Made by a program: the position numbers and the translations under genes. Source: Bryum argenteum (Eukaryota > Streptophyta > Bryopsida > Bryales > Bryaceae). Taken from it: DNA of 64,000 bases. The notes beneath the pieces are model-generated. The model did not search any database. It was not told where the DNA came from and saw nothing but the letters and a program-made list of their open reading frames with translations. Each line of letters opens with the position of its first letter. The stretch's first letter is position 1. The stretch spans positions 39,886,420 through 39,950,419 of the forward strand of contig CM073321.1 of NCBI GenBank assembly GCA_037043015.1, written 5' to 3'. Positions 1 to 64,000 of the stretch are shown here, in pieces.

Positions 1-30
1 AAGAGACATGCACATGTGACGAGATCTTAC

Positions 31-1130
31 CAAGTATAAGAACTTAACGAAAACGTCTAGGGTGACTGGGTACCAAGTTTCTTTCTTGGCCTTGGCGTTC
101 TTGCAGATTCGGTAGTCCTCTGGACTTATGAGATCTTTGAAATCGTGCAGTTTGAGCTTACCAAATTTCCTCATGCGTTGGAGTTTAGCACAGAGGCTGT
201 CTTCAACATGGTCATGTTCAGTAGACCTACATATGACAATCAGAAATTAGTAACGTTGATGAGAGATAAAATATAGAACAAATTCCAGTTTAAGAATGAG
301 ATTCCGTCTTACCAGTTGATGTCATTCATAACGTCTAGGAGCAAACTGCTCTCCCCGCGAGCATCAAGGATGATACAATCGACCGATATATGCCACGAAG
401 CATCCATCTTGTGGTACCTTTGGATGTGCCGCATCCACGCCGTAACACGATGGTTACCTTCATAAACGTAGAAGTACTTGCCGATGAGATGATGGAGATC
501 CGGATCCAACCGCAACGTCTTGTCGAACTCGTCATTGGCCTCTCTCCAAAGCGGATCCGTGAACACATCATCTCCGGCATCCACAGGTTTTTCTCTCCCT
601 TTCCTATCGAAGGGAGAAACGTACATGACCCGGTCTCCCTCGCGGTAGCCTTTGTTGAACTCATTCTCCAATTTCCGGACGTCTTGTTCCGATATAGGTC
701 GAACCATAGGATATCAAACAAGGCGACACAATGGAATTAGCATGCGAGACTTCTTTACAGGTTTGTATCGCAACCTGTTGATGATGGCGATTGAATCACT
801 TTTGTGAATCATTCGCATCTCATTTGCACTCCAGTCGGGATGCTTGTTTTGAAGATGAGGCGGCATGTGGACAATCCCGACGTTGACACTTCCCGGCAGT
901 GCAGGTTCCTCATCATCGGAGAGAGAATCGTGTCTATCCTCAGCATCGAATGTTTGAGGACGATGGGCCGGTTCCGACGAACTTTCATGCGGAAGCGCAT
1001 CGCTCGAGCCTTCTTGTCGTTGTTGTTGTAGAATGATCTCTTCATCACCTATGATGTTATGATTGTGATCGGAAAGAGGAGGTTCAACATCCTCATCAAC
1101 TTCGACTAGAGAGGCTGGTGATAATCCCAT
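31..1130 (-). pseudogene. ParB/Srx-like domain protein, partial (runs off the left edge)
   Basis: Two exons are visible: 313-1130 and 31-226, joined by a GT-AG intron whose splice restores a Trp codon; a further donor at 30 shows the gene continues out of the window. The first exon begins with an acidic, Gln- and Ser-rich stretch, then a ParB/sulfiredoxin-like fold ending in the motif EGNHRVTAW, which resembles the GxHR nucleotide-binding box of ParB. The second exon continues with a Lys-rich stretch. ParB-like domains bind or hydrolyse nucleotides or nick DNA; the role here is unknown. One in-frame TGA (714-716) separates the acidic part from the ParB part, with the frame unchanged on both sides. 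Position 1130 follows a good acceptor (TTGACAG), so it may be an internal exon edge rather than the start. The ParB part differs in detail from that of the gene at 15.2-18.8 kb, so it is a distant relative. Confidence 0.6.
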
Positions 1131-1260
1131 CTGTCAAGAAAAAAACCAAGTTTAACAACGTAACAAAAATATGTCGAAATCAAAATAAAAAATGAATCCA
1201 ATCATAAAATTGATATATGATGAAGATAAACATAAAGTATCATATAATTCAAACAAATAT

Positions 1261-4200
1261 CTAAGTCGACTTCGATTTTGCTGCAAGTCGTGGAGAACGT
1301 CGTGGAGCAATTCTAGCCAATGTCTTTGCTTGGAGACGACGGGCTTTGGCTTGTGCATAATAGTTTCGCATGTAACATGCCCGTGCAACCCGATCAACAT
1401 CAACACTTGAAGTGTGACGGACAAGAGATGCAGCAGGGGGCGTAACTGGAGCTGATGACATTGCTACAGCCAAACGACGAGACTCAACTACTTTTTGAAC
1501 ATGAACTCTAAGCTGTGATAAGTCGCTATCAGCGTCCGAATCTTCTTCCTCCACAATGGAAATTTTCGTCACACAATGCATAGGATCCTGTAATCCCACA
1601 GAAAAAATTTATAAAACACCAATAAACAAACATATTAAAAGCAGCCAACCACAAGAACGCATTGCAAGAGTAATTGATCGCTCTTTGCCCTTTACAAAAC
1701 ACAAACTTCTATCATCATAGACATGCAATTAATCTCACTATTAGTTTTAGACCTTGATACGAACTTAGTACACCGTACAACGCAATAAACAACCGGGCCA
1801 ATACGAATGAGACGGTAAAGATAAACGATGGACAAAATGGCCTGAGGAGGATTGATTCAAGATAAATAATTCAGGAGACGTCAGCCTTGCGTCCACGCAA
1901 GGCTGACACTCTTCAGAGAAATCCATGGACTACACTTCAACACTCTTTTGGCAAACAATTCGAGGAACCTAGAAACAGCAGTCAAGCCAACGGTGAACAT
2001 GACAAAGCACTCCCTGCATAGCAATGACGACACCACGGAGGCACCTCCTGTACAGGATTCAGGGAACCTTGGTTGAAATCCGATCAGCCTTTGACCGGAC
2101 TGACGGTGCACCAAAATAGAAAGAGCATTAGGAGGATTAAAAAGTCAAAATAAAAACCCAATTCCGGACCCTCCGAGGTCAGCCTTGCGTGGACGCAAGG
2201 CTGTCACTCCCGGCTGTCACTCCCCAGTCAAAGCCAGTTTCAAGTTCATCACTGAACCTGCCATTTCGGTAAACAACACTAGGAGCCTCCAATCGGCAGT
2301 CAAGGCGACCAGGACCAGCATGGTTCCAACAAAGAACAACCAAGAGGGATTCCTGCACTGCTTTCAGGACGCACTGAGGCTCATCCCGTATAGGATTCAG
2401 GACCCCTGGATGGGCAATCGATCTCCCTTTCAGAGGACCGAAAGTGCACCAAAAAACGAAGAGCATCAGGAGGATAGATCAATTAGATTATCAGCGAAGA
2501 TCCGGACCCTCCGAGGTCAGCCTTGCGTGGACGCAAGGCTGTCACTCTCCGGAGCGTTCCAGTTCCAATTTCAAAACACTGAACTTGCCATTTCGGTTAT
2601 CAACACGAGGAGCCTCCAAACGGCACTCAAGGCGACCAGGATCAGCATGGTTCCAACGAGGAACATCACAGAGGCACTCCCTACTCAGCCATCACGACGC
2701 ACCAAAGCACCTCTTGAACAAGTTTCAAGACACCCCGATGGGCATCCGATCTCTCTTTAGCCGGACCGAAGGTGCATCAAAATACGAAGAGCATCAGGAG
2801 GATTGAATAATCAAAATAAATACGAACTTCCGGACCCTCCGAGGTCAGCCTTGCGTGGACGCAAGGCTGACTCTCCTACGAGCAATCCAGTTCGAATTTC
2901 GAGACACTGATCCGAGGACTGTCAGCCAACGAGGAACATCACAGAGCAACCCTTGCATAGCCATCACGATACCACCGTGGCTCCTCCTGAACAGGATTCA
3001 TAACACCTCGATGGGCATCCGAGTATCAAACGCGGACCGGATCGAAGGTGCAACAAAATACGAACGACATCAAAAGGATTGAAATATCAAAATAAAAAAC
3101 AAGTTTTGGACCCTCCGAGGTCAGCCTTGCGTGGACGCAAGGCTGACACACCTACGAGCAATCTGTTCCAATTTCGTGACATTGAACCTGCCAAATCGGT
3201 AAACAATACGAGGAGCCTCGTAACGACTGTCAAGCCAACGAGGGACATCACAGAGCACTCCCTGCGCAGCCATCCGATACCACCGAGGCACCTGGCTCCT
3301 GTACAGGATTCAGGACACCTCGACGTCCCTATCAGGTAATAAAGTGCACCAAAATACGATGAGCACGAGGAGGATTGAAAAATAAAGTAAACAACCAAGG
3401 TTCCGGACCCTCCGAGGTCAGCCTTGCGTGGACGCAAGGCTGACTCTCGTACGAGCAATCCAGTTCCATTTTAAAGAATTTTAACCTGCCATTTCGGATA
3501 TCTACACATGGAGCGACCGAGACCAGCATGGTTCTAACTACGAGCAACAGAGAGGCACTCTTGCATAGCCTTCACGACGCACAAAGGCTCCTTTTATATA
3601 AGATTCAGCACACCTCGATGGGCATCTGATTTGCCTTCACCGGACCAAAAGTGCCACAAAAGACGAAGAGCATCGGGAGGATCGAAAACTCCAAAAAAAA
3701 GCCAAGATCCGGACCCTCCGAGGTCAGCCTTGCGAGGACGCAAGGCTGTCACTCCCCAGAGCGATCCTGTTGCAATTCCGAGACAGTGAACTACCAATTC
3801 CGGAAACAGCACAAGGACCCTCTGAACGGCTGTCAGCCAACGACGAACATCACAGAGCAATCAAGGCGACCGGGACCAGCATGGTTCCAACTTCGACCAA
3901 GAGAGAGGTACTCCCTGCACAGCCTTCACGACGCACTGAGGCTCCTATATACAACATTCAGGACGACTTGATGGGCATCTAATTTGCCTTGACCGGACCA
4001 AAAGTGCAACAACATACCAGAGCATCAGGAGGATTGACAATAAAAAAAAAAAACCAAGATCCGGACCCCCGAGGTCAGCCTTGCGTGGACGCAAGGCTGT
4101 CTCTCCCCGGAGCGATCCTGTTGCAATTCCGAGACACTGAACTGCCAATTCCGTAAACAGCACGAGGACCCTCTGAACGGCGGTCAACCAACGACGAACA

Positions 4201-4696
4201 TCACAGAGCAAACCTGCATAGCCATGACGATGCCACCGAGGCTCCTCCTGCAAAGGATTCATGACACCTCGACGGGCATCCGAGTATCCAACGCGGACCA
4301 GACCGTAGGTGCACCAAAATACGATAAGAATGAGGAGGATTGAAAATTCAGAATAACAACCAAATTCCGAGGCACCTCCTCGAAATCATCGATTACAGAT
4401 CGCTGGAGGCATCGGAGGACACCTAGCTGCAATGCATCCAATCTATTTTCGTCACAAGAAGGTGGACCGGGGAAGAAGAGCATACGGAGGAGTGCAACAC
4501 ACACCTTGAACTCGCTTGAGCTCCAGTTCTGCAGCTCCGCACGGGATTTCAACAGTTCTTCTTGAGCATTACGACGATTCTTGTAGAATTCATTCCAAAC
4601 TTTCGATTCTGAACTGGTACTCACATTCTGCAGAGTTGTATCAATGTTCTCCCCCTCGCTTCGCACTCCCTCCTCCTCTTCGATTCCGTTCGCCAT
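1261..4696 (-). CDS. Small unrecognised gene, first and last exon
   Basis: The ATG at 4696 opens an exon of about 105 codons, rich in Glu and Ser at first and then hydrophobic (motif VALLRMLFFPGPP), ending near 4380 at a possible donor in GAGGTGCC. The best partner is a terminal exon at 1261-1587, preceded by the acceptor TTACAG and ending in TAG. It encodes an acidic stretch, a Lys/Arg-rich segment (KARRLQAKTLARIAPRRSPRL) and a basic tail that could be a nuclear localisation signal. Between them lies the hairpin-bearing tandem array, which would be intronic. I do not recognise the protein. That these two exons belong to one transcript is inferred from strand, order and splice signals only; they could be ends of two genes. 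Confidence 0.35.
1862..4370. repeat. Tandem array, eight ~300-bp units each with a hairpin
   Basis: Eight imperfect direct units, 276 to 351 bp apart. Each contains GGACCCTCCGAG followed by a near-perfect inverted repeat with 12-bp arms, GTCAGCCTTGCG and CGCAAGGCTGAC, around a four-base loop (TGGA; TCCA in the first unit, AGGA in the seventh). Hairpins start at 1880, 2178, 2517, 2844, 3120, 3417, 3723 and 4074. In several units the outer two bases of the right arm are changed (GCTGTC). Each unit also carries a block with GACCAGCATGGTTCCAAC, a block with TCACAGAG, a GATGGGCATC block, and an A-rich tract just before the next hairpin. The open frames across the array lie in both strands and change from unit to unit, so they are not genes. 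Confidence 0.9.
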
Positions 4697-4924
4697 TGCT
4701 TCTTGCTCTGAAATCGTTACTTCGCCCTACAATTCGATCTTGATTTCGATGAAGTACACATACACAATCTCTCACAAGTTCCACTACAAGACAAACCTTC
4801 GAATTCTCCATTCTATTGTCTACAAGCACCAACTTTTGTCAGTGCCGCATTTGACTAAACTCCAAACAGAACCCCCGCTCCAAGCCTCAGAATTGTCCAA
4901 TAATTCTAAAGCTATGGCTAGGGT

Positions 4925-5213
4925 TTGACAGTGGCACGTCGAAGAAAGGGCCTGCGGCGAGCCAGGCGAGCCCGCCCGCCGAGCCAGCATGAAGGCAGGC
5001 CGTAAGCCGCCCGATGAGCGAGCAGGCAATAAGCCGCCCGCCGAGCGAGCAGGCCCTGCAAGCCGCCGAGCTGTAAGCCCGGAACCCGCCGAGCTGTAAG
5101 CCCGGAACCCGCCAGTAATACCATTCATACTGGCCCCTGCATACAGCAGGACCAGCGAGCCTTAACGGGCCCGGGGCCATCCAACCTTACCGGCCCCGCC
5201 ACCCTCAAAAAAT
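4925..5213. repeat. GC-rich block with short direct repeats
   Basis: A GC-rich island in AT-rich DNA. It contains two adjacent copies of GCCGAGCTGTAAGCCCGGA and two copies of an AAGCCGCCCG(C/A)... unit. It resembles the GC-rich blocks at 45.96, 53.24, 56.33 and 60.9 kb in composition and abruptness but has a different core word. It may be the subterminal part of a DNA transposon. No terminal inverted repeats were found. Open frames here are by-products of composition. Confidence 0.5.
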
Positions 5214-5551
5214 TGTCAACTTTTTAATACTACATAACGTAATTGGAATTGCATTAACTGAAAAATTAGTCAAGTATTTATATTCATTTTTTTTTACTAC
5301 CACATCATTTATGTATCGTTTAATAAACACGTCATTTGCGTGTACAGAAAGACCGTCACGAGTACTAAAACTCATATCCACTAAAAATGTGTACCCAATA
5401 GGTTAACATATATTTTGAATTAATAAAGTCATCATCCAATTCTTCAATTGCTTACGAAAACGACACAACTAAGCGTCTACACTAAGGAGGTGAAGGCTAA
5501 GATGTGTCCGGTTTCATTCATGACACTAAGGAAAAAGGACATATCAGTTAC

Positions 5552-6194
5552 CTCCTTCTCTAAATCTGGATCACTGTTGTCCTTCTCTTTTGGCGATTCA
5601 GTGAAATCCTGCAATGCACCTGTTCGTTCTTCGTTGTTGGAGATATCATTTCCATTCTTTTCATCATCGTCAATGCTTAAATTTTCATCCCCATCGTCTT
5701 CGTAAGTCCTTCTAACATCATCCTAGGTTTCATACATAAATATCAATTAGCACAAAGTACACACATTCTAAAGTTCAACATTTGAGGTCATAACGTACCT
5801 GTTTTTCCGAATCCACCGCATCACAATCACCTCCAATGTAGTGACTCTGAGACTCGCTTGATATTGAAGTCCGTCTCCCACGCTCTAGCTCATCGACTAT
5901 GCTCTTCGACTCCGACAGTCCTTGAGATGTGTTCATCTCTGCGATCTCCACAACCGTGTCAAGATTGATAGACCGCATCTTCACACTTCGCCTAAACTGT
6001 GGCCCAACCTCTTCATCGTCTCCGTCAATGTCCGCGAGACCATGCTCGTCTCCACTTGACAGAGACACTCCCCCCTTACGCAAAGCGCTTCGCTTCAGAG
6101 CTTTCGTATTACTAAATCTTGTCCCACCCCTCCTCTTCTTTCTCTTAGGCATAGTCTCATTCGATCTCTCAGATCCGTGGCTCACAGCATCCAT
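5552..6194 (-). CDS. Charged nuclear-type protein, two exons seen
   Basis: Exon 1 runs from the ATG at 6194 to a donor (CAG|GTACGT) at 5799. Exon 2 is 5552-5722, bounded by the acceptor CCTAG and the donor GAG|GTAACT. The first exon carries a basic motif, PKRKKRRGG, that looks like a nuclear localisation signal, followed by acidic patches (DIDGDDEE) and Ser-rich sequence. Exon 2 is strongly acidic (EDDGDEN, DDDEKN). No catalytic domain is visible and I do not recognise the family. The donor at the end of exon 2 implies more exons to the left, but none can be placed before the GC-rich block at 5.2 kb. A second possible start lies at the PKRKK methionine. It may be the 5' part of a larger transposon-borne gene. 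Confidence 0.45.
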
Positions 6195-6735
6195 GACCTC
6201 TAGACGTTGTAGAATCGAACACAACTGGAATGGACTCAAATTCGGAATCACCAATACACAACAGACAATGAAAGGGTCGATATTATCGTTCTCCCTCTAT
6301 TTGAACACTTTCGAGTACCATGCGTTGGACCTAATATCTTTAATTGATCAGTAATTATAGCAACTGCAATGACGGCTCACGGAGCGCCATATATGACAGT
6401 ATCTGACAGATAATGCTAATCCAATTTTTAAATATACAGCCAGCTACTCTGACAAAGACGGCCGCCGTCACTTTTCCGAAATTAAAGACTGCACAATTTA
6501 ATGATCCTGCTTAATCTTGCTCATTCCCTGACATGGTCTAATTTAATAAAACAAACCTACTATGTACCTTAATTCACATTATTTACCAGTCAATTATGAA
6601 TTACTAACGGTACCGTCATAATCTACCAAATACAGACTCTTAGAAGCCTCTTCTTTATATTATAAATACATTCAAACAAGTTAAGTTTCTCCTACCGTCG
6701 CTGAACACATCTCTTCTCGCTTGCGATCTAGCACA

Positions 6736-9700
6736 ATGGATTCCGTTCACAACGTCGTAGAGATTAGTTCCAGCATTTCGTCCGCTCCTACACGCATTCC
6801 ACCTGGGTCTGATGGCGTGGCTGTTGTCACTCCTCAATGGCTTGCCCTTCGATTTGGATACGATGAGACTTCCTTATGGTTAGAACGCGAGGTACTAGAC
6901 CCGATTACTCTTCTTGTTCAAGACTCGAGTTTGAAGCACTGTCCCTACACGATAACAACAAAGCAGATTTGGAAGTTTAGACCAGGCAAATACCGCCTCT
7001 ATGGTATCACAGAGTCCGTCATGAACGCAAGTACTGTTCTCTTGACCCCGCGTACTTCTTCTACTATCTCGCATGCAGCTCCGCTCCTAGCTCGTGTCAA
7101 AATCGAACCAGGCCGTCGCGTTAGTATAGATTTGTCAGATTCCTCTAGCGACGAAAAAACATCTCCCGTCCAAACACGTCGCCCTGCGGCAAACCTCCCT
7201 TCCCCGAGTTCTGCTTCGATCCCCTCTGTTGATTTAAGTCCTTCGCCCTTCACACTGTCAGAGGCTATAAAACCCAAAAAAATTCTTCCTTCTCTTCTAA
7301 AACTGAGTTCCATGTCTGGTAGCAAAACTATCTTGAAGAAAATCAACTTCGAAACCATCCGTACGGTCTGCACCCCCTCACTTCCTCCGTCCTTCAATGG
7401 AGATGTTCTATACATTCTACCTCCCGTCACCCCCTCATCTGTACACTGGAATGCCAAGTCTATGGAGGGTATGGACAAGCGTTTCGATGGCCATGTGTGG
7501 ACGAGAACGATGACCACAAACATCAGCAACACCCTTGGCTTATCCTTTCGCTATTCAGGCTGTGTGGGTCATTTGCAGTGCCACAATCAAAATTGCGGTT
7601 TCTTGGAACGACCGGATCGGACTGCAGGAGTAAACGAGGTGGAGTTCGAAGGCATTATCAAAGATCCGTTTGCGATTGGCAAAGTACATCCACCATCCTC
7701 CACCATTGTCTGTAAGATTTACAAAGAACCTCCAGTCTGTGTTGCTCAGTGCTCCGCTAGAATCTTCTATGTCTTTGGGAAGGATGATCAGGAGCGTGCT
7801 TGTATTCATCTTGGTACCCACAAACACCCTGTTAAGGTCGGAGTGTATAGATGCACAAAGAAGAAGATAGATGAGCTACTAGAGGAGCATGTAGACCGAA
7901 ATCCACAAGCAACAGTTTCCAAAATCGTCATGGAAACTAGCAAAGATCTCTTAGGAAATATCCTACTCCGTCAGGAAGGTGATCCTATAACCTCGCAGCT
8001 TTCAATCCAAGAGTTAGAGCCAGTTTTCGAACAATGTAGAGAGTTGAACTCTCCTGCCATACGGCACCGTGTCTACACTTTCAGATATTTGCGCAGATAT
8101 GGAGTTTTGGATGGGATCACCAAGCTCATAGGGCTTAGCAAGTGAGCCTTTGTGCAACGAAACATGTTCCCCGGCCAAGGAGACGACTCCGACAAAGTCT
8201 TCATTTTCAAGATGTCCGAGGTCGGTCCTGCTAGCGGTGTTGACCTCGTCCGCCGTATGCAACCTGGCGGCAACCTCTCCCACGCTTGGATGATGTTCGA
8301 CCACGTCAAACGAGTCAAGAACTGGACCACGATGGCGTGCCACGTGTACGACTCCCGATACCAACGCATTCTAACTATTGCGTGTTGTGATTTCCAGTCC
8401 GAGGATAGAGAAGCTCAACTCGTCTTTTGGAAGAACCTTAACCATGTTATGGCTAGGCACGGAGTACCAAAGCCAGAGTTCCAAGGATTTATGGCTGACA
8501 GTGCTCAAGCCAATTGGAATGCTGTGCGCATCATTTATGGGTCGGGGAACCCTACAGTCTCCATGGAAGGCCGTGAACGAACGTGTTACTTCCATTGGAC
8601 GCAGTCCCTTGAGAAACACACCAAACAGTACATCGTTCACGAACTACAAGATCAACACAAGGTTCTTTGTAAGCAGTACAAAGACGCCCGCACCATGCAA
8701 GAGGAGGAGACTCGCTACTGGGCCATTCGAGCGTGGTGGTCCTCATCGAACGCCACTTCCGAAAGTGGGCTCCAACACCTCGGCCATTGGCTTGCCTACT
8801 GGCATTTCCGCTATAGACAATGGGGTGGATTTATGGAATTAGTGAGTTTCCTTACCTATACTTTTTATTATTTAATTATGATATTGTAATCTACTATTTT
8901 CTTTATATACGTAAATGATTCTATTTCTTTATTCTGGATTTCAAATAAACTGTGATGGGAAATATAATGCAGGAAAAAAAATACTCTCCAGAAGAGTTAG
9001 CGGAGATGCCGTCCTGTAACCTTGCTGAGACGGTACACAACAAATGGTCACAAGCCTCTGGCAATAAGGGAGGGGACCTCTACGTCGCCGCTGTTGACGA
9101 TTATGTACGCGCATTCCTCCAAGTAGTGGCTTATCATCAATTCAACAAGGGTGGCGAAGGTGGTTGTGGTCCATCTACAGAGGAACTTCAACTTCGCGCA
9201 GTTCGACGCAAAGCTCTTCGCACTGCTCAACGCAAGGCTCACCGTACAGGAGATCCATTGGATATCAACAAGGCAGTACTGAATTTTCCTGAAGCTCAAG
9301 TTTTCTGTACTCGTGACGCCCACTTGGAAGGAGCTGAGGTCTTTGGTACAAAGAAACGGAAGGCAAATGTTCCCATTGGAGCGGATGAAGAAACACATCG
9401 TCCTAATACCGTGAGCTTTTTACGTCCCCAAATCACGAGAAGGGTTACCCGAGCTTGTGCTGTGAGTTTGGGTGCTATCTACGAGGAAGAAGAAGTTCAA
9501 GAATGCCCTCAGGAACCATCTACCTCTACGGAACCGAGTATCCAACGCGTGACCTCGGTTCAAGAGACTAAGGTGAACGAGAGATTGTGGCACAGTTCTC
9601 GACTCAACGGCAACTCTTCCAAGGCTTGTTGGGCAAATATGGCAGTGACTAAGAAGAAATGTACATCACGCATAGTTCAGAACGGGAAGGCTACGCCGGC

Positions 9701-10439
9701 TCCTACTTACACTGGAATCTAGAAGCCTCCTCAGCGTCGCAAAGTTGAAGAACAATTCTTTTTTTGTGCAGACGATATTGAGAGATGCGTAAAGGGTTAT
9801 CGTCGGAGATGGATTGAGCAGTTCTCTCGGTCCCAAGATCGACCACCTATCCCTTCAGTGTGGCCTGTCAAAATAGGGACAAATCTGACACGTACCGAAA
9901 TCGAGGCGTTGGAGAATGCAGGATTCCAACTCCCACAGAAGGAGCGCCTTCCTATAAACCGGACATTCAATAATATTATCCCTCCACGGGACTTGTCACA
10001 CATCCCGGTGCCGGACGATGCGAACGTTTTCCCCAAATCTCGAAAATCGAAGAATCTCCGTCGAGTCACTTCTGCAACACCGAAGTTGATGAAGGGAGTC
10101 GATTCGGCTCGAGCTTTGCAAGCCACCATACTCAAGGTGACCATGATACCGCAGCCTGGTTTTGGTTCTATTGTTGACTTGGAGTCGGATTCGGGGTCAG
10201 TTTATCAAGTTTTAATAAGTGCATTGCCTAATTGTACTTGCCCAGTAATGAAGGACACACTTGCTAAGTTGGGTAGGAAAGGATGTCCATATAGACCCTG
10301 TAAGCACCTTTACTATATCTTTGTTAGGGTCTGTAATTTTGATGTTGATAGCGACCTTTTTATCCACGCGCCTACCTTCAGTTTCAATGAGGTGAAAAGG
10401 ATTCTAGAGTGTGGTGTCCTAGACCATGCCAGAGACTAA
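6736..10439 (+). pseudogene. MULE (Mutator-like) transposase
   Basis: Exons 6736-8841 and 8973-10439 flank a 131-bp GT-AG intron (GTGAGT...TGCAG). In order: a Ser/Thr-rich N-terminal third; a Cys/His cluster (HLQCHNQNCGF, about residue 275-285); a DDE core with the MULE pattern CHVYDSRYQRIL, then GFMADSAQANW, then CYFHWTQSLEKH; a helical region containing SCNLAETVHNKW; and a C-terminal SWIM-type zinc finger (CTCP...CKH, near 10230-10305). MULE transposases cut and paste their element, and the SWIM finger is usual for the plant Mutator group. Two stops break an otherwise continuous frame: TGA at 8143-8145 and TAG at 9720-9722, both explicable by one C-to-T change. The copy is therefore probably inactive. 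I could not find long terminal inverted repeats by eye. Confidence 0.85.
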
Positions 10440-11310
10440 AGGACACCCTACACATACTCTACATGTTCTACTATAATATTCTGTCTTTCCTATCTTATGT
10501 ACTATGATTTCACAATTTAGTGAAAATCAAAATATATAATTATACATGTTCCAAAACCAAATGTTCCTATTTAACAGATTTTATGCTTGTAAGTAGGTAC
10601 CATGCACAATGTAATGTTATCGTTTGGGGTAAAAACTGGCTCTATGTGCATCTCAAGCATGCATAATTGTAAAATTCTGTCTCCCAATTCCGCGGCTATA
10701 GGGTCCTAAATCCACGGTAATAAGTCAATAATATTCGAATATTCTCAAGAATATTCTTTCAAAAAATTAAAAAATTAAAAAAATGTTACATTTTCTTACT
10801 AAAAATACGAAATCACCGCTCAAAAATAAGAATTTCTGCAATCACCGCTCACCGCTCTACGCTCACCGCTCACACCCCGGCTACGTCCATCACGGGGACT
10901 AACTTGGAGAGCGACACTTACCAACCCCATGTTTAGAGATGCTCCAAAGCACGTTTGTCGTCGTCGTGCCAGCTCTGGTATATGGTGACGAACGCGAACT
11001 TGAATTTTCACGTCGCTGAAGCTTCAAAATCCGTTGCTCCAATGCATCGCGAACTGGAGGACAACTAACTCTGCACTCAAATCCATCGTGAGTCTGGCGC
11101 TTCCGTACTATGCGCCCGCCATTACACGAGGGTCACCGCCAGACTCATGAGGTGATAAACAAAGAGCCGGGGACTCGAAAATGACCGGTATGGGCACGAC
11201 TGCTGCAGTTGTCGCCTAAGTGCATTAAAAGACATAGAGAAATGTAAGTAAACTACGATTGAAGTTAAAAACTAAGAAAAACTCATAAATGAACTGCTTC
11301 AAGTATGTCA
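10440..11310. other. Non-coding stretch with TCACCGCTCA repeats
   Basis: AT-rich 3' flank of the MULE gene, then at 10815-10875 several copies of the word TCACCGCTC(A) close together, possibly the outer part of the element's terminus. No gene seen. Confidence 0.4.
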
Positions 11311-11313
11311 TAC

Positions 11314-11655
11314 CTGTACGGGAAGTGCATCATCAACTAACTCAGAATCATCGTAAAGCTTTCTTTGCGGAGCGCCACCTCGACTTGAATAGTCAATTAG
11401 GGTACGGGTCTTCAGCGGGGAAGGAGAACATGCAGAGTGTGGTCGCTTACTGCCAAAAGGAGGACTATCCACAACACCATCATCAATTGCCATTGTCGAG
11501 TAGTCCATAGTTGATTGTGCAGTAGCTGCTGAGTACATTATGTGGCCCATTCCACTCTGCGAAATTGAGTATTGTCCGTAGTCCAAAATTGAATCAGCAG
11601 AAGTAGCGCAACGGAAATCAAAATCATTGTCCGAAACCGAGACGGAATTGGACAC
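11314..11655 (-). CDS. Isolated exon, Ser-rich protein
   Basis: An open exon bounded by a good acceptor (ATCCAG, 11656-11657) and a good donor (CAG|GTATGA at 11314). It encodes a Ser/Asp-rich, probably disordered segment with words such as YGQYSISQSGMGH and a basic patch PFGSKRPHS. No domain recognised. It lies downstream of the FCP1-like gene's stop codon, so it belongs to another transcript or is an alternative 3' part of that one. Confidence 0.35.
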
Positions 11656-11921
11656 CTGGATACGAATTCATTTTAGAGGAATCATCAACAAGGATGATAT
11701 GCAATATGATATAACCAAATCAACTCGACGCGAGTTAAACCAATGCTGAGAGAACTAGCACCATCAAATACTACGATAAAATAAAGGGTCGGACACAAGC
11801 CCGCTCTCAAATGACATCAGTCCAAGAGGAGACATTAATATTGAAATCATTTATTATAATCTACACAATATACATGACAAATTTGAATCTTGTTTGGTGA
11901 GACCAATCTTGGTTAACAAGC

Positions 11922-13113
11922 CTAATCAAGCACTAGCTTCCTAGAAGCCTCTACGGCGTTAATAAGCTCATCGTATTCTGAAGTATCGAGCTCTTCAGAG
12001 AGCATTCTACGCCCAATGTTGTCTTCCCTACGGAAAGACAACAAGCCCTGACCGCGGCTTTGATGTAGACGTCGAATCCAAGGGAGGAGCTCGTCTACCA
12101 AGAATCTGTCAGATACATCATGCTCTGACCACGAGACTCGCAGTACGACATTCTCTGGTTCATTCACGACGTGCTTCTCACGGCTATCGTCGATGATGAT
12201 CGTGTCATGCTCATCAAACTTTGAGTTTAGACCATTGAAAAGCATATCCAGTGGTTTGAGGAAGAGATCCTTATTAGTCCCCTTCAACTTGAAGTTGGAC
12301 AACTTATTCCGCGGTCCACGAACCTTGACAACCTCACATGAGTTCTGCCCCCAAACAAGGCACGGGGGTGGCACACCCCGGAACAAGTAGTCACATATGG
12401 ACTTTGTGGTCCCATGAACCATCGAACTCCATACGGAGACGTATGCAACTTCACTCAACTCACGAAGGAAATCAAGGCAGAAGGGCCGAACGAAAACAGC
12501 CTTGGGACCAATCGGAGCGAGTAGGACAGAGGAATGTGCACTCGCGACCATGTTGTAAACTTGGTCCTTTGGCATGAATCTCTTCTCCTTGCAGACACAG
12601 AGGATACCGTTCAAGTCCAAGATGACATTGAGCCACTTGCATGGCACCCTTGAAGGAATAGAACGAGGGATATCCTCTACGGCTGCAACTACCGGACTGT
12701 GCGAATGACTCATCCCCTGTTCAGAAGGGGGGCAGACAAATGTGTATACAGTTAAGTACTGTACTGCCACATTTCGAGACTGACCATTTCTATAACACTA
12801 AGAAATCCCAAATCCAAACAATGCGATCACACCGAACTAATAAAGAAAGGATTGAATGAGATTTTGGAAAGGGATCAGCTTACCGGCGTCTCTGATTGAG
12901 TTTCAACTGTTTGTGAATCTCGTACAGCGGTCGAGGATGGAAGAGGAATGTGAATTTCGAGTAGGATTGAATCCGGAATGTGACCTTCATTGTGATCATC
13001 TTGCCGCGTGTTACTTGGCTCACCATGAAACGGACTCAAAGGACTAGTGTCTTTCATAGGGGGGACGTCATGAGACACACAAACATTCGGAACACTTCGC
13101 AAATCAATAGAGC
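11922..13113 (-). CDS. FCP1/NIF-type HAD phosphatase-like protein
   Basis: Two exons seen: 12884-13113 (acceptor TACGCAG, donor CCG|GTAAGC) and 11922-12716 (acceptor GAACAG), in phase; the 5' end is not identified. The second exon has the FCP1 homology pattern: motif I VILDLNGILC, the following VFVRPFCLDFLREL and VSVWSSM, and motif III TIIIDDSREKH. FCP1-type HAD enzymes dephosphorylate Ser/Thr, classically the RNA polymerase II tail. Here the second acid of the DxDx(T/V) loop is Asn (DLNG), as in a plant subgroup of FCP1-like proteins known from general experience, so phosphatase activity is doubtful. The frame is intact and ends in TAG. The introns and flanks contain the same palindrome as the ParB/methylase and DUF7869 genes nearby, at 11719 and 13323, linking them as possible cargo of one unit. 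Confidence 0.7.
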
Positions 13114-13229
13114 CTGCGTAGATATCAGAGGGAGAAAATGTGTAAGAAAATATGATTGTATTTCAAATTCTGCGTTCAAAAATGAGCGTCATATACAAAA
13201 AGTATTTACACGATGAACACCAAGTCCAA

Positions 13230-14220
13230 TCTAACAAAACTATCCTAGGGGAATATATATACTAGTCTATCAACAACTGTCGAAGGCTTCTACAGGCGAA
13301 CTTCCATTAACCGAATGAGAAGTTCAACTCGAGTCGAGTTAAATGAAAGACTAGATCGTGGAGTTCAACCTGATTCGGTAACGTTCCGATCGAGAGTCTG
13401 ATCCTGTGTTCCTATCTGCTCTTCCTCATCCACGGCCTTCCGTTCCAACTAAACTGGGTCCGATGGTGTGGAGCGACTTTATGGGCCTTGATCCCTAGAA
13501 ACAACTTGAGCGATGTTGCCCGCAGGTGAGGGAGCTGCAGTCGCCTGAGAAGGCGTGCCTTGGAGGGATGTGAACCGCCGAAACGGTTCACGCTTGTTTG
13601 AAACACTATATATAAGCATTAGACCAATATTTTTATGTTGAAAATACCCAATGGGGACATTTAGGCTAATTCCTTCGGGTTCCGGAATTTCTAAAATAAT
13701 TGGAGGGCTCTTGCTTAAATGGCCCAGTGGTTGTTTGTTCTATCCTAAATTAGTAATATTAACTTGCGTCTAGGTTTCAAGTCATGTTTTTGGGTTATGT
13801 TTTATTACTTTATCACTATTCATAAATGCTCAAAGGTCCTCCTAGCTAATAAACTAGGGAATTAGTAAACCATGCGGATGAAATACTGGATGAACAAGTT
13901 TCATCCGGCTGAACCGGATGAAATTCTACCACGTCCAAGTGCACGACTAGAGAGAGGAAGGAGAGTTAGGGTTGAGAGTTTTTTTTTAGAAGAGTGTGTG
14001 GAGAGGTGTGTGTGTGTGGAAGGTTTTTGGGAGATCTAAGATCTAGATCTTGTTTTTTTGGGGGCCGTTTTGGAATCTTTTTGCTTGTGGTTTTGTAGCA
14101 ATCGGTTTTAGATCTAGTTTGATGAGCATGTTTTGTTGGAAAGGGATTTTTGGTGAAGGAGAACCCTAGGGGTTTGGAAAGAGGAATGTGTGTGTGTTCT
14201 TGGGTAGGTAGAAGGGTCAA
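13230..14220. other. Non-coding stretch
   Basis: No gene supported. It holds one palindrome copy (13323-13344), a short GT-rich run (about 13990-14020), and generally AT-rich sequence leading into the 179-bp tandem repeat. Confidence 0.5.
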
Positions 14221-14221
14221 G

Positions 14222-14800
14222 GCGAAGGCGTGGTGGCCGTTGGAGTGAAGGAGGGTCGGCTGTAGCGGCAGATTCAAAGGCTGACTTTGAAGGGCGACAA
14301 CTCGAGATCTACAAAGACTAGAGGGTCAAACCTTGGTAATTCAGAAGCGCCTCCAAGCCCTCTTTCTAGCGATACTAAGTTCGCCCTCAGCGGATTGAGG
14401 ACAGAGGCGTGGTGGCAGTTGGAGCGAAGGAGGGTCGGCTGTAGCGGCAGATTCAAAGGCCGACTTTGAAAGGCGACAACTCAAGATCTACAAAGACTAG
14501 AGGAACAAAACTTGGTGATTCAGAAGCGTCTCCAAGCCCTCTTTCCAGCAATACTAGGCTCGCCCTCAGCGGATCGAGGACGGAGGCGTGGTGGCAGTTG
14601 GAGCGAAGGAGGGTCGGCTGTAGCAGCAGATTCGAAGGCCGGCTTTGAAGGGCGACAACTTGAGATCTACGAAGATTGGAGGGACGAGCTTTCGTGATTT
14701 GGAAGCGTCTCCAAGCCCTCTTTCCAGCAATACTAGGCTCGTCATCAGCGGATCAAGGATGGAGGCGTGGTGGCAGCTGGAGTGAAGGAGGGTCCAGCAG
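14222..14800. repeat. 179-bp tandem repeat, about 3.3 copies
   Basis: Units begin at the word GGCGTGGTGGC(C/A)G at about 14226, 14405, 14584 and 14764 (the last partial). Copies are about 90% alike by eye. Each contains GAGGGTCGGCTGTAGC, AGGGCGACAACTC, and CTCCAAGCCCTCTTTC. The period is 179-180 bp, not a multiple of three, and open frames differ between units, so it is not protein-coding. Confidence 0.85.
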
Positions 14801-15164
14801 TGGTCGGAGACAACGTGAAGGGAGCCCATCCCTTCTCAATTCCTTGATATTTGTGTTTTTTGCAATTGGTTTGGTTGTGTGGTTAGACATAGTAGAGATT
14901 GTGAACTTTATCCTAAAAAATGGCAATTTCATTGCCCAAAAATTGGTTGTGATGATTTAAATTGTGTTGCATGCTCTTGTCTTTGGTGTTGGCCTTGGAT
15001 TGGAATGGTTGTGCTTCGCTTCCCTTGCTGATTTAGATGATTGAATGCTAGAATACACTAAGAGTAAGGGTTGCGCGGAAGCGCTGCCCAAATTTTATGC
15101 TGAATTTACAAATTTAGTTTAAAATTTAGAGAATTTGGGACCAAGCGCGGAAGCGCTGCCCAAT

Positions 15165-18100
15165 TTAATTTCGAACTTCAAAGTTTAGGTTGAGAAGATT
15201 TGCTAAGATTGCTAGGTTGTCCATTGCTTGGGAGGTCAAATTGTTTGCATTCCTCCCCCACGGCCCGACTTGTGAGTTAGAACCGGAAGACCGGGATTTT
15301 AACCTCACAAGGGAACGTCGGGGAGATGCATGTCGAGCTGCACCGCTGTCGGAAGACTGAGTAGGCTCGTGGGTCAGGAGCAGAGGTTTACTATGACTTG
15401 GTTCGATGGAGAGGAGAGGCTTTGCATTCAGGTGCGACATTGCTTGGACTACCATCTCAGGCATTCTCGTGAAGGCCTCTGTCAACATAAACTTCCATCG
15501 TTGCTCATTCTCCTGTCTCTGGGCTCTGCGTTCCTCGCGCTCTCGAGCAAGCATTGCTTCAACATCCGCCCTTTGTCGCGCTTGCGCTTCCTCCTGCATT
15601 CTGACGAGCTTCTCCATCAGAGTTTCAACGGATAGTGACTCCCTTTTCCTCTTCTGAGGCGATGGCGTGGAAGCCCGAAGAGAGGTATCCGAGTAGCCTT
15701 GTTCCTGGGGACGAGGAAGATGAGAAGATGAGCCTCGTCCAGTTTGGGGCGTTACCGGGTGTTGGGAACCGTAGGCCTCAACATCCTGGACAGGATCGTC
15801 ATCGTCATCACTTGACCCGATTGCGATCGGACTTGGGTCATTCACGTCAAGTGGTAACTCTACTCCCCTTCCCCTTCTGCGTCTTCGTGGGGGGTGGTGG
15901 TGCTTCTAGTCTCTCCCTGGATAAGGAAGCCTCATCGATCGGGTACCCTTTTTCGAAATCTCGACGATCCAAGTTGAAGACATCCAAAGAAAGTCTGACA
16001 ACTTTGTCGTGCTCTTCGCTGGAGCTGATCGTGTAGTTCATCAGGGAACACATCTGCAAGTAGACACATCAAGAGATGCAACGTCAATCATATGAAAGTT
16101 TAACTCGAATCGAGTTGAAATGGAGGTGGCGTGTGAGAGCACGACCAGACTACTCTGCTGTGTGCATTCAACTCGAGTCGAGTTGAATACCAAATATAAA
16201 CTCTAAGTGCCATCAAACACCAAATTTAACTCGAGTCAAGTTAAATATAATAACGCATGCAAGAACATGATATCGTAGCATACTAAGTAATCCATTCAAC
16301 TCGAGTCGAATTGAATAGAGTTCAAGTTAGTGTAAAACGATCCCTGGTCACTGAGGTGCGCACTGAACTCGACTCGACTTAAATACAATTAGCATAGCAA
16401 GCAACAGAGTCATGGCGAACTATTCAACTCGAATCGAGTTGAAATACATAGGATATCCTTACCCAGGCCGCACAGTAGAGCTTCCCGCCTCCAAAAACAC
16501 TGAGGATCGCATCCCCTTCCTTGCAGAAGATATCAAGCAGCTTCAGGTAGAACTCCATCCTCAATTCCGTATTATAAATACGGTACTCGAGCTCGTTGTA
16601 TCTCTCGCAGATCTTGAACTGTGGAGTGTCGGGGGCCTGGAAGAACTTGGGGAGATTCGAAATCCTCAACTTCTGAGATTTTCGAAACAAGAAGAGGATC
16701 TGGACATGATCCTTGGCCCCTGCCCTCGACGAGGTTTGATCCTCGAGTCGCTCGTAAGTAGCCGGAACGTATTCCGCATACTCTATCTTGTAGTTTGCTC
16801 CGAACTCGCAAATATCGAGGTGATTCTTGATCTTCGCCACAGCATCCTTACTTCCGCAGATCCAAACCCAAACGGGGATTTCAGTTACCACGGGGTCCGT
16901 GATAGACTTTAAGACTTGGAGAACGTTCTAGAAGTAGGAGCCTGCTGACGAGCTCGATGACGCTGATTCCTCCTGTGCTCCGGGGATATTACGGAAGTCC
17001 ATTATTCCGACCTTGATTCTCTTAGCAGACTGTTCATTCCAAGAGTCATCGTGCCGTTCCCCTAGAGCATCGTCCTCCAGGTTGTAGGCCCTGAAGTTTG
17101 CTTCGCCCCTTGGAACCTGGAACTTCCCCTTGTTGGCGAGGAAGCATCTGAAGGACTCTGTTGCATACGGCGAGAGTTGCTCAAAGGACTTGTTCTTGTT
17201 GCTGGGGAATTTCGCCAGCGTGAAGAAGGATTTCCCGGGATTCGTGATGAGCACGTTCAGTGTAGCTGGAGTGATCTTAAAATCGGTCTTGAATTTCTTC
17301 CAGCTCTCCTTCCTGAAGTCCCCACTCGTGCTGAACAGCATTAAGTCAGGGCGCATGCTGTGAATCACGCGCTTCACGATGGTCTTCCTCTTGCAGCGCT
17401 CCAGCCAGTCGTAAGAGCTGTAGCAATCTACAAGCACACCCTTCATCTGCTTCAATGTGACTTTGGGATACTGATGTCGCCGTTTTGGGTTCGGTCTGTT
17501 CAGCATATGCTCGGCTAATCGCTTGATCTGGGCTTAGCTACAGTTTCCGATCCATTTGAAGAACACCCTAGTGAGCTGCCCATGATCAGTCTTCCATTTC
17601 CCCAACTCCTTCATCTTCCTTCATGTGTCTGGGTCGATGAGCTCCCCTTGGGATGCGGATGAGATAAGCTCAGACCAGACGTCGTAGACATCATTTGGAG
17701 CAGTGATGATTTTTACCTCATTTTGGATGTTGAGCTTCTCTATGGCCGCCTTGCTAGTTGTCACTCCTCTCTGGGCGTTCTTAACGTTGATGAGAGCAAA
17801 TCTAGTCCTGACAGCTTCCATGAACTCCTGTATCAACCGAGTATGATATTGAGTTAGATATCTAACTCGAGTCGAGGTGAAATAGGTTACAGCAGGAATG
17901 AAATCTAAAAATCATCGTTAGTAGTGTAGGACAGTATTCAACTCGGATCGAGTTGAATGGAGGTACACATACGTTGAAATTGTCCTTTGCAGGTTTCTTG
18001 CCCTTGTTGGGCCTCTGTGTCACAGTCGTGCCAACCTCAAGAGCCTCCTTCGGGTTCTCCGATCTACCGAGGCTTTCCCACAGCTCCCGCGCCCCGATTA

Positions 18101-18809
18101 TGTTTGTCGCCCACGTTGGATTTGTATTCATGAAGTGGTTGACCCTGTTGTAGAACGCGGAGATTCTCTGAATGATGGGCTTATCTTCGTTTCATACCAC
18201 GAAGTAGTCCCATGTCTTGAATGCATCCCTAATGCTAGCGTCTACATCGAGCCGGTTTTGCAACTGCTCGGATGCCTCGACGCAATGCTGTCCGTTGACT
18301 ATGTAGAACTCCCCGTCCTTTATCTCCTCCCAAGATCGGGGTTTAACGAGCTGATCCTTTGGGTAGACGCAGAGGGTGTTCTTCTTGCTCTTATCGGACA
18401 TCTCAATCAGGAAATGCATCGTGTGCTTGACTTTCTCCTGCTCGAGGTTTCGGATGTTCAGGTCCGCAGGGGGGGTAAAGAGACGCTCGATTGGAATCTC
18501 GTAAGTCACATCTGAGCCGAAGATGTATGAGTCTTGGCAAAGCCCCCAGTAGTTCTTGAAGGCATTCATGGACTCCTTGTAATCAACAACTTTGTCTACA
18601 TTGTCGATGGGTACTTCCGTCAAGGCCGACACTAAGCTCGCCTGTTCAATCTCAGTGGGGTCGGCCAGGGTCGACTTCTTCGTCGTGACTGATTTGAGCT
18701 TCTTTTGTGTCGGCCCCCGCTGAGCTGTGGACGGATTCGCCTTGCGCCTCTTAGATCCCGTCGCCTCAGGAGTCTGATATAGGATGGACTCGTGGCTGCC
18801 GCTTTGCAT
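15165..18809 (-). pseudogene. ParB-like / DNA-methylase-like fusion protein (copy 1, most complete)
   Basis: Exons 17973-18809, 16463-17827 and 15165-16053, all joined in phase by GT-AG introns; start ATG at 18809; about 1,030 codons. Residues 1-90 are basic and Ser/Thr-rich (SKRRKANPS). A ParB/Srx-like domain follows: IPIERLF..., then FYIVNGQHCVEAS, where the usual Arg of GxHR is Cys. The middle part is unrecognised. The C-terminal half has the class-beta methylase order: a motif-IV-like VGIMDFRNIP (DPPY not conserved), then LKLLDIFCKEGD followed by LSVFGGGKL, matching motif I FxGxG. A coiled-coil, Glu/Arg-rich tail ends the protein. ParB-methylase fusions are known in prokaryotes and phages. 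Damage: in-frame stops at 16928, 17534, 17621 and 18192, plus one frameshift in a G6 run at 15889-15894. The divergent neighbour at 19655 shares an 845-bp intergenic region full of palindromes. Confidence 0.65.
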
Positions 18810-19597
18810 GCTTACTTCCTACATCAGACGAAGGGGCGTCATTTGCATCTTCTTGCGTGACGTTACGAATCGAGTTAAATGTGGATTCCCAGATATTATG
18901 TGATACAATCTATATGTATCAGTGAATCTCATGGAATCCGAAATGCTGTATTCATGGGTCTTCACATTCAACTCGAATCGAGTTGAAATAGTTATTACCA
19001 AATGTCATAATGGGATGTTCCGATAATAGTGCGGATATTCAACTCGACTCGAGTATAATCCCGTTGTGGATATCCGTCAGCGTTCCTGGAATCACATCGT
19101 TTTTATTAGATTTAACTTGAATTGAGTTAACTGTGATTTTCCAGATATTTCGTGATGTAATTTATATGTATCGATATAACTCACGGACTCTGAAATGATA
19201 TAGTCGTGCGACTTGACATTCAACTCGAGTCGAGTTGATTTAGTCATCACCCACTGTCCTCTTGTTTGTCCCTGGGTGTATAAAATCTTGGTAATTCCGG
19301 TGTTTTACTAGAGTCTTGTCGAAGTTATCGGTTTAGATCTCGGGCTCGGATACGTGATATTGTAATCACCCTAACAGTATTTAACTCAAATCGAGTTAAA
19401 TCAAAATTAGCACATATTTAGAGATATACATTTCTGTGAAGTAGATTTGCTTCAATTATCTGTGGGCATTCAACTCGATTCGAGTTGAATTCATAGACAT
19501 CTTAGCTGGCAGAGAATTTATTCCAACATCTTGTCTACGTGTAAATAATTCTATTCGATTTCTGTCATTATTGTATTCAACTCGAGTCGAGTTGAAC
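16099..19597. repeat. Interspersed palindrome TCAACTCGAGTCGAGTTGA
   Basis: Sixteen copies in this span, at about 16099, 16167, 16225, 16295, 16363, 16422, 17862, 17937, 18861 (half), 18967, 19038, 19109, 19219, 19379, 19469 and 19576, plus two outliers at 11719 and 13323. Each is a 20-22 bp near-perfect inverted repeat. All copies fall in introns or in the intergenic region between the ParB/methylase and DUF7869 genes, with spacing mostly 58-110 bp where dense. They look like binding sites or a targeted short repeat. Substitutions within copies are mostly C/T or A/G exchanges. Confidence 0.9.
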
Positions 19598-19654
19598 CGC
19601 CACATATTCTTCTGTTCTTCAAGTCGCGTTCGTGATTAATTTGCAGACTCTACC

Positions 19655-22489
19655 ATGGCTGCTCAAGATGTTCAATTGCTTGGTGATTTTCCCTCTGATG
19701 AAGAGGTTGTGGAGCAACCTGAGGTTCCGAAAGACGTTCCAGTGTGTGAAGGTATCCCTCGGCGTCTTTGGGCTACAAAGTTCGTTACCCTTTACGGTGA
19801 CAAGGGTCGCCCTGTAGCGGAGGGCCTTTGTCAGAGCATCAGTTACGATCTCGTCCTCGGAAGCAACGGTCCACTTGGGCACTCCCGAGTCGCAGTTCAA
19901 ATCTCGAGGACCCTTGATGCCAGAGTGGTGCCAGATGAGTGGAGATATTCTGTCAGGGCGTGGCCGATCGATAAAGTCTTCTATAATGGGGCTAGTCTCA
20001 GAGACCATGAGATACGACACGATCATGACTCTCGTGTTGCACGTCTTGCGAGACCTCAGTCATTGAGTAGCCGGAGTTACAACAATACATCTAGGAACCC
20101 GCCTCCTGAAACATCCGTCAAATCCAAAGGCTTATAAACTCAGGAGTCTATCAATTCTGTCTCAAGCAAAGTATGCTGCACCAGGAACTGCGTTCAGCCC
20201 TTCCGGAGGGACAAGATCCGATGTTTCCGAGAGCGGATGTATAGTGGTACAACCTACCAATTCAGGTTTCACATGAAGCTTGACGTTCACAGGCAGGTTC
20301 ATCAAAATGCTGGCGGGAAGAGGGTGGTCACGGTTGAGGGAATCGATGTATGCTTGCCTGCGTGGAGACATATTGCTGGAGTGTCGGAGGCAACCTTTCA
20401 TTGGATTCAAACGTACGTGGCCGATGGCGTCATGGCCCATCCCCATGGAAATTTGTCTTTGCTTAAACAGCGCACGTCGCAGGCAACTGCAACCCTGCGT
20501 TGCATCCTGGAGAACTCTGCGGATCACATGCCGCACCGAACGAGGACACTAAAATCTGGAGAGAAGGTTGTATCCATGATTCTTCCCGCTACATGGAAAT
20601 GGAACAGTACCATCCCGAAAATCAACGCCGCAAACGAAGGCTTGGGTTTGAAGATGGTCTCACCATCTTCTCTGAGTAGAATTCGGAAGTTACACTTTCC
20701 TGAATTTGATGCGAAGAAACCCGGGGATAACTTTGCTCGGTGCTCCAAATGTGATCGGTTGCACACACTCCGTCGTGGCTCTATTCCTGGGTCGCAACAA
20801 GCACTACTTTGGGCAAAAAAGCTCGAGGTACACTTGGCTGCAGCCCGTGCTCATCGGGAGTTATATTATGCAAACAGGCATAGGTCAAAAACCTACCCGC
20901 ATGAGTGTTTGACCATTATGCATGACAAAATGGATCATGCGAAGACCGCTTCCCCTGTCTTTTCTCACAAGAGTAAGGAGCTCGATGGTTTGATGAAGCT
21001 ACCAGTATCCGTCACAGGAATGATCGCTCATGGCCACGGAGATGTACGCTACACACATTACGTTCTAGATATTTTCGCACACGATTCAAATTACACGGTG
21101 GGCTCTTTTGCTAAGCTGCTCCGAGATATAGAGTTGCCACCAAAGTACTCTTCGAGGGAGCTTTTTCTTCGGTCGAGGTCTGCACCTATCTTTGATGCTG
21201 TTCTCCAAGGTGCGGAGACTTGCGTATCGTCACTCCGTCCAGCACCAGCTGTTCCACTTCGAGGGATTTCTCTTCTGCCAATTCTCAATGTTCAGGTGGA
21301 CAATGCAGCAGGGGACAACAAGAATAGATATGTATTCTGTTTCTGGTCTCTCCTTGTTGCGAAGAAGATCTTCCGCGAGGTATATGTCAATTTCATGTTG
21401 GTTGGGCATTCCCATGATGACATCGATGCAATGTTTGGAAGGTGGGGCATGTTGTTGAGGAAAGACAATTTCCCCACTATTCCGTTACTCATGAAATCTT
21501 TCATGGACGTGGAATCTATTCCAGCCATCCCCCACCTTGTTGAAGAGGTGCCGGATTTTAAAGGATTTATCGATGGGTTTATCAGGGATGGAGGGGAAGC
21601 ACTTGTTGGTCATACAAAGGCACAACAATTCAAGTTCTTTTTGGATTCTACAGGTTGTCCTGTGATGAACTACAAGGTTTCGTGCACAGCAGAAGATTGG
21701 TTGCCAAATAATACAACCGGAATTAAGTTGTGGAGAGAGGACTTGGAAGGTCGTTCTTTGTGGCCACGTGGTGATCCAACTCCTACGACGCATCGTGCAA
21801 TGAGGGGTGTGGAGGACATTGTGAAGGGCATTTCTGGATTTATCAAGTACTGGGAGGCAATGTCTGATGAAGATAGAACTGGAGAGTATAGAAGACGCTA
21901 TGAACATCTTGTGTTCTATTGGCGCGCTGTGAAGGCAGCACTAGAGGTTCCCATTAAACCATCAAATGTTCTTCGGGACGGATTTTGGCCATTGTCCAGA
22001 ATAGATGCGACTTTGGAGGACCAATTTGCTGAAGATGGCGAACTTCGTGAGGAGTTTGGAGAAGATGAGGCATATGTTGGAGAGATCCGAGATCGCCCTC
22101 AACCATCTTTTCGTGTAGCTCGTGATGTTTATGAAGGATACTTTCTTGCTATTGGGCCTGCTGATGGTGACTCACGACCGGTGTGGATTGCTCGAGCGTT
22201 GTCAGATCCGAACATAAACCCCGAGCAGCCAAATTGCATCCTTATTCAATTCTTTCGGCCTACATCAAGGGATCAAGATGTGCAAGAGACCTACAATGGA
22301 TGGAATTCGGTCAAAGGATTGCGTTGGAAGGTTGACGATACTCAACCTCCTTTGTGGGAGAATACAGCTTCATTGATGACTTCATGGAAGTCAAAGGTGA
22401 AGAAGGATACAACGGAGTGCACTTTAAAAATTTCGGTGGATCAAATTAAAGTCATTCACGATACTATAGTTGAATTTTCTCATGCTTGA
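19655..22489 (+). pseudogene. DUF7869-type transposase-like protein (copy 1)
   Basis: The frame runs from the ATG at 19655 to a TGA at 22487-22489, about 944 codons, broken once by TAA at 20135-20137. The remaining 750 codons from ATG 20237 are intact. An N-terminal Cys/His-containing part (KVCCTRNC, around 20168) precedes a helical region, a CSKC motif near 20740, and an RNase H-like core with QVDNAAGDNKNRY and, 38 residues on, LVGHSHDDIDAMF. This pattern matches the uncharacterised DUF7869 family found in many plant and other eukaryotic genomes as multicopy, transposon-like genes; its chemistry has not been shown as far as I know. The acceptor-like TTTGCAG just before the ATG suggests a 5' UTR intron. 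It is divergent from the ParB/methylase gene. Confidence 0.7.
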
Positions 22490-22499
22490 AGGTCTTATA

Positions 22500-23030
22500 T
22501 GTATTGCAATCATATTTGTGTGTTGTAACAACTACATAGTCATGGCTTTGTCTTACGACTTAGAAATAATAATCTTTTGTTTCAAATTCAAAAGATTATA
22601 GGCATTTATAAATATAAAAGATATGTTAGACCAAATGATCGACAAGGATGTGTGGTTTAGGATGTTGGTAGTATCAATGGAATATGGAATATTTTCAAGT
22701 CACTTAGCTCACTTCGAGCAACACTTTGTTTGTGGTACTGGGTTTCATTTGAAATAAAAAATACATTGTACACATTTATGAAAATATATTTCTATACTAT
22801 ATTATAGTATTGATTTGTTCTTTCCATTTAGTACTTTTGTCGATTGATTTATGTGATTAAAAATGATAACATGTATTTAATTTGTTATAAAAGGTAGTAG
22901 TGGTTAGCACCACTGATGTTTGTGTGTGTCATACATGTCACAATTAAGGGTACGAGGTTGGTTGGTAGCAAATATTTTCCTGCCCGCTGAAGCTCACTTA
23001 GCAGTACCAAGTCATGTGTACATTTTAGCT
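22500..23030. other. AT-rich 3' flank
   Basis: No gene seen; possible 3' UTR of the preceding gene and unclassified AT-rich sequence. Confidence 0.5.
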
Positions 23031-23034
23031 GCTC

Positions 23035-23112
23035 AAACGAGTCCGATCGGAATCGAACTCGGACCACCTGCGTTAAACAGAGACTCCTTCTCATCCAACC
23101 ACTCAGCTCATG
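23035..23112 (-). repeat. tRNA-like sequence, probable SINE head
   Basis: On the minus strand the sequence has a pol III A-box-like word (TGAGCTGAGTGG) and, about 45 bases later, a B-box-like GAGTTCGATTCC. The intervening region has an anticodon-arm-like stretch with TTTAACG. The T-arm pairs imperfectly and there is no clean acceptor stem, so this is more likely a tRNA-derived SINE head than a working tRNA gene. The body would extend toward 22885, but its 3' end was not defined. Confidence 0.5.
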
Positions 23113-24337
23113 ACTTGGTGTCCATTTCAAAATTACTCCGGTCTTTATATTAATCAATTGGAAGTCCGGCTTAGAAACTCCACGGTGCACAAACTTTCCC
23201 CCATATTATACTATAATTTGAATGGAAACTTTAAGATTCATAACTTTCTAAGTTATTTGTGTACAAAAAAACATCAATCTAAAACCTCTCAATTTCATTT
23301 TGAGAGGATTATTAACTCTCAAAATAATGAATATGGTGTTAAGAATCCAAGTGCTGAGTTGTTGCCTTGTTGGCATCCTAGATGGATGTTGGTTGGATGA
23401 CTAAGGTATCTATAGGCCCTGACATTACCAGATGTATCGTAGATTCAACGACCATAATCTTCCGTTATCACATTAGAAGATCTACTTTGTACACAAACTT
23501 TGAATATAACAGAGAACGCCTAATTGACGGAAGCTGGAAAAAATCAAACAAACACAGCCCCATGTCACTGTGAAGGTTTTGTGCGTGATGGGTGACTAGT
23601 GCAAAGAAATAGAAGTTGGAGAAACTTGGTTATTATTATCTTTGAAAGGAGATTAAAATTGCCCTTGGCAGTGACAAATTGCAAGATTTCAAAATGCATG
23701 TGTATCGAGAAGTTCAACTAGTAAAGAAGGTCCATTTTTAAATCTCCAATCTGAATATATCAATACTTCATGATCTTGGAACTATTGCATATTTCTTGTG
23801 CAGATACATTGAACTAACAAAAGTGTATTGTAATCATGTACATCAATCGTAGGAAAAAGAAGACTATGATGGTGATTGATGTCTGAACACGTGCAGTGGT
23901 ACGACTTATTACTCAAGATTGATCAAGTGGAAGCAAAGAAGCAATCCCTTTTGACCTTATCCTCGTCAGCTTTGGTTCCTCGACAATAAAACTTCTCTAA
24001 AATCTACAAAATTCACGAATATGAGCACTTAGGCTGACGCATTTGTTGGTTGGTGTGATGTAGCATCGGCACTCTTGCATTTACTCAGAATATGCAAAAA
24101 CTTGCATAGCCAAGTGGTTGTAGACATTCCTTTGGCCGCTAATATAAGAGAGAGTGCACTACGTTTGAAATTAATGGGATGCATATCATTCTTTCTCCAA
24201 TTTGATCTTCGTTCAAACAATAATAAGCTTGTACGAGTGGCCCCTTGCAAGTACTTTAGCTTCTGCCGAGTACGGTGAGCAGGCACCACGAGTGATCACC
24301 TGAAGTCTCCGATTATCAGAGTTTCCAGTAGAGAGAG
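23113..24337. other. Non-coding stretch with one arm of a direct repeat
   Basis: No gene supported. The segment at about 23800-23930 is repeated, roughly 85% alike, at about 24367-24500; both start at GTGCA(G/T)ATACATTGAACTA. Confidence 0.6.
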
Positions 24338-27300
24338 CTAAGAGAGCATTGAATTGCATATCATTCTTGTGCATATACATTGAACTAACAAAAGTGTATT
24401 GTAATCATGTAGATTAATTGTAAAAAGGAGAAGACTGTGATGGTGATTGATGTCTGCACACCTGCAGTGGTACAACTTGTTACTCAATTGATTAATTGAG
24501 TAATGAAGCTCAGATGCAAGTTCATCCAGGCCATCTTCATCAGCAATTTCGAGCACTTCTACTGTGCTTTGAACAGCACGTGTGACTTCTTCAGTCGTTT
24601 TTCTTGGAACCCAACGGTTGCAGATGCGGTCACACCGTCACACCTAGTCATCCCCTCCTGAGTATAAGCTCGCGAACTCGAGTTGAGTGCTCTTTGTCTT
24701 CGGACGAAAATTGCAGCTTCTACATTAGGAGAAGATGTATCCTGGTGAAGTGTTTCTAATTCTTGGGCATGGAATATATGGGCAATTATCCTGTACCAAT
24801 GCTTAAATGTTTGCAGTAGAGGACTTTCTTTTGTCAATCCTCTTGTGTATTGTGTATGTCTTTGGTAAGCTGCTTTTGCTGCATGGTGACTGAATTCCAT
24901 TTTTTGGCATGACCAAACTGATACACTTCCATATTTTTCAACGAACCATGGCGTATGCTTTACCATTACATGCTGCAAGTGATTGCAACACACAATTAGT
25001 TATTTTAATGATACACATGCAGACAACTACATGCACATAAGCTATATTCTGTAATAAAAATAAGAGCTTACCATGTAATGGGTCACATGCTGCTCCCCAA
25101 ATGCTTTTATGTAGAGTTCGCTCCAATTTTCAATCATACCGCTGTATTGATCAGGAGTGAGAGTCAAGCATATGAAATATGGGCTTAGATCTTTTAGCGC
25201 CTTCCAAAAAGCAACTTGATTCGTCTACTAGTTCCATTGTTAGGGAAGTCTCGTTCAGCGTTGACTAGATCCTTCCAAACCCCGATCACTGCTCTCTAGC
25301 AAGGCATTTGCTTTGAAAATTTTAGCAACTTGGGATCCACTGAGAGATGGTTTTTTGGAAACAAAATTACTCTTCTTGGAGAGATTAGCATCTTTCATGA
25401 TCTTTACTTCTCCCCCATGAGCACCTATAGATGATGAAGCTTTTTCCATGCTGGAAATTGTCTCGGCTTATTGTAGCTTGTCCCGAATGGTCCATGCATA
25501 CATAAAGTGTAAGTGGCATAACTTCTCGATTATTTTGTTGCTAGCGTGTAACGTACAAATGTGCACACAAGTCAAGGGGATAGCCAATATGGGTTTCCAT
25601 CTAGAATTGTCTACTGAAACTAGAGGTTCATCGTGGTGTTCCCTTGAAAACAGATCGCCATTCCAACTAGGCGATTGTCTTGTAATAGTTGATTTAGTCT
25701 TTGTGAAGCCTATTTCAGTTTCTATTGTTGGTTTCACTCGTTTTTTATTGCAATATATGCATGAGAACTTAGAGTTTACACCATGAGCTAATCCATACAT
25801 GCATTTTGAGGTTTTCATGTCTGCCGACATGTGCCACTCAACGCTAAAGCTGCCGACATTAGGAACTATCAATTGTTGTCCACTACCTTGTGCCTTGATG
25901 AGAGCTGGAATCTTAGTTTTAGAGAATACCCAACTGAGAACTTGGTGTGATTCCTTTATAACTTGAAATGAAGCAATCGAGAAGATCATTCTCTCTCTCC
26001 GATTGTATAGCAATGTATCGGGGATCTTTGGAGCTAATCGAACAATCAAGGGCACGATTCCTGATAGTTATACTTACTTGCTGTAACTTCTGGCCATGCA
26101 TAATTTTTGCTTCATCCAATTTGAGGACGAATATCAATGGCTCTCCATTAAGTTCTGCAACATGTCCACAATTCAATCAATACGAATTAAAAGCTGATGG
26201 ATATGATCATTGTTAGTAAGAGGAGATTAAATATAAGCACTCACTACATTTCTGAAGAAAAGATGGATGGAAGATTAAAATAAGTGTCGTAAACATCACC
26301 ACAGTCAAGGTATCATAAAAATCCTGTCAAAGAATGTGCATGTGTTGTGTCACCAATTGAGCATTTACCCAAAATGGACAAGAAAAGAGGGTAAGGAACG
26401 AAAGTAAAGAGAGAAAAGAGAGAGTAAAGAGAGTAAAGAGGGTAAAGAATAAAGAGAGTAAAGATGGTAAAGAGTACATATTGTATAGAAATCATGGGCA
26501 TTGGTTCATCGAAATATATGTACCTGCTGGAGTAAACTTGTACAACCACACCATCGTTATTTGAAGAGATTCCACGTCAACAAAAAAGGAATTCATGTTT
26601 GTAAGGGCCATTGTTATTGGCTCTTGTTTCTTAGCTTTTGGATGTGCTGGGATGACGAGTTTATCATTAATTGAGTAGTAATCTCCAATGAGATCAGTTA
26701 AGTGCAAGTTCAGCTCAGTACGAAGAGTAGCAACTTGATGGGGGTTCGGCAAGCATCCTATCCGCAATCCTTTTCCTGTTGATTGCATTCCAATTTTGAC
26801 TCTCTTATATATTGCACTGTAGCCTGTAAGTGTCACTCCTCCTCGATCACATGTTTCCAGGATATCATGCGGTCTTACTTGCAATCCGACTGCCTCCAAA
26901 TATTGGTTTGCCATCTTTATTCCAACTGTAGCCAATTTTGGAGTAGATTGGAGCATACTTGAGACCTCAGTTGTTGTCAATAAACTGCCAAAAACAATGC
27001 TATTTTGCACTTGACTGTCGAAGTCACCAGCCAACCTCCTTTGTGAGGTACCTGACTCCGCATTTTCAGCAGCATGACGTTGTTGCATGGACCACAATCG
27101 AGCACAGAGTTGGTCCCGTCTACTTTCCAATTTTGTTATTGTACGACCAAGTTCAGCTTTACATGCCTTTAAATTAGCACATGCATTTAAGTTATCTGTC
27201 TACAAAGTTGTAAGACAAGCTCTCCACATGCCAATTTGCGTCTGCAATTGCTGTACATTTGATCCAACAATGCTCTGTATATATCCCAACAATCCATTAT

Positions 27301-27546
27301 CTCCTTCCGCGACAAACTCTAGAAATTCTTTTGTTGAACTAAACTTTGGCCGCTTGCCACTTCGAGGATCTAACAGATAAATAGATCCGTCAAGCTACAA
27401 ATCAAGATTTGTGTGTCCAAGTTTCCATTTCTTTGCGAAGGTAGCTCGGGCAGGTTGTTCATGTATAAATCTACCTCGAATGATGGCAGGGGCGTACTTC
27501 GCTTGGATTGTTGCAGTAACTTTATACCCAACAGATTCGCTCTCCA
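24338..27546 (-). pseudogene. Unrecognised transposase-like gene, several exons
   Basis: From an ATG at 27546 a broken frame runs leftward. The first large exon (about 27546-26520) contains a basic region (RGRFIHEQPARATF) and a helical domain with Gln- and Leu-rich stretches. Middle exons (26176-25470) contain a CIYC motif, LAHGVNSKF, and a hydrophobic helix around TCVHICTLHASNK. The last part (25130-24480) has YIKAFGEQHVTHYM, HTPWFVEKYGS and, after a frameshift, CDRICNRWVPRK. The His-rich C-terminal pattern resembles RNase H-type transposases of multicopy eukaryotic elements, but I cannot name the family. In-frame TAG stops lie at 27200 and 27395; frameshifts occur near 25925 and 24620. Exon borders in the middle are uncertain, and the 3' end overlaps one arm of a direct repeat. 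Confidence 0.45.
26393..26478. repeat. GTAAAGAGA-type microsatellite
   Basis: Purine-rich imperfect repeat of (G)TAAAGAGA/GGTAAAGA words, within the presumed intron of the gene around it. Confidence 0.8.
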
Positions 27547-28604
27547 TCGCAAGTACAGTACTTCGGCACTACTTTCCCAGTTGGCCGTCATAGTAGCGGG
27601 CGGAGTTATGTGGGATGAGATTTAAGTCCTTCATTTTGACGTAATCAAAGGCGACGGATCGCTCCACACTGTGAGAGCATGTTAGGATCCCAAGCTTTTT
27701 ATAGTGCTCCGTAGCGACGGCTGGGGCACATTCGGAGTCTTCACGTTTGTTGCATTCAAGCTGTACCAATCGCCAACAAATCAGCATGAGATTAACATTC
27801 ACCGAACACGTGACTGATACAAACCAACAATATTGACAGTCTGCAGACTTCGTTGCTTCAAATTGAAAGACTTTACATGCACAAGGAAAAATATTGAGAA
27901 ACAAAAGTGACATGATGGAGACAACATGATGTGGAGACTACAGAACCAGGTAGAGTCAAAGTGAATGCTCCATATCGAGGTGGAGTAGACACAAATCAAT
28001 CGAGTAATGAATATATACATAAAATAAGTCCTATTTGATTTAGATTGTGCCTTGATAGCTTTGATTTAGCTTGTCCTTGCCACGCTTTCACATTAACCAG
28101 GCCCTTGAGTTCACGGAGGAGCGCCACGACGTGGGGAGCACTATAGACGCCAAGGAATGGGTGACGACATCGTTCATGTCATCAAACGACGACCTTTGAA
28201 TGGAGAGCGTTTTCCTGCAGATTGACAAGAGTGTAAGGAATCCTGCAACTCAACTCCACAAATTCAATTATCACATGCATGGGGCCAGTTCATGGATATT
28301 CAATTCAACAAAAACATAATGCAAAATACCTGCGATCAAAGTGCGGGTCTGCGACTCTACGGGACATCAAGATCGAGTCCGCAAAGAAAAAGATAGAAGA
28401 AGTCGTTTGCCAAAAAGAGGTCGAAAAGGAGTCTCATGTTGAAACATTTGGGCGCTCATTTTTGGCGCCAACTTTCCAGAATTCCATGCAACGAGGCATG
28501 AGAGAAACCAGCCGGTTGTTGTCAATCGTTGGATGGAATCCCCATGGGTCGTCAGCTTGCCATCATTACACTTCATGGTCCCCTCCCGCGCAAACTGGAC
28601 GTAA

Positions 28605-30386
28605 TTATTGGGCCCAATTATTGGCCTCCTTCGTCTTCGATCCAGGCCGCGAAGTGAACTCCTCGTCACTCTTTGGCTTTCCGATCGCAGGTCGGAGTAT
28701 TCCTCTCTGCAGGATTTTTGTGTCCCTAGAGAGTATGGAAGCTGAGGTGTCTAGCAATGCTTCCCCGATCTCCAGAATTTCTACCATTTCCTCAGGGATG
28801 ATGAGGAGAATTTCAGGGTGTCGGGAGATCACCGTGAATGCCTCTGTGTCAGGAGAGTCTGACAACGGAATCACATGCCGTCCTTGCTGAGATTCGGGCA
28901 CCACTTGCTCTTGTCCGGGATCCTGGACTCTAAGTCTCATGCCTCCCTTTAGTTGGATCGTGGCCTCAAAAGTGGGAGCAAGGCTTTCATCCATGGCGAC
29001 CACAATCTTGTGCCGTGGGTTGGGCAAGGGGAACTGTGCGGGGTTCTCTTTCTCCATTATCTTGGCAACCCTTTCCTCCGAGGGAGATTCTGGTGCAGAC
29101 AGGATAACGTCTTGAGGAGGAATTCCATCCCCGAGATCCTCCACTTTCTTTTGGCCTCCACCTGCAGCAGGTTGTAGGGATCCGGATTTCGAGTTGTGCC
29201 GTCTCCCGATTCACAGTTACTCCTGTGGCCGGTTCCTCTTGCGCCACCGGGTTGGCTAACTTGTCCTCCTCTACCTGGATTATCTCGGGTACTCCGGAAT
29301 CGGCCAAGGTAGGCAGGACTACCACGGCCTCAGGTTGTGGTGCCTCTTCCGGAAAAGTCCTGGCCATCTCTTCGATGAGCGTCCGCATCTCTTGGAGTGC
29401 GCCCTCCACCCGCTCCGTGGCCTTCTTTATAAAGGCGGCTATTGTGGTCGGTACATCTAAGCCGGAGGACTGGAACTGCGCATCGAAGAGCTGCGCCTTG
29501 AGTTGGGCTTCTCCTGGTGCGTACAAGAATTCTTGTAGCCCGAACACATGTGCTTGGGCGTACCCCTACTGCTCGGATAACTCAGCCTCTAGCCAAGGTT
29601 GTCATATCGAGCGTGTTGAGGTGATCGGGCGGGCAAACTGGGCGGACAAGTTGTCTTAGGCAAGTGGCGTGCTTGCGCGGTTTGACTCTCTTTAAAGTTG
29701 TCATATCGAGCGTGTTGAGGTGATCAAGCGGGCAAACTAGGCGGAGAAGTTGTTCCAGGCGGGCAGCCCGCCTGCCCAATTTGACAACCTTGCCTCCAAC
29801 TTTTGATATGCCTACCTTGTCTCAAGATGATGAGGAATCTATTGTTAACGCTCGCGCGGAGTGTCTCAGTCTCCTATATTAGCGCTCGGACCATCTCCGG
29901 GTGTCGGTCGATGTGGTTGGTCTAGAGTGCTACTTCCACCCCTCGCATAGACTTGTGCATCTAGGCGTGTTCGTGCACGCACATCTGCAAGGCCTGTGCG
30001 CTGGATTGCAGTGGGTCATGTTCCGTAATCCGGAAAGGAGGAAGTGGCAGAATGGGATCGTACTCCGGCCTCCTTCGCAGCGTGAAGTCGTCCCACGCTG
30101 GCAGTCCTGGCACAGTGGATGAAGCGGCACCGTCCTGTCCTTAGGTAGGATATGCCGGAGATGGTGGACCCACTTCCTCCTCCTCCGAATCTAAGGAATC
30201 CTCCATTTGCTGCTTTGATTTCCTCCTGGGAGCCTCATCCGTGGATGATGCAGCCTGTTGGTCTGGTGAATTTGGCCTTGCAGCAGGCTCGGGATGTTCT
30301 ATCTTAGTTACGAGTGCTGGCCGAGGAAGTGCACTGTCCACTCTAGGTTTGGTTAGTTCCTCCGGGTTTGAGGTTGGGGCTCTCAA
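28605..30386 (-). pseudogene. Unrecognised Pro/Glu-rich gene split by a MITE
   Basis: One minus-strand frame can be followed from about 30386 to 29150, across a 199-bp MITE, and then after a one-base shift near 29170 to about 28605. It encodes an acidic Pro-rich N-terminal region (DSLDSEEEEVGPP), a helical segment (VEGALQEMRTLIEEMARTFP) and a Glu/Val-rich tail. The mix of helical and disordered segments recalls retroelement Gag-like or tail ORFs of lower-plant genomes, but I do not recognise it. Five in-frame stops occur, at 29566, 29874, 29922, 29961 (all TAG) and 30141 (TAA), each explicable as CAG or CAA changed by C-to-T. No clear ATG starts it. Confidence 0.4.
29594..29792. mobile_element. 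hAT-type MITE, 199 bp
   Basis: Bounded by 11-bp inverted repeats, CAAGGTTGTCA at the left and its complement TGACAACCTTG at the right, with 8-bp flanks CCTCTAGC and CCTCCAAC that match at six of eight positions; both mismatches are transitions. Eight-base duplications and CA(G/A)GG ends are hallmarks of hAT elements. Inside, a segment starting AGGTTGTCATATCGAGCG is repeated at 29595 and 29695. The ends differ by one base from the CAGGGTTGTCA at 45941, the left end of the hAT element in this window, which suggests that family mobilises it. It interrupts the gene around it. Confidence 0.8.
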
Positions 30387-30763
30387 ACTCGGAGTCTCCC
30401 TTCAACACGTAATTCATTATAATGGGAATATATACACAAAATGGTAAATACAACTTAGAGTAATACAATCGCACTTAGACTGCGCCAAGCCAAGTACATT
30501 ACCAAATAATGAAAGTTTATCAAAATGGAGAGAAGTATTCTCAAAATAAAAAGCACGTTTTATCAATATAACAGACTATTTTCAAAAAAAAAGGCAAAGT
30601 ACTGATTATACAAAACTATACAAAAACAAAAAGAAGAATTAATTCCAAATACAAACACTGATTAAAATAAATTTACTAAAGGAGAAAATTTTATTGATGG
30701 AAAAATCCAGAAAACAAATTATTGGTGTAATTGTAGACCTCCTGAAGTGAAGCCGAGTAAAAT
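30387..30763. other. AT-rich non-coding stretch
   Basis: No gene seen; AT-rich sequence between two minus-strand coding remnants. Confidence 0.5.
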
Positions 30764-31246
30764 CTAAATCGATCTACGTGGACGTGCATCACCAAAAGCG
30801 TCATTTCTGTGTCGCTTCCAAACAACTCGGGGATAGTCTCCTCCAGAGGAGAGTCCCACACGGGCGATTGTAGTACGCAAAGGATCATTTAGCTTGATAG
30901 GAGCTAAATCGCAAGGTACATCCAGGTCCGTGGAATGAATTGGGGTGTCACTAATCCGTGCCATGGTGCCTGTCGTCTTAACCGGGATGTCATCACATGA
31001 AGCCGCCACAATTCGATTCGGTACATTGACATAACTATTAACGACACCATCATTATCATCATTCATGACCTCCTTAGTGTAGTCTACAACGGATGCGTCG
31101 TCTTGAGCAGGATATATGTACCGCCCTCGCTGCAACTCCGAGAGTGTCCTTGGCCCCTCACTATTGTAAGAAGGATCTGACATCGTAGAGGGACCAATTA
31201 GAGGAATATCATCCAAGGAAGCACTTTGTTGTCAATCGCTGAACAC
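30764..31246 (-). pseudogene. Probable 3' exon of ParB/methylase-like copy 2
   Basis: An exon with acceptor ATTCAG (31247-31248), open to a TAG near 30764 apart from a TGA at 31232-31234. It encodes an acidic, probably disordered segment (DDASVVDYTKEVMNDD...) and a basic end (VVWKRHRNDAFGDARPRR). It lies on the same strand and on the far side of the retrotransposon from the methylase-like exon at 43127-44311, so it may be the C-terminal tail of that gene. No sequence similarity to the tail of copy 1 is visible, so the link rests on position only. Confidence 0.35.
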
Positions 31247-31513
31247 CTGAATATCATATAAACAAATACTAAGTCTATAAAAGGCATTTTCATGGTAGAC
31301 TCACTAGAACTACTGAAAGTGGCAATTTGCAAATCCATGACTAGGAAATGGAGATAATCTAACGAGGCATTAGAACCCAAGCATTGCAATTCAGCTATAG
31401 TCAAGCAAAATGCAAAAAAAGGAGCGTCGGCTTTAAGATTACTACAAAGATTAAACATGATACAAGCAAAGCAATTATATGAGCAGATGCTCATCAACCA
31501 GTCAAACAGAAAT

Positions 31514-32124
31514 TTAGGGGCACTTTTTGGAGGCGGTACCTAACAGTTTCAGCTTGGAAACTCGTCTAGACCAGGAGTAACCAGTGAGGTCGACAGTAGG
31601 TCGACTTTTCTACCACGTAGAAATCTACTCACTGGATATCTTAGAAACACACAAGTAAGACTTAGATCAACAAGGACTCGCTAAGTCGACTTTACTCTTA
31701 GTCGAGTTCTGGATACTCTCATAACCTCGGATTACTACAACAACCAACTAGACTAGACACACTCGACTAGTCGAGTTGATCACAAGCAAAAAACAAAGTA
31801 TGACAATAAGAGGCGGCTGCTTGGGAGAAAGAGCAAAACATCAGTTATTATTAAAAGCAACCCCCTTCCACTCGAGGAAGGGATATATATAGTCCTAGGT
31901 CTGACAGGGTTGTCAGGCCTAGTCTACCTGATCTGGTCGGGTCGACCCTGTCAGTCGACCTGCAGTGTCGGCTGACTGGTCGGCTGCTTAAGTCGGGTAT
32001 CGACTGCTATTTCTTCCAACTTTATCCTCGATATCAACCGGGTATCTAATATCAATCGAGTGTCGACGTAGCCAAAGTTAACCTAAGGGAATATTTGGAG
32101 AATATTCGGTTAACATCGAACTCC
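31514..32124 (-). repeat. 3' LTR (left copy)
   Basis: Matches 42516-43126. Minus-strand start reads GGAGTTCGATGTTAACC after a purine-rich AGAAGGAG tract (candidate polypurine tract, about 32121-32128). The plus-strand edge lacks the TG present at the right copy (TTTAGG against TGTTAGG), so the terminus has changed or been lost. Confidence 0.9.
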
Positions 32125-32622
32125 TTCTAAGCGAAGTACACCCCTGTGGACGAAACTAAGGACCTTCGCGGTGGGTCGGAGCAGATATCGGCCATAAGAT
32201 CGGTCGGTTCGGGAAAGCCTCAAAGTCCCGGGTCGGAGGGGGAGAGTTGGAGCTCATGGTTTGGTGATCTGTCGAGGAGGAAGTCGGAGGTGCCTTCAGC
32301 CTCCCCGTGGAAGGTGTCGCCGGTCTGTGGGCACGACGGTTTGTCGTCTCTTGGAAGGGGAAGTCGACCATGGTCGGATGAAGCACTCGGAAAGTCGACC
32401 ATGGGCGGGGCTCCTTGTCATCCGAGAGTGGAGACATGTGGTGTCGAACTGGGGGTGCCTGGGTACTATAAATCATGACCAAATTCTTCGGGCGGACATG
32501 AGCCTGGGGAGGCGGAGATAAGTCGATCATGTCCGTCGAGTACGCCCGCGGCTCCTCCTGTCAAAAGGTGGTGATCTTGAGGGATGGAAAGTCGTCCTGG
32601 AGCTCCATCAAGTCTTCGACTG

Positions 32623-35413
32623 TCAGGTAGTTGTCCTCTGGGTCGGACGGGCGAGGAGGTTTGGGGGACAGTGGGAAGAAGGGCCTTGTCGGGAGCGGTG
32701 ACAGGGGGCCGGTGTATGTAGATGTCGCGGTAGAGGAGCGGGCAAAAATGGGGCGACTGGTCGTGGTGTGGGGTGCCGATGTCGTACGGGATGAAGGGTT
32801 CGATGCAGCTGGGTCAGTTGCCGAAGGGCCACCTGTTGCTGCCGAGGTCGTTGTCCCGACAGAATGACCGGCTCCGCTTGCGCTGCTAGAGGCTGCTGTA
32901 CGTGGGCTGTGTCCGAGCCACCTGTACCTGTAGGCCCCCCATCACTCCCTCCGCCGCCAGTGCTGCCTCCGGAACTTCCAGTGCCGCCGTCGGAACTTCC
33001 TGGACCGTCCGATCGACCTAATGTGGCCGGTCCTCTTGTGTCGGGGTCGTCGGCCTCGTCCTCGGAATCATCGTCCGTGGGGTCGGGCTTCTTTGGGGTG
33101 ATCCTGCGAAATGTGGGAATGGCCTCTTCACTGGTGTCAGAGGTATCCTCGTACTCATCATCGCTAGTGCGTTGATTCTCCCAAGAAGTTGGGTCGGGAG
33201 CGTCGGGGTCGAGCTCGAGATCCTCGTTGTCCTGTTCAGGCTCGAGGATCGCCATGTTGTGTTCGGCCTGCAGGAGGTCAAGTTGCTTCTGGTAGCGAAG
33301 CATTTAGCCGCGATCCTGTCGAAGTTGGGCCTTCAAGTCCTCGATACACCGCCGGGCTGCCACTCGGTTTTTAAACTTCCGACGGCGGAGTTTATTGATC
33401 TGGGTGGCACGCGTCGCGGCGAGTGTCGACAATTCCGATTGCTCCTTCATCAGCTGGGCAACTTGGGCATCTGTTTGCTAGATCGCGGCCCTCTGGTCAA
33501 CAATGGTTTGTCGGGCATGGTCGGCTGCTGCCTGAAGGTCGCGCATTGTCTGTTCGTGAGTGTCGACCCTGACCTTGTGGCCCTGCAGCTGTTCTGTCTG
33601 CTGTTGGATTTGAGCTCGGAGGGTCGTGAGGTCGGCGTTGCGTTGATTGACTTCGGGAACGAGGTCATCCCGCATCTTCTTCAAGGACTCGAGATGGGTG
33701 TTGGAGTTGGCAAGCGACGTTTGGAGGCTCTGGATGGTGTCGAGGTGTGTCTGGACCGCCTTCTTATATTGGGTGACCTCCTGCGTGAGTAGGGCCTTCT
33801 CCTAATCTGCCTGGTCGATTTGTGTCTGGAAGACAGCGCAGCGTTTGTGGTAGTCGAGAACGTCTTGTCCGTTTGTCTTGTGAATCTCTTCCATGTATGT
33901 CAGCTAGTCCTTCATGACTACGAGGGCATTCGACGCGCCAACCACGCGGGCTTCGAGGGAGTCGGGAACCTGAGGGGTTTGAAGAGATACGAGAGGAGGT
34001 TGAGGAGGAGAGCTTGCAGGAACCGATACCTGAATGGGGGGTGGTTGTCGGAACAACGGTCGGTTCACCTGGGATTGGTGGATCGGAGCCGGGTTGACCA
34101 GGTCCGCTAAAGCCGGTAACGCATCAGTGCCTGTCAAGTGGGACTTCGCCGGGAAGTCGAGGAGTATCGATCGGGTGACGTCACTGGGACCAGCTGCAGC
34201 TCGCCTGATCTGTTCGAGTCGACCCGACCGTCGAAGGGGGGTAGTGAGTGTTGAGCGGGTCGGGTCGAAAGCGTCGAGTGTCGGGTCGGCAATGTCGGTG
34301 TGCTCAGGCCCGGATATAATACCTGTCCCGAGGATGCGTTTGCCCTGGCTCTGTGCCTAGGACGATGACTCTGAGGGGGCGCGCTTCCGGGAGGGTATCA
34401 ATGCGGAGGCCGTGCCGCGTGGGTGGTCAAGTGAGACCGCAAGAGGTGTCGGGCTGCCGAGAGAGAGGTGTCGAAAGGGGCGGCCGGACGTATAGCCGAG
34501 TTTGAGCATCGACGAACGCGATGGGGGGGCGATGTCACCCTTCGTGCAGCCTAATCCCCCATGGTACTTGATATAATTGGGACCGTTAAAGCCGTTAGCG
34601 CTGTTCTCCGTTGTGCAGCGCCGGTCTACTATCTGTTGTAAGGCGATCGGGAGGTGTTCGTAACCGACCGTGGTTGCAGGGAACCAGTGATCTAAGAGGT
34701 AGTCGAGTACCTCGGCTGATGAGCAGCTGGACGAGTTGGTCTGCTGGAGCCACTCGAAGTCGGTGCGGACCGCCAAAAACATCCAGGTGGCCCAATCCCA
34801 ACGCTCCTGCTGCTCAGCTAGCGTCTCCACTGAGCACATTAATGCCAGGGTCTCCTTGCTGATGTAAGTGAGTCGACGCTTAAAGTTGAGGCCGTCGATG
34901 AAGGCGTATAGTCGCGGGTGCAAGTCCCTGCGGGCCACCTTGCTGATTGTGTAGCCCTCGTTGCCGGGTCCGGTTAGGGAAAAATTGTCCCAGAGTCCGG
35001 CCCTCCACTCCTCCTGCGGTAGTTGGGTCCGGGTCGACCCAAATGGCAATTTCAGTTGCTCGTGGACTGTAGCAGCTGTGATCTCGACGAACTGATTGCG
35101 GACCTGGACCTCGATGGTGTTGCCAACGAAGGCCGCGGCGTTGATGGTGCCACTCCTCGATCAGCGGCATGCGGGGGGCATGGTTGGGGTGGTTCCACTG
35201 TAAGGTGGCGAAATCCTCAAAGCCAATGCTGCGCATAAAGGCTAGCTCCGAGGGGTTCACCAGCGCGTGCTTGTACCAAACGTCCATCCACTTCATGGGC
35301 TGGTTTGACAACGTCTTGTATCGGCCCGACCGCATCCGTAATGGCAGTGGTTCGGCGCTCGCCCAGGCCGCCATTTGCCTACGCAGCGGATCGGTCTGCT
35401 TCGACAATGGCAT
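32623..35413 (-). pseudogene. Extra ORF between integrase and 3' LTR
   Basis: Starts at ATG 35413 with a helical domain (VWYKHALVNPSELAFMRSIG), shifts frame once near 35155, then stays in one frame for about 2.5 kb: a globular part (RDLHPRLYAFIDGLNF), a Pro-rich linker, a coiled coil rich in Gln and Leu (about 33880-33310; DDLVPEVNQRNADLTTLRAQ), and an acidic Gly/Ser-rich tail. Tat/Athila-lineage elements often carry additional ORFs here whose role is unsettled. Five stops (34357, 33904, 33802, 33478 TAG; 33304 TAA) fall in this frame and all fit CAG or CAA with one C-to-T change. Function unknown; it may be structural. Confidence 0.6.
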
Positions 35414-35725
35414 TTGCGTGCGGGAGACCTGCGTCCAACAAACCCCAACACCGACTCTTCGGAAAACACGACGGCTGACAACCAAGTGGGTACGCTTACA
35501 GATCGCTCGAAACCCTAATGATCTGCTGCACACTCGCGAAAGCTCTCGTGTCTAACTATGTCCGCGCGCACTCTTATGTAGAAGTTGTAGTGAACTACTG
35601 CCGAGACGAACCGGATTGCGGCCGAGACTAATTGGTTCACTACTGAGACGGCCATTCTGAGGAAACGCTTGCGCAAACTTTTGCGCTTCACTGTTCTCAC
35701 TCCCGAGGCTACTGTTACTACTCGC

Positions 35726-36994
35726 TTAAAGTTGCGCGAAGCGCAACTCGTGGAGAATGGATGCGGCGATGGCTTCGGCGGCAGGTTTGATCGCGGGGAG
35801 AGTGGTTAGTGAAAGAGGAGACAGAGTGTGCGCCGCCATGGGTGTAAATACTCGAATTTTGAATTCGGGTTGGCGCCTTGATGTGACGTTCAGGTGCGTC
35901 GGCCATAAATTTGGCGGCAGTCGTTGACTGGCTGGTCGCGTTGACCCCTCTAGTCGACTGACGAGGATCGAGTCCGAGGGTGGCGCGTCGTCTTCGTTTG
36001 TTGTTTTCCAAGCTTGGATTTCTGATTTGGTGAGGGTAGGAGTTGGAATGGGGACGTCGGCAGAGTCGTGTGGGAGTCGGTACGGCTTGACTTTGTTGAT
36101 GTTGACTAGGACAGGGTCCGGGTCGAAGTGTTAGAGGCTGACGAGTAGAACCGTATTGTTGGGTAGTGCGTATTGAACTTGATAGGGGCCGAACCATTTG
36201 CTGCGGAGTTTACCACCATGGACATTCGCACGTTTTGGGTGCCATAAGACGTAGTCGCCCATGTGATATTGGTTCGACGGGCTGTGAGTACTGGCCCATT
36301 GTGCGTGGTTCCATTGCCGGGTACCATGTTGCGTAGCAGCGTGGAGTTGATCCTCGTCCAGACGTTCGAGGTCGAATGTGCGGGCAACCATTACTCGGCG
36401 TGGTGTGAAGTCGGGTGGTTCAGTCGACCGGCTGGTCGGAACAATGTACTCGGTTGGCATGAGAGGGGTGAGGCCATACACCAGTTGGAATGGTGTATGT
36501 CCAGTGACCACTTTGTAAGCGGTTTGGTAGGCAAACAACACGGTGTGGAGTTGGATGTCCCAGTTGTTGCGGTTGTCATTGACGAGCTTTTGGAGCATCC
36601 GTACATTGATGACTTTGTTGGTCGACTCCGCTTGTCAGTTGCCTTGGGAGTACTATGTGGTCGACGTGGTATGTCAAAGTAGGAAATGTTCGGTCAACTC
36701 CAAGATTGTCGAGTTGATGAAATGTGTGCCCTGGTCGCTGACAATGTGGAGGGGGCACCCAAAGCGAGTGAGGATAGTTTCATAAAGAAACTGAGCAGTT
36801 TCCTTGGCAGTATTGCCGCGGAGGGCTCGGGCTTCGACCCATTTAGTGGCGTAATCTGTTGCCACGAGGATGTACCGACATACAGTATGTCGGGTTTTCT
36901 TGACGGGACCGATAAAGTCGAGTCCCCACTTCATGAATGGCTCGGCGGGAAGTTGCGTGACGAGTTTGGAAGTGTCTGTCTTCGGCAGACCCAT
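35726..36994 (-). pseudogene. Integrase domain of the Ty3 element
   Basis: Integrase core with FMKWGLDFIGPVKKT (first Asp), LHIVSDQGTHFINS (second Asp), and after a frameshift near 36600 DIQLHTVLFAYQTAYK and HTPFQLVYG; the C-terminal domain has WFGPYQVQYALPNNTVLL. The integrase zinc finger lies just upstream (HKGNAGGHFSH...CRTCH), across an in-frame TAG at 37007-37009 where the usual residue is Gln between the two Cys. A TAA at 36131-36133 also interrupts the frame before a Pro-rich tail ending at TAA 35726-35728. The region linking first and second core halves has lost sequence, so the enzyme would not work. Confidence 0.85.
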
Positions 36995-37006
36995 CGAGAG
37001 TTGGCA

Positions 37007-39883
37007 CTAATGGCAAGTGCGACAGTAGTCGATTGTGTCGCGAAAAAGGGTCGGCCACCAATATCCGGCATCTAGAATTTTTTGAACCGTGATGTCGTGG
37101 GAAAAATGACCGCCCGCGTTGCCTTTGTGTAATTCTTGCAGGATATTCCGACTCTGTTCAATGGTCAGTACCAAACAAAGGCGGTTATCTTTGCCGAGGC
37201 GATGAAGGCGGTTTTTTATAAGTTGGTACGGGATTGCCTTGTGAGCCAAGCATTTGCGTTCCTCCTTCGGCATCGACAGTAGAAACGTGCCAGTCCGTAG
37301 GTAGTCGATGATCGGCTGGGACCAGTCGGGGTCGACTCCAAACAACTGGGCGTCCGTCGTTTGGTCGTGTATGCCGATGGCGGGCTCCGCTCCCTCGTTT
37401 CGTGATAGTGCATCTGCAATCCCATGGGTTTTGCCTGACCTGTAGACTGCTGTAAAATTGAACTCGAGGAACAGCAGCAACCAAGGGGCGAGTCGACCGG
37501 ACACTTGAGGTTTATTGATTAAGTACTGAAGAGCAATATGGTCGACAAAAAACACGAAACAATTCCCAAGTAGGTAATGTCGGAATTTATTTACCGCATA
37601 TACCGTGGCAAGTGCCTCTTTTTCCGTGGTCGTATAGTTCTTCTCGGCTTTGCTGAGTAGTCGGGAGGCGTAGGCGATGGTTTGGTCGATCTTGCCTGTC
37701 CGGTTCTGAGCCAGAAGTGCGCCGACTGCAATGTCGGAAGGATCTGTGTGGATGTGAAATTTGAGGGACCACTCGACACCGATGAGTATCGGGGCGGATC
37801 GGTATTGCTCTTTAATAATCGTAAAGGCTTCCTCGCACTTGGTCGTCCAAACAAAAGGTTCGTTCTTTTGAGTTAAGCGAGTAATCGGCTCTATAATGGT
37901 GGCGTAGTTCTTGATGAAGCAGCGGTTGAATTGTGCTAATCCAGCGGTTGAATGGTGCCGGCATGTCGACCAAAGCTTGGATTTTCTTGGGATCTGGAAA
38001 CTTGCCTTCTTTGCCGACGATGTAGCCAAGTATGACGCCGGAGGAGACATAAAAAATATATATTTCCGGGTTCAGGCTAACCCAGTACTGTCGACAGCGC
38101 TCGAACACCAGTCGGAGCTTCAGAAGGTGGAAGTTGACGTCGCTGTAGACGCTAAAATCATCAAGGAATAATTTCATGAAGTCACCCAGGTACTCTTGAA
38201 ACACCTGGTTGACAATCCGTTGGTAGGTCGGGGGTGCGTTCTTCAATCCAAAAGGCATCACGACCCATACATATGCACCCCATTCGGTGATAAAAGCTGT
38301 CTTTGGCCGATCTGTCGGGTGGATGCGGACTTGATGGTAGCCCAAAAAACAGTCGATGAAGGAGTATGCCTCGTACCCGATAACAGCGTCAAGGACTTCG
38401 TCGGTAAAAGGTAAGGGGTAGGGATCCTTCTTGGTCGCAGCATTTAGCCGTCGAAAATCGACGCAGATGCGGAGTTTGCCGTTTTTCTTGGGAACGACAA
38501 CAATGGGAGATAACCAGGACGCCTGGTCGATAGGGGCGATGATTCCTGCGGTGAGGAGTCGTTCGAGGTCGTCCTTGACGGCTTTAGCATAATTGGGATT
38601 CATGCGGTACCTGGCTTGGTGGCTGGCTGAGATGGTCGGGTCGAGTTTGATTCGGTGGGTCGCGACGTGCTCGGGGATGCCTTTAAGGTCGTCGTAGGAG
38701 AAGGCGAATACGTCGATGAATACTTTGAACAAGGCCGTCGTACTTGCTTTTAATTTGGGTCGGATATTGGTGTTGAGCTTGAGGACCTTCGGGTCGGTCG
38801 CAATGCCAACATTGACTAGGTCGAGGCGGTCGGCTTCGTTATGGCTCCAATGTGCGATGTCCATGGTCTGAAGTTTACCCTGGATTGGGGCGTTGTCGTC
38901 GGGCATCGACCCCGGAAAATGGCGGATTGTATGCATTCTGTCGTTGCTGCTGTCCTGTGCGGGGTTGAGTTGGTCGGTCGGGTCCATGTAGTGTGTTGCT
39001 AATGCATGGCAGTCGATCGTCCCTAGGGTATATAATGTTGGGTCTGAGGCGAGCAAAACCTCTTCTTCCTCGTCTGTGATGCCCTCGATAAAGTTGTAGC
39101 AGATGAGGGCATGGGGCGTAACCGCTTCCATACCTAATTGGCGATTAATTTTCACCGTTCTGATAGTACCATTTTCCATGATCTGGACTTCGTTGTTGCC
39201 CCAATCGTGGATCACCTTGGCATGTCGGAGCCGGGTCGACCCAGTAGAAGTCGATAGTCGGATTTGACTGTCGAATAGTCGAGGACGATTAAGGTAACTG
39301 TATAGGGAATACTGTGGATGGAGATTTTCACATTGCGGATAAGGCCTTTGGGTTTGGCCAGAGTGCCATTCACCATCTTGAGATTGAATGGTGCCGGAGA
39401 TGGTTTTGGTAAACCAAGGCGGTGGCATTCGTCCTCGGTAATGACGTTGACACCCGATCCTCCGTCGATGAGAACGCCATCGACTACGTTTTTGCCCACG
39501 GAAACCGATATCACCGGCATGTGCCGGTCGACAACCGTCGTGGATGCGATGGTGATGTTGTTGTCGAGAGGAGGGCTTGAAGGACCATGAGCTGGCTGCG
39601 CGCTGTCGGGAGCGAGGCGAGATCGGAGAGCCGACTGTAGTGACGGGGAGAGTCGTAGTAAATCCCTCAAGGATACCTAAATTTTGCAATTGTCGACTTG
39701 TTGCAGGAGGTGAGCAGGTACACGGGTGTCATTCTCAAAGCTGGATGTTGTCGACTGTCCAGGCGAAAGAGGATGCTGGGGGAGAATACTTGCATCCCAG
39801 GCGGAGGGTGAGGACGGCGCGGTAATAGGGTTACCCGCGCGGGGTTCCAGTTCCTCCTGAAGGGATCGAACTTGGTGTATCAT
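37007..39883 (-). pseudogene. Protease, reverse transcriptase and RNase H of the Ty3 element
   Basis: A protease-like domain (ISVSVGKNVVDGVLIDGGSG) ends in LLLGRP, where a one-base loss near 39230 shifts the frame before LRHAKVIHDWG. Reverse transcriptase follows: WLSPIVVVPKKNGKLRICVD, YPLPFTDEVLD, VVMPFGLKNAPPTYQR and the catalytic FLDDFSVY. A short loss or shift near 37970 precedes RNase H (HTDPSDIAVGALLAQ, YTTTEKEALATVYAV, FFVDHIALQYL, GKTHGIADALSR) and the integrase zinc finger. The active-site DD pair is kept. A TAG at 39677-39679 separates the Gag-proximal part from protease. Confidence 0.93.
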
Positions 39884-40067
39884 GTCGTCTGGAGTGTCTC
39901 ATGGGCGGTCCAGTTGGGTAGCTCCGTGGCCGCCACCTCGGGGGTCGGTGTCGATGTAGCTTTGCTGCGAGTAATGGCAGCGACTGTGTTGATGCTGATG
40001 TTATTTGGGTGTTGCTCCTCAATCACCACTGTTGATGTCGATACTGGAGGTTCGCTGTGGAGTTGGG

Positions 40068-41972
40068 TCACCAGGCGAGTGATCTTGGGGTCCTGCAGTA
40101 ATAGACACAGGTAATTGGATGCTCGAGCGACTTGCAGAGTGCGCATGGGTAATGACTTCTGGGTCGATAATTGGCGCCTGGCGATGTTGGGGCTGGAGTG
40201 GTCGATGCAACGGTGGCAAGGGCTGCACAAGCGGCACGCCGTTTGCCGTATTCATTAGAGGGATTGAGATAGCAATCCTTGTCAAGATGCCCCAATTTTT
40301 TGCAAAGTCCGCACGTGAAACGCTTTGTGTTGATTCGGGTCAAGGTCGGGCTTGGGTCGGTTTCCCTAGGCAGTCCGCTCTCGGTGAGTTTTGCTGAGTT
40401 TTTGGCTTCGGCCAAGGTCGAGCGTGGCAATCTGACTGTAGCTACCTGCAGATACTTTAATAAGCCGGCTCGAAAGTTGCTTAGTAGGAATTCATCACTT
40501 GGCATATTGGCAAATTGACCAGCTTATTTCATCATCCGTTTGTAGTAATCGTCTACCGACTCTTTAGATTCTTGTTTAAGGGACCTAAACCAAAGGTACG
40601 CCTACTCGTCATTGTCGATTTCTTGGTATCGATGTTTAAAGGCGTCTAGTAAGGCTGGAAGGGTTTGGGCTGAGTAGGTGTTTTGTTGGGTTGTGAACCA
40701 ATTATAGTTACTGGCGTCTACTAACGAATTCCCAAACAAGGCTATGGTAATAGTCGGGTCAGATTCGCCATTTAAGGTAAGTGCGTTTGTAAATTTATGC
40801 ACATGGGTCATGGCGCATTTGCCTTCATGGTAGATTGGCATGCTAACAGGTTTCCGAGACGTTTGGCGGTGAAGAAGGTCGACCCGGGGTCGTGGAATGG
40901 CTGCCGGTGTCGGCCACGCAGGGAGACCCGGCGCATGATTTGGACATTTGTCTAGGGTGTGTCGGTATGACCTACACACAAAAAACGAGCGTAAACTAAG
41001 AGGAGGTACTCTCGTATAGGTAGGGCCCAGATTACCTGTCGATACCGACGTGGAAGGCATTGAGGGGCCAGCCAGGGGCGGTATCAAGCCGGATCTTGGT
41101 GCACCTGTCGGGGTCGACCTTGGGGGTGTCGAGGTCGGGACTGCTCCTGGAATACTCGCTGGTCGGGGTAGAGGAAGGGCTCGTCCCTGAAAAGGAAGAG
41201 TTGATGGGGCGCGAGGCAGCAGCGGCGGTGCGCGGGGGTTGGGTGGTACAGCTGGAGTCGGTGGTCGATTTTCGAGGTTCAGGACATCCGGCGGGTGTGT
41301 TGTGCAACCTGAATTGTATGGGTCGCGTATTGGGTCGACTAAGTTGGGGTTAGTGGCGAGATCCCTGTCCATAGGGTTGTGCGGAAATGTGGTTGGCTGT
41401 CGGCTGCTGGTCGACTGATGAGGATCGATCAGCTGTCGACTCGGCAAAGGTTGTTCCGCGGTTCCCGATGTGTTCGGATAGGGCATGGGTCCGCTACCCA
41501 TGAGGCGGGCTAGTCGGAAAGCCAAGAATGCCTGCTGGTTTTGCAAACGCATAATTTCGGCCTGTTGGTCATACAACGTGTCCATCGATGTGTCACGAGG
41601 TGCGTACCTGGCATGTGCGCTCGACGGGCGCGGTAGGAGTATGGTCTTTGAGGGAAATGGATCGCCAGGGGACGGCTGTCGAGAAGTTGGTTCTTCTCCG
41701 CGGCTGTGCGGTCGAGACGCCGATGTTGGTGACGGCGAGGAGGTCGGGCGTGGTGGGTCGACATCCGCGGGATGTGGCGAATGTGCCATGTTGGTGGTGT
41801 GACTTCCGCCGACTGGTGCTAAATTGTCGGGTCGGACGATTACCACTGGCGGCGAAGTCATTGAGGGTTGCAGATTTTGGAGTTTGCGTAAAGTCTGCGG
41901 ATTACGGAGTTGGTCAGCGGTGATTTCCAAGGGGTCAGGGGCGCCGCTTGCTCGCGTGTGCCTACCCGACAT
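40068..41972 (-). pseudogene. Gag polyprotein of the Ty3 element
   Basis: ATG at 41972. A long Pro/Ser/Thr-rich N-terminal region is followed by a capsid-like helical part (ALFGNSLVDASNYNWF..., DDYYKRMMK, LLSNFRAGLLKYL) and a CCHC zinc knuckle, CGLCKKLGHLDKDC (near 40320-40280), for RNA packaging. In-frame stops at 40602-40604 (TAG, probably TGG before, in ...AYLWFRSLK) and 40524-40526 (TAA) break it; a frameshift near 40090 follows. Confidence 0.85.
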
Positions 41973-41994
41973 AGTCTGGCCACGTGTCGGTTTT

Positions 41995-42075
41995 CAGATC
42001 TAGATCTAGATCTGGATCTGCAAATTGGGATCTGGATCGTGATTGGGATCGTAGATCTAGATCTGAATCCGAATT
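41995..42075. repeat. AGATCT-type microsatellite in the retroelement leader
   Basis: Repeated AGATCTAG / GGATCTGGATC words between the 5' LTR and gag. It is part of the untranslated leader. Confidence 0.8.
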
Positions 42076-42493
42076 GGAAATTTGAATGAAAGGGTTTGCG
42101 GAACGGAAGTGGGAGGGCTGCTTTAAACCGTTTCTGTGTGGGGGTTTGCTATTTGCGCTTTGGGCAGGGCGAAACCTCTTCCACGGACGGTGTTTGTGTG
42201 CAGGTGCTCACGTTCACGCTGCGTCGACAGATCCGTCGACGAGGTGGCGGGTCAGGGTTTGAGGACTCGTGTGGTTTTCACGGCGGGGTGTAGGACGACT
42301 GTGTTTATGAACATCGACAGACAATGACAGACGGTTAGTGTCGCGTGTGCGTGGCGTGTAGCCGAGCTACTGCCGGAAGTGATGCATACAGACCGTCCGC
42401 GACAAGACTGTCACACGATTTAGCTTCGGCGGGCACCATGGAGGTAGGTACCCGATGGCAAGTTAGATCGTTTGACAAGGACACTGAAGTAGG

Positions 42494-42513
42494 ACTTAAG
42501 CATGGTCGCCAAA
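42494..42513 (-). promoter_or_regulatory. Candidate primer-binding site
   Basis: On the minus strand, directly after the LTR end CCCCTAACA, the sequence reads TTTGGCGACCATGC. Plant Ty3 elements commonly start the primer site with TGG at this spot. The priming tRNA cannot be named from sight. Confidence 0.55.
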
Positions 42514-42515
42514 TG

Positions 42516-43126
42516 TTAGGGGCTCTTTCTGGAGGCAGTACCTAACAGTTTCAGCTTGGAAACTCGTCTAGACCAGGAGTAACCAGTGAGGTCGACAGTA
42601 GGTCGACTTTTCTACCATGTAGAAATCTACTCACTGGATATCTTAGAAACACACAAGTAAGACTTAGATCAACAAGGACTCGCTAAGTCGACTTTACTCT
42701 TAGTCAAGTTCTGGATACTCTCATAACCTCGGATTACTACAACAACCAACTAGACTAGACACACTCGGCTAGTCGAGTTGATCACAAGCAAAAAACAAAG
42801 TATGACGATAAGAGGCGGCTGTATGGGAGAAAGAGCAAAACATCAGTTATTATTAAAAGCAACCCCCTTCCACTCGAGGAAGGGATATATATAGTCCTAG
42901 GTCTGACAGGGTTGTCAGGCCTAGTCTACCTGATCTGGTCGGGTCGACCCTGTCAGTCGACTTGCAGTGTCGGCTGACTGGTCGGCTGCTTAAGTCGGGT
43001 ATCAACTGCTATTTCTTCCAACTTTATCCTCGATATCAACCGGGTATCTAATATCAATCGAGTGTCGACGTAGACAAAGTTAACCTAAGGGAATATTTGG
43101 AGAATATTCGGTTAACATCGAACTCC
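42516..43126 (-). repeat. 5' LTR (right copy)
   Basis: Second 611-bp LTR, about 98% identical to the left copy. It would hold the promoter of the element. Plus-strand edge TGTTAGGGG; the shared sequence ends at CGAACTCC (43119-43126). Confidence 0.9.
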
Positions 43127-44311
43127 CTGTAAGCTCCTGGTTTTGTGGTACAGGGACAACTTAGCGGCATAGAATGTCTCCGGAATATCATCAAATAGAT
43201 CGGCTACCTAGTGGGTCCTCGTTTCAAGAAACAAGAGTGGAATGAGGTGTTTGTCCAAGACTTTTCCCTCCAAGATACGGTTGAAACGCTCATTGCTCGC
43301 AGGAACGTACTGCACAGACTTCGACTTGTACTCATCCTTGAACGCATTGAAATACACAACGGCCTGGCAATTTCAATCGGTGGTCTCTCTAGTCGTCATG
43401 ATTTTTTCTGGAGGGATCATACACCGAATCCTTCCAAGCATTTAGGAAGTCATTGCAGTAGACATTGGACGTATCGTCCACTCTACTACTGTGGCCCGGG
43501 ACGCATCTGAGGTCGATAATGCCCAACGCGCACCTACCATCGTCCCAAGTGTACCCATTATTTAAGCCCCTGAATTGGAATGTCTCAGCATCAAGTATTC
43601 GTGTGCGAAGAGCCGGAGTTGGCAGCGAAAAATCCCCTTTGACATCCAAACTTTTCGTGAAGAACTCTGCTGCGTACTCGGAGATCTCCTCCGATCTCTT
43701 GTTCTTTGTCCTCTTCTGGCGGTAGTCGCTGAAGAAAGAGTCCCCCGTCACGGAAAGGAGCACCGACATAGTCTGCCGATTAACGTTGTGATCGAACAGG
43801 TTCCACTTTTCAACGACAAACTTATTCGCATTGTCTAATCACCCCAGTGCTGGCTTGATGTTGTGGAACTCTCTGGCAACACATTTTTTCCTCATGCGCT
43901 TCTCCATCCACATCTTTATCGAAACGCACTCCAAGTAGTTGACCTTCGGTTCTTCAAGGACATCTTGGGATACGGTAGGTCCCGATTGGGAGTCTTATTC
44001 AGAAGATGTTGCGCAAGTGTCTTTAAGTCGTGCTCCTCCAATCCCGACATGCACTTAAAGGTATCGCGAGTCAAGACGACCTCTTTGGCTTTCGACTCCC
44101 AGTCATGCGTCCAATTGAAAGACTCGCAAGTATCGGGGACGATCAATTCTCCTAGCCCATTTGCAATGATAACGTCGGACCACAGCTGCTATACTTCATT
44201 GGAAGCAGTGATGATTTCCAATTTGTTGAGAAGGACCGCTGGCTTTGAGAGCTTGTCGGGTGATTTGGTGTTGATACTTATGAAGCGTTTCACCATGGCT
44301 TCTTCAAAATC
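43127..44311 (-). pseudogene. ParB/methylase-like protein copy 2, middle and methylase part, disrupted
   Basis: Starts at the acceptor CTTCAG with DFEEAMVKRF, aligning with EFMEAVRTRF in copy 1, and continues through KLEIITASNE, a region shifted by one base near 43970, then the motif-IV-like LGIIDLRCVPG (copy 1: VGIMDFRNIPG) and SKSVQYVPASNERF. The retrotransposon LTR begins at 43126, inside the methylase-like region and before motif I. The ParB part that should lie upstream (to the right) is missing; the DUF7869 copy 2 lies there instead. In-frame stops: TAG 43208, TGA 43373, TGA 43839, TAG 44189. The two copies show which parts of the family are conserved. Confidence 0.65.
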
Positions 44312-44803
44312 CTGAAGAAAAAGAGCAAATTATTTAAAAGACATGACGGGATAATACGTAATTTGTTATAATGGTAATATCCAAACTCTCAAAAACCAAT
44401 CGACCTAAATTCCAACATATGTATCGAGCTAAACGCGCGTGTTGTAGAGCTAAAGTGAATACAAAAGATGATGAAAGTAGCAAACGCAGAATGCATTCCG
44501 ACAGCAATTTGCAAAAAGAACACAATAAAACGATAAACTCAATTAAACTGGGAATCGACAATTAACAGCGAAAAAATACAAACACTCGAATTGTTGACCT
44601 TTAAGGCACATCGACTGTACCAATACTTAACTCCGGATATCAACCGCTAGCAAATATAAGAGATGGGACTTCTACGTGCATTTCTAAGATGATTCTATTG
44701 GCAAAAAGTCACGATACAATAAATTGATTGCTCAAATTGCATTGAGGTCATTTAGCTTGACTAGAGCTAAATTGGCATGCCCAAATAAACTAGGGATGTC
44801 AGG
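44312..44803. other. AT-rich stretch, probably intronic
   Basis: No gene seen. It lies upstream of the methylase-like exon and downstream of the DUF7869 copy 2 stop codon, and may be remnant intron. Confidence 0.5.
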
Positions 44804-45933
44804 CTACTCCTCTCCACCGTCGAACCGCTCAATACTTTGTTTGATGATGTCGATTTGACGCTCCGATAATGAAATAATCGGACGCCAAGAGCCAAGTTTT
44901 GCACTTGATTACCATGACGTAAAAATAGCATCAGCATGAAGCCATTCCGGAATGTGAGTGTCTTCAATTTCCATTTGAAAGTCTTCTTGGTATTCCAACC
45001 AGCATAGGTTTCGTGAACAACACTATTTTTTGATACAAGTTGAAAATATTGCATCTGAATACAGCTAGGATAGTTGTGATCAACATCGAAATCAGTTAAA
45101 GCCCTAGCAATCCAGAAAGGACAAGCATCCCCATCGGCTGGACGTAGAGCTACCAAATATCCAGCAAAAACATCTCGACCAACCCGAAACGACTCTCTTG
45201 GTCTATCACACAATCGTCCGATAAAGTGCGGATCACGCCCATATTCCTCTTGCAATTCGCCAGTATTTAAGAATTCTCGTGTCGCAGGTACTCGAGTTAA
45301 AGGCCAACACCCGTTCTTCAGAAATGAAGACACTTCTATAGGCTCAACCAACGAAATGTTCACAGCTCGCCAATAGCAAATAAAAAATTCATGCCGTTGA
45401 CCAAATTCTCCAGATATGTCCTCCGCACATGAAGTCTCCCACATCTTAATAAACCCTCCAATGCCTTTTACAATGTCATCATGGTTCTTCATGGGAATGG
45501 GCGCCAAAGGTTTCATGTCACCTGTAGGTAACAATGGTTTTCCTGTACTTCGGTCCTCTTTCCACAATTTTATACCTCCATTAGTAGAAGGTAACCACTC
45601 ATTGTCTGTGCATAACATCTTATACTGCATCATGGGCCATCCATTGTCATGCTTGTAAAACTTGAATTGCTGACCCTTTGAATGCCCAACTAGAATTTCA
45701 TATCTAGAACCAATGTAGTCTTTGATATAACCCTTGAAGTTAGGTATTTCCTCTATCAAATGAGGAATGACCGGCAAAGACTCGGCGTCCATAAATGACT
45801 TCATCAACTGAGGAAGTGTGAGAAAGTCATTCTCTTTGAGATTCATGATCCAATGTCGAAAGAGGGCGTCAATATCATCGTGGGTATGTCCAACTAACAA
45901 GAAATTGAAATATACTTCACGGAACACACCCAT
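44804..45933 (-). pseudogene. DUF7869-type protein copy 2, N-terminus missing
   Basis: Homologous to the C-terminal half of the gene at 19655-22489: VFREVYFNFLLVGHTHDDID aligns with IFREVYVNFMLVGHSHDDID, and colinear similarity continues through GGIKLWKED, DIVKGIGGFI, YWRAV, PADGDACPFWIARAL. A one-base shift near 44975 moves the true C-terminus to another frame ending at TAG 44804-44806, with a TAA just after TSW. The N-terminal half, including the DNAAGDN motif, is absent. The break at about 45930 lies a few bases from the hAT end at 45941, so the hAT insertion most likely cut this gene. Confidence 0.75.
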
Positions 45934-45954
45934 GTGTACCCAGGGTTGTCAGGA

Positions 45955-46382
45955 CGACCGGACCAGGGGGCGACCGGTCGACCATGGTCCGGTCGTCCTC
46001 AGCCCCTAGGACCTGTCGGTGACATAACGGGTTTTTTATAATTTACCTGGGATAAATTACCGTCCGACCGGTGGCCGACCGCACCCCCGTCTGATCCTTT
46101 GACCAGCCGACCGCACCCCCGTCCGACCGTTTGACCGGCCGACCGCACCCCCGTCCGACGCTTGGACCGGCCGACCGGTGGCAGGACCGGCGTTCCCTAG
46201 GCCGACCGGTGTGCGGACCGACGAGGTCGGCTGCTGACCGGGGTGACGACCGTCGAGGTCGGCCGCCGACCGGGGTGACGACCGGCGAGGTCGGCCGCCG
46301 ACCGCTTTGGCAACCGTCGAGGTCGGCCGCCGACCGCTTTGGCGACCGTCGAGGTCGGCCGCCTACGAAGGCCCGACCGGTC
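45955..46382. repeat. GC-rich subterminal array of GACCG words
   Basis: Dense repeats of GACCGGCCGACCG, CCCCCGTCCGAC and the ~30-bp word GACCGTCGAGGTCGGCCGCC. Such arrays just inside hAT ends act as transposase-binding regions in known hAT elements. Open frames here are compositional. Confidence 0.75.
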
Positions 46383-46641
46383 AAATTTCAACGGTCAAAT
46401 TTCAAATTTCAACGGTCAAATTCAGGGTTGAAGGTATATAAGAGAAGAAACACAAGGCCTCATTTCACTTCCGAATTGTGAATGCGACCCAACGTCTATG
46501 AGCTGCATAACTTTATGTTATGTGTCCGTTGCTTGGTACGTATTGAGTTCGGGAGTGCAGAGTTCGTTCACGAACTGTTGACATTTTTTTCTACATATCT
46601 ACTACCACGTTTGTTCATTTTGAGGTGTCTTACCTATCAAA

Positions 46642-49539
46642 ATGGCCAACAAATCATCCTCGCCTTGGTTCACTGATGTTCATGAAGTACAAGACCAACC
46701 TACCACGACCCCAACGGTCCAATGCAATCTCTGTCATAAGGTTATGAGCAAGAGGCTAGAACGGCAGCTCAGTCACCTTGGCTATGAAGGCAAGCGTGGG
46801 GTCCGCCTTAATACAGTAACGCTTTGTCCAAAATTTAACACCCGAGTGATGGATTTATTTTGAAGATGTGACGGGCGGTTCCCTCCACATAATGGAGAAA
46901 TGAGCGGTGCACATTCAATCCCATCGTCATCAGAAGTTCCGAATGTTGCCACGCCAAGGTCCACTGGTGGAGACTCTTGCGTGGGATCCTCTCAAGCTAC
47001 CCCTTCGATTCCATCAACACCTTTAGTTGGATCAATCTCCACCGTTTCTAACTTCGCGGGACAAGTGAGGGTTGGTGGGTATATCAGTAGGGTGATGAAA
47101 CAATCTGTGATTGAAGATGGTTTTGCTGAAGCGGGTAAGCGGGAACTAGACATACTTTGGGCAAAGTTTTTCTATGAAGCAAACGTACCGTTTGCTGTAG
47201 CACGGAATCCCGCCTTCAAGGAAGCTGTAATGAAAACTGCGTCTTTCCGAAAACCATATGTCCCTCCTTACCATGACATTCGGACAAGGTTGTTGGGACA
47301 AGTAAAAAGTGATCTAGAAGGAAAACTAGATAGTAGACTCAAGGAGAGCCTTCGGAAGTTCGGGGGAACTTTAGCCATGGATGGATGTTTATCTGTGAGT
47401 AGTCGCCCTCTTGTGAATGCAATGCTAGTGACTCCTGCTGGAGAGCTTTTTCTTGGCGCCGTCGATATTACTGGCAAAGAAAAGACAGCAATATATATGG
47501 CCTCTATCATGGTCAAGTTCATCAAACAAGTTGGCCCCGAGAACGTTGTCCAAGTCTGCACGGACAACGCTTCTGTAATGATTAATGCCTCTCGATTAGT
47601 CGTTGAGGATTATCCCCATATATTCATTCAGGGATGCGCCACGCATGCGATGGATTTGTTGTTGGAAGATTGGGGAAAGGCGTCATAGGTGAAAGAAACT
47701 TTGAAAAAGGCCAAGGGCTTGGTCAAGTTCATTAAAAATTGTCAAATGCCTTTAGCCGTGTTTCGTAAACCCGAGACAAGGTTTAGCCTATTGATGCCTG
47801 GGAAAACAAGATTTGCGTGCAATTTTATAATGATAGATCGATTATTGCAGGTTCGCGATTCTTTGGAGCAAACTGTTGTAGATCCCCAGTGGTTGTCATA
47901 TGCCACGAAGAAGTCTCTATCAGCTAGAGATAAATTACTGGAGTCCCGCAACGTAAGAAAAGTGGTTTTGGATGACGGTTTCTAGAAGCGTTGTACAAAC
48001 TTCCGAGATATGGTGGCCCCAGTAGTGTATGCTCTTCGGGAATTCGACGGCAAGGAGCCTTGTACGGGCAAGGCTTTGCATATCGTTCGTCAGCTCGAGA
48101 AGCATGTACTGACGCTATCTACAGAACCATTTTCTCTCCCGACGGATTTAGCGGACATTGCGAAGGAGAACTTTTACGCAAGGAAAAAGATAATGACAAC
48201 AGATCTGCTCTGTGCTGGTGCACTTTTGAATCCTTATTTACTACATGACAAAGAGTTAGCAGATGATACTGAGGTCTGGCATGGGTGCAGGCGTGTTCTA
48301 AAAACTCTATGTGCTCCGGGCACTTATCATGATGTGGCGAATGAATATATGGCATTTCGAATGAGGAGTGCACCATTTCATGAGATGTTGGATCCTAATG
48401 ATTCGAAATGTTCTCCCTTTGTTTGGTGGGAAATTGAAGGGTTTGTTGGAAAACTCCTTGCTCCGATTGCAAAGCAAATCCTAGCACAAACAGTGTCATC
48501 GTCGGCGTGCGAACGCAATTGGAGCAGTTACTCTTTCGTTCACGATAGGAAGCGGAATCGGTTGCTACCGGAAAGGGCTCATGACTTGGTCTTTGTATAC
48601 ACCAACTCAAAGTTACTTGCAAACGCAAAGTTAACGGATGAGAAGAGGTGGTACTCGGAGAACTTGGATGTAGAGGATCGTGACGTACGTGACTCCGAGG
48701 ATGAAGAAACCCCCCATAACTCAATTGGTGAAGGCCTTGCGGATCACGTTTTAGAGGACCTAGAAGATGACCTCAATAGCATCCCCGCTATGAGCTTGCA
48801 AGATGCTTTGAACGTCCCGACCACCACGTATGACTTTGTTGACGATGATGCTGAGGCGGATGATCCAGATGAATTGTTGCCCCTAGCTCATTTACCATGG
48901 TTTCAAAATGATACCTACAAAGTCACTTGTGATAATACCCCTCGTACCGGACTAACTCCAAATACAGACGAGAATGTGGTTCTGAATGAGAAAATCGTGG
49001 GGGATGATACTCATGGCGGTACAGTAACGTTTGATCCAATCACGGGAAATATGACATCCGCCACTAGGGACGAACCTGCGTTGCCTGCTCTTGCCTCTCG
49101 GTCTCTATTTCAAAAATGTGTTGTAGAGGTCCCTACAGTGATGGAGAAATCTTCCAAACGTTTGGTGTCCCTTTCAAATCAAGTACGACCCCGAATACTA
49201 CGTACCAATTCCGGCGGAATCTCTAGTGACTCGGATGTACCGCTTCTTCAATTGGGATACAAAAACCTTCCAGGAGGTTCAGGGCTACGGAAGAAGGAGC
49301 CTCCAAAAGTTATGACGAAACGTAAAGCTCCAATGCTTCCGTTTCTTCATGATAAACCGAAGAATCCCCTTGATGCCATTGAGAATGCGGAAAAATTCAA
49401 GATCATTCATCCAGGAAGTCACAAACGAAGAATCAAACAAGAAGTTAGTACCGATTTCGAAGATGATCCTACGGGATCTAGCGGAGCTGAAGTCAAAGGA
49501 GACAGCGATTACGCAATTCCCACCGATGTGGATGAATAG
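46642..49539 (+). pseudogene. hAT transposase
   Basis: One frame of 966 codons from ATG 46642 to TAG 49537-49539. N-terminal BED-type zinc finger (CNLCHKVM...QLSHLGY); a Ser/Pro-rich linker; the RNase H-like core with LAMDGCLSVSSRPLVNAM (first acid; the usual Trp of DGW is Cys), QVCTDNASVMINA (second acid), and GCATHAMDLLLED; a C-terminal dimerisation region with CERNWSSYSFVHDRKRNRL, whose Glu is the third acid. It then has an unusually long acidic tail of about 300 residues. Three in-frame stops (TGA 46861, TAG 47686, TAG 47983) fit CGA, CAG and TGG altered by one transition; the frame is otherwise unshifted over 2.9 kb. It converges on the accessory gene to the right. Confidence 0.88.
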
Positions 49540-49855
49540 AAATTAATTACATGCTCAGACACGTAGTAGAGGTCTAGCATACTTCGTGTATGTTTCGGGT
49601 AGTATAGCTCGTGAAACTTTATTACCAAACAGTTGATGTGTTCGTACTTTATTTTGTCTGAAAATGTTGGTGAATAGTCAACAAAAGACTATTACATCAT
49701 AAGAAATAAAAAACTTCATTACAAAAACCATGCATTACAAATCCAAAATGGTATGCGACTCTATTCCGGGAACTATAACCGTTCTAAACCGTCTACGCTT
49801 CTATTGGATTTCTATTACATCGCAACTGAATGCTCTTCTGTATCAATCGTATGTG

Positions 49856-52800
49856 CTATACTACGAGTCCGGGGTCTTTGGCTTGGTCTAGCAATCCTAC
49901 CGCCTCATCGTATTCTTGCTCCACCGCAGCAATTTCTCTGTTGTTGCCCGACATCCAACTCTCGTCGCTCTCATTGCCATCATCCCTTTTCCGTTTCTTG
50001 GGTGGGTTAGCATTTTTGGAACGGAAGATTTTCATGGCCTCCTCGATTTGTCCCACCACATCCTTTACAAAGGAGTCCTGCCGTGATAGACACCAATAAC
50101 TCCGGCTTGGGGTCCTTGATCATTGTCGTCCAATGAGTAATGATGTTCTTAATGCGCCACTCAAATTTCTCTACCGCCTCCCAGAAAGTACAGTCTGCGT
50201 CTTTGAAAGATTCCTCCTTCGTTGAAATCCGTAAGTGTGCGGCCTCTTCCAATTTCGCTAGGACTAAAACCCTTCCAATCGGGCTATCATCGTACTTCTT
50301 GTACTCCTCTTCATACTCAATGTCACTTGTTACCTCATGCCACAAACCATCTTCTCCCTTCTCCACTCTCTTTGGAGGGAATCGGAAACGATTGTGTTCG
50401 ATGACTCAATGTCCTCCAAAGTTGCGGCAAAACATCTCTCGTTGCTCATTTGTCTTCAATATCTCGCGCCCTAATCTCCACCTCGTAGTCACGTGTCATC
50501 TAAAGCAATGGATCTCTCTCGCCTACATACTGCTTGAGGAGCTGGTGTTTTGATGTTGAACTATCCCATTCAAGTGCTTTCCCCAACTCACGAAAGTTGT
50601 GAAGTTTCTTTGGAAGTTGATCCAAAGGGAGATTCCATCGGTTGAAACTCGTGCCCGGTGGCATGACATCGCGCATCTCCATCACTTCGTAGAATCTCGT
50701 GCTAATTGGAGAACGACATATAGGACATGATGATTTTCCCGGCAAAGTGCTTGCTATGCAAGTAACATGAAAGTTATGGCCACATTGGCCCAGTGTGTAC
50801 GCTCCTTCTGGACCGAAATGATATCGGCACATGCCACATTTTTCCTTAAGTATTGTCGGGGGGGGGGTCGCATGTGTAAACTATATTTCGATTTGATTCC
50901 ACAAAATGCGATGAGAATGAGTTGTATGGCACCCATCCTTCTGCCACTTCCAAACTCCAATCAATATCATCATCTTTTCCCATCTGATTGAAATTTGTTC
51001 GCTCCATCATCTCCTCCACATCACCCCAAATAGTGACCTTAGTAGGTTCGTGTTCTCGTAATCTTTCGTATTTTTTAAATTCCTCCAATGATGTATTCAC
51101 ATGTTCACTCGAACCATATGATTTGGCGGCGATCTTCTTCAGATCATGTTGTGCCTTTGAAACCATGGCCTCCCTATCTTGAAGTCGGTGAACCCAAGCC
51201 AACCAAGGCAATATGTTCTCTTCGCGTGGTGTATCCACATTTCTTAATGCCATTCGTATGGATTCTAGTTCAGCTCGTGCCTCATCTCTGTGCTTCATCA
51301 TTGCCTCCAATTGCATTTCCAATGTTTCTTTAGGACATTGATTATGTAGGCAAGCTTTTCCCTTCGAATGTGTATCATCCTCTACACGCACGCCTCTCCT
51401 TCCATTGTCCTCCGATTCCGTATCATCTTCCAAATTGATGATTTGTTTTCCTTTATCCTGCGTATTGAACCGTACTTCCTTCTCATGAATGTCCTCTGCT
51501 ATCTCAGTAGGCCCAGGCTCGCGTGATGGAGTACCTTTCATCTCCGGGCCATCACTCTTATTATTCCCATCATAATTAGACAGGAAAAGATCACCTTCCC
51601 TTTCGATCCTTTCTTCAATTTTTGAAATTGGAGAAATATCTTTTGGGTTTAGGGGAAGATCTTCCACATCACCTTCTTCGGGAGCATTCAAAATGTTCAT
51701 CGCTTCCTCCATGAGTTTGCAGTAGTACGGGGATTTTCTGCGCTCATATCCATTAAGTTTGAAATCATAAACCACCTTTTCAATCACGGCAATTGCTACG
51801 GAATACTTTGCCTCAAGACTAGAAATATCCTCCAAATCCTTTATCCTTGATTTCATAAATGGGAGAAATTTCTCTGATATCTTCCCGTAGTCTATAGCTG
51901 CGTCTAGCATTCGAGGCATCATTAGGGCAAAAGTTTTAGACATTTCTAAAAGCGTGGAGCAGAGCGACAAGAACTTGAGTCCCCATTTTCATATATTTGA
52001 CTTCCAATATTGAGGTTTTTTTGGTCTCTTCCCACTTCAACTTCGTCACACCATCCGGAGCCGAACCCTCGTATAAGATCTTCGCCATTTCTTCACAATA
52101 AGTGAGAAACTCTCTCAGTTTCTTGTTGCTTGGTACTCCTTCATATATCTCTTCGAAATTTGACATCCAATCCTTCTCCATCAGCAGAGTAATGGAATCT
52201 GGCATGGATGTTGTTTCCATTGGTTTACTTGGCCCTACCTCATTCGATTTTGGATTCGAGAAGGTCAAATTTAGGCCATTGGGAATAATAGGGTTATCTG
52301 GAATGAGAGGAGAGAGTACCTCTTCCACTACATTCTCTAAGTCCCCCACCTGATCTTGCACTGCATTCGCCTCTTCCAGTGACTGTTCTCCAACTGCTTT
52401 TACATCCCGAAGCCTATCAACTGAAGATTGTTCGTTTGATAGACCATCCGTGGCAAGAGGAATGTCTTTATCCTTTGTAACAACATTCTCATCATCTGTT
52501 GTATCCTCCACAGCCTTTGTTTTTTTTTTTTTCCCTCAACAGCTCCAAAACATGCTTTGTTAAGGCTGATTGCGGATCAAAGCAATCTGGGATATGCTTC
52601 TGCTTCCTCTCAATTCGAAGCAGATGTTGAGTATTAGTTTGGTACGTGCTCCAATTTATCTTCCGCTGCAGTATCAACTCAGCATACACCATTGCCAACA
52701 ATTGGTAACAAAAGTACCCTTTTGTTTTGGCACGATCCCCGAACAAGGCCCGCCATACTTCCTCTGCACGGTGGATAAAGTGATCATCCTTGCATGTTGC

Positions 52801-53082
52801 CGGGTTGCAAGAAAAGTTCTTGGTATGAACTGTATGACATTCTTTAGGCCAAAGTTTGCCAATGTGAAACATCTTCACATATTTCTTGCAAATTTGAGCG
52901 GTCCAATACTCCGTCACCTCCAGTTCCCAACCGCGTTCTGCTTTAATGTCTTCCTTCTCTAAAATCTCCCAATTCAGCCCATGAGTTGCACCTTTTTGTT
53001 TATTCCTCTTCTTAGGCGCCTCTGCTGATATCATCGAATTCTCCACCTCCATGCTCGTGTTCACGTTCTCAGTCGACGTCAT
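49856..53082 (-). pseudogene. hAT-associated accessory protein with RING finger (copy 1)
   Basis: Start ATG 53082. N-terminal domain with WTAQICKKYVKMFHIGKLWP and MVYAELILQRKINWST, shared with the gene at 61342. Then acidic and coiled-coil segments (MMKHRDEARAELESIRMAL). A RING-type zinc finger follows at about 50840-50710: CGMC, then CGHNFHVTC, then CPIC. A C-terminal basic signal, PPKKRKRDD, suggests nuclear location. RING fingers usually mark E3 ubiquitin ligases; here the partner is unknown. Damage: shifts in an A13 run (52520-52535), near 51960, in a C10 run at 50860-50870 and near 50470, plus stops such as TGA 50405-50407. It converges on the hAT transposase and starts close to the right GC-rich array. 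Confidence 0.6.
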
Positions 53083-53239
53083 CGTGCAAGTATCACCGAA
53101 AGATCCACGGGACGAAGTAGCCGCAACAAATGTGAAAAAAACCGACCGCCTTCTCCTCTCCAACTAGAATGCAGCAGGCGCCTTAGCAACTGGAGAACAT
53201 TCGAATTGGGTTACCATGAGGAGAGAAAGTGGTGCAAAA

Positions 53240-53480
53240 TGAAGCCGGACGGCCCTTTATAGTGCCCTCATGCCGGACCGGCCAACCGAACCGCCGACCG
53301 GGCCTGGCCGTCGGAAGCCCCGGACCGGCCGACCGATCGCTGGACCGGCCGACCGATCCCCCGGACCTGCCGACCGATCCCCCGGACCGGCCGACTGATC
53401 GCCCGGACCGCCCGGGCCTGGCCGACCGATCCTGACCGCCGAACCTTCGCACGCCGGGCCTGGCGGACTGGCCGCCGGCC
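53240..53480. repeat. GC-rich subterminal array, right side of the hAT element
   Basis: Tandem CCGGACCGGCCGACCGATC-type units, closely related in word use to the left array. It lies 160 bp upstream of the accessory gene start and may also carry its promoter. Confidence 0.7.
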
Positions 53481-53539
53481 GCCGCTCTAAACCCTAACCC
53501 AAAAATTTCTTGGGCCCGTTTACAAACCCTAGGCATCAA

Positions 53540-56200
53540 CCAATGAGAATCTAACTCTCTCTAAAATTTTAAATTTGGGCCCTCGAAGTGGGCATTAGGA
53601 CTTTATATTGCAAGATCCACTGTATGATCCACTTTGTAAAGTACAGCTAAAGTTAAGGCCCACTTTAAGTCTAAGTGGGCTCAACTCCAAATGGGCCCAA
53701 CTTCAAATGGCCTCTAATATAAAGTGGCCGTAAAAAGTGCCAAAACCCCTCAAAACCACCTTGTTATGAATTTCACTTCAATCTGAAAATGATGAAATTT
53801 CGTAAATTCTCTTGTGTACTAATACATTATCATCTCGCAATCTATGAGGCTCTATGAATCAAACTTTTATCAACATGACTTACAACAGTATGTGTATTAG
53901 GGCATCCTCAATGGACACTAAATAAACGCCCTTTGTACCAAATTCTATGTTTTGAGTGATTTTGAATTAGAAAATACAATTACCATCGTTAGAAGCGCAT
54001 GTAAATAAACGTGAGATAGATCTCAAGAAAAAAGATATGTGGATAAAACTTTCTTCCCGAATTGTGTGAACTTTCTCTACCAATTTGAAGTTGTTTTTCT
54101 TAGGTTTGTTTTAGGTTTTTTTTGAAAAGTAGACCTAGATGCTTAAAAGTTCCTGCTTAACCGTCTCCCTTGGAACAAATTTCTTATACTAATAGGATAA
54201 TTATAAACTGGTAATCATTGTTCTTCAACAAGATAGATAGATAAGAACTCCAATTTTCATATCGAATATAACAATTGTATATAAATATAACCAAAGAACT
54301 CACAACAAAAAATAGTCTCTACCTTCTTACCCACGAGTTTATATATCCACCTAAAAGTCTTTCTATAGTCTTTTACTTTCCTATTTCTAAAAACAAATCT
54401 TATTAATAGATCAATTAGAGAAATCTAACTCTTCATGTATTTAAACTATTTATATTTAAAGTAGGATGTGTATATTTATATATATACTATGTATTAATAA
54501 ATTAGAATATGTATATTTATGTATGTACTTTCTATTTTCAAAGTGGAATATGTATATGAAGGTATTTATTATATATAATATATATTATAATTGTATTGTA
54601 TTATGGTTGAATATATAATAAATATATTATTTACTATATACATGTATAGTATGTATATTTATCTATTTACTTTTTGATTTATAGTTCTAGCACACAAAGT
54701 AGAATTGATTTGCACTACTTCTAAATATGTATTTAAAGAGAACCACTATTTATATAGAACTAGTTTACCTCTAAATATATTTTTAGCCTTAAATCGCTAT
54801 TTATGTAGAGTGACTTTACCTCTAACTATGTTTTTAGCGATAACCGCTATTTATGTAGAGTGACTTTACCTCTAAATATGTTTTTAGCGAAAACCGCTAT
54901 TTATGTAGAGTGACTTTACCTCTAAATATGTTTTTAGCAAAAACCGCTCTATCTTTACCGTATAGTGTATATATATTATTTATTTAATTCTTTTCATTTC
55001 AGAGGGGACCCGAGTTCAGAACCAACATTCGGGATGAGACTATAACATGTCCAATATATAATAAAGGAATTAGCCTACAAAGGTTTGTAAAATAATGTAT
55101 TGGATATGGAAAAATAAAAGTATTAGCTAGGAAAAATTAATAAATCCTAGACCATAAACCTTATATCCTATGCACAAGTGATTTTATCCACAATATACTC
55201 TAAATGAAAAAGCGATGGCTATTCAAAACATTCTATTCTCTAATCAATCCATCGAAGTTTCTAATATAAGAATAATCAACTTCTTTTAACATAAAATAGA
55301 AGTACTATACGTGTACAAGATCAAATATGATTATAACTTTATAAGTTGATGCCATTATTGCCATATGTTAAAAACTTATAGGGTGCGATATTTTCATAAA
55401 TTTATTTCTAACCTTTTTTTTACTTCTCTTAATTTATGATCACAAAATAGAAAACAATAGAACTGTATTTCTATTACCTTTGTAAGAGGTAAATAAATAA
55501 TTACTCAAATAAATACACAACGATGGAGTTATTTCTAAATGCACATCAAATAATATAGACCATAAAATGTGGACAACTTAAGGGCTAAATAGGAAGTTTA
55601 AATATTGACTAATACGGTAATACCAAAGTTATGAAGACAAAATACTCACACATGCTCACCTACATTTAATATATACTTAGCTCTCTCCAATGTTAGACAT
55701 AAGTATACTCTCATCAAGGAATAGCTAAAAAGTCTCGAACGTGATATGAGAGGATTTAGGGCCACCTCAAAGTGCACAATAGGGGCCAAGCCATTAATGG
55801 GGCCAATACATGAGAACATCTCGTTGTGAGAATGGATCAATTTTTGACAAAAGTTGGGACATTCAAGAAATGAATGTCAATTCATGGCCTAAAAGCGTTT
55901 TCTTGATTCAAATTAAAAAGAATATTTTTAAGAAATAAAATCAATGAGAACAAATCAAAAACATGGACTCTAGCTAATAATAAGAATTGGCCCCATAACC
56001 TTCGTTTTCCTTCTAGAAATGGGCACCAACTCCCAACACCTTCACAAATGGGGAATCGGCATGGGAGATATGTTGGCCTTGACTCCTCTTGTAAAGAGTC
56101 CCTTATTATAGACTTATTTAGAGCCTAGAGTATCTTTGTCATAAAACATTCTTGTTTCTGACAAAGAGATCTTCCCGACATTCCCTTGTCAGAACATTCC
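53540..56200. other. AT-rich intergenic DNA with dispersed repeats
   Basis: No gene supported. It contains a segment at 53768-53865 repeated at 56817-56915 and, inverted, at 60400-60492; the 50-bp tandem repeat at 54.7 kb; and a segment (55350-55525) repeated at 57315-57490. Probably decayed ends of elements. Confidence 0.6.
54715..54960. repeat. 50-bp tandem repeat, about five copies
   Basis: Exact 50-bp spacing of CGCTATTTATGTAGAGTGAC at 54795, 54845, 54895 and a truncated 54945, with a more diverged unit to the left. Each unit also holds TCTAAATATGTTTTTAGC. Confidence 0.88.
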
Positions 56201-56329
56201 CTACCCTGATTTAGACGCCACGTGGACGCGAGACGCTAAATATAGAAATGCAAATATGCAATGCACGGAAGTCGAGAAGTTGAGGAAACGGGGGAGTTTT
56301 GGGAGAGGCAAGAAGAGGAGGGGGAAGGA

Positions 56330-56525
56330 GGTACGCAGCCGACCGACGGATAGTCGACCGGTCGGTCGCCAGGCCGACCGCAGGCCGCCCGGTCGGTCTC
56401 CGGGCCGGTCCGCGGTCGCTAGGCCGGTCTCCGGTCGCCTGGTCGGTCGGTAGGCCGCTCATGCGGTCCCTCAGATCGGCCGGCCGGGCACGAGCGGCCC
56501 AGATTGACCGATCGTACATCGCCAT
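56330..56525. repeat. Solo GC-rich array
   Basis: Repeats of CCGGTCGGTC, GGCCGACCG and CCGGTCGCC words, as in the arrays flanking the accessory genes, ending in GCCGCCGCTTG followed by a T-rich run. No gene next to it, so it is probably the remaining end of a deleted element of the same family. Confidence 0.65.
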
Positions 56526-56732
56526 CGAGCCGCCGCTTGTTTTTTTTTTTCTTTTTTTTTAATTCTTAGTTTCCAATGTATTACTGAAATCTTTCAAAAT
56601 TTCATAGGATCCTTTTTATATTTTAATCCCTCTCAGATTTCTGTTATTAGATTCTCAGTGATTATTACACAATGAAAAAAGGAATCCTATGTTGATTTGT
56701 GAAATGCTATATATTCTTTATTCACGGATAGG

Positions 56733-56782
56733 GTTTAGTGGTTTAGGGTTTAGGGTTTAGGATTTAGGTTTATGGTTTACTT
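56733..56782. repeat. Short TTTAGGG-type interstitial telomere-like tract
   Basis: About six degenerate units of GGTTTAG/GGGTTTA in about 50 bp. TTTAGGG is the common plant telomere unit. Confidence 0.7.
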
Positions 56783-56939
56783 GGAGATTTCATAATTGCA
56801 GTAGCTTTGTTATATGAATTTTCACTTCAATCTGGAAATGATGAAATTTCGTAAATTCTCTTGTGTACTAACATATTATGTGATCGTAATCTATGAGGCT
56901 ATATGACTCAACTTTGGGCCACTTGACCTACAACTATAA

Positions 56940-57880
56940 CTCTATTACAATATTGTATGGTTGAGAATGTAAATTGAGCATCCTCATTTTAATATAGGAC
57001 CCTTATTTTTGAAATGCGACATTTGGTTAAAAATGGGCACTTAGTTTGGGGAGTCTATAATCTTAGATCCCCTATGTTGAATGTTGAAAATACTACCAAT
57101 ATATTCCTTGCAATAAACTCGTGATTTATTCCATGTCAATAACCTCTTCAAACAAAAATAAATAAAAAATAGATTATTTTGCACATAATAACAATGCGAT
57201 GGAGAAAAGTGGCATTGTAATCGATTAAAAATATAATTCAATACTACACCATACATACACGAATCCATTATTTTCATTCCACACACAATTGAGTTTCCAA
57301 ATATTTCCAACACCAATCTTTATAAGTTGATGTCATATATTAAAAACTTATAGAGTTGGATATTTTCAAAAATTTATTTGTCTCCCTTTTTACTTCTCTT
57401 TATTTGTGATCGCGAAATAGAAAACAATAGAACTGTATTTTTATTACCTTTGTAAGAGGTAAATAAATAATTATTCAAATAAATACAATAATAAAACTGC
57501 TATTAATAATTATTTAAAAAGAATATGTGCAAATTAAGTACAATTATATGTCCTACAATATAAATATACTCCTAGCTTAGTTCAAGGGTGTCAAACAAAA
57601 ATAGCCAGTAATAGAATGAGTTGTTTAAGCACAATGTTTTTTAAGTTAAGAGTATTCTTATGTCTAAATGTGGTCAACTTAAGGCCTAACACGGTAATAC
57701 CAAAGTTATGAAACTAAATGGTCACACATGCTCTATAACTCTATTACAATATTACATGGTTGAGAATGTAAATTGTGCATCTTCATTTTAATATAGGACC
57801 CTTATTTTGGAAATGCGTCATTTGGTTAAAAATAGGCACTACGTTTGGGGAGTATATAATCTTAGATCCTATTGCAAAAA
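56940..57880. repeat. Direct duplication of ~135 bp
   Basis: The segment at 56940-57070 (from CTATAACTCTATTACAATAT) is repeated at 57732-57872 with roughly 90% identity. The spacer includes the copy at 57315-57490 of the 55350-55525 segment, so this region is built of shuffled repeats. No gene is supported. Confidence 0.75.
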
Positions 57881-58076
57881 AAAAAAAAAACTTATTTTGT
57901 TCCTATAAGTCATTTTGAAGTATTCTAATTATAATGTGAATAAGAATGATATTAGAAAATATGAGTAATTATTATATACGGTATAAATAAAACCACGTCC
58001 ATTTACATAAAATTCAAGTGGGTTAGACTCAACGAATTTGAAAGAAACATATATGATAATAAAATTAAAGAGTATA

Positions 58077-59680
58077 CAGTGACCTTCAAAAGTGCCCCAA
58101 TGTTTATAATTTGAAAGTTTGGTGAGTCACCACATGGTGATTGCATGCTAGACTGACATGGCATCAATTTAGTTACATACTATCATTAGTAAGGTAATCA
58201 AGGAGCAAGGCTTACCACTTGTCTCTACATGTATGTGCATGAATTGAAGCTATAGATATTTTCTCTTCATTGGGACAGTTTTGAAAGTACATATGAGTGA
58301 ATCTTGTATGCATAGCAAGTGAAGTGTACATGCATTGTGAATTGCTTGGTTTGTGTTCTGTTGTGTGTATTTGTTCTTCTTGCGTCATATATTTGTTTCT
58401 TTCGTGTTTAGCTTCACAAGTGAAAATGGTGAGACCATTGTCCTGGGGGGAAGCAACAAGGTATACTCTCTTTGCTTCAAAAAGGTTGTAGTGTGAGAGA
58501 GATAGCAAATTCTTTGCATGTTGGTAAATCAAGTGTACAGAGGCTCCGTAAGAAGCATTTTCCAGATGCAAAGCTTTTAGTTGGAGGTAGACCACGCAAG
58601 TTGACAAGTGCAATGGAGCGGTCTTGTGTAACTAGTATAACAAGAGGGAAGGTGTCTACTGCAAGAGAAGCTACTAAACATGTGCAAGAAGTTTTGGAGT
58701 ACAAGTCGGTGAAGTTCTCGTACGCCGTGGACTTTGTAGAGAGCAGGTTTGCAATCGCATGTGAAAGAAAAGAAACCACATTTGTCACGCAAAGAATATT
58801 AGGGCTCGCTTAGAATTTGCCGAAAGAAAGTATCAAGACTATACTATTGATGACTGAGTCACGTGATATTCTCGAGATGAGACTAAAATTAATGATTTTC
58901 TTTGAGATGGGAGAGTTTGGTGTTGGGTTCGTGATCCACGGGAACTTTCGTGAGCGGACGATTATTCCGATCATTAAGCATGGTGGTGATTCTGTGATGA
59001 TATGGGGATGTATGTGTATACATGGACCTGGCATGATGTGTAGAATTGAAGGTCGCCTCAATCAGCATGGTTATCAAAAAATCTTGGAGGAGCATCTCCA
59101 TGGTACAATTCAAAAATATAATTTAGATCCATCGGGATTCATATTTCAACAGGATAATGCACCTATACATACCAGTAATAGTATGAAACAATGGTTTTCT
59201 AGGCAACCTTTTGGTGTCTTATCTTGGCCTGCTCAGTCTCCATATTTGAATCCTATAGAAAATCTATGGGCAATTTTGAAAAGGAGATTGAATCGATATG
59301 ACACACCACCAAAAGGGATACTTGAATTATGGTCTCGTGTGGAAGAAACCTTCCCTTCTATCACTGTTGATGATTGCAAGAGACTTATAGAATCAATGCC
59401 CAGACGAATAGCAGCTGTATTAAAATCCAGAGGAAAATGGACAAAGTGGTGAGGAATTTCCATGTTGGACGTTCAAAAGTGTACCAATGTACAAAGTAGC
59501 TTTAGGTTTTTTTCCTTTCTCATTGAGCGCTTCAATTTTGTTGGAATTTTTGTAATCAATTAGTACATTGTATGTACTATTTCAATAAATTTACTACATT
59601 CCATTCCATGAGTTTCTCTTACCTACATTATTTTTTGAATGTAACATGTACAAACATTGGGACAGTTTTGAAGGTCACTG
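58077..59680 (+). mobile_element. Tc1/mariner element, both ends intact
   Basis: A 1,604-bp element flanked by TA on each side. Inverted repeats read CAGTGACCTTCAAAA at both ends and match over about 29 bases with three differences (AGTGCCCC against ACTGTCCC inside). TA duplication and CAGTG-type ends are characteristic of Tc1. Confidence 0.93.
58426..59452 (+). pseudogene. Tc1-type transposase, defective
   Basis: From ATG 58426 a one-base shift near 58470 leads into a helix-turn-helix part (SVREIANSLHVGKSSVQRL) and a GRPRKLT motif, as in Tc1 DNA-binding domains. After another break near 58813 the catalytic part follows: IWGCMCIHGPG, FQQDNAPIHTS and SPYLNPIENLW. The second Asp and the Glu are separated by 34 residues, the Tc1 D34E spacing. 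The first catalytic Asp is not visible: where TDES is expected the sequence reads MTES, as if a GAC codon were lost. It ends in TGA at 59450-59452. Not functional. Confidence 0.88.
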
Positions 59681-59689
59681 TATGATGAA

Positions 59690-60890
59690 AGTAAATGATG
59701 AAATTTTGCTTTTAGAATTAAATTTTTTTCTAAATATAGTATGTAGGTTGTAGAGTTTAATATTCTCAGTATACATATAATGAACGTTTGAACTCAATAC
59801 TATTGTAAAAATACGAAATGCTAGAATGAAATCCAATAAGGACATATAATTCATACAGGAAGCCAAAAGAATACAAAGCATGAATGTGAGAAAGATTCAT
59901 TATAATGTAGGAGTTAGGAGTAATGATTAAACGCATTTTATATTATTTATATGCATTCTCTATGCTTAAACATTACCTCTACATAAGTTAATTTATATCC
60001 ATAAGAGTCTTATAGAAATATAATATTTTAAACCTACTGTTTACATGGAAGACACAAATTAGGATACACTAGATTCTATCATCCTTGGTTCTAAATTTGG
60101 GATGCATGTATGTATAATGGAATTTATATGTTATATGTTTTATACCTACACATATTTTCATGAATGCCAATAGCCTTCTATTATAGTTCATGATAAAATT
60201 TATTTTTTTGCTAATACATGTTCATTGTAAGTTTGTAACCCTTAACCTCAAATGCCCAAGGGGGGTGTAGACTCTAGAGCCTAGAAACACACGTTTTGCA
60301 AAGTGCGAGAGATGAAAATGAAGGTTAGCTATCTAGATCTCAACCATACAACATTGTAGAAGACTTGGTTTAGGTCATGTGGATGAAATTTGGACTCATG
60401 AAGCCCCATAGATTGCGAGATCATAACATATTATTACTCAACAAAGATCATAAAATTTCATCATATTCACCTTGAAGTGAGAATGCAATTATTATAGGTA
60501 TTGGCGTGGATTGAAAAGTAGGTCCTTTGCTCAACAGTGAATGGCATATCTTCGTTGCATCTTGGATGGAAGTAAGGTTCCCGGTAGAAAAACAAGTTCC
60601 AAATCCAAATACAACCGAACTAACAAAATTGAAATCCAACGATGGATGAATGAGAAACTTCTGCTGAAAAACCATATATTATTTTAATTTTTCCAAGATA
60701 GAACATCACTGCAAAATAATCCAAGACCTAAACTATTAAAAAAAAATTCCTTTCTTCGTGGGCCATGGGAAAGCATGCCCCATGTTTGAAAAAATCAAAA
60801 AACAAGACCCGGTTCTGCATCGGTGTTCATTTTCTTTCTTGCAATGGAAATCCACCATTTGACTCAAAAAAAAAAAAAAAAAAAAACAAG
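59690..60890. other. AT-rich intergenic DNA
   Basis: No gene supported. At 60400-60492 lies an inverted copy of the dispersed repeat of 53768 and 56817; a run of A residues at 60867-60888 precedes the GC-rich array. Confidence 0.6.
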
Positions 60891-60892
60891 AC

Positions 60893-61203
60893 ACCGCCGG
60901 GCAGGGGGACGGCCGATCCTTGAGGCCGGGCGACCGCATCGGACGGCCAACGACCGCCCTCGCGACCCGCCGGACGGCCGCCGTCGGATCCGACGGCCGC
61001 ATGATGAATCGGTCGGCCGCGATGGACCGGCCGGATCCGACATCCGCGACGGATCTGCCGGCCCGTCGGGCGGCTGGATCGGTCGCCATTGCGGGCATCG
61101 GATTGGCCGACCGATCCAGCCGACCGATGGAGAATCGATCCGCCGCCGACCGATCGGACGGGCGGGCGAAAACGGACGAATGCCGACCGCCCCGATCGGC
61201 ATA
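60893..61203. repeat. GC-rich array upstream of accessory gene copy 2
   Basis: Dense GACCGATC/CGGACGGCC/GGCCGACCGAT words, abruptly bounded by an A run on the left. Same relation to the gene start (about 140 bp) as the array at 53240-53480 has to copy 1. Confidence 0.7.
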
Positions 61204-61341
61204 AATAGCCAACCGGGGCTCATTTCCCTTCACGGTGTGCGCCCTGTCATTTGTGGTTTTCCATGTCGATTGCGCTCCTCGGAGTCCCCTATTGATAATC
61301 GACCCCTTTTTTTTTTTTTTTTTTTCTTGTGGGTGAACAAT

Positions 61342-62857
61342 ATGCCGAGGGAACGACGTACTAGTGCACCCAAGGGCAAGGCCCCGGAGATGGACTGGGA
61401 AGCAACTGATGATCCAAATTGTGTCGCCGAAGATGGATGGGAAGATGAACCGGCGAGAATTTGGAATTGCACCATGTGCAAGCGATATGTGAAGATGAAA
61501 CACCTCATGAAGTTATGGCCAAGAAATCAAGCGATTATATCGGAGCCACGACGCGAAGGTCTAGCCAGCAGTTGCACAAGTCAACATTTCACGCTTCGAT
61601 ATCATGAAGTGACCATTGCCGTTGGAGTACGGAATACTAGGCCGAAAATCATGTTATATTCCAACATGGCTATGGTTTGGGCAGAAATCGTTCTACGTAA
61701 GAACGTGAATTGGAGCACAGTAATAGGTTTGAATGTTGCCGAATTGGATCAGAGCAATGATTTCATACCAACTAGTTGGCTTGGACCCAGTGATTGTATG
61801 CCCCTTTGGTCGAATCGGACATATACGGAGATGTCGGAAGTTCAAGATGAAGAAAGTACACCTCCAAGGAGATATGGAGGTCAAACTCGAATTTCTCAAG
61901 ATACACCTCCGAGGGGATACGAGGGTCAAACAGAACATCAACAAGATACACCTCCAAGGGGATACGAGGGTCAAACTGAACATCAACAATATACACCTCC
62001 GAGGGGATATGGGGGTCACACAACAGATAATTATAATCGCAGCAATAACAGGAGTATGGCACCAATATCTTTTGGCATAGGAAGTGGTGGGTATTATCCC
62101 GGTAGCAATATATACGGTCCAGGAACCACTACTCCTGAGACATATAGGGCAGAGCATCTAAGGGATACGTACCAATCCAGAGGCCAACACGATACAAGTC
62201 CGAATGCTGGAGGAAGATATATGCCAACATATCCTTGGGATACATACGAGTCAGGAGGCCGATACGGTGGAAGGAGTGCTCCGGAGAGCTATACGCCAAC
62301 ATATCCTCGGGAATCTAACGATGTCCCCGGCCAATATGGTAGAGGTAGTAGAGTCCAGTCAGTACCATATCCCAACACATCCAAGGGACACATACGAGTC
62401 TCGAGGCCAGTATGGGAGAGGACCTAACATTCGAGAAAGGTACCCCACAACGTATCCTACTGGATCATACGATGCTCACAACCAATACGGTAGAGGACCT
62501 GAGGTTCCAGATAGCTTTAGACCAACGTATCCAAGAGATACGCATGATCATCACGGCGAGTACGGTAGAGCTATTACCAATCCCGAGTACCGTACTCCAA
62601 GTCAAGCAAGAGATGAATACGAGCCCAGTTGGAATTACCGGAACAAGGATCGTGAAGAGCATATCACTCAGTACCCATATCCTGGGTATGGCCAATATGC
62701 ATATGGGAGTAACGACACTCCCCGCCACCATTCGAACTCGTGAAGAAGAAGATGCGAGTTTGAAAGACAACTACGAGAGGCAACAATTCAAAGTCAAGCG
62801 GAGTGCATCCGCAAGCTTGAAAATGATCGTATTTATTTGATGACGGCGCTTGTATGA
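61342..62857 (+). pseudogene. hAT-associated accessory protein (copy 2)
   Basis: ATG 61342. The N-terminal domain matches copy 1: WNCTMCKRYVKMKHLMKLWP and MVWAEIVLRKNVNWST. Instead of the acidic coiled-coil and RING part it has four tandem 15-residue units (DTPPRGYEGQTEHQQ type, 61852-62030) and then a Tyr/Gly/Arg-rich region with repeated YPRDTYESRGQYGRG words. A frameshift near 62370 and a TGA at 62741-62743 (fits CGA) interrupt it; a coiled-coil end (RQLREATIQSQAECIRKLEND) closes it at TGA 62855-62857. Upstream a long T run (61307-61325) lies in the 5' UTR. No hAT transposase is seen to its right inside the window. Confidence 0.6.
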
Positions 62858-62859
62858 TG

Positions 62860-64000
62860 CTTATTCGCGAGGGCGGTTCTCAGACCAAGCAGGGCCAAGT
62901 GGAACACATGATGATAAGGACTAGGATGCAAAGTAATTATACATTTACATATAGGCATGTTGTAATGTACTGTACGTACATGTAGTATTTGGATGAGAAC
63001 TCTATTCTCCATATGGTAGAGGTCATTTTTTAAGACCTTCTTAACCATGTTTTGTTGGTAAACGGACATCATATGAATGATATAAGGAATGTAGGACCAT
63101 GACCTATATTACACATTTATTTGAGTAAATATGTTATGATTCCATTTATTAACCACTAAGAATTTTAGTGTTTTTGGAAGCTTGAAAGTTGAAACCTCCT
63201 GCTCAAAACTACGATTTCCTACGTCTATGTACTCTCGGAGTATGTACGAATTATTTTTATCTATTTAATACATTCAACCGTAAGATCGTGAACCGAAGCG
63301 TATCTTAAGTTACTATTTTAAAAAGTGACCTTAGGATGTTTATCATTTGCGAGATCCTAACATCCAAATTTTGTTTAAAACTTTATTTGGGATTTGCTCC
63401 GGAGGCAGTGTCTCCACGGTGCAAAGGGGGAGTTGGATATTGTTACCAACAAAATTTTGGTCATATTTTTTCCCATGTATGTAATCAAGTGTAGTAAATT
63501 CATGCAAAATATGGGAGCCTCATTCCTCTTGATTGACATTCTTACAAGTTATTTTCTAAAAGCAGGTCCGAAAACAATACTATAGTAAAACATGCACGTC
63601 GTTACGTATATTTCGTATTATAAAGAACTTAAAGTGGAGTATGTGAGTGTAGGAGTTTGTGATTTTTGAGGTAACTTATTTCTAACAGTTTTCCATAATC
63701 TAAAATTTTGAAAAATTCTGAAATATGTAATTCATAATTTACTAATACATTTTGAGCTTGTGTTGGTAATTTCTGGAGGCTGCCACTGTAAAATTGGTAA
63801 ATATTATGACTTAAATATTTTTGGAATTTCAGTAGTGATTGGCTTATAAACATATGAGAAGAAAAATAGAAGATAAATCGCTAATTTTGAATTACCCAAC
63901 CAACACTTAAAAATTGAATCAATAGGTTTTTTTGGGCTTTACCCTAAAGGCCTCATCCAAATGGTGCAAAGGGGAAAATATTATAATAAACATAAGTGTA
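62860..64000. other. AT-rich stretch, nothing recognised
   Basis: No gene, array or element end supported. Confidence 0.5.

Follow-up and report, generated by a model that had tools for sequence, protein, structure and literature searches.

A degraded gene in the window (the whole 64,000-nt stretch of DNA analysed here) belongs to a family that is under purifying selection and that is carried by a cut-and-paste DNA transposon of ~17.2 kb, together with arrays of 19-bp palindromes that lie outside the defined exons and co-vary with the element family. Our preferred reading, to which we give a probability of roughly 0.43, is that the element encodes a ParB-like protein of prokaryote-type ParB-methylase descent which has lost catalysis and is bound to the element's own parS-like arrays. 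The ancestor was probably a prokaryote-type ParB-methylase fusion, whose methylase-like half probably lost its catalytic function and was retained for DNA reading or scaffolding. The protein would most likely bind the palindromes, in introns and between divergent genes, as a dimer, in the manner of ParB on parS, and once bound it may coat or bridge element DNA, for control of expression or for protection from host silencing. That the ParB-like protein binds the palindromes, that it is no longer catalytic, and that it affects the element are inferences from the sequence features described below. DNA-modifying and DNA-marking proteins on transposons bear on how self and host DNA are told apart and on how silencing is evaded; here both the proposed reader and its candidate target are visible in the sequence, and the target is short, exact, abundant, and family-specific.

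To define the element, we compared the window with two copies extended to ~30 kb: A, within C1:39034176-39064076, and B. These gave full-length elements, alignable end to end, that measure 17.2 kb in A and 16.3 kb in B. TIRs of 26 bp and 4-bp target duplications (CTTT and TGAT) are present in A and B (2/2 copies with both ends read). The TIR starts with AACACCATATTC, or with the variant AACGCC at one end of B; the two ends of A are identical and those of B differ at two places. In A and B alike, the ParB/methylase-like gene and a DUF7869 part are divergently oriented within the same element, and in the window the ParB-like gene is on the minus strand and the DUF7869 gene on the plus strand. 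The break at 18858 had raised the idea that these two genes came from two separate elements, which A and B ruled out. The element also has an NIF/FCP1-like phosphatase ORF (Pfam PF03031, E=4.3e-14), which was matched in both full copies. The claim made in the first-pass annotation that the gene is spread by transposons is thus borne out by TIRs, target duplications, and a DUF7869 gene inside the same element. The DUF7869 gene is likely the transposase, and no mention of DUF7869 was found in the literature searched. The 4-bp duplications (CTTT, TGAT) and short (26-bp) TIRs are likenesses to the Sola superfamily; for Sola2, the accessible text of PMC3627910 describes a 4-bp target duplication, AT-rich, and short TIRs. 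The features of the window are as follows.

10978..23340, no strand: degraded copy of the ~17.2-kb transposon, from comparison with the full copies A and B; the left ~0.45 kb, including the left TIR, is lost
11925..12797, minus: NIF/FCP1-like phosphatase ORF (PF03031)
13370..13568, minus: remainder of the last exon, end approximate
13569..15310, no strand: 1742-bp insert splitting the last exon, with TG..CA ends and a 5-bp duplication (AGGGA), solo-LTR-like
15311..16053, minus: first part of the last exon (MCSLMNYTIS...)
16054..16462, minus: intron 2, 409 nt, placed by splice sites, with six non-overlapping palindromes inside
16100..16442, no strand: array of 19-bp palindromes in intron 2
16463..17827, minus: exon C, 1365 nt, coding for the methylase-like part (DFRNIPG, GDAILSVFGGGKL); interrupted by in-frame stops in the window copy
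17828..17972, minus: intron 1, 145 nt, placed by splice sites, with two palindromes inside
17973..18857, minus: exon N of the ParB/methylase-like gene, with the box FYIVNGQHCVEAS; 5' part deleted at 18858, in-frame stop after YFVV
18858..18866, no strand: junction of a ~5.9-kb internal deletion relative to the full copies (A 14858 joined to A 20805)
18968..19595, no strand: array of 19-bp palindromes (TCAACTCGANTCGAGTTGA) in the space between the divergent genes
19640..22489, plus: DUF7869 gene, likely transposase (PF25273, E=5.1e-39), in two frames split near 20137
23315..23340, minus: right TIR AACACCATATTCATTATTTTGAGAGT (read inward), compared with the ends of A and B
43226..44317, minus: partial, distant paralogue of exon C, with IDLRCVPG
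44767..45948, minus: DUF7869 fragment adjoining that paralogue (PF25273, E=9.7e-20)

The copy in the window is a pseudogene, in a family that is itself under selection. The interval 15165..18809, originally assigned to the gene, covers part of it only: the 5' end is gone at 18858, and the last exon is interrupted by the insert at 13569-15310. This insert is missing from 16 of the 20 fetched copies, namely those aligned on both flanks; by blast, the same number (16/20) are collinear with the window at ~12.2-13.57 kb and 15.31-18.86 kb, one of them (L016) over just the last 0.3 kb of the first stretch. The motif set that had been listed in order (FYIVNGQHCVEAS, MDFRNIP, LDIFCKEGD, and FGGGKL) was located in full on the minus strand of 15165-18818 and is also ordered along the spliced exons, and the spliced introns that had been proposed are there in the window copy, with GT..AG borders and lengths of 145 and 409 nt. 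A single frame runs through the spliced gene, with at least 475 codons in exon N, 455 in exon C, and ~318 in the last exon, and predicts a protein of ~1250 aa or longer; the gene model extends from exon N to the last exon, and exons further upstream lie outside it. This architecture recurs among the copies: intron 1 is 145 nt in 15/15 parsed copies, intron 2 is 408-409 nt in 13/15, and exon C is exactly 1365 nt in 12/21. Exons N and C are both stop-free in three of six tested copies (L010, L011, and L018).

The ParB-like gene family was scored at 40 places including the window, the rest being 89-97% identical over ~600 bp, and a search for paralogues gave 520 candidates, of which 150 were scored. 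The second copy that had been reported within the window is indeed present, on the minus strand at 44317-43226; its pieces share 30-38% amino-acid identity with the first, and IDLRCVPG stands at the equivalent place. For pairs of the 12/21 copies whose exon C measures exactly 1365 nt, the median dN/dS was 0.25 over exon C and 0.22 over the methylase-like part; for pairs of the 9/21 copies with the 1427-nt stretch, it was 0.31 over exon N and 0.35 over the ParB part. Because of the many copies (40 scored, 520 paralogue candidates) and dN/dS values of 0.22-0.35, the gene family is not a product of chance. Constraint while the elements were active was probably stronger than measured, since the pairs include drift after insertion.

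We then turned to the palindromes. The window contains 16 matches to CAACTCGANTCGAGTTG with at most three mismatches, against 0.25 expected, and all of them are inside the element. Copy A has 38 candidate 19-bp sites with at most four mismatches, or 36 after the removal of two overlapping ones, and 0/36 are in defined exons, which occupy 44% of the element; under even placement the chance of this is ~1e-9. When all exact occurrences in the 258.8-Mb genome were counted, in or outside elements, there were 927 sites for the family-1 palindrome TCAACTCGANTCGAGTTGA, 6373 for the paralogue palindrome TTAGCTCGANTCGAGCTAA, and 16 for a mixed-arm palindrome, while each backwards control gave 0. With just 16 mixed sites against 927 and 6373, the arms change together, as they would for a dimer's site. 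The copy L033 has a third, looser type of palindrome, and one L033-type pattern has 32 sites genome-wide. We rejected a fixed helical spacing of the sites: L038 and most of L035 show 52-53 bp, but other arrays are spaced at ~33, 35, 44, and 46 bp. The sites lie in non-coding parts, track the family, and accompany the gene, as they would if an accessory ParB-like protein read them. A broader form of this reading, in which a superfamily-wide parS-like system would have a non-catalytic reader coating thousands of family-specific palindromes in introns and promoters, with each family recognising its own copies only, is in our view doubtful.

The palindromes might instead be read by the other protein of the element. 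If the DUF7869 transposase bound them, as happens with subterminal repeats, the ParB-like protein would be unrelated in role, and we regard this as rather unlikely. Sites are present upstream of the DUF7869 gene too (18968-19595), so that DUF7869 could be the binder, and the co-variation of arms and family fits either protein since both may differ by family. However, transposase sites usually lie near element ends, unlike the sites here: in copy A a stretch of ~1.36 kb at the left end and one of ~3.75 kb at the right end are free of them, and several are found in each intron of the ParB-like gene.

In the N-terminal part of the protein, the window copy has the ParB box FYIVNGQHCVEASEQL, and the paralogues L034-L038 have FR(I/V)IDGQHHV(E/M)AAK. 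With all four exon-N queries, the top PHROG was phrog_1033, 'ParB-like partition protein', each time as a weak match (E of 0.08 for the window, 0.077 for L034, 0.0069 for L035, and 0.048 for L036). The four weak matches coincide in position. When the profile of this part was aligned with the ParB parts taken from ten phage ParB-methylase fusions, the best alignment fell on the ParB box and scored 26.3, a value that none of 150 shuffles reached (maximum 23.4). The test is not specific, because nine methylases that lack a ParB part gave the same profile an equal score (26.2, or 25.3 untrimmed; 0/100 shuffles reaching it). For the fusions' methylase parts the score was 14.2, which 41 of 100 shuffles reached. 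With Pfam PF02195 (ParB_N), no family copy rose above the curated cut-off, and the whole genome gave one place only, on C4, at E=1.5; the three phage fusions tested were also under the cut-off (3/3), yet with E values of 2e-5 to 5e-5. The prokaryote genomes searched with the ParB-like part yielded no confirmed relative, and the AlphaFold model of this part is of low confidence (pLDDT 38.0). Of the ParB/Srx-like domain claimed at first, the box and the phrog_1033 match in 4/4 queries stand, whereas PF02195 gave no match and the profile test proved unspecific. Taking the box, the agreeing PHROG matches, and the published algal parallel together, we consider ParB ancestry of the N-terminal part plausible.

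The C-terminal part was compared with the canonical class-beta methylase motifs and their order, in which the DPPY-type motif is (D/N/S)PP(Y/F/W). Its motif-IV place reads CDLGLIDL or VGIMDF and is followed, after a middle part, by a motif-I place that reads GDAILSVFGG or GGKFLSIMGG and then, across the intron, by MCSLMNYTIS or MCQAETYVVIS. Alignment with hhalign put motif I in register in four of four comparisons, whose targets overlap. The scores of the methylase-like part were reached by 0/150 shuffles against family 3 (described below), 0/150 against a combined set of 21 sequences, 5/150 against the fusions, and 30/150 against nine ordinary methylases. As a negative control, the methylase-like profile was set against the ParB parts of the fusions, where it scored 12.7 and 55/100 shuffles reached that score. 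Two of the three negative controls overall behaved (41 and 55/100 shuffles) and one failed; because the failure was on the ParB side, the 0/150 results for the methylase part are to be read with caution. PF01555 (N6_N4_Mtase), the family that had been named as a check on the methylase assignment, gave no match above the curated cut-off in any piece scanned. Searches of Pfam, PHROG, and NCBIfam with this part returned only unrelated or unnamed families at E of at least 0.04, and its AlphaFold model has low confidence (pLDDT 40.1). Searches against PDB sequences, for the protein more generally, gave no credible match (lowest E 0.46), and those against IMG/VR no confirmed relative. The class-beta order described in the first-pass annotation is present, and the motif-I register agrees with it. 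We suggest that descent of the C-terminal part from a methylase is likely, although the similarity is weak.

The replacement of the DPPY-type motif was confirmed and is broader than the D-(F/L)-R-x-(I/V)-P form first described. The DPPY-type motif is absent from 21/21 family-1 copies and from 6/6 paralogues, and both families have D-(F/I/L)-R-x-(I/L/V)-P-G or near variants in its place. In family 1 the replaced motif is D-(F/I)-R-(N/T)-(I/L)-P-G in 19 of 21 copies, the others being NFRNLPG (L012) and DFQNLPG (L024); in the paralogues it is DLR(A/S/C)VPG in five of six, with VLRSVLG in L037. Since the altered motif is kept in both families, which have about one residue in three in common, a new role is favoured over decay, and a non-catalytic reader domain seems the likeliest identity of the methylase-like half.

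Were the protein instead still active, as a divergent methylase of N6-adenine or N4-cytosine, it would mark the element's own palindromes. GANTC and TCGA are sites of prokaryotic adenine methylases, and both palindrome cores contain both; the centre base of the exact family-1 sites in the 20 fetched copies is free (A 38, C 38, G 82, and T 21), as it is in GANTC. In addition, the methylase-like part has the lowest dN/dS (0.22). The relatives in algal transposons are predicted N4C/N6A methylases (accessible text of PMC12477816). Against activity, the DPPY-type motif is missing from every one of the family-1 copies and paralogues. The motif-I strand, which in methylases usually ends in an acidic residue, ends here in S in both families, and in L in L037. 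GANTC itself comes with the core of this palindrome, and the L033 type does not always retain it. On balance, we judge an active methylase improbable. Least likely, to the point of being very improbable, is a role of the palindromes as hairpins of RNA or DNA (in splicing, in termination, or as small-RNA decoys) with no element protein involved. Stem compensation would also produce the paired changes in the two arms, but with arms of 9 bp and one base at the centre there is hardly room for a loop, and sites occur in intergenic DNA too.

The genome-wide search with PF01555 gave matches at 32 places, 2 of them above the cut-off and 29/32 off C1, and it brought up a third family (L040, L041, and L063). 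L040 and L041 matched PF01555, one at E=3.5e-6, which passes the cut-off, the other at 8.1e-5, which falls short of it. Like the gene studied here, this family has a ParB-like box (NHR..AW, in L040 and L041), then a methylase part, and apparent introns; it is nearer to real methylases, with DTPF (L040) or DIPE (L041) as motif IV and ASTG as motif I. No palindromes with 9-bp arms and at most one mismatch were found in the family 3 pieces read. It is possible, judging from the box and the PF01555 matches, that family 3 forms a bridge between the gene here and methylases. The same genome, in whose contig C1 the window lies, has a match to PF01698 (LEAFY SAM-domain) at E=1.1e-28. There was none in 14 control genomes, but those of them that are named are prokaryotes, so that this control carries little weight. 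The match fits the earlier description of the genome as plant-like, PF01698 being a family not known outside streptophytes.

The closest prokaryotic counterparts are the phage fusions, namely the Natrialba phage PhiCh1 methylase and nine phage relatives, which have the same order of ParB box, motif IV, and motif I. Each of the fusions is a single uninterrupted frame, whereas the gene here has introns; PF01555 matches the fusions strongly (3.4e-35 to 7.4e-27, 3/3 tested) but no scanned piece of the gene here; and the PhiCh1 methylase keeps TDPPY, in contrast to the gene here, which has no DPPY-type motif. In ParB-parS partition systems, ParB is found beside arrays of palindromic sites. The element resembles them in that a ParB-like domain is coded beside palindrome arrays, here within a eukaryotic transposon.

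ParB-methylase proteins in giant algal transposons are a kind already known (PMC12477816, accessible text). The Ectocarpus Sola1 transposon described there, Sola1-1_Ec32 (21.5 kb), encodes a 1104-aa ParB-like and N4C/N6A methylase protein opposite the transposase; its authors suggest self-marking, and for cases in green and red algae they refer to Iyer 2011 and Petroll 2025. The view that such a layout is unusual in a plant-like genome was therefore overstated, given these published fusions. Palindromes are not mentioned in the accessible text of PMC12477816, and no further reports of such a protein or of the palindromes were found among the titles and abstract openings searched, a set that mostly excludes the subscription literature. 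The Sola1-1_Ec32 protein and the one proposed here share a giant DNA transposon, a position opposite a transposase (here a likely one), and a ParB-like part followed by a methylase-like part. Compared with what PMC12477816 describes in its accessible text, the present element differs in its DUF7869 gene as the likely transposase and in its NIF-like gene, and also in three features that are new: a streptophyte host, an altered but conserved motif in place of the catalytic one, and arrays of 19-bp palindromes with family-linked arms.

Within the palindromes of the first element (window 16100-19595), and in those of the paralogue copies L034-L038, the core includes a GANTC motif whose central position is free to vary. 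GANTC is the site of CcrM-type methylases; its presence in the core could be a remnant of an ancestral target, or else a coincidence. A third family of ParB-methylase-like genes (L040, L041 and L063, on contigs C4, C6 and C10) has matches to PF01555 and carries DTPF or DIPE together with ASTG, and its predicted proteins are possibly catalytic.

Among the matches listed, counted by row, 30 of 40 scored places for the ParB/methylase-like gene and 122 of 150 for its paralogues lie on C1, the contig that includes the window. This contig represents 17% of the genome, and the element families are enriched there among those matches. C1 may be a sex chromosome or another low-recombination chromosome.

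Three further features were mapped in the window:
11925-12797, transposon-borne NIF/FCP1-like phosphatase domain
13569-15310, solo-LTR-like insert of 1742 bp with TG..CA ends and a 5-bp duplication, AGGGA
43226-45948, second element remnant: DUF7869 fragment and paralogue of the methylase-like exon C, both on one strand

The phosphatase-like domain, possibly a captured host gene, has DLNG at the position of DxD, the usual motif of the NIF/FCP1 family. Three ~179-bp tandem repeats lie inside the insert. By eye, long frames at 6685-10439, 37007-39728, 46864-49539 and 58814-59452 resemble other transposable elements, with MULE-like, Gypsy-like, hAT-like and Tc1-like as candidate types. Finally, the DUF7869 fragment and exon-C paralogue of the second remnant are co-oriented, whereas the order in the first element is divergent.
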